Source: Acorus gramineus
Lineage: Eukaryota > Streptophyta > Magnoliopsida > Acorales > Acoraceae
Length of the DNA: 64,000 nucleotides
Direction: 5' to 3'
Assembly (NCBI GenBank): GCA_030737835.1
Contig: CM060855.1
Coordinates: 3,032,478 to 3,096,477 of the forward strand
Below the pieces are notes generated by a model. That model saw nothing but the letters and a program-made list of their open reading frames with translations. It was not told where the DNA came from and ran no database searches. Positions 1-64,000 of this stretch are shown here, in pieces. The position numbers and the translations under genes were made by a program. Within the stretch, counting starts at the first letter, position 1. Every line of letters begins with the position of its first letter.

Positions 1-1092
1 GAATTTCAATTGTCGATCATTTTCGATTTCCAGCAATCAAAACCGAATCATATATGATGAACGTCTTGTAGCAGTCCCACAATTTTAATATTTTTCGAGT
101 TGGATCTCCCATCAATGTCGTCCGAATCAGGTTTGTCATGTTTTTTTAATATTTTGATTTTATTTGAATGAAAGTCACAACTGAAATTAAAATTAAATTT
201 TTGATGATAACATATTTAATCTATGTTGCATGTTTCAATTTAAAAAATAAAATTTTTTTATTTTATACTCAATAGTTGTTACATTTATAAGTACATACTC
301 AATAGTTGTTACATTTATAAGTACATACTCAATAGTTGTTACATTTACCTAATAGTTGTTACATTTACTCAATAGTTGTTACATTTACTCAATAGTTGTT
401 ACATTTGCACTCTAAATGTAACAGATTGTATTAGTTTTCTGATTTGGTTTTGGAGTAATGTAACACAAATTGGATTAGGTTTTGGATTATGGTTTAGATG
501 TTTTGATTAAATGTAACAAAAAAAGGAAGGAACAAACAATTGTTTGTTACATTTTTGGAATGAAGAAACAAAAAATGTCTCATTCTTCATAATCGCTTAA
601 AAACTTTAAATCGTTTTTTTTTTAAAAGGAAGGAACAAAAACAGAAAATGTTTATTTTTCGTCATCATTGTTTGAATATGATGTTAAAATATTGGCAAAG
701 AATCGTCGGATTGAATTGAAGAATATTTGAAGAACAGATTTTGGGAATGCAAAAGAAAAAAAAATTCTTCTATTTGGATCGTCGAAACGGAAAAGAAAGG
801 GGGTTTCGATTAAACAATTGGGTTTTTTTTTACCTAGATTTTATTAGATGGTATGATTTCATTTGAATGTTTGTTGTGATTGACCGAGACAATCGGGGAT
901 GGTTATTTAATGAACGAGAATTAGGGATTCTTTGATTTGCACGTTAAAAAATGAGGCATTTTTAAGTAGGGGTATTTTTGGTTTTTGCCTTTTCACCTTT
1001 TTTGAAAAGTCAACAAGCCAACCAATAAGGTGATGACACCTCATGGGGCTTGTGAATGGGGCCTATAATTTGGGGCCTGGGTATCACCACTG
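1..1092 (+). mobile_element. MULE-type non-autonomous element 'a' (left end outside window)
   Basis: The right terminus ends at 1092 with the same GGGGCCTGGGTATCACCACTG end as element c (ends 3762). The body shares blocks with the unit of the 43.6-53.6 kb array, including a stretch around 60-145 (GTAGCAGTCCCA, GAGTTGGATCTC, CAGGTTTGTCA). The 9 bp after its end, TTATACTTT (1093-1101), are also the left target duplication of the next element. The left terminus lies outside the window, so its own target duplication cannot be tested. No transposase is visible, so it is called non-autonomous. Family assignment rests on the 9-bp duplications of its relatives b and c. Confidence 0.6.
266..406. repeat. 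Minisatellite of AATAGTTGTTACATTT
   Basis: Six copies of the 16-mer AATAGTTGTTACATTT start at 271, 301, 331, 351, 371 and 391. The first three are spaced 30 bp apart (linker ATAAGTACATACTC) and the rest 20 bp apart (linker ACTC or ACCT). It lies inside MULE-type element a and contains the TGTTACATTT word that recurs throughout this transposon family. Confidence 0.9.
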
Positions 1093-1101
1093 TTATACTT
1101 T

Positions 1102-2543
1102 CAATAATGATTCCTAGACCCCAACTTTCCAGGCCCCATCACAGGCCCCATGATGTGGCAATAGGACATTACCTATTATACCCTTTAATTGATAACCACC
1201 TCTAAACAAGGAAAACAATTTGATTTATTCCTAGGATTGTGGAGATTTCATTAATTACTGTATTTCTTCTTCCTTGCATTGTGTAAAATCATTAATCCCT
1301 ATAATTTATTCGTAGCAGTCCCGAAATTGATCTCTCTTTCGGATCAGGTTTGTCAATTGTTTTTTTTTATTTTTTATTTATCTTATTGAATGAAAGTCAC
1401 ATCGAATTTGAAATTAAATTTTTGATGATCAAATATTCAATCTATGTTACATGTTTCAATTCAAAAAATGAATTTTTTTTATGTTTTGATCACTATTTCA
1501 CACTTTTTTTTATATTTGTTTCGTTATAATTTCATAAATGTAATTTTGATATTGTTACATTTAATTATTACTGGTTCATGTGATGTTTATATTAGACTCC
1601 CGAACTCAGATATTCATTTACACAATTTTGTTACATTCATAAATGTAACACTCTGAAATGTAACATTATCTCATGTTGTGCATTTCTTTTAATAATGCAA
1701 ATAGAAATGACGTATAAATGTAACAGTGAAGTACATACTTTTACAGAGGATTCTGATACATTTTCTTTGGAATGCAGTGCACTAGAAATTGAAATAGATA
1801 ATTTTAAATAGTAAATGTAACTGTTTGACATTTAGGTAAATATAATTGTTTGTTCCATCTATATAAATGTAACAGTTTTTATATAAATGTAACAAATCGT
1901 TGTGAGAGATGTAAACATTTAAGAAATGTATTTGTAACTACCAATATAAAATGTAACAGTTTCATATGTTAACTATATGTGTTTTTTATTTAAATTTGAA
2001 TACAATAACTACCTAGAGAAAATGATTTGAAGGATTTTAATGAAAACAATTTCGGTAATTTTTTGTGTAATCTAGGTTCAATTATAATTTAAGTAATAAT
2101 TTTAAAATTTAGGTAATGATCGAACGGTTGTTATTCAAACTATTTGAATAACAACCGTCCGATCTTTTTTTTTTTGGTGAAACAGAATATCCAAACATCC
2201 AAATCATTTTAAATTGTTTGATAAACATTCAGAAAACACTAAGTCTTAAAATCAATAAGATAAGATTGAATATAAATGTAAACAAACTAAATAATTTTAA
2301 GATTTTAAGGATTTTAAGATTAAGTAAGGATTTTAAGATTTACATGGAAGAGTCATAACTAAATAGAGAAAATGGGGGGATTTGGGTTAATAAGATAAAT
2401 TTTTAATGAAGGGCAAATTTGTATTTTGTCATTTTACCATTTTTTGAAAAAGTCAACAAACCAAAAAACCAACCAATGAAATGATGACACCTCATGGGGT
2501 TTGTGAGTGGGGCTTATATTATGGGGCCTGGGTATCATGACTC
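1102..2543 (+). mobile_element. MULE-type non-autonomous element 'b' with 9-bp target duplication
   Basis: It starts CAATAATGATTCCTAGACCCC and ends with a sequence whose reverse complement starts GAGTCATGATACCCAGGCCCC. The terminal inverted repeats align imperfectly over about 60 bp, through AGGCCCC..TCACA..CCCCATGA.GTG. The flanks are identical 9-bp direct repeats, TTATACTTT (1093-1101 and 2544-2552), the target-site size typical of Mutator-like elements. The body carries many TGTAACA/TGTTACA words and no transposase frame. Its left ~990 bp are about the same as one unit of the array at 43.6-53.6 kb, in inverse orientation. Confidence 0.75.
2118..2164. repeat. 47-bp hairpin followed by a T-run
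   Basis: Two 22-nt arms (2118-2139 and 2143-2164) are reverse complements at 21 of 22 positions around a 3-nt loop, and a run of T follows. It lies inside MULE-type element b, just beyond the point where similarity to the array unit stops. It could be a tiny insertion or a structural part of the element. No function is assigned. Confidence 0.85.
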
Positions 2544-2566
2544 TTATACTTTTGCCAAGATAACAA

Positions 2567-3762
2567 CAATAATAATTCCCAATATGTCAAATACCTGTTA
2601 TACCCTTAGTTAATTATTTTATTTTTTTTATAACTGATCCCCACAAAATAAGGAGACAATTATGATTGATTAAATAAAAAATAAAAAAAAATCTTTAAAT
2701 AAAAAAAAAGTGAAGGTGAGTCTGGACAGACACAACTTTCTTTCGAATAAACTCTTTTTAATCAAATCTTTGTATTGAGATGGTCTCTTCTCTTCCAACC
2801 TAAACTTTTCAAAGATCTCCAAAAAAAAACCCAACTATGAATGAAGAGTATTATAACATGCAAAAGAAGTCAATTATAGGCGGTGATCAGATCAACATAG
2901 AAAGGAGGAGATGATAAAAATGATGGAGGATGCTACAAAGGCGTTTCACTGTTTCTTTGTTCTATTGTTTCTAAGGTTAGTTACATTTAATTTATATATG
3001 ATTTGTATGATGTTAATGTTACATTTCTGACATCGAATAAATGTAACAGTCTGAAATGTAACATTTATTCGTGTATTGCATTTGTTTCAATGCAAGTAGT
3101 AATTTATATTTGTTACATTTATTAACGTAACAGTCAAATACATATATTTGTTAAATGTATCACACAACAAAAAAGGTGTTTGACATTTTCTATAAAATGT
3201 AACTGATTATTGAAAATAGAATCTGTTTATAAATTGTTTAAATGTAAATGTAACAATTTTTATGTAAATGTAACAAATCGCTGTGTAAGATATAAATATT
3301 TAAGAAATGTACTTGATGTAACTGCTTCATATAGTAATATATATGTTTTTTTTATTTAAATTTGAATACAATAAATACCTGAATTTTTTAATGTTCAGTT
3401 AATAACATTCTTAAAAAAAAATTTAATGTGTATAATAAGAATATAAGTTTGAAGAAGAATTTTGATTAAAACAATTTAGATAATTTTTTATGTAATTTAG
3501 TTTTAATTGTAATTTAGGTAAGGATTTCAAAATTCAAAATTTGAAATGGATAAGTGGATTTCAAGATTCACTCCTAACCGAATAGAGAAAATGGGGGGAT
3601 TTGGGTTAATGGGATAGATTTTTAATGAAGGGCATATTTGTATTTTGACATTTTCTCCTTTTTGAAAAGTCAACCAACCAATTAATAAGAACCAATAAAA
3701 TGATGACACCTCATGGGGCCTATGAGTGGGGCTTATTTTTTGGGGCCTGGGTATCACCACTG
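2567..3762 (+). mobile_element. MULE-type non-autonomous element 'c' with 9-bp target duplication
   Basis: It begins CAATAATAATTCCC and ends GGGGCCTGGGTATCACCACTG. It is flanked by identical 9-bp repeats AGATAACAA (2558-2566 and 3763-3771). It is a shorter relative of b: much of the left GGCCCC-rich terminus is missing, while the right terminus is complete and matches those of a and b. The body contains TGTAACA words and no transposase. The exact 9-bp duplication supports a Mutator-like element and a complete insertion. Confidence 0.75.
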
Positions 3763-3839
3763 AGATAACAATATTCTTCAGTAAATATAAACTTTTAGCT
3801 AGGAAAAGAGTTCGTTAGTCAATTAATTAAGTTTCACCA

Positions 3840-3987
3840 CTGAAATTAACTTTTTTTAGCCACGACAATCGTTGGGGATTTTTTTTACGTTGATGAAATT
3901 ATCGAGGAAACATTTCGTCGGTAAAACATTTACCAACGAATATTTCACTTGTAGCAAGGAGCGGAACAACTGTTATTTCTTGTAGTG
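3840..3987 (-). mobile_element. CACTA-type (En/Spm) terminus
   Basis: Positions 3976-3987 read TTTCTTGTAGTG, the reverse complement of CACTACAAGAAA, the standard plant CACTA terminus. Inward there is subterminal material with CCGACGAAA/CGTTGGTAAA words, usual for that superfamily. No matching opposite terminus or transposase was found nearby, so this is a remnant or a very small derivative with an undefined left limit. Confidence 0.5.
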
Positions 3988-4552
3988 GTGTATTTCTCAT
4001 GTGGGAATTAGTGCAATACAATATCAGCAATCCATCAAAACCTCGTACTATTATTAACTTTGAAATAATTTCTTCTTAATGTCATACAATCAGTGCTCCA
4101 AAGTTGGAATCATGTTCTAATCAAACTATGGGTCATCATTTGGCTTGGGCCCGTTAACAGGCCGGCCCATTCTTGGTTGGCCCATCCTGGGGCCAGGCTC
4201 GTAGGTCCAACCACAGGCCCGTGGGAGGCCCACTTACAAAGAGGGTTAAGTGTCCCTTTTTTTTAGTGCTGTTACACTCAATTTTTTTCTCAGTCTAAAA
4301 CATAGTCCTATATATCATATTAGAAATCTAGTGAAGCATATATCTTGTTAGATTTTGTATATGCCACATTAAATATTTTTTTACACTTATTAAAAATGGG
4401 TTCATTTAACTCAAAAGGGAGCAATGTACATTTTTTATTAAAGCATATACCTCATTAGATAATGTTTACTATATTTAAAAAAATGAAAACATGTGAGATC
4501 TGTGTTTTAATTGGTAAATGTGATTGAGTCTAACATTTTCCTTTTTTTAAAA
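3988..4552. other. Intergenic, no gene seen
   Basis: AT-rich DNA with one GC-rich patch at about 4140-4250 made of repeated GGCCC/GGCCCA words. No coding exon, RNA gene or complete transposon end could be supported. Confidence 0.6.
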
Positions 4553-5998
4553 CAATAATGATTCAAAGACCTCATTTTACAGGCCCTATGTAGGCTTCAT
4601 GAGGTGGCACAAGTGTTAATACATATTTTGTCATATCTGTCTTTTTCAATAATTACTCCCCACAATCAAGGAGTTGGTTACAATGGCTGATGTATCATGA
4701 TTTTTTTAATTTGTTTGGAGGATCAAATCCCATGAATTTTTTTGTAATTAATAGTTTTCTCTCTTTTGCTTTATAAGATAAAAAAAAATGATATGTCTGT
4801 GCATCTACGGCTTCTTTTTCTTCTCCACCTAAAATAAAATTTGTATTTGAGACACATTCTTTGTTTTGCATTTGTTACAATTTTTTATTATTGAATTTGA
4901 TGCTAAATGTTAAATTTGATAACTCTTTTACAACATTTTTTTTAAGAACACATAGAACCAGATCAGAAGGTTGTTTTGAAGGTTTTTCAAACATTGATTT
5001 GTTTTTTTGAAGGACTCAGTTTTTCCAGCATAAATTTGTTTTTCAGAGGACTGGAGGTTTTTCAAACATTGATTTATTTTTCGGATAACTTTTCTGCCTC
5101 TGATCATATCGGAAATCATAATTGAACGATTGGATGTCGTTTTCAATGTTTGTCGATTCAAATGCGGTCTTTTATTTTTTGGTTGTTTTGCATTTGTTAC
5201 AATTTTTTTATATTGAATTTGGTGCTAGATGTTAAATCTGACAACCTTAAATCTGGAGCATTTGATCTTTAAATTATTTAACAATTATATTTGGAAATCA
5301 GTTACATTGTGGAATATAACTAACTTTTAATTGCTTTATATAGACAAAGTCAGTTACATTTACAAATAAAACAGACTTCTAATGCAATTTATTATTAAAT
5401 TTAAGTTACATTTTATAAATGTAACTGAATTTTATTCCAAACTCTAATTTTATACTGTGATTTGTGTTTCATTTCTGCATTTATTGGAAAAAAAAATTGC
5501 ATCAATCACAAATACTTTGTTTGATGATTGGAATAAAAAAAATTACAAATTAACAACAGTGTTTAAAAAAAATATTGATTATTCCTTATTGCCATCGTTT
5601 TCTAGTTGAATGAGAGGCCGCAAACAAAAATTTGGTCTTTTTTAGTGTTTTTGATGAAATGGGTTTTTTAAATGATTTCGTTTTTCAGTTTCTTTTTAAA
5701 AAAAACCCTAGAAGATATGAATTTTGGTTCCGTTTTCTTAGATGTAATTAATGGTTTCTTTTTTTTATTGGTTTTAAAAAAATAAGTTTCTTGAAATGAA
5801 TTGGATATGTTGATATGTTTTTTGAAAAAGGTGGAGATAGATTTAATGAGAGAGAAAATTGTGGGTTTTAAATGAGAGTAATATTATGTTTTGCCTTCTT
5901 AACATTTTTTAAAAGTCAAGCAAGAAACTAATAAGATAATGACACCTCATAGAACTTATGAATGATGCCTGAATGGTGAGGCCTACGTAGCAAGACTC
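4553..5998 (+). mobile_element. MULE-type non-autonomous element 'd' (diverged, no target duplication)
   Basis: The left end CAATAATGATTCAAAGACCTC and a right end whose reverse complement is GAGTCTTGCTACGTAGGCCTC match elements a-c, with more divergence. Subterminal GGCTTCATGAGGTGGCA and GACACCTCATAGAACTTATG blocks correspond to those of a-c. The flanking 9-mers (TTTTTAAAA, TTACCTTTG) do not match, so the duplication has decayed or one end is rearranged. It is probably the oldest member of this cluster. Confidence 0.6.
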
Positions 5999-6191
5999 TT
6001 ACCTTTGTCCTGTGCTGGCCTGGCCGAGGCCCGTTGGCCAGACAAACCCACTGCCAATGCCTGAATCAAAAGTACTTTTTAACTCTATTTAATTTTTACA
6101 ATCAATAAAAGTATATCTCTTAATTTAAAAGGTAATAGACAAAAATCTGGAGTTAGAATTAGATGCAACAAGCATAATTAATGTTGGGCAG

Positions 6192-7122
6192 GGAATAATG
6201 GTCTCTGGTGTTGCACTTTCCTTACAAGGTTGGTGTATTGCGAAGAGAGGGCCGGGCTTCTTCACAATGTGGATGCCATTGTCTTTCACCATCGCCATTG
6301 TGTTGGAAAAAATTTGGAGTTGCAATAAATAGTTGAAATTCATGTTTTTGAGACACGTAACGAATACGCTTTCTTTAAAGCTCCCACTCGAAAAAGAGTT
6401 GCTACAGGAATTAAATACAAACCACTTCAGATACAACAAAATCTTGTGGAACTGCGTTCAAAAAAATGAAGAACCCACAAAAAACTTCTTGTAGTACTTG
6501 ACCTTTGACACAAAGTGAAAATATTGTATGAATGGAGAAGAGTTAATGTGAGAAGAGGGCTTCTCAACACTTAGAATTTGTGACAAAAAGTAGTATCTCA
6601 ATTAATTAAATTAAATTAAATTATTATTATTATTATTATTAATTAAATAAGCCCAACAGCCCAAACCCATTAATAAATAGGTCTTGGTAAGCCCATTTCT
6701 ATCCATGTAGAGTAGCTGTAAAAGCTATTAAATACTCTTTTCCATTCTTTTATTTTTTCGATATGGGATTAAAAACACACAAAGTATCATATTAAACTAT
6801 ATTTAATAAACACCCAGTTGATTTATCAACACATTGTAGGTTCTTTTTTCGCCCTTGGAGAAAGTATCAACTTGCGAAAGTATTCAAAACCTGTGTCGTT
6901 AACACTAGAAAAAAAAAGAATTTTTTTTTTTTTTGGTTGAATTGTTGATGTTGTCAGCACTGTTGTTGTTGTTGTTGCAGTGTTTTGGCTGGGATTTTGA
7001 TGGTTGGAGGTCTTTATAGTATCCTATGGGATAAAAACAGAGATCATCAGGACTGTAAATGGATGTCACTCACAGGACACCAAAAATGTGTAGAGGAGAA
7101 AGAAACCACAGTTTCACTATGA
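6192..7122 (+). pseudogene. WAT1-related (EamA) gene fragment, last two exons only
   Basis: Behind an acceptor-like GGGCAG, positions 6192-6300 encode GIMVSGVALSLQGWCIAKRG and more, matching exon 6 of the intact gene at 10783-13413 (GIFVSGLVLYLQGWCIEKRG). The exon resumes at 6837 with FFALGESINL. Behind GTTGTTGTTGCAG, 6981-7122 encodes VLAGILMVGGLYSILWDKNR and a short tail to a stop. Exons 1-5 are absent: the upstream 190 bp hold no exon and then a MULE begins. A solo LTR (6301-6831) splits exon 6. It looks like a partial tandem duplicate of the downstream gene. It is almost certainly non-functional, and any transcript would not make a transporter. Confidence 0.8.
6301..6831. mobile_element. 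Solo LTR inside the WAT1-type pseudogene
   Basis: A 531-bp segment begins TGTTGG and ends ATCAACA, the TG...CA form of an LTR. It is flanked by a 5-bp target duplication CATTG (6296-6300 and 6832-6836). No internal retrotransposon region is present, so this is a solo LTR left by LTR-LTR recombination. The family is uncertain. It is a fossil; its orientation was not determined. Confidence 0.7.
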
Positions 7123-8160
7123 AGTTCTTTGGATTTCAAAAAAAAAAAAATTATGATTTTCATCTAGAACTTTTGAAATGTTGAAAATAGGATCTTTGAT
7201 TTTTCATTTCAGCCATAGAGATTTGTGAGTTAAGTAGGTGCAATCATGGTATTAGTTACGATCACAGATGTAATAATTCGACTAAGAGAATAAAGGACTT
7301 AGGGTTAGTATCCTTATTATGATGTGCTGGGATGTTCATGCATGCCAAGCAAGAACATTCACACGCTCTCCTCTGTGCCAGTGACATGGTAAGCTGATTG
7401 TTGCAGAGTTGGTCCTGGATAAAGGCGACCAAGGCGGTCACCTAGGGTTTCTCCATCCACATAGAGCCTCTATTTCTTAAGCCCCCATTTGGATACATAA
7501 TAAAACTTATTCTTAGATGTACAGTTATTCCAGCATAAATGGGTACAAATAAGAATAAAGTGATTGTGTGTTTGGTTGTGCTTTAAATTATTCTCGTTGA
7601 GAAACATAATAATAAAAAATTTGTTGTTTGGCTAAAATTTAAATAAAGTGTGGATAAATATTTATAAAATGTAAAAAAATAATGATAGTTGATTTGACAG
7701 ATAATTTATAAGAGTTGATGACAGATCATTGACAGTGAGCCCACATACCTTTAGATATTCATGGGTATTCTCTGCATCCAAACAACAAAAAAACACATAT
7801 TCCGTTTTATTTTCACTTAGTCACTAAGATATTCCATATCCAAACAACTAAAATAATAATATTACACTTCATCAATTTTAAATATTTCGGATATAGATTT
7901 TGGTTGTTGAGTTTATATCTTTTTATATTCTAGTGGATACATATATTCATTGGATTGGGGTGATCCAGGTGACACATCATTGATAAGAGACTGTACAATT
8001 ACAAAATATATATATATATATATTTGAAATCAAGGTTTAGGGAATTCCCACGTTTTCTATATACCACAGAGAGGATTATAATTGATCACAAACTATTTAA
8101 ATTGATCTCCATTAGTCTCAGGTTAGAATCCTCCTAGGCTTATCTGATTCATATATAGAT
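7123..8160. other. Intergenic, possible MITE remnant at about 7483-7850
   Basis: The first ~100 bp resemble the 3' end of the intact WAT1 gene (TTTTCATCTAG), so the duplicated block extends past the pseudogene stop. At 7483-7850, CATTTGGATAC and its loose inverse GTATCCAAAC-type words at both sides suggest a decayed MITE, without certain ends. A (TA)n tract lies near 8010. No gene was recognised. Confidence 0.4.
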
Positions 8161-9240
8161 TTTGTGTGTGATTCTGTGTCGCCCGCCCCCTACCACAGAA
8201 ACTACAGTCGTATCATGCCCAAACGGTCCAGCACCCCCAGTGGTGCCCGAAACACCGAGAGGTAGAAGATCGGGATGCTCGATAGCTTTGCTTGTAGGTG
8301 CTAGAGACAACCACGTCTAACCCCTGAATGGGTCAAAAAAACTTAAAAAATGGCTCCCTCACACCTGCAAGGACACGCCCTAGTCTCGAACACAACAGCA
8401 AAATAGCTCTCACATATTCTCCCAGATGCAGCGTAGGGATTATACTCTTCTGTTTACCCGATCAATAGACGAGATCTGCAGGTTTCAATGATGTTGTTGA
8501 TTCGCGAAGAATACCAAGAAGATGAGCTTCAATGAGAGGCTCCAACGATGATGTTGATTCGCCAAGAATACCAAGAAGATGAGCTTCAACGAGTCTATTG
8601 ATTTTTAAAAATATCAAAAACGATGAAAATCTATGTATTTACTAATCCTCCGAGGATAACAAAAATACAATATAGAGAATAAAATTCTATTATCAAAGTC
8701 TTCACTAATTTTGTGATTAAAAAGTCTATTTATAGAACAGAGAATCCTAACAACCTAGGACTAGGATCTCAACAAATCTCTAAATCTCTTAAATCACAAA
8801 TAAATTCTAACTAAATCTTAACTAAATCCAAATTTAAAATTCAAATTTAGATCTTAAAAATAAAAAAATAGAAATCATAACAAACTTAAAAATTACTAAA
8901 AGTGGTAAACTAACTTTCAACCGTTGATTTAACCTCCAAGATGATCTCCGATGGCTCCGAAACTTTCCATAATAGATAGCTCCTATACCTGTAGAGCTCG
9001 TCAATACGAATGCGTGGATATGTAGAAATAGTGATTCTGATATATGATTTGAAAGTTATGGCCTTCTAAAGTTAAGGCGTACCCGAAGCCATCCAACCCT
9101 TTATTTTGGTCTATCCGATCTGTGGCATCCATGAAGCTTGTAGTTATGAGTGCTGCATCATTCTCCCTAGGTTGGAGAGAATTCGTCATCGAATTTAGGT
9201 CATCATCGGTAGAACTACCTCCACGAACTTCAAATATAGA
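8160..9240. mobile_element. Probable LTR-retrotransposon remnant
   Basis: This block differs from its surroundings: a GC-richer patch (8175-8480), a duplicated ~50-bp motif containing GAATACCAAGAAGATGAGCTTCAA (copies near 8508 and 8561), then A-rich DNA with TCTATTTATAG-type leader sequence. The - strand near 9105-9200 reads a short NSLQPRENDA-like stretch reminiscent of the tail of plant Ty3/gypsy polyproteins. No LTR pair, primer-binding site or target duplication was found. It is an old, broken fossil if this reading is right. Confidence 0.3.
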
Positions 9241-10782
9241 TTTTTTTACGAATAACGAATCTTTTAGATTGTATATGACGTGAAATTTTAGAACTATTTA
9301 CACACAAGAGAATTACAAAATTGATCATCGACTAATGATCATTTGGTGTGCATTCTCATTCTCATTCTATTGGAACACCAGGAATTATTTTTGGAATCCT
9401 TCATTTCTATTCGTTTATGTGCATTTTCCAAACCAAATTTCTTTTTCCACAAAATCTTTCAAAAATGGATTACTGAAAAAGATGAATATTTCTTCTAAAC
9501 CAAACTTGTTAAACTAACCAAAAGTTCTGATATTTAGATAGTTTTAATTTTTTAACCCCTTCTTGTGCTTCTTCTTTTTCCAGTTTTCTATTTCTTCTCC
9601 AATGTGTTGGAGTAACCATTACTGTGTTTCATGTCATTAAAGCATCTTAACCACACTATTTAGTGCTCCAATTATGGAAATAAGATATTAAATGAGTAAC
9701 TTTTGCATATAATAAAACATATATATACTAGAGATTGTGATGATAAAGATTCAAAATGGACTAATTTTTTTCCATATATGTATCAGTGGCAACACGTCAC
9801 CTTAACATAGCCTCGGTTTTCTAGAATGCAAACAAGTTATGAGACCCAGTTATCACTGGTATTATGTACTTCATATACATATTTATAAACATATTTCGTT
9901 TTTACATAAATGATGATTTAGTATGCTTTATTTTTAATTTCTTGACGATATATATTTCGTCATATGAAATATACACACACCCAAAAAAATCAAATCATAT
10001 GCGATGACTCTAGTCTAAACATGTTGCAAGTAGAATTATCCCAGCTAACAATTCCAAATGGATCCCAATAAATTCAATCAAAACAATCTTTTTTATATAT
10101 TATCTTTAATGAGGGGACCTTCCATAACATAGCCTCTGTTAATAGGGATAAATTTGATCAGGAAAAATACTTACCAATATATAATAATAATAAAAACTTG
10201 ATATACAATAATGGCTATTGGCTAACAGTGCTCTTCCATAAGGAAAATGATATATCCAGCCTTGTATGCAGTCTCATCCGCAATCGACATATATCAGTTT
10301 TCCTTTTTAAAAAAACATATATACACACTCGTCCATTAAAATATATATTGTTATATAAATTGAAGTATATATTGAGATACTGGTGTAATTTTTTTTTGAT
10401 AAATTTTTTTAAGAAAATTAATTTTTACAAATTGGGATAATGCAATATATATGATATATTGTACTATCGCAGTGTATAAGTGATTGAGGACCGCTTCTGA
10501 ATGCAGACGGGACAACAAAAAACGGATTGAGTGTATGAGCACTCCTTCCATAATGAGTGCATGAACGTATACTCATTTGTTTATGAGAAAACCCATATAG
10601 GTTTTATCAAAGTGATGCTTAATTATGAGATAAATTAATCAATCAAAAGCCAATTTGTTCGGGAAGTTATCCACAATGGAATGCTTTATGTGCATCATCT
10701 CCCACTACATAGCAATCTCACACAAATACCTTATATTGGAGTCCAAAAATCACAAGCACCCACTTGAAACTCTGAAAGCAAA
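9240..10782. promoter_or_regulatory. Upstream region of the WAT1-related gene; no other gene seen
   Basis: AT-rich, with TATATA tracts near 9720 and 10440-10460 and no dependable core promoter. At about 9343 a CATTCTCATTCTCATTCTATTGGAA block resembles one in intron 6 of the downstream gene (near 13093), a shared small repeat or MITE end. The 5' leader of the gene probably occupies the last ~100 bp before 10783. Confidence 0.4.
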
Positions 10783-13413
10783 ATGGATTCAAAGAAGCCT
10801 TATTTGGTTTCAATCATAATAAGATGTATATATGCAGGCATGAGCTTGCTCTCCAAAGCAGCATATAATCATGGTATGAGCACTTATGTCTTCTTATTCT
10901 ACAGACAATGCGTCGCCCTCATATTCTTAGCGCCATTCGCATTGATCTTCGAAAGGTAAAGGCAATGTAAACCATTCATATAATCACCAATACATTCTAT
11001 GCTTCAGCTTTTGATTGTGCTGATACAGTTTTCATGATGTTCAGGAAAACAGCCCTTCCATTGAGGTTTAAAACCTTATTAAAGATGTTCTTACTAGCGC
11101 TAATCGGGTATGTCGTGCCTTAGTTTAGCTTTGTTTGGCTTTGGAGGAGTGATAATTCTTTTTATAACATTGGATTGTTGTTGGTGTTTAGGATCACTTT
11201 CAGCTTAAACATGTATGGTCTTGGCATTAGTTACACATCAGCAACTCTGGCATCTGCAATTACTAACATGATCCCTGTGATCACTTTCTTCTTGAGCACT
11301 TTGTTGAGGTACTGCTTCAAACACTTGATTCAGTGTATTTGATTAGTACTATTATATGTGGGGGGGGAGGGGGGGTGTTGGGATTATAAAGGAGTGAAGC
11401 CTCACATGATTTTCAATCTATTGGTTTTCTAAGATTAGAATTTTTTTAGGCCCTTTCAAATGAACTAGTTAAACCATTGTTTTAGGATCAAAAATAATAT
11501 TTCTACCAAGTAGAAAAAATGAGATTTCTAATATAAATTTTTTAACGTTTTTGTTGTCAAATGGTATTAGAATATTATTTCTGCTTTACATCATGGCTAT
11601 ACCACTTAATATACCACTGTGAAAGAGGTTTCTATTAGCACTAAAGTTTTGATTAGTGATCACATCAGTTCAATTTTCGAATTGTTTTTTGCATCTCTGC
11701 TTTAATATGTGAGTGGTGAGTGATCACCTCAGAAATATCTTGAATAAGTGAGGATCATGCTTTCTCTTGCATTCTGTCCTTTTTTTTAGAATTGTGTAGT
11801 ACTAAGTCACAGTTTGGAACTAATTTTTTAGAACAGTTCTAATAAACTTTTTCATAAAAGATGCTTGCAATTAGTTTTTTCATAAAAGTTCTTTTTCTTA
11901 CTTTTAATGCATAAATCACAATTAGAAATAATTAAAAACTAAAGTAGAAAAATAAAAAACACATTTCGAACCCATTATATGAAAAAAACTGATTTTACAA
12001 AAGCAGAATAGGAGGTCTAAAATCACCAACATTTCTAACACGCAACCTTCACAGAATGGAAACAGTCAAGCTGAAGAGAGCTTCGGGGATAGCCAAGCTA
12101 GCAGGGGTTGCGCTATGCATGGCGGGTGCGCTCACCATTGCATTCTACATAGGCCCCTCCTTGAAATCATTCAATCACCATTACATCTCTTCCCATCACA
12201 ACAACAACAACAACAACAGACCAACAACCAATGCGAAGGAGACTTGGATCGAAGGCGCCTTTTTAATGCTTCTGTGCGCTACTTCTTGGTCAATGTGGCT
12301 TGTGTTTCAGGTCCTACACAAACTTAATCAATGCAATCCTCTAAACATGTCATGGGAGATCGATGTTTTACACCATAGCCTCCAATGAAAGTATATGTTT
12401 CATTACATGAAGTATGCATAATAAAATCACTCTTTTTGTTGCATTCGAACATCAGGGGAGAGTCATGGAGGAGTACCCATCAAAGCTTCTCTTTGCGACT
12501 ATTCTGTGCCTCTGCAGTGCCCTGCAGACATTTGTCGTCGCACTCATCTTTGAGAGGGACTACAGTCGATGGACGCTTGGTTTCGACATCGACCTTATCG
12601 CGGTGGCTTACTGTGTAATCTACATTGCAGAACTCATGTTCTTAGAACTCTCTTTTTGTAGTCATTCCTATGATGGTAGTGGTATTGAAGCTTATGATAC
12701 CAATGTCATTAACATACATCTACACCGACAGAGCCAAATCTGTCACTATTGTCAAAAGTTCAAATAAAACATACTGCTGTCCAAAAAGGTTAAATTAGTT
12801 GGTCATCACACAATGCATTGAGTTTAACATGATATTGATGGGTTTTTTATTTGCCAATGTTGTTTAAGATACATATCATAGACATTATCATTGTTTGACA
12901 GGGAATATTTGTCTCCGGTCTCGTACTTTATTTACAAGGTTGGTGTATTGAGAAAAGAGGGCCTGTCTTCTACTCCATGTCGGCGCCATTGACCTTCGTC
13001 ATCACCATCGTTGTATCTTTATTCGCCCTCGGAGAGAGAATCAACCTTGGAAGGTATCCAAAACTAGTCATTAAGGGTCAGTTTGGCGTCCATTCTCATT
13101 CTCATTCTCTTTCTATTGGAATACTCAGAAATATTATATTTGAAATCTTCTATTCTTGTATTCATTCCTAGATATCTTATGCAAAATTCCTCCTTTTACG
13201 GAATATACCAACTAGATTCCTCGAAATGAGGAATTCTTCTTTTGAACACTCATTAAGAAAGCTTTGTTTGTTGACATGTTTTCACTTCATTGTTGTTGTT
13301 GTTGTTGTTGCAGTGTTTTGGGTGGAACATTCATGGTTGGAGGCCTTTATAGTGTTCTATGGGGAAAAAGCAAAGATCAAAAGGAGAAGGAAACCATGGC
13401 AGCCTTACCATAA
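10783..13413 (+). CDS. WAT1-related / nodulin MtN21-type EamA transporter, seven exons
   Basis: Seven exons join in frame into 339 codons plus stop: 10783-10955, 11045-11107, 11192-11308, 12055-12310, 12456-12614, 12902-13053, 13314-13413, with GT-AG at every junction. The protein begins MDSKKPYLVSIIIRCIYAGM. It has two EamA halves (about residues 10-140 and 180-325) with several hydrophobic spans, the WAT1 signatures FLFYRQCVALIFLAPFAL, GISYTSATLASAITNMIPVI and LQGWCIEKRGPVF, and ends ...GGLYSVLWGKSK. A His/Asn-rich loop with six Asn (167-172) separates the halves. It most resembles the Arabidopsis At5g64700 type, from memory. Family members export or import amino acids, auxin or other metabolites across plasma or vacuolar membranes; the substrate here is unknown. 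It is convergent with the gene at 15846-20953. The stop is 66 bp before a copia LTR. Confidence 0.9.
11361..11378 (+). other. G-run in intron 3 of the WAT1-related gene
   Basis: Two long G tracts separated by one A lie in the 746-bp intron 3. Such a run could form a G-quadruplex in DNA or pre-mRNA. Only sequence composition supports this. Confidence 0.6.
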
Positions 13414-13472
13414 GAGTCAAAGTTTGAGATTTCAAACAATGGAGATGTCTTTTCATCTAGTATTAAGTGTTT

Positions 13473-13478
13473 AATAAA
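13473..13478 (+). terminator. Candidate poly(A) signal AATAAA
   Basis: AATAAA lies 60 bp after the WAT1 stop codon, directly before the start of a copia-type LTR. A second AATAAA at 13557-13562 is inside that LTR. Either could direct 3' end formation. Confidence 0.4.
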
Positions 13479-13718
13479 TGTAATTGACATTATTATGAAT
13501 AAGAGATTAACTGAGTTGTAATAGATAAGATCAAATCTCAACTGAATAATTTAATTAATAAAAGATTTGACTCTATCCAATCTTAAGTTATTGAGTCTAT
13601 CAATAGGATCCATGTAATCTCTTTTGATTATCGAGAATATTGTATATTTGTTTTTCATTTCCTTCTCTCTTCTTCTCTACATTACTTTATATTTATATTA
13701 GATCTTAGATTTTCTACA
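13479..13718 (+). mobile_element. Copia-type LTR with adjoining primer-binding site
   Basis: A 240-bp segment begins TGTAATTG and ends TTCTACA (TGTA...TACA inverted ends). It is followed directly by TGGTATCAGATC (13719-13730), close to the usual initiator tRNA-Met primer-binding site TGGTATCAGAGC of plant Ty1/copia elements. No gag-pol region or second LTR was recognised downstream, so it is a truncated fossil. Confidence 0.6.
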
Positions 13719-13730
13719 TGGTATCAGATC

Positions 13731-15845
13731 TATATGATCTAATGTGATCATTTCTTTTATCATTTCAATAAAAAAAAATTAAATTTCTTTATGAAACACC
13801 CTGTAATGTGTAGAGAGATCGTGACAGATGAAGATAAAGAGCTTTAAAGGATTTCTCATTCCACTAAAAATGGCATATCCACCCTTCCACTTTGTATCCC
13901 AAAATCTGGATATTGGTATGGTCAAGGGTTTTTTTTGTTGACCTCATTTTTAAATGCACCTAAAAAGATGTTTTAAACTAATTTTTCTAAAAATATGGTA
14001 CATGTGGAGGTTTTACATGAAAATAAACAGACCCTAAATTGTGTTGTTCAATTTATAGGGACTTGAAAATTAAAAAAAAAAATTGTGAAGGCTAGACTCC
14101 TATTTGAAAATGTTATTGTTTTGGGGTCCTTATGAGAAGATGAGAAAGTTTAAGACTTTGGAGTGAAAACAAACGGACCCTAAATTGTGTTAAGGGACTT
14201 GATAATAAATTGTTTTTGTGAGGCTGGACTCTGTTTTGGTGTGTGTGGGTGGGGGAGTTTTTTGGAAATACTATTTTTTTTAAATATATATTTTTTAGAT
14301 TATAATAGGCATTATCAAACAAGTTGATAGGATTCCTAATCCCAAATTACCTAGATTTGGGCTCATGATTCACAAAATCTCAATCCGGCCCCTCAACCAA
14401 ACAGCACCTTATAACAATAGTTGTCTAATTAAAATTGATTAAATAAGCAAAAGAAGAAGGATTATATAAGCAAATTAAATTTTAAGGATTTTTTTTATTA
14501 TTGAATTTTGATTTAAGTGATTTTTCTTTGTTGAAAATTGTGAAATATTAAATTAGATATTTTAATTGTGTTCAGAATTTTAAATTTAAAAATTTAGATG
14601 CTATTAAAATATTTGTATGTTGTCAATGAAAAATTTATTTTGCATAATTTTACACTTTTTTTATTTAGAGAGTGATTTTAGGGAATCTAACATTTATATT
14701 ATGTATTTATTTATTGAATATTTAAGTTACTATTATTTTAGTTTTTATTTATTTATTTATATTTATCCAAAATTTTCTCTCACTGTTATATGATCTTAGC
14801 AACGCCACTACACACCATAATTGATTTGAAGTATCAAATTATGGAAGTTAAAGATATGTTAACAAAAAAAATCAATATCAAAATAAATATCTATTTAGAT
14901 ATTTCACAAAATATTTTATATACAATTTTCAAATATCAAAATACTTACAAAATCACATATACATTTTACTAATAAGAAAAAAATGTTAAAAGTTGGAGAT
15001 TTAAAATGAAATATGGAAAGGAAGGGACTGATCAGTAAATAACATAGACGAAGATTTAACCGAGAGACTAAAAATGAAATAGGCTAATGAATATGAGGAT
15101 TTAATAAAACAATATGAAGAAGGGATGGATCAGGGACTTAAAACTATGGTTTGGTAAATTGTGATTTTTATTTCATTTGAAACTTACAAATGTACATTCA
15201 AAGGATTACAAAAAAATATAATAGGATGTCATGAGCACACCCATTCAAAAAAAAAAAGAGTTAATCCAAAAGGTTAGAAACACACTGACACATATTATTT
15301 TTAAAAAAATAAAAACATGAACAATTGGACGGCCGGACTACATTTAAAACAGTAAAAAGAATTTGGTGTTTTGATCATAATAGCACTACCACCTCCCTTT
15401 GTTTTTCCATTCTCTCCCAAGCATACTAACCAACTATAAACCAACATCACAGTGTGTTCTACATTGGAGAATTTATACTTTGAATTTAACATTCGGAACA
15501 CATTTTTGACAACTGAATTGATCACGAAAATCTAGAACAAAAGGAACAAAGAGAAAAAAAAAAGATAGACTAGCAAAGAGAATCAATTCAATACAAAGAG
15601 CAGGTGTAGGATAGACACTTGCATACATACAAAAAAATACCAACAGAACAAAACAAAAGGACTTCCCAGAATCTCAACATTCCATCAAATTTTCAATTAC
15701 TAACATGTTCTAAATCATCCACTGACTGTTTCTTGTTCTCTATACTTTGATTTCCCTTTTTTTTTCTTTTTTTTTTCTTTTTTGAGTGAAGCCCAAAGAA
15801 TAAAAATCGAATGACGACGATGACAACAAAAAATAGTTTTTGACC
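13731..15845. other. Intergenic between the two convergent WAT1 genes
   Basis: AT-rich repeat DNA. A ~140-bp motif containing GGACCCTAAATTGTGTT occurs twice (about 14030 and 14178). A CAAACAGCACC followed by TTA (near 14406) looks like one end of a Tourist/PIF-type MITE without a located partner. Words such as GGGATGGATCAGGGACTTAAA near 15125 resemble the foldback repeat at 39421. The last few hundred bases (15300-15845) probably hold the 3' UTR of the - strand gene. No further gene was seen. Confidence 0.5.
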
Positions 15846-18800
15846 TCACATTGGCACCACCTGGGCTGTGAAAATTGCTTCATCCACTGTGACATTGCTC
15901 TCCGAAATGCTGGTGGTGGTACCGGAGTCGGGCGGCTCAGAGAGCTCAATCTCTGATGCCTGCTGCATTGGTGTCTTCACTGGCAACAACTGCTCCCTCT
16001 GCTTGGTTTCCTTGCATTTCCCCCACAACACCACATACAGCCCGATCACGATCAAAACCGCTCCTAATATACTGCATCAATGTAGTATAATCTTAGATCG
16101 TGAAGTACAACAAACATATAGACCATTAAACAAGATGAACACAAACCTTCCCAAATGGAGCTTCTCATTGAGAAACACAGAGCCCAGAACAGCTACAATA
16201 ACAAGCATCAAAGGATTGAAGACTGAAGCGAACAGGGGCCCCTTTTTTTGGATGCACCAAGCCACCACTGTCAGCGTCAACGCCGAGGCCACCACCCCCT
16301 GTAAATACAAATTCAAGTCTCTCATTCTAAGATTGGTTCAGATAATCAATGACATAAGTTTTTTGATGTTTAGCTTTTAATTTCACAGTTTAATTTTATG
16401 TGTGACAAGTTTACAAAAATAATGGATGAAAGCAGCTTCTGTCATAAAAGTTATTTTTTGAAATTTGGTTCTAAACAAGTCTAAGGGAAGCATTTGAAAA
16501 ACTAGACAACTTTTGATATTCTTATTTTGCAAAAATCATACTTAAATCCATCTAGTCTATTCCACCGGGCTTTTCAAAATCATTTCCAAACACTACCTAA
16601 CACATCGTTTTGAACCTATTATCAAATTTTGATTTTAGGTTTCACTCAAAAAGAGCTATATTTTGTTTGCTGAAATCCTACCCACCGTGTACGAGACCGT
16701 GAGAAGCCTGATATCAAAGCCGAGTCTCCAAACCCCCCAATTCCTCTCCATGCAAAGCGCGTAAACCACCCCTTGCACCGACGCCATCAAGCACATGAGT
16801 GCTGTCGCCGAGTAGAGGCACGTGTACTTTGCTATCATCTTAGCCTAAAAAAATCAATTGCCGACACATACAAATGTTAGATCAACAAGGGTCCTGAGAT
16901 CACAAGATCGTTTCGCGTTTCAAAATCACCTGAATAATCAACCAGATTGCATAAGAGAAACAGCTGGCTACTGCCAGTAATGAGCCAAGGGCATGATTAC
17001 CCGACGCTCGATGGTTACCGATGTTATTGTAGACATCGCGGTGGTGGTGGTCGTGGTGGTGGAGGTCCAAGCTCGTCTTCCACGGGTTGATCTCTACACC
17101 TTTGTAGAATGTGAGGAGCATCGCACCTCCTAGGCCGATGAGCGTCCCCATCACCTTGGCTTTGCCTGATACAGTCCGAATCGCCAAAAATTCCAAGCTG
17201 ATCAAGTACAAAAATAAAATAGATTGAACTCATATCATATGTGTGATTAAGGCCCCCTGTGAAAATAAATTTTAAAACCAGCTTTTGTGAAAACCACTCT
17301 CAACCAACTTTTTCACAAAATTTGCTATATTGACTTACCATACATAAAAATCAATATCTGAATGTAAAAGCTATAATTTAAAGACTATTCATTTGGAACC
17401 TATCATCTAAAAATTTAGTTTGATAATTGGCTCAAAGATTGGAGAATTCAGCCACAAAATCGAGCCACAACAATCTACATATACAATTGTGACTAAATTT
17501 GTTAGTAATTTTAATAAACCGGGTTGTGGATGTGAAAAAAAAAAAAAAGAACTAAACAAGACTTTATGTACCTAACTTTAAAATGCTTTCGGAGAATCCC
17601 CATCACCAGAGTATGCTACAATTTGGGAGAGATTAGATGCCACATTGTAAGGGACAAGTTAGTTTTAGGAGAAGAAACATATAAAAAAATCATTCATCAG
17701 CATGTCAATGATAATTGAAGTTCACACTAAAAGCTAGATGATTCAGATTCGAATAAAAGAGAACAACAACAACATAGCAAATCGAGATTTGCTTAAGTTA
17801 ATAAGCATCTCCCCTCTCTGTAAAAGAGGTCAAGGGATCAAATTCTGAGAAACATCTTTCTTCACACGAAAAAAAAGAAAACAACATATAGAGCTACTAG
17901 TTATGAGAGACTAATGTCATGATTCCTTGTTCATAAAAGAATAACTAATCATAATAACAACACCTAACACTTTGTTGAATCAAATATAATGGTCAAAGAT
18001 TTTGAAACAGAACAATCAATCTGATAGTTGTCACAAATCAGAAAGATGCCATAGATTTATGTCTCCAAGAAATCAAGGAAAACTGTCTTTCATCAAATTT
18101 ACATTAGTCCAATGACTTTATATACTCCAGAAATATGAACACCATATCTAATCCACTATACCCTTCTACCATGAAGGACAAATATATAAACCTGTTAACC
18201 AATCAGAACCAAAAATGAAGTTGGGAGTGCCTTAAAAAAACCAGTTCCTCAATCCAAAGTCAATTATCTATTCCTCATTTCACTAACATGGTATACATTT
18301 CATTAGACGATGCACAGGAAATTATCTACTTAGAGTACATACTTTATTTATTAATATTAAAATATATATATTTTATTGCACCAATTATTCAACTTTTAAA
18401 AAATCTAAACAACATGAAAATTGCTCACAGGATTGTCTCTGGTATTATCTAAAACATAAAAGAGTGTTGCTAATGTAAAGTTAAGATTTTATGTAAGCAA
18501 ATATGCATGCATTTATTTATATGAGTGCATTTTCACCAACTTTATGGGAGAAATCACAAAATCAATGTCTATGCAATTCATTCGAGTGTAGACACTAGGA
18601 CATATGCAACAAAATACACATTAGAAATAATCATAATTTTAACAGTAATTATTGAACAATGGGTTTGCATAAACAAAATTAAAGATCTATATAAACACAC
18701 CGAAATGTGACGGCCAATATGAAAGTGATGGCAGGGATGAGGTTGGTCATGGCCGACGCGAAGGAGGCCGAAGTGAGGGAGAGACTCGCCGCATAGAGAT

Positions 18801-20953
18801 TCTGCGCTAATGATCCCCTGCAAAGATGGTTTTATTCATTAAAAACATGTGAATATTACTAGTGATGGTGAAGAAGTGTGAAATGATAAGTTGATAACTA
18901 TAAACAATTAACACTTGGGGTCCGTTTGGATATGAGTTTAGGTAGATTCTGCGTTTCAAAAGCTAAAAATTCTCAAACTCATATCCAAACACATTTTCAG
19001 CGTTTAGTTTTTCAAACTACAATATTCATTTTTAGACTAAAAAATCTTGTGGTTGAAAATCTATTAAAACATAGCTTTTCAAAAGCTGAGTTTGAAACAT
19101 AAGATTTTAAAAATCTCAGTGTTTCAACCTTACATCCAAACACACCCTTAGGCCCGTTTAGATATGAGTTTAGGTAGATTTTGTGTTTAAAAAGTTAAAA
19201 ATTCTCAAACTCATATCCAAACATATTTTCAGCGTTTAACTTTTCAAATCATCATTTCTCATTTTTAAGCAAAAAAATCTTACAGTTAAAAATCTAATAA
19301 AATATAGTTTTTTAAAAGCTGAGTTTCAAATACAATATTTTAAGAATCTTAGCGTTTCAACGTCACATCCAAACGCAGCCTTAGTCACTAATAGCACAAG
19401 TCACAGCTAATGCCTACAACATTAATGTCATGCCAGATGGTTGTTAACAAAAGTATGTAAATATGAAACAAAAACACTAACAATGAAAAGGTCTCAGATT
19501 GTGACGCCCAACTAAAAAAAGAGGCACACCACGGGAACTCTTGGGTTGTAATGAAGGATGAAAATTTGTCTAAAAATTAGTCTCACCTTTAAAAACTAAA
19601 AATAATAATAATAAAAAAAGAAAAACTACAAATGCATGATTTACCCAAATAAGCCACATAGGAAAGCCTGAAAGATGAACAGCCATGTCAACCTTGGACG
19701 TTTCTTCCTGCATTAAAAACTTTTTGTTAGATTTCAAATCAAAAAAATTATGTAAACGAGATTTCAATTTCATCAAAAGTAATTTAAAAGGAGATCTAAT
19801 ATTTGTGGTGGTTATTAATTGATATTTTTTATAAAAATACAGCTAGGTGAAAGAAAGAAAAATTAAAACGGATATTTATTTAAAGATATTCATGGAGACC
19901 TAACATAAATGGCCGCATAAAATATTTTTTTTGTTTTAGGTAGAGATACCAAATCTTGAAATTTTGAATTTTCTGTGCAAATGAAAACATAATCAAAACT
20001 CTTCTAAAATTTCATTTAGTTTTTGTACAAAAAAAAAAAAAAACAATCTAGAGACTTTTAAAAAGAAAACAAATCCTAAAAACCTAAAATAGATAACTAA
20101 TTAAATAAAACCATGTAAAAAATGGATCTTCTATTTAAAAAATCATAGAAAAATAACTATTTTTTTTAAATAACAATCCACCTAATCAACACATATGCCC
20201 GTCCCAACCTAATCAAAGCATAACCTAATCATGGTCGTAATAAATTTTACTTAATGGTTAATTTTAAATAATATTTTTTTACATAAAAAAACTCAAAAAG
20301 AAAAAACCTAAATTTTAAAATAATAAAATAAAACCTAAAATCCCCCATCAAACAACATCAAAATCGTTTACACAAAAAAGCCAAATCATCAATCTAAAAC
20401 ACCACGTCAAAAAAAGCCATATAAACCAATCTCACAAAATCTACAAAAACAATCCACAAAACCCTAAAAAACCCAAAAACCACCAATCTGATCGCCACCT
20501 CAGCCAGTCATATTCTGTAATTAATTTCATTGATGTTTAATTTTAAAAATAATAATTTTTTAAATAAAAAACAAGAAAAAAAACCCCAAATTTAATAAAA
20601 TTAAAATAAAATCTAAAACCCCCATCAAAGAACAACAAAATCGTTTATACAAAAAACCCCAAATCAGTAATCTAAAACACACATCAAGAAAAACTCTAAA
20701 AACCAATCTCACAAAATAAAAAAAAAAATCCACAAAACCCTAAAAAAACCATGAAAATAAATAAATAAATAAACCTTTCAACAAAGAAAGCGAGGGGACC
20801 CAAGAACACAGTGGCGAAGACATATCTATAAGCCACAAGAACTCTTATACTCATCCCATCTTCAATGGATAGCTTATACAACACATTCATCCCTGCAAAC
20901 ACCACCATCACCATTACCATCCCCAACACCGGCATAACGTTATCCCGACCCAT
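15846..20953 (-). CDS. WAT1-related / nodulin MtN21-type EamA transporter, seven exons
   Basis: Seven - strand exons join in frame into 387 codons plus stop: 20775-20953, 19645-19707, 18701-18817, 16930-17197, 16686-16844, 16147-16298, 15846-16071, all with GT-AG introns. The start is the ATG at 20953, giving MGRDNVMPVLGMVMVMVVFA. Signatures include LVAYRYVFATVFLGPLAFF, KKRPRLTWLFIFQAFLCGLF, GSLAQNLYAASL, SFASAMTNLIPAITFILAV, SGKAKVMGTLIGLGGAMLL and KKGPLFASVFNPLMLVIVA. A His-rich loop (DLHHHDHHHRD, about 165-174) separates two EamA domains; the C-terminal tail of about 50 residues is acidic and Ser/Thr-rich. It resembles the Arabidopsis At1g25270/At1g68170 branch from memory. Exons 2, 3, 5 and 6 have exactly the same lengths (63, 117, 159, 152) as the + strand paralogue, so the structure is ancestral. 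Substrate unknown. Confidence 0.9.
18918..19147. mobile_element. Tourist/PIF-like MITE 1 in intron 2
   Basis: It starts GGGTCCGTTTGGATATGAG and ends CATCCAAACACACCC with an internal CTCATATCCAAAC block, giving inverted termini. It is followed by TTA, the target site of PIF/Harbinger MITEs. It abuts a second similar copy. It lies in intron 2 of the - strand WAT1-related gene. Confidence 0.6.
19151..19380. mobile_element. Tourist/PIF-like MITE 2 in intron 2
   Basis: A 230-bp diverged copy of the neighbouring MITE, starting GGCCCGTTTAGATATGAG and ending CATCCAAACGCAGCC. It has TTA on both sides (19148-19150 and 19381-19383), as expected for a PIF/Harbinger-type target duplication. Confidence 0.65.
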
Positions 20954-21149
20954 CCAAACAGCACCCAAAACTCAAAAGCTCTTCTTCTTCTTCTTCTCTG
21001 TCGATTGATTGTTTTTTTTTTTTTTTTTTGAAGGGTTTATTTTATAGGCAACAAAAGCTACGTAGATGGGAAGAGCGAGTCTTCCGATGCATGTGCGGGG
21101 TTTTTTTTTTTTTACACGTACGGGGGACTGGAAAGTTCTGAAAGGGAAA

Positions 21150-21595
21150 TAAAGGGAAAATTAATTCCAGGTCCTCTGCGGAACCTGAATTAATTGTAAA
21201 TCCCTGAAACATTTTAATTTATTTTTAGGGCACCAAATTAGTTGGAGTATGATTTATAGATCCTTCCATTCAACAAGGATTATTTTTTAGTTTTTTTTTT
21301 TCTAATTTTGCGTCAATCTTTACATTTTTAATAATGTACACAAACATGTTAACAATGTACGTAGACATTGAAGGAGTGGTAAAAATAAAAAATATAACAG
21401 TGAATTTAGTCATGTTAACCCTCATTCAATCATGTTCTATCTCAATTTTTTAGGAATAGAAAATTACTACAATTTCTCAACAAAAAAAAAATACAATAAG
21501 GTCTGGGACCTAAAATAAATAAGTTCAAATGTTTTCAGGGATCTAATAATAATTCAGAAGTTACTCGAAGGACCCGAAATTAAGTTTCCCTGTTA
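21150..21595. mobile_element. MITE-like element upstream of the - strand WAT1 gene
   Basis: The left end AGGGAAAATTAATTCCAGG and a right end whose reverse complement is AGGGAAACTTAATTTCGGG form imperfect terminal inverted repeats of about 40 bp. The interior is AT-rich without coding capacity. The target duplication was not resolved. Confidence 0.5.
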
Positions 21596-21648
21596 ATTTA
21601 ATGTAATTTACGGCGCGGGGGGTGTGTTATTTCCCGACGTCGACATTA

Positions 21649-21697
21649 CACGTGTAATTTGGTCGCTGACGCGTGCAGTGACATAATGTGACACGTG
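21649..21697. promoter_or_regulatory. Two G-box (CACGTG) motifs
   Basis: CACGTG occurs at 21649-21654 (in ACACGTGT) and 21692-21697 (in ACACGTGG), 43 bp apart, in a GC-richer island about 700 bp upstream of the - strand WAT1 start codon. Such motifs are bound by plant bZIP and bHLH factors and resemble ABA-response elements. Whether they act on this gene is inference. Confidence 0.4.
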
Positions 21698-21950
21698 GAG
21701 GAAGGTGGGTTTCCGAGTCTGGCGGGAGTCGGGGATTCTCTCAATGGACGGTTGTGATTTGATTGGGGATTTCGTTTTTTTTTTATTTTTTGCGATTTCT
21801 CCTTTTTTGATGGATTTGTGTAACCGACGTGGATTTTTTTTTTTTTTTTTTTAGAAAAATACAAACATGGATTTGGAAAGTGTGTGGTTACATTCCTTTT
21901 TATAATCTACTCTATTTATTAGGTATTCTGTTACATTAATCTATTACTTA

Positions 21951-24317
21951 TTTATCTATTCCTTTTCTATTATTTACTTATTAAAAATTTGTATGACCAA
22001 GTATTTTCATTTTCTTTAATTTTTTAAATCTTTAAAATTATTTAATAATACACAAGATTTAAGGGATTTGTTTTTTCATAATATAATTTAACAAGATTTA
22101 TATTTTTAAATTTTAAAATTAATTAATAATAGACCCAGTATTTTTATTTTTGTTTTTATCCTTTAAACAATTGATTAATTACTTATACATATATTTATTT
22201 AATTTTTTAAATCTTTAAAATTATTTAATAATACACAAGATTTAAGGGATTTGCATTTTCCATAATCTAATCTAACAAGATTTATATTTTCCATTTTTTA
22301 AATTAATTAAGATTCAGTATTTTCATTTCCGTTTTTATCCTTTAAACAATTGATTAATTACTTATACATTTATTTTTTTTAATTTTTTAAAACTTTAAAA
22401 TTATTTAATAATACACAAGATTTAAGGGGTTTGCATTTTTTTCATAATCTAATCTAACAAGATTTATATTTTTAAATTTTAAAATTAATTAATAATAGAA
22501 AAGATTTGAATATACAATAATTCATTATAAACTTGTTAGATGATGCTATTTAAAAAAAATGAAAACTTATTTTTTTAATAAATGAAAAAATTGGACCCCT
22601 AACTTCTTTAAAGAGAGGGATGCTAACCTGCTAACCAAAACTTGGTTCATCAGAAAATTTTAACACGCGTGAACTGAATTGAATGTGTCCCCCTAGAAAA
22701 AAAAATGGTGTGTCCTTTGTGACTCAAAAGTTCAAAACATGTTGAGACTAAAATATGATTGTATATATCATTTTTCTGTTTGTAATCCCCTTTCTGTAGT
22801 TTCCAATCATTTTTATTTCTTTGACATATATACTCATTTAGTTAAATATATATATTATTATGACAAGTGAATTATATATCTAAATGAACCAGTACATATT
22901 TTACAATTTTCAAAAAAAATAATGGAGAATACACTGCCCTATTAGAATATGTATTACATTAGGACAGTATATATTCCAGTAGTAGAGTGAATAATTGATT
23001 TGGGTACAACCTCTAGGCTATAGACGTGGCTGTAAATGGAACTGACTGAATTAGCACACTTGGATTTTATTAAAGGACTACAAGGTGTTTCTCCAATCTC
23101 ATTATATATCTAGTTCAACGAGGCATTTGTTAGAAAACAAATATATTATTATTTTAAATGGGTTCATGGAATTTGTTAGAGTATACAAATATCTTTTAAT
23201 AAAAACATATATTTTATTAGATAATTTATGCTATTTTTAAAAAAAATAAAAACGTGTAAGGACTGCAAGCGAGGCTATAAAGAAAGTCTTGTCTTACATT
23301 TTTTTTAATAAAATATTGATTTAAAGGATATTATGGATTTCTTGGAGCCAATTGTTAAATGTATTATACTTTTATATGCAAAATCAAATTTTAGATAAAC
23401 ATTTTCAAATGAATATTTTTGAATTTCAAATTTTGGTTTCAAATTTTAATTTTACATTTCAAAAATAAACAAAACAGCTTTTATGAAAAATTGAGTGAGT
23501 GTTGTAAACTAAATAGAATATGATATATAAGAGTATATAAACAAAGCACACAAGCATATAGAAGAGAAGTAGAGAGAGATTCTTATTCACTATTTGTTGG
23601 TGTATCTAACAATCTCATTGGGCCAAATATAATAAACAAAGCACACAAGCATAGAAGAGAAGTAGAGAGAGATTCTTATTCACTATTTGTTGGTTAGTGG
23701 AATACAAGAGAAACCCCTCTATTTATAGGGTGCATAGAAGAATCCCAAAGGTGGAAAGTTACAAGTCTATAGAGGTGAGGGGGAGATAGTGGGGCAATAA
23801 TGGGAGTGTTATGGAATAGAAGAGTGGGGGAGGTTATGGAGTAGAAGAGTAGGGGAGGTTATGGGTTAGAGAAGTGGTGGTTATCCACCATATTCACAAC
23901 ACTCCCCCTTGGATAACCACCACGCTAAGAAAATTGCCTCATTAAAACCTTGCTTGGAAAACCCAATGGGAAAAAACCAAAGCGAAGAAAAAAGAGTACA
24001 ATGTAACTTAATCGTATAATAGTGTATGCGTTTGACACTGCCTCATTAAAACCTTGCCAGGAAAACCCAATGGGACAAAACCTAGGCGAAGGAAAAAGAG
24101 TACAGTTCGCAAAATGTCATCAAAAATTACTCCCCCTCATAAGTACAAGATTTTAAGAATTTTGGTCGCAAACTTGTCGCATTCCGATTTCATACACCAA
24201 CTTCTTGAATGTTGATGTCGACAAAGCTTTAGTAAACAAATCTGCAAGATTGTCCTTTGACTGAATTTGTTGAACATCAATTTCATGTCTCTGTTGAAGC
24301 TCATGAGTGTAAAAGAA
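21951..24317. repeat. Tandem duplication unit 1 (flank + LTR + retrotransposon 3' part)
   Basis: The 2,367-bp unit is repeated almost identically at 24318-26651. It contains AT-rich flank (21951-23494), the 5-bp target repeat GTGAG (23495-23499), a full 402-bp copia LTR (23500-23901) and the adjoining 3' part of the element's interior (23902-24317). Within the flank, a ~180-bp motif (TTTAAAATTATTTAATAATACACAAG) recurs three times near 22030, 22215 and 22395. Unit 2 lacks about 35 bp present here near 22975. Confidence 0.9.
23500..23901 (-). mobile_element. Duplicated copia LTR (extra copy)
   Basis: A 402-bp LTR with TGTTG...CAACA ends, nearly identical to the LTR at 25832-26233. It was brought here by the tandem duplication rather than by its own insertion, since the same flank and the same GTGAG repeat accompany it. 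It holds the internal ~100-bp direct repeat (AAACAAAGCACACAAGCATA) seen in all three copies. Fossil. Confidence 0.9.
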
Positions 24318-26651
24318 TTTATCTATTTCTTATCTATTATTTACTTATTAAAAATTTGTATGACCAAGTATTTTCATTTTTTTTAATTTTTTAAATCTTT
24401 AAAATTATTTAATAATACACAAGATTTAAGGGATTTGTTTTTTCATAATATAATTTAACAAGATTTATATTTTTAAATTTTAAAATTAATTAATAATAGA
24501 CCCAGTATTTTTATTTTTGTTTTTATCCTTTAAACAATTGATTAATTACTTATACATATATTTATTTAATTTTTTAAATCTTTAAAATTATTTAATAATA
24601 CACAAGATTTAAGGGATTTGCATTTTCCATAATCTAATCTAACAAGATTTATATTTTCCATTTTTTAAATTAATTAAGATTCAGTATTTTCATTTCCGTT
24701 TTTATCCTTTAAACAATTGATTAATTACTTATACATTTATTTATTTTAATTTTTTAAAACTTTAAAATTATTTAATAATACCCAAGATTTAAGGGGTTTG
24801 CATTTTTTTCATAATCTAATCTAACAAGATTTATATTTTTAAATTTTAAAATTAATTAATAATAGAAAAGATTTGAATATACAATAATTCATTATAAACT
24901 TGTTAGATGATGCTATTTAAAAAAAATGAAAACTTATTTTTTTAATAAATGAAAAAATTGGACCCCTAACTTCTTTAAAGAGAGGGATGCTAACCTGCTA
25001 ACCAAAACTTGGTTCATCAGAAAATTTTAACATGCGTGAACTGAATTGAATGTGTCCCCCCTAGAAAAAAAAATGGTGTGTCCTTTGTGACTCAAAAGTT
25101 CAAAACATGTTGAGACTAAAATATGATTGTATATATCATTTTTCTGTTTGTAATCCCCTTTCTGTAGTTTCCAATCATTTTTATTTCTTTGACATATATA
25201 CTCATTTAGTTAAATATATATATTATTATGACAAGTGAATTATATATCTAAATGAACTAGTACATATTTTACAATTTTCAAAAAAAATAATGGAGAATAC
25301 ACTGCCCTATTAGAATATGTATTACATTAGGATAGTATATATTCCCCTTTCTATAGACGTGGCTGTAAATGGAACTGACTGAATTAGCACACTTGGATTT
25401 TATTAAAGGACTACAAGGTATTTCTCCAATCTTATTATATATCTAGTTCAACGAGGCATTTGTTAGAAAACAAATATATTATTATTTTAAATGGGTTCAT
25501 GGAATTTGTTAGAGTATACAAATATCTTTTAATAAAAACATATATTTTATTAGATAATTTATGCTATTTTTAAAAAAAATAAAAACGTGTAAGGACTGCA
25601 AGCGAGGCTATAAAGAAAGTCTTGTCTTACATTTTTTTTAATAAAATATTGATTTAAAGGATATTATGGATTTCTTGGAGCCAATTGTTAAATGTATTAT
25701 ACTTTTATATGCAAAATCAAATTTAGATAAACATTTTCAAATGAATATTTTTGAATTTCAAATTTTGGTTTCAAATTTTAATTTTACATTTCAAAAATAA
25801 ACGAAACAGCTTTTATGAAAAATTGAGTGAGTGTTGTAAACTAAATAGAATATGATATATAAGAGTATATAAACAAAGCACACAAGCATATAGAAGAGAA
25901 GTAGAGAGAGATTCTTATTCACTATTTGTTGGTGTATCTAACAATCTCATTGGGCCAAATATAATAAACAAAGCACACAAGCATAGAAGAGAAGTAGAGA
26001 GAGATTCTTATTCACTATTTGTTGGTTGGTGGAATACAAGAGAAACCCCTCTATTTATAGGGTGCATAGAAGAATCCCAAAGGTGAAAAGTTACAAGCCT
26101 ATAGAGGTGAGGGGGAGATAGTGGGGCAATAATGGGAGTGTTATGGAATAGAAGAGTGGGGGAGGTTATGGAGTTGAAGAGTGGGGGAGGTTATGGGTTA
26201 GAGAAGTGGTGGTTATCCACCATATTCACAACACTCCCCCTTGGATAACCACCACGCTAAGATAATTATCTCATTAAAACCTTGCTTGAAAACCCAATGG
26301 GAAAAAACCAAAGCGAAGGAAAAAGAGTACAATGTAACTTAATCGTATAATAGTGTATGCGTTTGACACTGCCTCATTAAAACCTTGCCAGGAAAACCCA
26401 ATGGGACAAAACCTAGGCGAAGGAAAAAGAGTACAGTTCACAAAATGTCATCAAAAATTACTCCCCCTCATAAGTATAAGATTTTAAGAATTTTGGTCGC
26501 AAACTCGTCGCATCCCGATTTCATACACCAACTTCTTGAATGTTGATGTCGACAAAGCTTTAGTAAACAAATCTGTAAGATTGTTCTTTGACTGAATTTG
26601 TTGAACATCAATTTCATGTCTCTGCTGGAGCTCATGAGTGTAAAAGAATTT
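24318..26651. repeat. Tandem duplication unit 2
   Basis: The second copy of the 2.3-kb unit. Its right side runs on into the retrotransposon body without interruption, so this copy is the one still attached to the element. The junction between units (about 24315-24321) joins element sequence GAATTT to ATCTATTT of the flank, with a few bases of microhomology. Confidence 0.9.
25832..26233 (-). mobile_element. 3' LTR of the copia element
   Basis: 402 bp, TGTTG...CAACA, next to the polypurine tract on one side and the GTGAG target repeat on the other. It contains a ~100-bp internal direct repeat. Confidence 0.9.
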
Positions 26652-27029
26652 TGGAGAAATATGCTTCGTTCTATCACCCTTGATATATCCCCCTTTGATT
26701 TGAGCAATGCATGCTGCATTGTCTTCATATATAGTTGTTGGAACATCTGTAATGAGAGATAGTCCGCATGCAGTACGAATATGATGAACCAAAGACCTTA
26801 TCCACACACATTCCCGGCTTGCTTCGTGGAGTGCAAGAATCTCAGAGTGGTTAGAAGACGTGGCGACCAAAGTCTGTTTCGTAGATCGCCAAGAGATTGT
26901 TGTGCCATCGCAAGTGAATACATAGCCTGTTTGTGAGCGAGCCTTGTGAGGATCTGAAAGATATCTTGAATCTGCATAACCCTTTAGTTGTGCACCATTA
27001 TTGAAATCCTTTGCATAGAATAGACCCAT
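26484..27029 (-). pseudogene. Copia RNase H region (fossil)
   Basis: Encodes the copia-type RNase H domain: GYADSRYLSDPHKARSQTGY, SWRSTKQTLVATSSNHSE, IYEDNAACIAQIKGGYIKGD, KHISPKFFYTHELQ and a NLTDLFTKAL tail. It belongs to the retrotransposon at 25832-32031. Confidence 0.9.
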
Positions 27030-27301
27030 GTCTGAGTTCTACGAAGATAACGAAAAATGTGTTTCACACCATTCCAATGCCTTCGAGTTGGTGCAGAGCT
27101 AAATCTGGCCAATAAATTAACTGAAAATGCAATGTCAGGTCTAGTGCATTGGGCCAAATATAATAAGGCACCAATTGCACTAAGATATGATACTTCAGGA
27201 CCAAGAAGATTTTCAGTATCTTCTTTTGGACGAAAAGGGTCTTTTTTGGGTCAAGTAACCTTACTACCATTGGAGTACTTAATGGATGACATTTGTCCAT
27301 A

Positions 27302-28177
27302 TTAAAACGCTTCAGGATTTTTTTCAACATATGTTGTTTGATGAACAAGTATCCCATTTGAACTTTGCTCAATTTGCAAGCCGAGACAGTATCTTATTTT
27401 TCCAAGATCTTTCATTTCAAACTCCTTTTTCAGATATTCGGAAGCCTTTTCGAGCTCTTCAGGAGTTCCAATTAGATTAATATCATCAACATATACTGCA
27501 ATAATGGTAAATCCGAGTTCCGTTTTCTTAATAAATACATAGGGGCATATTGGATCATTGACATATCCTTCTTTTATTAAGTACTCACTAAGACGGTTAT
27601 ACCACATTCGTCCAGATTGCTTTAATCCATACAAGGATCGTCTTAGCTTGATTGAGTACATGTTTCGTGGTTTTGCTTCAGGCAATTTTAGTCCTTCAGG
27701 AACTTTCATATAAATGTCGGTATCTAATTTTCCATATAAATATGCAGTAACCACATCCATTAGATGCATGTCAAGTCCTTCTGAGACTACAAGACTAATT
27801 AAATACCGAAATGTGATTGTGTCCATCACAGGAGAATATGTCTCTTCAAAATCTATCCCAGGTCTCTGTAGGAAACCCTGTGCCACAAGACGAGCTTTGT
27901 ATCTAACAATCTTGTTTCTTTCATTTCGTTTTCTCGCAAACACCCATTTACATCCTACTGGTTTAACACCTTCAGGGGTTAGGACTACTGGTCCAAATAC
28001 TTGATGTTTTGCAAGTGAATCCAATTCTGTTTGAATAGCAGCTTTCCATTGTGGCCAACAATTTTTTCGTCTGCATTCATCCACTGAACGTGGTTCTAAA
28101 TCATTATCTGAAATGATTTCTGTAGCTACTGCAAATGAGAATATATCATCAACAAGCACTTGCTTTCGATCCCACAA
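27302..28177 (-). pseudogene. Copia reverse transcriptase region (fossil)
   Basis: Shows Ty1/copia RT landmarks in order: CKWVFARKRNERNKIVRYKA, RLVAQGFLQRPGIDFEETYS, a VTAYLYGKLDTDIYM block, SLYGLKQSGRMWYNRL and the catalytic-type VYVDDINLIG. It belongs to the element at 25832-32031 and shows signs of decay. Confidence 0.9.
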
Positions 28178-28197
28178 TATTTGTGAATTTGCATAAT

Positions 28198-29288
28198 TTA
28201 TGAAATTTCTTCATTTCCATGTACTTGTTCTTCATGCACGGGCGTCACTTCAGGGACGTCAGTCTCTTCGGGGACTTGTGTCACTTCAGGGGCTTCTTCC
28301 TCTGTATGAATTATTGTGGGTCTTTCAAGTGTTTCATATTCTTCTAGAGAATTATTCTTCATTGTTTTTCTCCTTCGAGGAGCTGAATCTTTTGAGCCTA
28401 TAGGTCTTCCACGCTTCAGGCGTGTTTTTGTTGATTCATTAGCCGGCATATTAACAGTTTTCCTATTGGAACATTAATTCGAGCTGGAGTATTAGCAGCT
28501 GGAATATGTGATTTCATCACTTTTGCTGCATCATTGAATGCATCTGGCAATTGATGCGCAATTCTTTGAAGATGGGTGATTCTTTGCACTTCAGTTTCAC
28601 ATTGATTAGTGTGAGGATCAAGATGAGACAAAGATGGAGTTTGCCATGTAAGTTCACGTCGTTCTTCTGGCGACGGATTTTCTCCCCTAACGACGGGAAT
28701 ATTGTCTCATCAAAATGACAATCCGCAAATCGAGCGGTAAAAACATCCCCTGTCAATGGTTCAAGATATCTTATAATAGAAGGAGAATCTACTTTGTATG
28801 ATAAATATGTCATCGATGATCATTTATTTGCGATTCCACATTTCTCTTATATGCATATAAAATATAGAGATCTTAATATTATTAGGTACCTTTTCCTCTT
28901 CAAGAGTTTGTGTAGTCACTTCTGGAACTCGTTTCTCTTCATGGACATTATACTCTTCTAGAGTTTTAGAGAAAGTGGATCTATTGTTCATAATCTCTTC
29001 TGGAACATTATGTATAACTTCTTCTAGAGCATTATTAGAGCATGATTTTACATTTGATCTCAACTTCTGGGGAGCTGAATTTTTTTTTTTTGAACCTATA
29101 GGTTTATCACGCATCTGGCGTGCATTAGGAATTTGATTTTCACGTTGAGCGGTACGTGAGTCTAGATAAGACAGAGTGGATGTATTCCACGATAATTCTC
29201 GTTGTTCTTCAGGAACAGATCGTACTTCAGGTACGTTCTTCCCTCCCCCTAACGATGGGAATATTGTCTCATTAAAATGGAAATCCAC
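28198..29288 (-). pseudogene. Copia integrase C-terminal/linker region with internal duplication (fossil)
   Basis: Two related blocks (about 28198-28813 and 28824-29288) both carry an FxETIFPSLG motif and an RPIGSKxSAP or KPIGSKKKNSAP motif, with Pro/Glu/Val-rich repeats (PEVTQVPEETDVPEV). In plant copia elements this stretch lies between the integrase core and reverse transcriptase. Its doubling is unusual. Confidence 0.7.
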
Positions 29289-29839
29289 AAATCATGCGGT
29301 AAAAACTATCATCGAGCAAAAGAATCTTCTAGTTCTTTAGTATATGCCCAAATGAATAGTTCAACGCATCATCGTGTACCATGGATATCCGAGACGGTCA
29401 TGTCAAATCATAAAGATCATAGAACTTCTAGTTTATATGAGTAAATATGGATATTTATAATAACCCTTAGGAGAGAGCATAAAGCTTTTCTAATGTATGC
29501 TTCTGGCATGAGACATTATTAATGCATAGATACTCCATAATTTTAAAATGGCATAAGATAGGTATCTTCAGTAGACTTCTTCTGGATCTACATGAATACA
29601 ATGCATCGTTGATACAAAATTTTGTATCTCTTGATAACATGATATCTGCCCTTCTGGAGCTTTCGACCAAGTTTATAATACCAAAAATAATATTATCATT
29701 TGCATTAATTAATGTTAAACTCAAAAAATAAGATAAATATGAAAGTGCATTTCATATAAAAATAAATAAATAAAGACGTAAATATAAAATTGACAAATAT
29801 CTAATCATATATCAAGTACATGACCAATAAAGAGTTTAA

Positions 29840-31569
29840 GCGTACTTCAGGTATGCAACCAATTTAAAGATTTGGACGTACTTCAGGTACGTGACCAAAA
29901 TTATGTTATGAAATACCAAATAGATGACAATAATTTTCCTTTGCATTTTAGGGGTTTGTTATGTAACTTTTGCCTTGCTTTAGTTTAATAGCAAATCACT
30001 TCTAGTGATTTGAGATATTTTACAAACTTTATGATTGTTGTGCTTTCTCAACTATATAAATCATGATCTCATCATTCATGACCACAACTTCCATGGCGAA
30101 CATAAAATAAAATGCATTTACTTCGGGTAATGATGCTATGCCATTGAGTTGAGTTACATGATATTTTAAAAAATCATTGTTCGGCAACGAGAATATATAA
30201 AATTAATGCTCTCAATATTGCTACAACTGGAGCATATTTGAGGCATAATGGCCGGTGGACCTTTGTCAATGAGGTATTAATCTTTAAATCCTCTTCATTA
30301 TGATGATGATGCTGAAATCTAATCATAATTTACATGTTCCTGCTGGGATACATGGATCTTTTTTTTATTATTATTTGGTCCTTCAAGGACCCGAAAAATA
30401 TATCATATAACTTTTGTTTGGTCCTACAGGGACACGAGCAATCATGATTTTTGTATAGTCCTTCAGGGATAGAACAAAATAAAATTTTACATGATCCTTC
30501 AAAGATTCATATAATCATAATTTTTGTACAGTCCTTCAGGGATAAAATAAAATAAAATTTGTATGATCCTTCATGGATACAATATAATCATAGTCCTTCT
30601 GGGACATTTTTAATCATATCTTTTACATGATTCTTCAGGGATCCATGTAATAACATTTTTTGTCTGATCCTGCTGGGACATAAGACTTTGTAATATCAAA
30701 ATAAATCACTAATAAGTAAATAAACCTTGAATTTAAGATGTAAAAATAAACTTGTTACAGCATATAAATTTAGTGTCATTTATACATAGATTTACCTCAA
30801 CTCCTTGTAAACAACAAATAGGGCTTCAAATAGGGCTAGAAGAAATAAGAAAGAAATGTGTACAAAAGTCACCATATAAATATTGTTTTGGTGTGATCAA
30901 TACTTTTAATAATAATATATAATATATATACAAAGAACAGATTTATCATTGTGGAAAATATTATTCCACAACAGATAAACTATATACAAACAATAATATA
31001 AAACAAATGCATATATAAATTAAATAATCGGTGCATCTTGCATTATACTTGTGTTGCTAACCGACTTGGTTAAAAGTTTGCAACAACATATTTGAATAAT
31101 ATCTCCAAGATGAAGTTTTTAAATTAAATCTAATATATGTATTCAGAGGATAAATAAATTGACATCAATAAAAAAACATGTAACTGATGTTTTTGAGTTG
31201 CATCAATTTATTTATTAATCAATAGACTTGTATAATGGGATATTCACAATGACTATGATGGTGTAAATATCAAATATATACAAATACAATGAAATGATTA
31301 CATCATACTCATCAGATAAGAGAACAAAGAGAGAAATAGTGATGAGATAAGATCAAAATGAAAAATAGTTAGCATGCATGAGTGACACCTGTAAAAGCTC
31401 ACGGTTTGACAAAGTAATCAACATATACCATATGAGACACATATATAATACCGTTTATGTTGAACCAGTCCCTGCACACATCACCAAAAAAATACAAACC
31501 ATTGAGTCGAATCATTCTCTCCGATTTTGTGTGGGCTTGAAAACCAAAAGCTTATTCGTGCTGATAACG
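29840..31569 (-). repeat. Non-coding leader of the copia element with TCCTTCAGGGA repeats
   Basis: No open frame of note. Between about 30375 and 30690 a degenerate word, TCCTTCAGGGA or TCCTgCtGGGA, recurs about ten times at 30-50 bp spacing. Near 29850 and 29880 there is a related GTACTTCAGGTA word. The leader ends at the primer-binding site beside the 5' LTR. Confidence 0.6.
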
Positions 31570-32031
31570 TGTTGTAGCGCTGTCTGCTAGACAAATGTCA
31601 CCAACCATAGCCATTTTGTAAAAAAAATAAAAAAATAAATAGAATATGATATATAAGAGTATATAAACAAAGCACACAAGCATATAGAACAGAAGTAGAA
31701 AGAGATTCTTATTCACTATTTGTTTGTTGGTGTATCTAACAATCTCATTGGGCCAAATATAATAAACAAAGCACACAAGCATAGAAGAGATGTAGAGAGA
31801 GATTCTTATTCACTATTTGTTGGTTAGTGGAATACAAGAGAAACCCCTCTATTTATAGGGTGCATAGAAGAATCCCAAAGATGGGAAGTTACAAGTCTAT
31901 AGAGGTGAGGGGGAGATAGTAGGGCAATAATGGGAGTGTTATGGAATAGAAGAGTGGGGGAGGTTATGGAGTTGAAGAGTGGGAGAGGTTATGGGTTAGA
32001 GAAGTGGTGGTTATCCACCATATTCACAACA
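31570..32031 (-). mobile_element. 5' LTR of the copia element
   Basis: 462 bp with TGTTG...CAACA ends, next to the primer-binding site and the GTGAG target repeat (32032-32036). It is about 60 bp longer than the other two LTR copies because of a segment near its primer-binding-site end. Confidence 0.85.
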
Positions 32032-32036
32032 GTGAG

Positions 32037-33663
32037 TAATTTTTCTAGAATTGATTGTTTTAATCAAACTTTAGAATATTTTTCAAAATTGAATCCAAAC
32101 GTGCCATTAATTAGTTACAATAAATAGTGTTTTTTTTTAACCATAAAAATATTTATCTTATGCTATGTCAATTTTTCAAAAAGAAACGAATTAGAAAATT
32201 TCCATAAGAATCTTCCATTAGATGATATTTATAAAATTGCACTTTTTGTTTTTGAGACCATATTAAATTAATGTTTTTTCTTATATTTACCCTTCAAAAT
32301 GGTTTTTTATTGGTTTTTTTATCAAAACAAATTAGAGAAATTAATTCTCCGTATATTTATTCTCACCTCCATTTTTAAGGACGTCCCTAGAAAATTTTGC
32401 ATATGTACCCATGAAATGTGATTTTGTCAAATTATCCCTCTTGTATTTAATCTTACAAATATTATCACAAAAATTATGAGATTCAGTCGTCCAATCAACT
32501 GGGATTATTTTTTGATTGACAAATTTTTTTTGAAGAATCATAAAAAGAAGAATCAATTAATGTGATAAATCTTATAATTAGGAGAATCATATTTAGATTA
32601 AATTCTCCGTAATTACGGATTCATTTTCAATAGTTTTAGTCATGATTAATTATATATTACTTGGGTATCAAGCTAGAATGGTTAATAAATAATGTAGAAG
32701 CTATTTTAGAATTTATATATTTTTCTTTTATTTTTCATAGGTTTTATTTCCCTATAAAAATCACAATCAAATAACACCCCCCTATTTATAAACATGTAAA
32801 GGGATTGTACAAATTACTCAAGCAATAAGTGTTTCAATTTTTTTTTATTTATTATAAGAGTTTTATCTTTTTTTCCTTCTTCTTTCATTCCTATGAAAAG
32901 GATTTCTTGCTCATTCTACTCTCTCTAATATATCACCGGATCATCCAAACTATTATCCATTTTCCAACGTGTCTATTGAGGGGTGAACAATCATCTTCTT
33001 AATTTGCCCGGGTTGTTGAAGATCAAAGAATAGTCGAAGATCTTTGGCTTCTCTTTTCTGATCTCACACCAGTGTTGTGTACCTTTTCGAGGAGAGGCTA
33101 TTTTTATAGAAGAAGGTTACTTGTCTAGCACGCTTGGTTGACGTAGAAGAAACTTTCGCGTGGCCCAGTAATTGAGTGACACATCTTTTTTTATTTTTGA
33201 CCGAGTCAACCAAATGGCTTAGTTACTGTTGACATATCCTTGCCGGTACATTGGTGCACATTAACGTACTTATTCGTAATTGAAATCTATGTGTGAACCA
33301 AACAATGAAAAATGATTTGTTACAGAAATTCACTATAAAACTAAACAGTCTCATGGAATCTGGATTCATGGTAAAATGATTCTTACTAAAGTAAATCCAT
33401 AAAAAAAATGAGGGTTCTTCAAAGGTGATAATGGTGATGGCTATAAAACTCTTTTGAATTCATAAGGAATAAAATAAAAGAGAATAATTTTTAATAGCCC
33501 TACAATCGCGCTAACACTTCTATTTATGAGCCCACAATTTATATATTTAAAAAACCTAAAAATTCAAAAAAAAAAATTCTAACAAACTTATTCAAAGCTA
33601 ACTAAAAATATTTTTAAAATCTAAAATAAACCCTAAAAGTCCTAAATTAAGTAGCTTCATTCA
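32037..33663. other. Intergenic; possible LTR-type remnants
   Basis: AT-rich DNA. The block at about 32990-33250 (GAGGAGAGGCTATTTTTATAG, TTGGTTGACGTAGAAG) and the one at 33400-33650 with a TTCTATTTATGAG leader-like patch look like pieces of old LTRs, but no ends or target repeats were found. No gene was recognised. Confidence 0.35.
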
Positions 33664-34997
33664 TCAGTGGTTTGGTTCATACTCTTCTTCCAACTCTGGA
33701 TCATAATCATAGTATCCTCCTGTTTTGGTTTCAATTCCTCTGTAAAACCAACTAGCAAGTCTGATTCTGGGTTGCTGAGTGGGTACAATATTTGGTCCAT
33801 CATCTTCTTCTTTTGATTCTGAATCACAATTATAATTTCCTGGCTCTTCGGTCTGATTTTGGGTTGCTGAAATTTGAGAAGTTGAAGCTTCAGATTCATT
33901 GAAAACTTCCACAACCTGAACATATATATAATTTTTTTTCATGTTAATGATATATATGAGTAATAATTGATCTATATGTTTGGCTCAATATTGAATGAAC
34001 AGACTCAATTCAAACAAGAAAACAATCTAAATTAAAATTTTAAAATTAAAATTCAATCAGGACTTTTATTATTATGATCAACAAACAAAAATTAAACCAA
34101 TGTAAAAAAAATGTTTTATAAAGGAAAAGCATACAACTTTAATAAAATCAAGATTTTCTGATTTTCAGAGACCAAAAAAAAAATCAATCATGAAAACAAG
34201 AGATTAAAAAAAATGATCTGAAACAAATTATTGGATCATTTTAATATTAATTGAATTCATCAGTAATGTGGTACGTACACATGAATTTTAATTTGTTTCA
34301 TTCACCTACAGTGCATGCACTTCATATTCATTATTTAAGTGGTTATTTTTTGGACCAATGGGTGGTGTGTATTTTATTTAATTCATATACATGAATGAAT
34401 CTTGTAATGCATGTATAATTATATTGGATAATCTAGAATGGAATATATGGATGTTGGAATACCAAATAATAAGAATGTGTATTATTTTCATGAATCCAAT
34501 AGGGTTCAATTAGTCTATGAATATCCTACTCCATCCCATGGCACAACTCACATCAAATGACACATTTATACAACAAGAGAGAGAACTTATAAGCTAAAAA
34601 TTATAGCTTTTAACTTAAAATAAACAGTTGCTGTTTGAAATCTATTTAAGTTAAAAACAATTTAAAAAAGTCAGAATTTGTAAACTGGGTAGATGGTGCT
34701 TTTGATGTGTTTTAAATAATCTTTATTTTGAACACTAATATCCTTATTTATTTATTTTTAGTAATGACAAACGTCATTTCATCTCCTCTATTGTTTAACA
34801 GTTTATTCTAACAAACATCCACCCATGGTTATTCCCTACTTTTTAAGCTACAACTAACATGTTTATTATTTATTAGATTTTTTTTAATACGAAAGTAGTA
34901 AATATTTGCTACAACAAATATGTCATCATTGAGAATTCAATTCTCAACTTTAAAAAGAGGGAGAGCAGAGGCCTATCTGAAAAATTAAAGGGTTTTT

Positions 34998-35033
<36 letters not shown>

Positions 35034-38000
35034 CCTCTTCAAATACGTTTTTGTGGAATTACCCCTCTTATATCCTTGATGGAAAAAATACTCCTGTTAT
35101 TTAAAACTGTTATTTAAAAGTGTTGCATTGTAATTAAGTGCCGTGAGGTTTGGTTAGGAGAGATCTATTAGTCACTGTTCGGTTCATGTAAAATGTTTCG
35201 AGATACCCTCCCAAGGGTCAAAACATTCCATCTTCTTTTCATTCTTCTCCCTTTCTTCTTCATTTTATTTGGGCCAATCCTTCTCTATTCACGACACATT
35301 TTCTTGATTCCTTATTCCTTTATTTTCATTGTTTGGTCGGACCCTATTTTGTTTCTTCTTCCCCAATCCACATGGACATGAGTAGTTCCATAAGCAATCC
35401 CAGACCCAAACCCTATTTCTTGTTTTATCAATGGGGTTTTTTAGGTGGACTAATTAGGGTTTTGATTTGGGTTTGATTTTTTGTTCGATTTAGTTTTGCC
35501 GAGGGTGAGATAGGATTTTTAGAGGGGAAGAAGAGAGAAGATGGAGGGAGGGAGAGAGAGAGAGAGAGAATTTTTTAGGCCGACTAGAAGTTGAAGTGGG
35601 GGTAAACAAGTAATTTTATAAGATAGGGTTAAAAAATTAACCATAGTTTCACTCTAGATTTTGAATGGGACTAACGATGTAATAGGAGTATTTTTGCCAT
35701 CAAATATATAAGTAATTCTAAAAAAAAAAACAAATTTTAAGAGGGGCATATAAAAAAAAAAACTCAAAATTAAAATTTATATAAGTTATAATTTATAAGT
35801 TATGATCGAATTACAACCAAACGTAAACAATGGCCAATGAAGCTAAAAAAAACGCACCTCCTCCTCGTCGAGGGTCTCATGACGAATCTCGTCCTCTTCG
35901 GTGGCGGCGGCGGCGGTCTCTGTAATGGTTGCTTCAGTTTCTGTTGTGGTGGTGGTGGTGGGCTCTGTAGCAGGTGCTTCAGCTTCTGTGGTGGTGATGG
36001 TGGTTTTCATGGGTGCTTTTGCTTCAATGGCTTCATCTGTTCTAAGCCGTTCTAAGGAGACGACGACCTCTGAGAACTTAAAAGCTCGAGCTTTTGAAAC
36101 TCGGGTCCTGTTGGTGGTGGTGGTGGTGGTGGTGGTCTCAGACATGGGTGCTTCAGAAGCTTCTGTGGTTTCTTGGTTTGTTGGGTTGGGTTGTTCAGTT
36201 GGGGTTGGGTTTTCAACTTCTTCTGGTGATCCTGATGAATCCTACAAGAAATAATAGATATATGAAAAATGTTGAGACTCATTTTTTTTTTTTTTTTTTA
36301 CTATCCAATGAGTATACCTCGTTCGAAACTTGGTGAAGCTAAGTTGTATGTCTCATTAAAAAATTTTGGGTTCATTCAACTTGAAATAGAACGATACATT
36401 TTTTTATCAAAACATATACATTATTGGATTAGATGATTTTACTATTAAAAAAAATAAACATATGTGATCTGAGTTTTTTTTTACTATAAAAAGGACTAAG
36501 TTTAACATTTTCCTAGATATATTAGTGATCTACTGGTTAGTGTCAGATAGTCTTCCTTAAGCAGGATATGTAGGAAAACTCAAAAAAATAATTAAAAAAT
36601 AGCCTAAACCAACCCTCAATCATTTTAACCCAAATATAATATTTTGAAATTTTTAATAATTATTATGAAGCTATAAATAAAAGGATATGTTACATGTGAA
36701 AATAATTTTTTTGAATATATATCTCTCAACCAACCTTATATTGTCAAAATCCCCATTTGAAACTCTAAAACCATCAATATTGAACTAGTAAAAAAATAGC
36801 ATTCATGCACAATTTATCTTTTTTGAGGGGTACTATTGAAAATAACAAATCATCAGAGATATTCTATGAAAATATAATTTTTTGAGTGTGTATATATATG
36901 TTGATATTATCCATTTATATACATATATAAATAGATTTTTTATTTCATTATTATCCTGCTATAAACCAATAAAAATAAAATAATAAAATTGATGATGTGG
37001 CATGATCAATATCATTCATTATCTTTTAAGGGTAAAATCAGAAATAAAAATGTTACAAAGAAACAAAGGTGAAAGCTAAAACACTTAAGAGTTAGTGCGT
37101 GTGTGATTCAATGATTGGATTGAAGTGAATTGAATTTAAATCAACTTATTAAGATAAGCATATGATTAAATGGATAAATCTATAGGTGCCAGAACTATAC
37201 ACATGGTGTAACATTCTCGGTACATATGTATAAATAAAATAATGATAGTGATAAGAAAATTTTAAAATCCAATAATTAACTAATAGATGCATTGATTTTT
37301 TTTATTGAAGGGTATTAAAAATAAAACACAAAAAAAATAATTATCAGTTTATTTTTTACCATGATTTCTGATGAGTAATGGTCTGTCTTCTTGAATGCTC
37401 CGATCACCTGAGATAATAAAAAATATAATAAAACTAAAGATGTATACTCTTCTTTAAATTTATGTAAATCCAGTGGAAAATATATTAATTGTAAAAATAT
37501 TAATTAAAAGAAACCTAAAAGATAAATGTAGAAAGAAAGAGACCAGAAAAAAACATTTCAAAGTTTTCTTCTAAGGAGGCCTATTTTATTCATGAATAAG
37601 TGAAATGACCAAATAAATAAATGAGACAAAGAATTGTAAAATATATATAACTAAGTTCAAATATAAATAAAAAAAATTAATTAAAACTCAAAACAATCAT
37701 TTGAATCATAAAAATGAAACATGTATATTTTCAAAACCACATCAAATGACAAAAATAAGTACTGCTCATTGTAGACCAAAAAGAACCTGATAAACAGAAA
37801 CTAAAATAAATTAAATAAATTGTTGGAATTTATTATTATGTCCTTCAATAAAGATAAAAAAAATACACAATTATACAATCACCATGATCTACCTAACACT
37901 TAAATGACCCAAAAAAATTCCAATTCAAAATCAACCCACAAGAAAATTCAATCCAATCTATTGATACAAGATGAGAACTGAAAAAAATAAAAACAATTGA

Positions 38001-38100
38001 AATGAAAAATAAAAAATTGGACTCCCATGTGGAAGAGGAACATGAAGGTGTTACCTGATAGTCACAAAGAGATGGAACTGAACAAAAATTAAAATTCGGT
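33664..38100 (-). CDS. Candidate gene for an acidic Thr/Glu-rich protein of unknown function
   Basis: Proposed exons on the - strand: a non-coding first exon ending at 38055; 37360-37407, whose last three bases are the ATG; 35858-36241 (128 codons); 33664-33915 (83 codons plus stop). All junctions are GT-AG and phase 0, giving 212 residues. The protein begins MDSSGSPEEVENPTPTEQPN. It has long Thr and Thr/Glu/Ala runs (about 46-112), a central KFSEVVVSLERLRTDEAIEA segment, then an acidic C-terminus ending GYYDYDPELEEEYEPNH. No signal peptide, membrane span or known domain was seen, and I do not recognise it. A TATATATA (near 38125) sits just upstream of the presumed first exon. A second copy at 58521-61090 lacks the last exon. 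The model needs transcripts; it could also be a transposon-carried gene. Confidence 0.5.
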
Positions 38101-38290
38101 TTGTTTTTCTAAGGCTTGCTTAATTATATATATAGATGGATTGTAGAGATCTTGGAGATCTGATATTCTGTTATAGTCTTATAGAATCAACTAAAGATAA
38201 GAAGTAGGGTTTTTAGTATACATAAATTACTCTTTTCAATAATACCCCTTGAAAGAGTTGAAATTGTGCAAGAATATCTAATACAGTAAT
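34114..38290. repeat. Segmental duplication, copy 1
   Basis: A near-identical direct copy lies at 55603-61248. Similarity begins at TTTTATAAAGGAAAAGCATA and ends at AATATCTAATACAGTAAT. This copy holds exons 1-3 of the candidate acidic-protein gene and its promoter; the last exon lies outside. Around 37100-37185 a ~95-bp stretch is replaced by ~370 bp of different sequence in copy 2. An (AT)n microsatellite lies at about 35000-35032. Confidence 0.9.
38125..38136 (-). promoter_or_regulatory. Candidate TATA box of the acidic-protein gene
   Basis: A TATATATA run on the - strand lies about 25-30 bp before the presumed start of the first, non-coding exon. It is conserved in the duplicated copy (near 61085). 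Confidence 0.35.
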
Positions 38291-40705
38291 CTATATCTAT
38301 ATCTATGCTATATATATACTACTATAAAAAGTACGAGTTGAAGGGAAAACATTTTAACCAATTTTACCCCTTAAAATTAATTAAAAATATAATTATATCC
38401 ATAAACAAACCTTATCTATATTTGTAATGTGATAGATTTTATCATAGATTTTAACACACAAACTATATTTACACCGTAAAATATGATTTTATAAAAAACA
38501 AATTATTATTAAATCAATTAACAAATCTAATCCGATTTTACTGAATTTTATTTAATAAATATCATAAGAACATTAAATTATCAAAATAACTATAGATAAA
38601 GATGGATCTCAAGAAACTAAAAAATTGATTTTAATGATAGTCAAATTTAAAATATTCAATTTTTAATATTTAAAATACATATAGATTATAATAATAATTT
38701 TTATATTTCAATTAAAATTTTGAAAGAAATATATTAAAAGAAACAAAAAATATTTATTTGTATAAAAAAAATTAATAATCATTTAATCTATAAAAGATAT
38801 ATATAATAGGTATAATAAACAATTTTATAATCTTAAAAATTCCAAATTTTTCTATATCTATATTTTTATATTTATACTACTATAAAAAGTACCAGTTGAA
38901 GGAGAAACATTTTATCCACTTTTACATCTAAAAATTAATAAAAATTAACATTTTTGGGAGATTAATATATTATAATACATATTAATATTATATATAAAAA
39001 ACCCTTTATGAATAAATATTTTCAGATAAATTAAAAAATAAGATGATAATTAATGTACTATTACATTTTATGGATTAATTAAACATACATTATGAATATA
39101 ATATATATCTAATATGTCAATATGCTTTCAAATTAATAAAATTTTATCCGTGTATCAAGAAATCTTATCAAATTATCCACAATTCTCTCTAACAAAATAT
39201 CAAATCTTATTCAATTATCTTTGATTTTTTTCTAAATAAATATCATTTTGAAGAAAAAACATTGCATGTGATTTAAAAAAAAAAAAACGCTGTGTGGGAC
39301 CCATTATTTGTGTTTCTTAAACGAATTTTTTTTTTTTTATAGTCTATAAGATTAAATCAAATTTCATTTATTTTTGATTTTTTGTTATTCTTTTCCGTTT
39401 ATCTTCTTTTATTTTTGAGAATTTTAGTTTTAAGTCCCCATAAACTATATGATTTAGTGATCGATCCCTCACTTCTTCATATTTCAGTTTAAGTCCCCAG
39501 ATTTAAAGGGTATGTTCCTTTTTAGTCCCTCCCAGGGACCTATCTTTAAATTATTTGATTTTCTTTTTAGTCCCTCTTAGGAACTAAAAAGAAACATACC
39601 CTTGAAATCTAGGGACTTAAACCAAAATATGAAGAAGGAAGGGATCGATCACTAAATCATATAGTTTACAGAGATTTAAAACTAAAAATCCCTTTATTTT
39701 TTGGTTTCTTAATCCCTATCTTTTTGGAATTCTTATTTAATAAACTATTTTTTTAATTTTTTTTTAAATATGTTATAATTTTTTTAAAATTTAATTTAAA
39801 TATATGATAAATATAAGAATTAGTTTTTCATTTTAAAATAAATATTCCAACCCACACTCCTGTAATTTAGGATAAAATACACCTAAAAATATAAATGCCC
39901 TGCCTTTCTTATTTAGCTTATTCCTTTTTTTTCATCTCTTTAGAAAATGATTTTTTTATTTATGTTTTATGATTTATTTTTGCTTATGTTTCAATAATAA
40001 TTAGAATAAAAAATTAGGTTTTGTAGTTTTTAAAATTTTAAGATGACTTATTTAGTAATGATGAATGTGTTTTTTTTTAATATTTTTTGTTGAGAATTTC
40101 TTAACTATAAAAAATGTTTTAATAATTTTTTGGTTTGATATTTTTGTATATAAGGAGAATTGATTAGTCCATGCATAGAGTTCGCTACACAGAAAGAGTA
40201 AGTTGTTTTTTTTTCAATATTTTAATTTTATTTTTATAACATTTTATTTTTTTATGTTTTATGATTTATGTTTGCCTATGTTTCAATAATAATTAGGCTT
40301 TGTATTTGTTTTAACTTTTAAGGTGACCTTTTGAGGGATGACGAATATGTTTTGTTTTGAATATTTTTAATATTTTTGTTAAGAATTGCTTAACAATAAA
40401 AAATGTTCTAATAATTTTTTTGGGTTGATATTTTTCTATCTCAGGAGAACTGATTTGTGCACCCATAGAGTTCGCTACACAGAAAGAGTAAGTTGTTCCT
40501 TTCAATATTTTGATTTTTTTTTTTTATAATCTAATTGTTTTAGTCAAGAGTAGAGTTGATGTTTTTAAGTTTTTTTTAGTTAAATATCCATTTAAAAATA
40601 ATTATTTAGAAAATAAATTTGAACCACAAAATAATTTTCTTAGACAATGTGTGGATATTTTTTATTTTTTATGATTTATGTTTGCTTATGTTTGAATAAT
40701 AATTA
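38291..40705. other. AT-rich repeat DNA, possible Helitron-like ends
   Basis: Two sites (about 38310 and 38865) share ATATACTACTATAAAAAGTA followed by a GTTGAAGG.AAACATTTTA block, which resembles plant Helitron 5' ends; no 3' hairpin was confirmed. From about 39930 a ~290-bp motif (ATAGAGTTCGCTACACAGAA) is repeated near 40170 and 40467 and continues beyond the transposon at 40706-42844 (near 43020). The 39840-39970 block recurs at the window's right end. No gene seen. Confidence 0.4.
39421..39689. mobile_element. Foldback MITE-like palindrome
   Basis: Two arms of about 115 bp are imperfect reverse complements. The left arm contains AAGTCCCCATAAACTATATG and GATTTAGTGATCGATCCCTC, and the right arm contains their complements. 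The interior between them is short. Such an arrangement is typical of foldback MITEs; the target duplication was not resolved. Confidence 0.65.
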
Positions 40706-41038
40706 GGCTGCGTTTGGTTCGGCTGAAATTCAGCACTTATTAGACTTAATTCGGAATTTTTCAGCACTTCTGTGTTATAAGTCTGTTTGGTTGAGGCCCA
40801 ATTAACTGCTGAAATTTATCCTCTTTTGGTATATAAACTCTGAATTTTTCAGCTCATTCAATGTCACTTTTTTTTTCCGCCTCCGCATTATGTTGTTTCG
40901 TCCCGACGTAAAAAGACTATCCTACCCCCACTACTTTGATTTATTTACAAGTCCTATATAATCCCATTTCACCTCCTCTCTCTCTCTCCTCGGGCATTTT
41001 TTTTTTTTCTCCTCGTCGAAACCAAAGACCCCTCACAA

Positions 41039-41605
41039 GAGGCACGACGATGAAGAAGACGACTCTGACGAGGCAGAGGCGCCGGTGACGCCCGGGAGGA
41101 TCCGGCGGCCCTTGCTCCTCCCGCGGGAGAGGGAGTACTCGAGCGAGACCGATTCGTCGCGGATTCCGAGGCGGCGGAGGACGACGTACGGTCGGAGGGC
41201 GTGGGAGGCGGCGGAGTCGTCGTCTTCGGATTGTCGGGTGGTGGCGCGGCCGAGGCTGAGGAAGTGCTGCGGCGGCGGCGACGAAGGGGGGAGGTTGTGT
41301 ATGAACATAGAGGAGGTGAAGGCCTGTCGCGATTTGGGGTTCGAGATCCCCTTTGATTGGACGGTCGAGATTGCGGGATCCCCTGTCGCGATTGAGACCA
41401 GCAGCGGTGGAGAGAGCTCCCCCATCTCAAATTGGCGGATCTCCAGCCCTGGTGAGCCTCTCTGAGACCTCTGATTGTTGTGAACCGTTCGATTTCAATC
41501 AATACATGAAAAAGTGAGGGTTTTTTTTTTTTTCTTGTTTCTTCAATGCAGGGGACGATCCGAGAGAAGTGAAGGCGCGGCTCAAGGTGTGGGCACAGGC
41601 GGTGG
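41039..41605 (+). pseudogene. Captured DUF1685-family gene fragment, two exons with intron
   Basis: A strongly GC-rich island in AT-rich DNA. Its + frame reads DDSDEAEAPVTPGRIRRP, then MNIEEVKACRDLGFEIPFDW and SSPISNWRISSPG to 41451, then a GT-AG intron (41452-41551), then DDPREVKARLKVWAQAV. The LGFE/SPISNWRISSPG/DDP.EVKARLKVWAQAV pattern is that of plant DUF1685 proteins, whose function is unknown. After WAQAV the frame departs from the family (about 41605), marking the capture boundary. There is no family start codon at the left edge. The retained intron shows capture at DNA level. It is unlikely to make a functional protein. Confidence 0.7.
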
Positions 41606-42321
41606 ATTTATCTGGAAATAACTTGAAATCTCAACATTCTTTTTTGTTTACTTTCAGAACTTTTTCTTGCCTTGTATCATTTTAATTTGTCAATATGTTT
41701 CTTCAAAATAATTTCTTCTAATGAATGTGAATGCCATGTGTTTATGGAGAATGTAACAAGTTGAAGTTTGTGTTCTCATAAAAAGTGAAACTCATGTTGA
41801 AGAGATATATTTAAAAAGGGCTCAATCATCATTGTGTCGATTGTAAGCTTTCTTCAATGCTCAATGTAATTGTTATTGCATGTCTAATGTGCTGTCTCAG
41901 ATAATGTTTGATTCTAAGAATGGTAACTCAGTTACTGGAGAGGAACAATCTACTGGGAAACTATATGACATTTCGAGGATATCAAATCTATTTTGAAATC
42001 TTTAGTTCTCTTCTGTTAATGCAACTCTTGAACATCAGAAATGATGATAACATGCTACTGTTATTGGAGACACTATTGTTTTGTGATAATTGGGAGACTT
42101 TCCAAGTGATTCAATTATGGTGATTTATGATTTAGGATATCAAATTCATTGATAGATTTGTAAATTTCATGTTTTCATTATATGGCTTGAATTTTTATTA
42201 ATGTTTGGATATAATATGGTGAAGTGTATTTCCATGTATATCGATAGAAAAAAAAATAAAATGATCAGTGCTTGAATTGTAGAATGAAATGATTTGCAGC
42301 CATATGATTACTATTGGGTTT

Positions 42322-42620
42322 AAGTTTGTGTAATATTCACTCTTTAAAGTGGGACATATATTTCGGGGAACAAATCAATATTGTTGAAATAGTTAAAAAA
42401 TAAGCATGTTTTTTAAATTTTCACGTTTGTGAAATATTCACTCTCTAAAGTAGGACATATATTTCGAGGAACAAATATATTTTTCAAATAGTTAAAAAAT
42501 AAGCACGTTTTTTAAATATTCAAGTTTATGAAATATTCACTCTCTAAAGTGGGACATATATTTCGAGGAACAAATTCATATTTTTGAAATAGTTCAAAAA
42601 ATAAGCATGTTTTTTAATTA
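42322..42620. repeat. Three ~118-bp tandem repeats within the PIF-type element
   Basis: The block TTCACTCTCTAAAGTGGGAC, then ATATATTTCGAGGAACAAA, then AGTTAAAAAATAAGCATG, occurs three times in succession with few changes. It lies in the right subterminal region of the element. Confidence 0.85.
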
Positions 42621-42847
42621 TTCAATCAAACATCAAAATAACATTCAGTACTTATTAAATAGACCAAAATACCCTTCTAATAAGCACTACTATTAAGTGG
42701 TGAACCAAACACACTTATCTGAATAAGTACTTATATTTTCCGCTAAACCAAACAGTATTCTGCATAAAACATTCAGCACTTATACAATCAGCACTGAATA
42801 ATTCAACACTTAAAATTCAGCATTCAGCCGAACCAAACGCAGCCTTA

Positions 42848-43449
42848 GATTAAAAAATTAGGTTTTATATTTGTTTGAAGATGAGTTTTCTAGGGATGAT
42901 AAATGTGTTTTGTTTTGAATATTTTTAATACTTTTGTTTGAAATTACTTAACAATAAAAAAGTTCTAATATTTTTTATTTGATATTTTTATGCCTCGAGA
43001 AAATTGATTAGTACATGCACAGAGTTCGACACTCAAAAATAATAAGTTGTCTTTTGGATATTTTGATTTTATTTTTATATCTAATTAATTATTTAGAAAA
43101 TAACCTTCAACCACGAAATAATGATCTTAGAAAGTCTTTAGATGACATTTAAATCATTTGTATTTAATATTGAATAATAAAATTCATTAGTTCTTTGTAA
43201 GTAGGGATAAAATTTATATTTAAGAACTCAAAATCCCAGTATTTTTTTAGAAATAATTTTCAATTTATATCAATATTTAATGTAACTATTTATGTATGAT
43301 ATTATATAAAATTTATGAACATATTTTCATGATTTATAGAGTGTTAATTTAGATTGATTTATTTCACTCTTGACCATAATGTGTTTTATAAAATGCTAAG
43401 ATGAGGCAAAAAAAAATTATAATTTTTTCTTTGTGAGATTCGTGTGGTC

Positions 43450-43491
<42 letters not shown>

Positions 43492-43631
43492 TATATATAT
43501 ATATTTTTCATGATTGATTGGAAGATTTGATTTTTTATTTGTTTTTTTTTCAAGACTATACTTTTTATATAATTTTTTTGTATTTTTATGTATATAATAT
43601 ACACATTTAAATATATTAAGTATAAAAAAAA
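42848..43631. other. AT-rich DNA with microsatellites
   Basis: It continues the ~290-bp repeat interrupted by the PIF-type element. A compound (TA)n(GA)n(TA)n microsatellite lies at about 43452-43505. No gene seen. Confidence 0.6.
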
Positions 43632-46600
43632 GTTGGGGTCTAGGAATCATTATTGTTACCTAAATTATAATTAAACCTAGATTACACCAAAAATTACCGA
43701 AATTGTTTTCATTAAAATCCTTCAAACGACTCATTTTCTCTAGGTAGTTATTGTATTCAAATTTAAATAAAAAACACATATAGTTAACATATGAAACAGT
43801 TACATTTTATATTGATAGTTACAAATACATTTCTTAAATGTTTACATCTCTCACAACAATTTGTTACATTTATATAAAAACTGTTACATTTATATTGATG
43901 GAACAAACAATTATATTTACCTAAATGTCAAACAGTTACATTTACTATTTAAAATTATCTATTTCAATTTCTAGTGTACTGCCTTCCAAAGAAAATGTAT
44001 CAGAATCCTCTGTAAAAGTATGTGCTTCACTGTTACATTTATACGTCATTTCTATTTGCATTGTTAAAAGAAATGCACAACATGAGATAATATTACATTT
44101 CAGAGTGTTACATTTATGAATGTAACAAAATTGTGTAAATGAATATCCGAGTTCAGGAGTAACATAGATTGAATATTTGATCATCAAAAATTTAATTTCA
44201 AATTCGATGTGACTTTCATTCAATAAGATAAATAAAAAATAAAAAAAACAATTGACAAACCTGATCCGAAAGAGAGATCCAACTCGATAAAGAACAAATC
44301 AGTTTTTCAAACTTCTTCAGATTAAAATTTTGGGACTGCTACGAATATGTTCATCGTAAATTATAGGGATTAATGATTTTACACAATGCAAGGAAGAAGA
44401 AATACAGTAATTAATGAAATCTCCACGATCCTAGGAATAAATCAAACCGTTTTCCTTGTTTAGAGGTGGTTATCAATTAGAGGGTATAATAGATAATGTC
44501 CTATTGCCACATCATGGGACCTATGATGGGGCCTGAAAAGTTGGGGTCTAGGAATCATTATTGTTACCTAAATTATAATTAAACCTAGATTACACCAAAA
44601 ATTACCGAAATTGTTTTCATTAAAATCTTTCAAACGATTCATTTTTTCTAGGTAGTTATTGTATTCAAATTTAAATAAAAAACACATATAGTTAACATAT
44701 GAAACAGTTACATTTTATATTGATAGTTACAAATACATTTCTTAAATGTTTACATCTCTCACAACGATTTGTTACATTTATATAAAAACTGTTACATTTA
44801 TATTGATGGAACAAACAATTATATTTACCTAAATGTCAAACAGTTACATTTACTATTTAAAATTATATATTTCAATTTCTAGTGTACTGCCTTCTAAAGA
44901 AAATGTATCAGAATCCTCTGTAAAAGTATGTACTTCACTGTTACATTTATACGTCATTTCTATTTGCATTGTTAAAAGAAATGCACAACATGAGATAATG
45001 TTACATTTCAGAGTGTTACATTTATGAATGTAACAAAATTGTGTAAATGAATATCCGAGTTCAGGAGTAACATAGATTGAATATTTGATCATCAAAAATT
45101 TAATTTCAAATTCGATGTGATTTTCATTCAATAAGATAAATAAAAAATAAAAAAAACAATTGACAAACTTGATCTGAAAGAGAGATCCAACTCGATAAAG
45201 AACAAATCAGTTTTTCAAACTTTTTCAAATTAAAATTTTGGGACTGCTACGAATATGTTCATGGTAAATTATAGGGATTAATGATTTTACACAATGCAAG
45301 GAAGAAGAAATATAGTAATTAATGAAATCTCCACAATCCTAGGAATAAATCAAACCGTTTTCCTTGTTTAGAGGTGGTTATCAATTAGAGGGTATAATAA
45401 ATAATGTCCTATTGCCACATCATGGGGCCTGTGATGGGGCCTGAAAAGTTGGGGTCTAGGAATCATTATTGTTACCTAAATTATAATTAAACCTAGATTA
45501 CACCAAAAATTACCGAAATTGTTTTCATTAAAATCCTTCAAACGACTCATTTTCTCTATGTAGTTATTGCATTCAAATTTAAATAAAAAACACATATAGT
45601 TAACATATGAAACAGTTACATTTTATATTGATAGTTACAAATACATTTCTTAAATGTTTACATCTCTCACAACAATTTGTTACATTTATATAAAAACTGT
45701 TACATTTATATAGATGGAACAAACAATTATATTTACCTAAATGTCAAACAGTTACATTTACTATTTAAAATTATCTATTTCAATTTCTAGTGCACTGCCT
45801 TCTAAAGAAAATGTATCAGAATCCTCTGTAAAAGTATGTACTTCACTGTTACATTTATACGTCATTTCTATTTGCATTGTTAAAAGAAATGCACAACATT
45901 AGATAATGTTACATTTCAGAGTGTTACATTTATGAATGTAACAAAATTGTGTAAATGAATATCCGAGTTCAGGAGTAACATAGATTGAATATTTGATCAT
46001 CAAAAATTTAATTTGAAATTCGATGTGATTTTCATTCAATAAAATAAATAAAAAATAAAAAAAACAATTGACAAACCTGATCCGGAAGAGAGATCCAACT
46101 CGATAAAGAACAAATCAGTTTTTCAAACTTCTTCATATTAAAATTTTGGGACTGCTACGAATATGTTCATCGTAAATTATAGGGATTAATGATTTTACAC
46201 AATGCAAGGAAGAAGAAATATAGTAATTAATGAAATCTCCACGATCCTAGGAATAAATCAAACCGTTTTCCTTGTTTAGAGGTGGTTATCAATTAGAGGG
46301 TATAATAGATAATGTCCTATTGCCACATCAAGGGACCTATGATGGGGCCTGAAAAGTTGGGGTCTAGGAATCATTATTGTTACCTAAATTATAATTAAAC
46401 CTAGATTACACCAAAAATTACCGAAATTGTTTTCATTAAAATCCTTCAAACGACTCATTTTCTCTAGGTAGTTATTGTATTCAAATTTAAATAAAAAACA
46501 CATATAGTTAACATATGAAACAGTTACATTTTATATTGATAGTTACAAATACATTTCTTAAATGTTTACATCTCTCACAACAATTTGTTACATTTATATA

Positions 46601-49600
46601 AAAACTGTTACATTTATATTGATGGAACAAACAATTATATTTACCTAAATGTCAAACAGTTACATTTACTATTTAAAATTATATATTTCAATTTCTAGTG
46701 TACTGCCTTCTAAAGAAAATGTATCAGAATCCTCTGTAAAAGTATGTACTTCACTGTTACATTTATACGTCATTTCTATTTGCATTGTTAAAAGAAATGC
46801 ACAACATGAGATAATGTTACATTTCAGAGTGTTACATTTATGAATGTAACAAAATTGTGTAAATGAATATCCGAGTTCAGGAGTAACATAGATTGAATAT
46901 TTGATCATCAAAAATTTAATTTCAAATTCGATGTGACTTTCATTCAATAAGATAAATAAAAAATAAAAAAAACAATTGACAAACTTGATCTGAAAGAGAG
47001 ATCCAACTCGATAAAGAACAAATCAGTTTTTCAAACTTTTTCAGATTAAAATTTTGGGACTGCTACGAATATGTTCATCGTAAATTATAGGGATTAATGA
47101 TTTTACACAATGCAAGGAAGAAGAAATACAGTAATTAATGAAATCTCCACGATCCTAGGAATAAATCAAACCGTTTTCCTTGTTTAGAGGTGGTTATCAA
47201 TTAGAGGGTATAATAAATAATGTCCTATTGCCACATCACGGGGCCTATGATGGGGCCTGAAAAGTTGGGGTCTAGGAATCATTATTGTTACCTAAATTAT
47301 AATTAAACCTAGATTACACCAAAAATTACCGAAATTGTTTTCATTAAAATTCTTCAAACGACTCATTTTTTCTATGTAGTTATTGTATTTAAATTTAAAT
47401 AAAAAACACATATAGTTAACATATGAAACAGTTATATTTTATATTGATAGTTACAAATACATTTCTTAAATGTTTACATCTCTCACAACAATTTGTTACA
47501 TTTATATAAAAACTGTTACATTTATATAGATGGAACAAACAATTATATTTACCTAAATGTCAAACAGTTACATTTACTATTTAAAATTATCTATTTCAAT
47601 TTCTAGTGCACTGCCTTCCAAAGAAAATGTATCAGAATCCTCTGTAAAAGTATGTACTTCACTGTTACATTTATACGTCATTTCTATTTGCATTGTTAAA
47701 AGAAATGCACAACATTAGATAATGTTACATTTCAGAGTGTTACATTTATGAATGTAACAAAATTGTGTAAATGAATATCCGAGTTCAGGAGTAACATAGA
47801 TTGAATATTTGATCATCAAAAATTTAATTTGAAATTCGATGTGATTTTCATTCAATAAAATAAATAAAAAATAAAAAAAACAATTGACAAACCTGATCCG
47901 GAAGAGAAATCCAACTCGATAAAGAACAAATCAGTTTTTCAAACTTGTTCATATTAAAATTTTGGGACTGCTACGAATATGTTCATGGTAAATTATAGGG
48001 ATTAATGATTTTACACAATGAAAGGAAGAAGAAATATAGTAATTAATGAAATCTCCACGATCCTAGGAATAAATCAAACCGTTTTTCTTGTTTAGAGGTG
48101 GTTATCAATTAGAGGGTATAAGAGATAATGTCCTATTGCCACATGATGATGGGGCATGAAAAGTTGGGGTCTAGGAATCATTATTGTTACCTAAATTATA
48201 ATTAAACCTAGATTACACCAAAAATTACCGAAATTGTTTTCATTAAAATCCTTCAAACGACTCATTTTCTCTAGGTAGTTATTGTATTCAAATTTAAATA
48301 AAAAACACATATAGTTAACATATGAAACAGTTACATTTTATATTGATAGTTACAAATACATTTCTTAAATGTTTACATCTCTCACAACAATTTGTTACAT
48401 TTATATAAAAACTGTTACATTTATATAGATGGAACAAACAATTATATTTACCTAAATGTCAAACAGTTACATTTACTATTTAAAATTATATATTTCAATT
48501 TCTAGTGTACTGCCTTCTAAAGAAAATGTATCAGAATCCTCTGTAAAAGTATGTACTTCACTGTTACATTTATACGTCATTTCTATTTGCATTGTTAAAA
48601 GAAATGCACAACATGAGATAATGTTACATTTCAGAGTGTTACATTTATGAATGTAACAAAATTGTGTAAATGAATATCCGAGTTCAGGAGTAACATAGAT
48701 TGAATATTTGATCATCAAAAATTTAATTTGAAATTCGATGTGATTTTCATTCAATAAAATAAATAAAAAAAAAAAAAACAATTGACAAACCTGATCCGGA
48801 AGAGAGATCCAACTCGATAAAGAACAAATCAGTTTTTCAAACTTCTTCATATTAAAATTTTGGGACTGCTACGAATATGTTCATCGTAAATTATAGGGAT
48901 TAATGATTTTACACAATGCAAGGAAGAAGAAATATAGTAATTAATGAAATCTCCACGATCCTAGAAATAAATCAAATCATTTTCCTTGTTTAAAAGTAGT
49001 TATCAATTAGAGGGTATAATAGATAATGTCCTATTGCCACATGATGATGGGGCATGAAAAGTTGGGGTCTAGGAATCATTATTGTTACCTAAATTATAAT
49101 TAAACCTACATTACACCAAAAATTACCGAAATTGTTTTCATTAAAATATTTCAAACGACTCATTTTCTCTATGTAGTTATTGTATTCAAATTTAAATAAA
49201 AAACACATATAGTTAACATATGAAACAGTTACATTTTATATTGATAGTTACAAATACATTTCTTAAATGTTTACATCTCTCACAACAATTTGTTACATTT
49301 ATATAAAAACTGTTACATTTATATAGATGGAACAAACAATTATATTTACCTAAATGTCAAACAGTTACATTTACTATTTAAAATTATCTATTTCAATTTC
49401 TAGTGCACTGCCTTCCAAAGAAAATGTATCAGAATCCTCTGTAAAAGTATGTACTTCACTGTTACATTTATACGTCATTTCTATTTGCATGTTAAAAGAA
49501 ATGCACAACATGAGATAATGTTACATTTCAGAGTGTTACATTTATGAATGTAACAAAATTGTGTAAATGAATATCCGAGTTCAGGAGTAACATAGATTGA

Positions 49601-52600
49601 ATATTTGATCATCAAAAATTTAATTTGAAATTCGATGTGATTTTCATTCAATAAAATAAATAAAAAATAAAAAAAACAATTGACAAACCTGATCCGGAAG
49701 AGAAATCCAACTCGATAAAGAACAAATCAATTTTTCAAACTTCTTCAGATTAAAATTTTAGGACTGCTACGAATATGTTCATGATAAATTATAGGGATTA
49801 ATGATTTTACACAATGCAAGGAAGAAGAAATATAGTAATTAATGAAATCTCCACGATCCTAGGAATAAATCAAACCGTTTTCCTTGTTTAGAGGTGGTTA
49901 TCAATTAGAGGGTATAATAAATAATGTCCTATTGCCACATCACGGGGCCTATGATGGGGCCTGAAAAGTTGGGGTCTAGGAATCATTATTGTTACCTAAA
50001 TTATAATTGAACGTAGATTACATAAAAAATTACCGAAATTATTTTCATTAAAATCTTTCAAACGACTCATTTTCTCTATGTATTTATTGTATTCAAATTT
50101 AAATAAAAAACACATATAGTTAACATATGAAACAGTTACATTTTATATTGGTAGTTACAAATACATTTCTTAAATGTTTACATCTCTCACAACAATTTGT
50201 TACATTTATATAAAAACTGTTACATTTATATTGATGGAACAAACAATTACATTTACCTAAATGTCAAACAGTTACATTTACTATTTGAAATTATCTATTT
50301 CAATTTCTAGTGCACTGCCTTCCAAAGAAAATGTATCAGAATCCTCTGTAAAAGTATGTACTTCACTGTTACATTTATACGTCATTTCTATTTGCATTGT
50401 TAAAAGAAATGCACAACATGAGATAATGTTACATTTCAGAGTGTTACATTTATGAATGTAACAAAATTGTGTAAATGAATATCCGAGTTCAGGAGTAACA
50501 TAGATTGAATATTTGATCATCAAAAATTTAATTTGAAATTCGATGTGGTTTTCATTCAATAAAATAAATAAAAAATAAAAAAACAATTGACAAACCTGAT
50601 CCGGAAGAGAGATCCAACTCGATAAAGAACAAATCAGTTTTTCAAACTTCTTCATATTAAAATTTTGGGACTGCTACGAATATGTTCATCGTAAATTATA
50701 GGGATTAATGATTTTACACAATGCAAGGAAGAAGAAATATAGTAATTAATGAAATCTCCACGATCCTAGGAATAAATCAAACCGTTTTCCTTGTTTAGAG
50801 GTGGTTATCAATTAGAGGGTATAATAAATAATGTCCTATTGCCACATCACAGGGCCTATGATGGGGCCTGAAAAGTTGGGGTCTAGGAATCATTATTGTT
50901 ACCTAAATTATAATTAAACCTACATTACACCAAAAATTACCGAAATTGTTTTCATTAAAATCTTTCAAACGACTCATTTTCTCTATGTAGTTATTGTATT
51001 CAAATTTAAATAAAAAACACATATAGTTAACATATGAAACAGTTACATTTTATATTGATAGTTACAAATACATATCTTAAATGTTTACATCTCTCACAAC
51101 AATTTGTTACATTTATATAAAAACTGTTACATTTATATAGATGGACCAAACAATTATATTTACCTAAATGTCAAACAGTTATATTTACTATTTAAAATTA
51201 TCTATTTCAATTTCTAGTGCACTGCCTTCTAAAGAAAATGTATCAGAATCCTCTGTAAAAGTATGTACTTTACTGTTACATTTATACGTCATTTCTATTT
51301 GCATTGTTAAAAGAAATGCACAACATGAGATAATGTTACATTTCAGAGTGTTACATTTATGAATGTAACAAAATTGTGTAAATGAATATCCGAGTTCAGG
51401 AGTAACATAGATTGAATATTTGATCATCAAAAATTTAATTTGAAATTCGATGTGATTTTCATTCAATAAAATAAATAAAAAATAAAAAAAACAATTGACA
51501 AACCTGATCCGGAAGAGAGATCCAACTCGATAAAGAACAAATCAGTTTTTCAAACTTCTTCATATTAAAATTTTGGGACTGCTACGAATATGTTCATCGT
51601 AAATTATAGGGATTAATGATTTTACACAATGCAAGGAAGAAGAAATACAGTAATTAATGAAATCTCCACGATCCTAGGAATAAATCAAACCGTTTTCCTT
51701 GTTTAGAGGTGGTTATCAATTAGAGGGTATAATAGATAATGTCCTATTGCCACATCATGATGGGGCCTGAAAAGTTAAGGTCTAGGAATCATTATTGTTA
51801 CCTAAATTATAATTAAACCTACATTACACCAAAAATTACCGAAATTATTTTCATTAAAATCTTTCAAACGACTCATTTTCTCTATGTATTTATTGTATTC
51901 AAATTTAAATAAAAAACACATATAGTTAACATATGAAACAGTTACATTTTATATTGGTAGTTACAAATACATTTATTAAATGTTTACATCTCTCACAATA
52001 ATTTGTTACATTTATATAAAAACTGTTACATTTATATAGATGGAACAAACAATTATATTTACCTAAATGTCTAACAGTTACATTTACTATTTAAAATTAT
52101 CTATTTCAATTTCTAGTGCACTGCCTTCCAAAGAAAATATATCAGAATCCTCTGTAAAAGTATGTACTTCACTGTTACATTTATACGTCATTTCTATTTG
52201 CATTGTTAAAAGAAATGCATAACATGAGATAATGTTACATTTCAGAGTGTTACATTTATGAATGTAACAAAATTGTGTAAATGAATATCCGAGTTCAGGA
52301 GTAACATAGATTGAATATTTGATCATCAAAAATTTAATTTCAAATTCGATGTGACTTTCATTCAATAAGATAAATAAAAAATAAAAAAAACAATTGACAA
52401 ACCTGATCCGAAAGAGAGATCCAACTTGATAAAGAACAAATCAGTTTTTCAAACTTATTCAGATTAAAATTTTGGGACTGCTACGAATATGTTCATCGTA
52501 AATTATAGGGATTAATGATTTTACACAATGGAAGGAAGAAGAAATATAGTAATTAATGAAATCTCCACAATCCTAGGAATAAATCAAACCGTTTTCCTTG

Positions 52601-53604
52601 TTTAGAGGTGGTTATCAATTAGAGGGTATAATAAATAATGTCCTATTACCACATCATGGAGCCTGTGATGGGGCCTAAAAAGTTGAGGTCTAGAAATCAT
52701 TATTGTTACCTAAATTATAATTGAACCTAGATTACACCAAAAATTACCGAAATTGTTTTCATTAAAATCCTTCAAACGACTCATTTTCTCTAGGTAGTTA
52801 TTGTATTCAAATTTAAATAAAAAACACATATAGTTAACATATGAAACAGTTACATTTTATATTGATAGTTACAAATACATTTCTTAAATGTTTACATCTC
52901 TCACAACAATTTGTTACATTTATATAAAAACTGTTACATTTATAAAGATGGAACAAACAATTATATTTATCTAAATGTCAAACTGTTACATTTACTATTT
53001 AAAATTATCTATTTCAATTTCTACTGCACTGCCTTCTAAAGAAAATGTATCAGAATCCTCTGTAAAAGTATGTACTTCACTGTTACATTTATACGTCATT
53101 TCTATTTGAATTGTTAAAAGAAATGCACAACATGAGATAATGTTACATTTCAGAGTGTTACATTTATGAATGTAACAAAATTGTGTAAATGAATATCCGA
53201 GTTCAGGAGTAACATAGATTGAATATTTGATCATCAAAAATTTAATTTGAAATTCGATGTGATTTTCATTCAATAAAATAAAAAAAAAATAAAAAAAAAC
53301 AATTGACAAACCTGATCCGGAAGAGAGATCCAACTCGATAAAGAACAAATCAGTTTTTCAAACTTCTTCAGACTAAAATTTTGGGACTGCTACGAATATG
53401 TTCATGATAAATTATAGGGATTAATGATTTTACACAATGCAAGGAAGAAGAAATACAGTAATTAATGAAATCTCCACAATCATAGGAATAAATCAAACCG
53501 TTTTCCTTGTTTAGAGGTGGTTATCAATTAGAGGGTATAATAGATAATGTCCTATTGCCACATGATGATGGGGCATGAAAAGTTGGGGTCTAAGAATCAT
53601 TATT
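43632..53604 (-). repeat. Tandem array of eleven ~905-bp units derived from a MULE terminus
   Basis: Units start at about 43656, 44565, 45473, 46380, 47289, 48188, 49087, 49991, 50899, 51799 and 52708. Each begins TTACCTAAATTATAATT and ends GGGGTCTAGGAATCATTATTG, the inverse of the left terminus of MULE-type element b (1102). A truncated terminus (43632-43655) precedes the first unit and the array ends at a terminus at 53604. Units differ by only a few percent. Each is rich in TGTTACATTT words. Every unit shows a 64-codon + frame and most a 92-codon - frame, but these only mirror the recent copying and are not called genes. Confidence 0.95.
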
Positions 53605-53822
53605 GATATTATATTATATTTGAGTGAAATAATGCTGGTTATTTATCCACTCGCCAGATTGAACCGCAGCACAAACCCACTAACCTGAACTTGGGCATCC
53701 CCTCGCCCAACCGACCAACTGCCTCCCGGCCCCATAAAAAAATGGGGTTCGGATCTCCTGTGAAAAAATCACAGGGTTTCTCTATGTGAACCTGTTAAAT
53801 TTTAACACACGGCATTGAGTCT
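53605..53822. other. Spacer between the array and a possible gene
   Basis: It contains a GC-richer stretch (about 53645-53750, CCCTCGCCCAACCGACC) unlike both sides. No gene or RNA recognised. Confidence 0.4.
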
Positions 53823-53838
53823 CACGTGACCTCACGTG
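53823..53838. promoter_or_regulatory. Pair of G-boxes (CACGTG)
   Basis: CACGTG at 53823-53828 and 53833-53838, ten bases apart, about 120 bp upstream of a UTR-like sequence with a downstream splice donor. It is suggestive of a plant promoter. Confidence 0.4.
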
Positions 53839-53939
53839 TTACTAACGGAGAAAATATGAGCTGCTCCTTCCGTTTAAGTTTACAGCTTGTGTTCCCATAA
53901 TATCCTAAACTTTATTTTACTTGAAGCCCTGTTTTCTCT

Positions 53940-55140
53940 CTCAAAAGTTTTTCCTGAAATGTGAAATGTAGAACTACTCAATCATTCTCTCTCCAAAACT
54001 TATGTGATTTCTCAGCCCCAATCCGATCTTCTTCGAAAACACCTTGCAATGCTCATTGGATTTCCCCCATTGATCTCGTACATATGGAGAGTCTCTTTTC
54101 ATATCCATTGGTATTCTCTCTATCTCTCTCTCTCTCTCTCTCTCTGATGTTTTTATTGAAAGATTTATGGGGTTCTTTTGATGGTGGTTGTCATTCAATC
54201 AATACAGGGTTTATGGGTTTTCTTATTATTATATCCTTGATTCAATCTAGGGATTATGGGGTTCTGTTGATCATTGGCTTTACTTAATCTAGGGTTTTAT
54301 ACAGAAGTTTTTTTTGTGTACTGTTAGTAATTCATGATTTAATGTGTAGCTATCCATATGAATGTAGGTTTTATTTTCATCATTTTTTATGGGTTTTTTT
54401 TTATTATTATCTAGGGATTATGGGGATCTATTGATCATTGGCTTTACTTAATCTAGGGTTTCATGTAGCAGTTTTTTTTTTTTTTTGTACTTTGAGTAAT
54501 TTATGATTTAATAATGTGTAGGTGAGTTACCTATATGAATGTAGGTTTTATTCTCATCATTTTTTATGGTTTTTTTTTTCTCATTTGGTGGAAGAATGTT
54601 TTTTTTTAAAAAAAACTGTAGTTGTCATTAAGAGTTGACTGTGAAGCACAATCGAGATATAGATAATTCAATAGTGGGTTTATCTTGCTTTATTGTTTGT
54701 GGTTATTTTTCATGAAATTCATCAAGGGCATGCAAAGGAATGATACAGTTCATATCCTTAAGGTGTATTCTCAGTCTATATGATTATGCATTTTTACTAT
54801 GTGCTGGTTTAATTGAAAATTGTGTTAAATGTGATGTGCTAATATTAGTTTTGTTATTTGCAGGATGACATTTGACGAAGTAGAATTGCAAACTTTATTT
54901 CATGATAGAAGAAAAGTTAACATAATAAAAGGGATATGGAACTTGTATATCCATTGCAATGTTTTGATTTGAATTTGTACAAAGAATTGGCCTAAGCGGA
55001 TGCTAATGGAGTGGCCTATGTTGTGAGGTTACGAAGAGGCAGGGGCATCTCCAAGAGGCTTAGTTTTGATTTGGTTTGTGCTTTTTAAGTTTGTGTAACA
55101 TGTTGGATACTTGGATGTGAAGCTTTATAGATTACTAAAA
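53940..55140 (+). ncRNA. Possible small spliced transcription unit (short protein or long ncRNA)
   Basis: A C/T-rich leader-like stretch ends at CATATCCATTG followed by GTATTC (near 54110) and a CT-rich microsatellite. About 750 bp later TTATTTGCAG precedes GATGACATTTGACG (near 54864). One frame across this putative junction would run from the ATG near 54049 to a TGA near 54970 (under 60 codons, including MTFDEVELQTLFHDRRKVNI); another stops at once. I recognise no family. It could be a non-coding RNA, a decayed gene or chance. Confidence 0.25.
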
Positions 55141-55602
55141 CATTTGTTCCAAGAACACATATTCATATTATCTGCTAGGCAATTTTTTTTTTTTTTTTTT
55201 TTTTTACCTTCATGAGTTCAGAATTAAATTTAAAAAACTAAGAGTTGTTTTGTAATACCTTGGAGTTTACTGCAAAGAAATAGGTATACTAACAAAAGAT
55301 GTATTTGAATGAGGTCAATTGTTTAGTTGACTGGAAAAAACGAATGTGAGCAGTAGCATTCAATCAAATGAGAAAGACTAAGAAGCCATCATGTCGGCAG
55401 AGTGAAAATTGATATACGAATTTTATTGAACAACTAGGCATTGCAAATCAGCATTGAAAAAAACTTATACTTATATTGTAACCATACACAAGACATGAAT
55501 TACATAAATCACACCAAAAAATACATTTCAGATTTTTCTGATATGATCATGATGAGCAAGTATAGAGACTGAGTTGTCAAAAGACATTGAATATCGACAT
55601 AT
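55141..55602. other. Intergenic, no gene seen
   Basis: AT-rich, with a long T-run near 55183-55205. Nothing else was recognised before the duplicated segment begins. Confidence 0.5.
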
Positions 55603-57022
55603 TTTTTATAAAGGAAAAGCATACAACTTTAATAAAATCAAGATTTTCTGATTTTCAGAGACCAAAAAAAAAATCAATCATGAAAACAAGAGATTAAAAA
55701 AAATGATCTGAAACAAATTATTGGATCATTTTAATATTAATTGAATTCATCAGTAATGTGGTACATATACATGAATTTTAATTTGTTTCATTCACCTACA
55801 GTGCATGCACTTCATATTCATTATTTAAGTGGTTATTTTTTGGACCAATGGGTGGTGTGTATTTTATTTAATTCATATACATGAATGAATCTTGTAATGC
55901 ATGTATAATTATATTGGATAATCTAGAATGGAATATATGGATGTTGGAATACCAAATAATAAGTATGTGTATTATTTTCATGAATCCAATAGGGTTCAAT
56001 TAGTCTATGAATATCCTACTCCATCCCATGGCACAACTCACATCAAATGACACATTTATACAACAAGAGAGAGAACTTATAAGCTAAAAATTATAGCTTT
56101 TAGCTTAAAATAAACAGTTGTTATTTGAAACCTATTTAAGCTAAAAACAATTTAAAAAAGTCAGAATTTGTAAGCTGGGTAGATGGTGCTTTTGATGTGT
56201 TTTAAATAATCTTTATTTTGAACACTAATATCCTTATTTATTTATTTTTAGTAATGACAAACATCATTTCATCTCCTCTATTGTTTAACAGTTGATTCTA
56301 ACAAACATCCACCCATGGTTATTCCCTACTTTTTAAGCTACAACTAACATGTTTATTATTTATTAGATTTTTTTTAATACGAAAGTAGTAAATATTTGCT
56401 ACAACAAACATGTTCATCATTGAGAATTGAATTCTCAACTTTAAAAAGAGGGAGAGCAGAGGCCTATCTGAAAAATTAAAGGGTTTTTTACATATATATA
56501 TATATATATATACCCCTCTTCAAATATGTTTTTGTGGAATTACCCCTCTTATATCCTTGATGGAAAAAGTACTCCTGTTATTTAAAAGTGTTGCATTGTA
56601 ATTAAGTGCCGTGAGGTTTGGTTAGGAGAGATCTATTAGTCACTGTTTGGTTCATGTAAAATGTTTTGAAATACCCTCCCAAGGGTCAAAACATTCCATC
56701 TTCTTTTCATTCTTCTCCCTTTCTTCTTCATTTTATTTGGGCCAATCCTTCTCTCTTTCTTATTCACGACACATTTTCTTGATTTCTTGTTCCTTTATTT
56801 TCATTGTTTGGTCAAACCCTATTTTATTCTCTTTTTCCCAATCTCTATGGACATGAGTAGTTCCATAAGCAATCCCAGACCCAAACCCTATTTCTTGTTT
56901 TAGCAATGGGGTTTTTTAGGTGGACTAATTAGGGTTTCTATTTGGGTTTGATTTTTTGTTCGACTTAGTTTTGCTTAGGGTGAGATAGGATTTTTAAGGG
57001 GGGAAGAAGAGAGAAGATGGAG

Positions 57023-57069
<47 letters not shown>

Positions 57070-57371
57070 TTTTTTGAGGCTGACTAGACGTTTAAGTGAG
57101 GGGTAAACAAGTAATTTTATTAGGTAGGGTTAAAAAATTAACCATAGTTTCACTCTAGATTTTGAACGGTGACTAACGATATAATAAGAGTATTTTTGCC
57201 ATCAAAGATATAATATGAGTAATTTCAAAAAAAAAAAAAAAAATTTAAGAGGGACATATATATATATAAAAAAAAACTCAAAATTAAAATTTATATAAGT
57301 TATAATTTATAAGTTATGATCGAATTACAACCAAACGTAAACAATGGCCAATGAAGCTAAAAAAAACGCAC

Positions 57372-57482
57372 CTCCTCATCGTCGAGGGTCTCATGACGAA
57401 TCTCGTCCTCTTCGGTGGCGGTGGCGGTGGCTGTGGCGGCGGCGGCGGTGGTCTCTGTAATGGTTGCTTCAGTTTCTGTTGT
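57372..57482 (-). pseudogene. Partial extra copy of the acidic-protein exon
   Basis: On the - strand this holds the 3' end of the Thr/Glu-rich exon (ETEATITETTAAAA, then EEDEIRHETLDDEE) with its GTGCGT donor. It breaks off at TGTGG|TTATTCCC, where the next tandem unit starts. Left by the internal tandem duplication of copy 2. Confidence 0.8.
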
Positions 57483-58192
57483 GGTTATTCCCTACTTTTT
57501 AAGCTACAACTAACATGTTTATTATTTATTAGATTTTTTTTTAATATAAAGGTAGTAAATATTTGCTACAACAAACATGTTCATCATTGAGAATTGAATT
57601 CTCAACTTTAAAAAGAGGGAGAGCAGAGGCCTATCTAAAAAATTAAAGAGATATATATATATATATATACACCTCTTCAAATATGTTTTTGTGGAATTAC
57701 CCCTCTTATATCCTTGATGGAAAAAGTACTCCTGTTATTTAAAAGTGTTGCATTGTAATTAAGTGCCGTGAGGTTTGGTTAGGAGAGATCTATTAGTCAC
57801 TGTTTGGTTCATGTAAAATGTTTCGAGATACCCTCCCAAGGGTCAAAACATTCCATCTTCTTTTCATTCTTCTCCCTTTCTTCTTCATTTTATTTGGGCC
57901 AATCCTTCTCTCTTTCTTATTCACGACACATTTTCTTGATTTCTTGTTCCTTTATTTTCATTGTTTGGTCAAACCCTATTTTATTCTCTTTTTCCCAATC
58001 TCTATGGACATGAGTAGTTCCATAAGCAATCCCAGACCCAAACCCTATTTCTTGTTTTAGCAATGGGGTTTTTTAGGTGGACTAATTAGGGTTTCTATTT
58101 GGGTTTGATTTTTTGTTCGACTTAGTTTTGCTTAGGGTGAGATAGGATTTTTAAGGGGGGAAGAAGAGAGAAGATGGAGGGAGGCAGGGGGG

Positions 58193-58224
<32 letters not shown>

Positions 58225-58520
58225 GAGGCTGACTAGACGTTTAAATGAGGGGTAAACAAGTAATTTTATTAGGTAGGGTTAAAAAATTAACCATAGTTTC
58301 ACTCTAGATTTTGAACGGTGACTAACGATATAATAAGAGTATTTTTGTCATCAAAGATATAATATGGGTAATTTCAAAAAAAAAAAAAAAAATTTAAGAG
58401 GGACATATATATATATAAAAAAAAACTCAAAATTAAAATTTATATAAGTTATAATTTATAAGTTATGATCGAATTACAACCAAACGTAAACAATGGCCAA
58501 TGAAGCTAAAAAAAACGCAC

Positions 58521-61090
58521 CTCCTCCTCGTCGAGGGTCTCATGAAGAATCTCGGCCTCTTCGGTGACGGTGGCGGCGGCGGCGGTGGTCTCTGTAATGG
58601 TTGCTTCAGTTTCTGTTGTGGTGGTGGTGGTCTCTGTAACAGGTGCTTCAGCTTTTGTGGTGGTGGTGATGGTTTTCATGGGTGCTTCAATGGCTTCATC
58701 TGTTCTAAGCCGTTCTAAGGAGACGACGACCTCTGAGAACATAAAAGCTCGAGCTTTTGAAACTCGGGTCCTGGTGGTGGTGGTGGTGGTCTCAGACATG
58801 GGTGCTTCAGAAGCTTCTGTGGTTTCTTGGTTTGTTGGGTTGGGTTGTTCAGTTGGGGTTGGGTTTTCAACTTCTTCTGGTGATTCTAATGAATCCTACA
58901 AGAAATAATAGATATATGAAAAATGTTGAGACTCATTTTTTTTTTTTTTTTAACTATCCAATGAGTATACCTTGTTCGAAACTTGGTGAAGCTAAGTTGT
59001 ATGTCTCATTAAAAAACTTTTGGGTTCATTCAACTTGAAATAGAGCGATACGTTTTTTGATCAAAACATATACATCATTGGATTAGATGATTTTACTATT
59101 TAAAAAAAATAAAAGCATATGTGGTTGAGTTTATTTTTACCATAAAAAAGACTAAGTTTAACATTTTCCAAGATATATTAGTGATCTACTGGTTAGTGTC
59201 AGATAGTCTTCCTTAAGCACGATATCTAGGAAAACTCAAAAAAATAATAAAAAAAATAGTCTAACCCAACCCCCTCAATTATTTTAACCCAAATATAATA
59301 TTTTGAAAATTTTAATAATTATTATGAAGCTATAAATAAAAGGATATGTTACACGTGAAAATAATTTTTTTGAATATATATCTCTCAACCAATCTTATAT
59401 TGTCAAAATCCCCATTTGAAACTCTAAAACCATCAATATTGAACTAGTAAAAAAATAGCATTCATGCACAATTTATCTTTTTTGAGGGGTACTATTGAAA
59501 ATAACAAATCATCAGAGATATTCTATGAAAATATAATTTTTTGAGTGTGTATATATATGTTGATATTATCCATTTATATACATATATAAATAGATTTTTT
59601 ATTTCATTATTATCCTGCTATAAACCAATAAAAATAAAATAATAAAATTGATGATGTGGCATGATCAATATCATTCATTATCTTTTAAGGGTAAAATCAG
59701 AAATAAAAATGTTACAAAGAAACAAAGGTGAAAGCTAAAACACTTAAGAGTTAGTGTGTGTGTGTGTGTGTGTATAGATGCAAGTTAACTTAAATAACCA
59801 TGATATAGACCAAATATTTAAAATATGGAATTATTCAAAAATTCCATTCAATTTAACATATAGAATAATAAATTTGTATATTATGTAATATACTTTTTTC
59901 ATATTTTAACAAATGTAATGTAACAATTTTTTTTTTAATTAAATTAGGATAAATTTTAAAAATATATTTAATTTTGAATTATTAAAATTTGAATATATTG
60001 AACTAACTTATTTAAATCAATAAATTTAATAAATATCTTTAATTTCAAATTATTAAAATTTGATATTGAATTTTTAATCTTCTTCAATCTTAAAATATAT
60101 TCATGATTTACAAAAATCTGATTTAAAATCTTGAATGTTGTGCCAGAACTATACACATGGTGTAACATTCTCGGTACATATGTATAAATAAAATAATGAT
60201 AGTGATAAGAAAATTTAAAAATCCAATAATTAATTAATAGATGCATTGATTTTTTTTATTGAAGGGTATTAAAAATAAAACACAAAAAAAATAATTATCA
60301 GTTTATTTTTTACCATGATTTCTGATGAGTAATGGTCTGTCTTCTTGAATGCTCCGATCACCTGAGATAATAAAAAATATAATAAAACTAAAGATGTATA
60401 CTCTTCTTTAAATTTATGTAAATCCAATGGAAAATATATTAATTGTAAAAATATTAATTAAAAGAAACCTAAAAGATAAATGTAGAAAGAAAGAGACCAG
60501 AAAAAAAACATTTCAAAGTTTTCTTCTAAGGAGGCCTATTTTATTCATGAATAAGTGAAATGACCAAATAAATAAATAAATGAGACAAAGAATTGTAAAA
60601 TATATATAACTAAGTTCAAATATAAATAAAAAAAATTAATTAAAACTCAAAACAATCATTTGAATCATAAAAATGAAACATGTATATTTTCAAAACCACA
60701 TCAAATGACAAAAATAAGTACTGCTCATTGTAGACCAAAAAGAACCTGATAAACAGAAACTAAAATAAATTAAATAAATTGTTGGAATTTATTATTATGT
60801 CCTTCAATAAAGATAAAAAAAAATACACAATTATACAATCACCATGATCTACCTAACTTAAATGACCCAAAAAAATTCCAATTCAAAATCAACCCACAAG
60901 AAAATTCAATCCAATCTATTGATACAAGATGAGAACTGAAAAAAATAAAAACAATTGAAATGAAAAATAAAAAATTGGACTCCCATGTGGAAGAGGAACA
61001 TGAAGGTGTTACCTGATAGTCACAAAGAGATGGAACTGAACAAAAATTAAAATTCGGTTTGTTTTTCTAAGGCTTGCTTAATTATATATA
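58521..61090 (-). pseudogene. Second copy of the acidic-protein gene, lacking the last exon
   Basis: Non-coding first exon ending at 61013, exon with terminal ATG 60314-60361, and Thr/Glu-rich exon 58521-58895 (125 codons, still open, starting DSLESPEEVENPTPTEQ). Donor and acceptor sites are all kept. The last exon of copy 1 (33664-33915) lies beyond the duplication edge, so there is no matching 3' end. It is probably a truncated paralogue, though a transcript reading through to new sequence is possible. The open frame may reflect youth rather than selection. Confidence 0.5.
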
Positions 61091-61248
61091 TAGATGGATT
61101 GTAGAGATCTTGGAGATCTGATATTCTGTTATAGTCTTATAGAATCAACTAAAGATAAGAAGTAGGGATTTTTGTATACATAAATTACTCTTTTCAATAA
61201 TACCCCTTGAAAGAGTTGAAATTGTGCAAGAATATCTAATACAGTAAT

Positions 61249-61870
61249 ATGACTAAACGTAAAAGTTTATATTATTCATGTATAATTTAAATATTTTTGA
61301 AGTATTATTAAAAATAGAATTTCAAATATGTCACTTTAATAAGATAGGATTTTTTTGCGAGGATATATGAAAAAATCCTCCAAGAAGTATTGGAGAGATA
61401 CTTCTAAGATACTTTAAGTGAAATGGAGATATTATTTAGATTTAAATACTATATTATCTATTACTTACTTATTAAAAGAATTCAATGACCCAATATTTTC
61501 ATTTTCCATTTTTATCCTTAATTTAATTTTTTAATTATATATTACTTATTTGTTAAAAGAATTCTGTGACCCAATATTTTTATTTTCCATTTTTATCCTT
61601 AATTTAAATTTTTTAATTACTAATAGTAAAAAAATTATTTAAATTTTAAAATTTTAAAATCATTAAATGATACGATCTGATCTAATAAGAATATGATTTG
61701 TTTAATTACTAAAATATTATTATCAAATTAAGATAAATCATAAAATTTTAAGATCAAAATAAGATTTTATTAAATCATATAAATATATTTTTATTTTAAA
61801 ATCAATAAATCATATCTACATATTCAAATTTTTTAATTTCAAAATTAAATATATTCACCATATATATCTA
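61249..61870. other. AT-rich DNA, possible Helitron-like sequence
   Basis: A motif TACTTATTAAAAGAATT then TGACCCAATATTTTCATTTTCC (near 61465) occurs again near 61550 and 62990, and in a related form near 21975 and 24340. It resembles plant Helitron 5' ends, but no 3' end was confirmed. No gene. Confidence 0.35.
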
Positions 61871-62841
61871 TAAAGACATCTAAGTCCCTACAAACATGAG
61901 AAAACCCATATAAGTCCCTATTAAAATTGGGACAGACGTACGAGTCCCTGAAAACTCAAAAAAACCCAATTATCATCCCTAAGTTAAATTTCTATCTAAA
62001 CTTAACGGAATATTCCCAGAATATTTCATCACATATAATTGTGTAGACATTGAAGTCCTTATAAACAGTCATAAAGACAAATTAGTCCCTGCAAAAGATA
62101 AAATTGCCCCTAAAAGACTTTTACATTAAATTGTGTATATATTATAGTCCCTATAAATAATCATAAAGACAAATTAGTCTCCGCAAAAGACAAAATTGCC
62201 CTTGAAATACTTTTACATGTAATTGAATAGACATTACAGTCTTTATAAATAATCGTAAAGACAAATTGGTCCCTCTAAAAGACAAAAATACCCTTGAAGG
62301 ATTTTTACATTTAATTGTGCATACATTGCAATTTAAAAATTAAATACCCTCTAAAAGACTGCAATTTCTATACAATTAAATGTAAAAATTCTTCAGGGGC
62401 ATTTTTGTCTTTTACATGTACCAATTTGTCTTTACGATTATTTATAAGGACTGTAATGTCTATTCAATTATATGTAAAAGTTTTTCAAGAGCAATTTTGT
62501 CTTTTGCATGTACCAATTTTGTCTTTTGCGGGGACTAATTTGTCTTTATGATTATTTATAGGGACTGCAATGTGTACACAATTTAATGTAAAAGTCTTTT
62601 AGGGGCAATTTTATCTTTTGCAATGACTAATTTGTCTTTATGACTGTTTATAAGGACTTCAATGTCTACACAATTATATGTGATGGAATATTCTAGGAAT
62701 ATTCCGTTAAATTTGGATGAAAATTTAACTCAGGGATGATAATTGGGTTTTTCTGAGTTTTCAGGGACTCGTACGTCTGTCCCAATTTTAATAGGGACTT
62801 ATATGGGTTTTTCCATGTTTGTAGGGACTTAGATGTCTTTA
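61871..62841. mobile_element. 971-bp foldback element (palindrome)
   Basis: It starts TAAAGACATCTAAGTCCC and ends with the exact reverse complement. The two arms (about 480 bp each, meeting near 62350) match imperfectly along their whole length. Each arm holds about three or four tandem units of ~85 bp built on AAAGACAAATTAGTCCCTGC and AAAATTGCCCTTGAA words. It lies between AT-rich flanks; no clear target repeat was seen. It resembles foldback/MITE transposons. The short open frame at 62315-62551 is a by-product of the repeat. Confidence 0.8.
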
Positions 62842-64000
62842 ACCCTAAATTTTATTTTCATGAATATGTTTTTTGTAATAGAATGAAAAAACCCTCATGA
62901 ACTAAAATAAATTATATAAGATGTACATATGAATGTGCATAATATACGTTATAAATCTATATATTTATCTATTATCTATTACTTATTACTTACTTATTAA
63001 AAGGATTATGTGACCCAATATTTTCATTTCTTTTTTTATCCTTTATTCAATTGTTTAATTATTCAATAGTAATAGATTTATTTAAATTTAAATTTTTAAA
63101 ATTATTCAATGATACAATCCAATCTAATAAGATCTCTTTTTATCCTTTAATCTTTAATCAATTGTTTAATTGCTAATAGTAATAAATTTATTTAAATTTT
63201 AAAATTTTAAAATTATTTAATGATACAATCTAATCTAATAAGATTGTGATATGATATGATAAAAAAATAATTATCTATTATTTATTAGATGTGATCCAGC
63301 TTTTTCATGTTTATTTTTACCCCCATAAATTTAATAAAAAAAATTATTTAATTTTTAAAACTTATTCATATTTTTTGTCGATTTATTATTTGACTTTGTA
63401 AATAATAAAATCAATGTACATGTTATATTTCATACATTATGTATTTTGTATTTTTTATTTTCTTTTATTCGATTGTTTTCAATTTTTTTTAGTCACACGT
63501 AATTTTTATTTATTTTTGAATATTTTGCTATTTATTTCCATTTAAGCTTATCATATTTTATTTTCAAATTTTTTACACCCTATTTTTTGGGATTCTTATT
63601 TAATAAAGGTTTTATTATTTTAAAAATCTTATATATATTTTCTTGTTTCTTTCATCACATAAATAAACTTGTTAATTATTGAAATTTAAAATATTTAAAG
63701 ATAATTTAAATTAAATAAATAATTGATAAAAAATGAGTTTTTTTATTTTAAATTTCATGATAGATAAAAGAAAATAAAAACACAAATCGATTTGAATGTT
63801 TTTTAAAATTTAAATTTTTCAGTTTTTTATTTTAGGATAAATATTCTAACCCATTCTCTCTTGATTTTAGGATAAAATTCACCTAAAAAACTATAAATGC
63901 TCCTCACCTCTCCTATTAAAGTTCATTCCATTTTTTAGCTCTTCATCTCTTTAGAAAAGAATTTTGCTTTTTACTTTGTATGTGTTATGATTTATGTTTG
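62842..64000. other. AT-rich repeat DNA to the window end
   Basis: Degenerate TTTAAAATTATT.AATGATACAATCTAATCTAATAAGATT blocks are repeated near 63090 and 63205. From about 63830 the sequence matches the block at 39840-39970 (GGATAAATATTC.AACCCA, ATCTCTTTAGAAAA, TTATGATTTATGTTTG), so another copy of that repeat runs off the window. No gene seen. Confidence 0.5.

Follow-up and report, generated by a model that had tools for sequence, protein, structure and literature searches.

Tandem arrays derived from transposable elements are well known; one DNA transposon, hobo, has reached 16 copies in tandem (McGurk and Barbash, in PMC12628747). As at the Acorus gramineus locus described here, a DNA transposon gave rise to a local tandem array, for which double insertion followed by unequal exchange is one proposed route (PMC12628747). 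The hobo elements, however, are whole and lie end to end via a shared target site, whereas the Acorus array has one end joined to a point in the interior and lacks the other end. Truncated Helitron arrays of plants likewise contain one terminus many times while the other is rare or absent (Xiong et al. 2016, in PMC12628747), but Helitrons are rolling-circle elements, and the Acorus element has inverted ends and target-site duplications. Parts of a DNA transposon have also become tandem repeats in Drosophila virilis, where the foldback transposon Tetris was described with an emerging satellite (PMC4079207). A survey of tandem LTR retrotransposons concerns a different class of element (PMC11899658).

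Reversed-ends transposition of maize Ac makes tandem direct duplications, and there, too, transposon ends and target-site chemistry create the duplication junction directly; two nearby Ac elements duplicate host DNA, whereas in the Acorus array the target would lie inside the element (PMC3744419). During autointegration of Sleeping Beauty and piggyBac, an end attacks the interior of its own element, which yields deletion circles and one-ended products. These systems are experimental and belong to other superfamilies, and the passages of the report cited here do not mention a tandem array (PMC3952818). Non-autonomous MULEs form linear arrays as SaTar elements in guayule and rice, but these are complete, mostly unrelated elements inserted at microsatellites, whereas the Acorus array repeats one truncated unit (PMC5907723). 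In the open-access literature on MULE satellites and tandem repeats, taken mostly at the level of titles and the opening lines of abstracts, no array of one MULE terminus is described.

We analysed a window of 64,000 nucleotides (C9:3032478-3096477) from a 398.6-Mb assembly in 137 contigs. A preliminary description had reported a ~10-kb array of eleven head-to-tail units of ~905 bp at 43632..53604; the array is real, and its coordinates were right to within 4 bases. Eleven complete units (43656-53605) are followed by 24-28 bp of a twelfth, the last 4 T of which are ambiguous with a T run of the flank (Table 1). The units are 898-908 bp long, and one unit, used as a query, matched each of them from end to end with 95.7-100% identity. 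Read in the orientation of the element, which is the minus strand, each unit starts with CAATAATGATT and stops with TTTAGGTAA. The source is a non-autonomous Mutator-like element: every unit opens exactly on its first base (CAATAATGATTCC) and breaks off within it, ~250 bp before its other end. The repeated segment is one terminus with part of the interior and not a whole element, as had been claimed; it corresponds to the leftmost ~1054 bp of the element, less an interior stretch of ~147 bp. This gap is common to all eleven units (146-149 bp in comparison with 37 of 38 genomic copies) and is a feature beyond the preliminary description, as are the truncated twelfth terminus, which brings the left ends in the array to 12, and the intact left end at 53605/53606. 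No two of the eleven units are identical. They diverge from each other by 1.1-4.3% (mean 2.6%), compared with a mean of 4.2% (range 1.3-18.0%) for dispersed single copies.

Table 1. Features of the array, its left flank and the single element (positions in the window)
Feature	Positions	Strand
Target-site duplication TTATACTTT, left copy	1093..1101	+
Single complete member of the family (1442-bp subfamily)	1102..2543	+
Target-site duplication TTATACTTT, right copy	2544..2552	+
Left flank: repeat copy; paralogues L096, L097, L098 continue beyond with sequence missing from the window	42845..43619	.
Whole array: 11 head-to-tail units and truncated twelfth left terminus	43628..53605	-
Truncated twelfth left terminus, 24 bp + 4 T shared with flank	43628..43655	-
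TTTAGGTAA, internal 9 bp joined to left end; identical at the other junctions	43656..43664	-
U11, last complete unit	43656..44563	-
U10	44564..45471	-
U09	45472..46379	-
U08	46380..47287	-
U07, 9-bp deletion	47288..48186	-
U06, 9-bp deletion	48187..49084	-
U05	49085..49991	-
U04	49992..50898	-
U03, 9-bp deletion near left end	50899..51797	-
U02	51798..52705	-
U01, first in element orientation; left end at 53605 adjoins unrelated flanking DNA	52706..53605	-

The full element was defined from the single copy in the window and 38 of the 39 genomic copies that were fetched; one (L067) had no defined ends and was dropped. Full elements are 1246-1577 bp long, mostly about 1300 bp, and the single copy in the window keeps the interior (1451-1595) and the right end that the units lack. 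Single insertions had been placed at 1.1-3.8 kb, of which the full element stands, while the matches at 3.0-3.5 kb belong to a diverged relative (70-84%) from another subfamily. The element begins with CAATAATG... and ends with ...GGTATCATGACTC, and its terminal inverted repeats are imperfect; in the window's single copy their alignment starts at base 6 from either end and covers about 55 bp. An exact, flush target-site duplication of 9 bp was found in 15 of 39 elements, against 7 of 1482 mismatched left/right pairings that served as a control, and one of 10 bp in four further elements (L056, L060, L066 and L072). A hallmark of MULEs is a target-site duplication of 8-11 bp, typically 9-10 bp. 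Helitrons make no such duplication and have TC...CTRR ends, neither of which agrees with the 9-10-bp duplications and the ends of this element. Tetris is reportedly a foldback element with internal repeats, unlike the Acorus element.

The assignment to a MULE family, already proposed, holds on the strength of these duplications and of a left end probably in common with a MULE-transposase gene. At this locus on C7 (L103, C7:10157500-10163500) a related left end (76.7% over 86 bp, with an interior of ~76%) precedes, on the same strand, an ORF in which FAR1 (41.8 bits) and MULE (119.3 bits) domains were recognised; another ORF matches SWIM weakly. The right end of this relative was not found in 7.0 kb of the locus, and it is by left end and interior that the family is probably linked to it. 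Two more left ends have MULE matches on the same strand, at distances of 2.1 and 3.4 kb. Downstream of the ORFs of the C7 locus, a G+C-richer stretch resembles, by eye, a nested insertion. Members of the family cluster end to end around the single element in the window: a related element apparently has its right end (GGGGCCTGGGTATCACCACTG followed by TTATACTTT, 1072-1101) directly beside the insertion at 1102. Two left ends on C2 (L027 and L028, at C2:5683320 and C2:5758324), 75 kb apart, have identical flanks and are a segmental duplication carrying one old insertion.

The junction GGTAA/CAATAATGATTCC (the slash marks the joint; its reverse complement is read on the plus strand) was found exactly at 10 sites in the window and with 1 mismatch at the eleventh. 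When up to 3 mismatches were allowed, the genome contained 47 such places, namely the 11 array joints and 36 others with 2-3 mismatches. Nineteen of the 36 were examined: in 16 the alignment with the element starts at its first base, and three (L025, L026 and L034) could not be aligned. At 0-1 mismatch, the 11 array joints are the only ones in the assembly, so the proposed search for the same junction elsewhere yielded none outside the array. The joint across the internal deletion, searched with up to 3 mismatches, occurs at 11 genomic places, all exact and all in the array. Since both joints are confined to the array, we attribute it to one founder event at one locus, in agreement with the earlier expectation that a single breakpoint at all junctions would indicate one founder. 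The units also form one clade relative to 39 single copies, with moderate support (ultrafast bootstrap 74).

At the joint the sequence reads GGTAA/CAATAATG, the interior of the element continues as GGTAA/TGATT and the outer flank reads ...AATAT/CAATAATG; therefore, the joint cannot slide by even one base. It is flush at the first base of the element, a position set independently by the target-site duplications, and there is no microhomology. The terminus and the internal site have 8 bp, TAATGATT, in common; we considered an exchange at this microhomology and rejected it, as it would have deleted CAA, yet CAA is present. The same private deletion is found in all eleven units, hence both joining partners were of one lineage, and with the deletion present in both, the partner was putatively a sister copy or the very same molecule.

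We assign a probability of about 60% to the explanation that the left end was joined by transposase to the element's own interior, that unequal exchange and gene conversion followed, and that the right end was lost afterwards. Because the joint is flush on the first base and without microhomology, transposase end-joining into the element's own sequence is its most likely origin. The process would have started from a non-autonomous Mutator-like element at what is now 53605, with the private ~147-bp internal deletion already present. The left end of this element, or of an identical sister copy, would have been joined in direct orientation to the internal target TTTAGGTAA, either by nested insertion into a sister copy or by one-ended joining between sister chromatids, which would yield a direct repeat of about 900 bp that has a left terminus where its two copies meet. 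This repeat could then have been raised to at least 12 copies, and shuffled, by unequal exchange and gene conversion; a later rearrangement would have truncated the far side, leaving 24-28 bp of a unit and no right end.

Twenty-nine of 38 copies contain the internal site TTTAGGTAATGATT, and its 9 bp end 191-449 bp (mostly 247-251 bp) before the right end. The fit of the 9-bp target to the AT-rich target profile of the family is moderate and the profile does not discriminate this internal site: in six elements, the positions with a better score number about 240-270 each, out of ~1260-1570. One insertion of the family, on C2, lies in DNA that bears no relation to the element, and its host target matches the internal one at 12 of 14 positions (TTTCCGTAATGATT). 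Nested insertion predicts a reciprocal junction, in which the right end adjoins TTTAGGTAATGATT, and this was not found genome-wide; the only match, with 2 mismatches, was rejected as an ordinary insertion in unrelated DNA. Consequently, the data do not distinguish between nested insertion, one-ended sister joining and a circle intermediate.

Exchange or conversion between units is evident from the failure of the four-gamete test by 28 of 55 pairs of transversion/indel sites and 211 of 406 pairs of all informative sites, and from the patchy distribution of a 9-bp deletion near the left end, common to U01, U03, U06 and U07 only. The preliminary description had offered rolling or aberrant transposition, or unequal exchange, as possible origins; the start by aberrant transposition and the growth by unequal exchange, seen in the mosaic variants, were retained, while a rolling event was neither shown nor excluded. 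Stepwise growth by short-range exchange might predict that neighbouring units are more alike, and the lack of a significant effect (Mantel r 0.19, p 0.14) counts against it. Private variants decrease along the array (Spearman -0.82, permutation p 0.0014, a post hoc test on 11 units), as expected if units towards the truncated side are younger or better homogenised. Without the 9-bp deletion columns, the total of derived sites is 10 to 24 per unit. C>T and G>A changes make up 26 of the 46 private substitutions, with no enrichment in CG or CHG context (2/22 CG, 3/35 CHG and 21/192 CHH sites), and deamination in CG context was rejected on this basis.

On its outer side (53605/53606) the array ends with an intact left end beside chromosomal DNA, and a relative of this right flank without the element (C9:3098900-3099250) matches at 92% over the first 50 bp and then at 86% over another stretch. 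On the other side, the three paralogues of the left flank agree in the continuation that is missing from the window, and comparison with them shows that the flank edge is a rearrangement breakpoint at about 43617-43627. This breakpoint explains the absence of right ends from the array, and the preferred explanation must assume such a further rearrangement. No simple empty site for the array was found, the right flank having no match to the paralogues' continuation, and no target-site duplication of the whole array was recognised by eye in the AT-rich flanks.

Alternatively, an excised element might have attacked its own interior, and the resulting deletion circle (left end to TTTAGGTAA) might have been amplified, by rolling circle or multimerisation, and reinserted as a concatemer. 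Such circles have been demonstrated for Sleeping Beauty and piggyBac (PMC3952818), and this route predicts the exact junction, the total absence of right ends and one founder with one private deletion. We nevertheless regard it as rather unlikely. A reinserted circle should start at a random phase, but the outer boundary is exactly a left end; neither a free circle nor a second insertion of the unit was found by the junction and deletion-joint searches of the assembly; and a single burst would yield identical copies, so that the many shared variants require later exchange anyway. Less probable still is an ordinary illegitimate duplication or slippage followed by unequal exchange. It needs no transposase, and tandem segmental duplications are common in the window, but its breakpoint would have fallen by chance, and without any microhomology, on the element's end to the base, a coincidence of perhaps 1 in a thousand if breakpoints are spread over ~1 kb.

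Copy number in tandem arrays is prone to mis-assembly and this array is known from the assembly alone, yet stacking of single elements by the assembler is very improbable, given that the units are all distinct, 1.1-4.3% apart, and that no other place was found from which the junction or the internal deletion could have been stacked. Helitron-like rolling-circle amplification of a truncated element, suggested by plant arrays that are rich in 5' ends and poor in 3' ends (Xiong et al., in PMC12628747), is the least credible origin for an element with imperfect inverted ends, 9-10-bp target-site duplications and a relative with a MULE transposase domain.

We tentatively suggest that the array might be a natural fossil of cut-and-paste (MULE) autointegration, in which a one-ended circle or sister-chromatid product was amplified, although we hold this to be doubtful. 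If it were general, self-joining would be a regular, sequence-recognisable seed of plant tandem repeats, and the expected trace would be arrays of one terminus joined flush to an interior 9-bp target. The first dimer of transposon-derived repeats is usually guessed, the founding junction being lost; the Acorus array keeps it, alike at 11 joints and on the transposon end to the base. Within a tandem period, an element terminus that meets its own element's interior in a flush joint is a searchable signature that could be counted across plant genomes to ask whether transposase or random repair starts such repeats.

The earlier phrase of a satellite being born was overstated. The repeats are tandem and head-to-tail, but they form neither long, abundant nor multi-locus arrays: a single locus of ~10 kb was found, with no second one, and its units are 1.1-4.3% apart. 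A search for the left end with up to 3 mismatches gave 818 places, of which the best 100 were inspected; all were exact, and 9 lay in the array. Among the 91 non-array left ends so listed, one same-strand pair within 5 kb was seen by eye, on C4, and it was rejected as a second array, the DNA before its second left end being unrelated to the element. The array is genuine: a truncated MULE, repeated at a single locus from a single founder, with its founding joint preserved. It is aged and partially homogenised, and not a spreading satellite.

Other repeats occur in the window. Left of the array there are three 99-bp repeats (42322-42625) and a stretch of ~150 bp (42700-42849) that recurs in the genome at 95-100% identity. 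The array sits in the spacer between the copies of a large direct duplication (34111-38290 and 55601-61248, in pieces 92-99% identical), the second of which contains an adjoining 1.2-kb tandem duplication (56316-57485 and 57482-58622, 95.6%). A further adjoining tandem duplication, of 2.4 kb (21950-24320 and 24317-26651), is 97.2% identical, and a 400-bp part of it is found again at 31632-32031.
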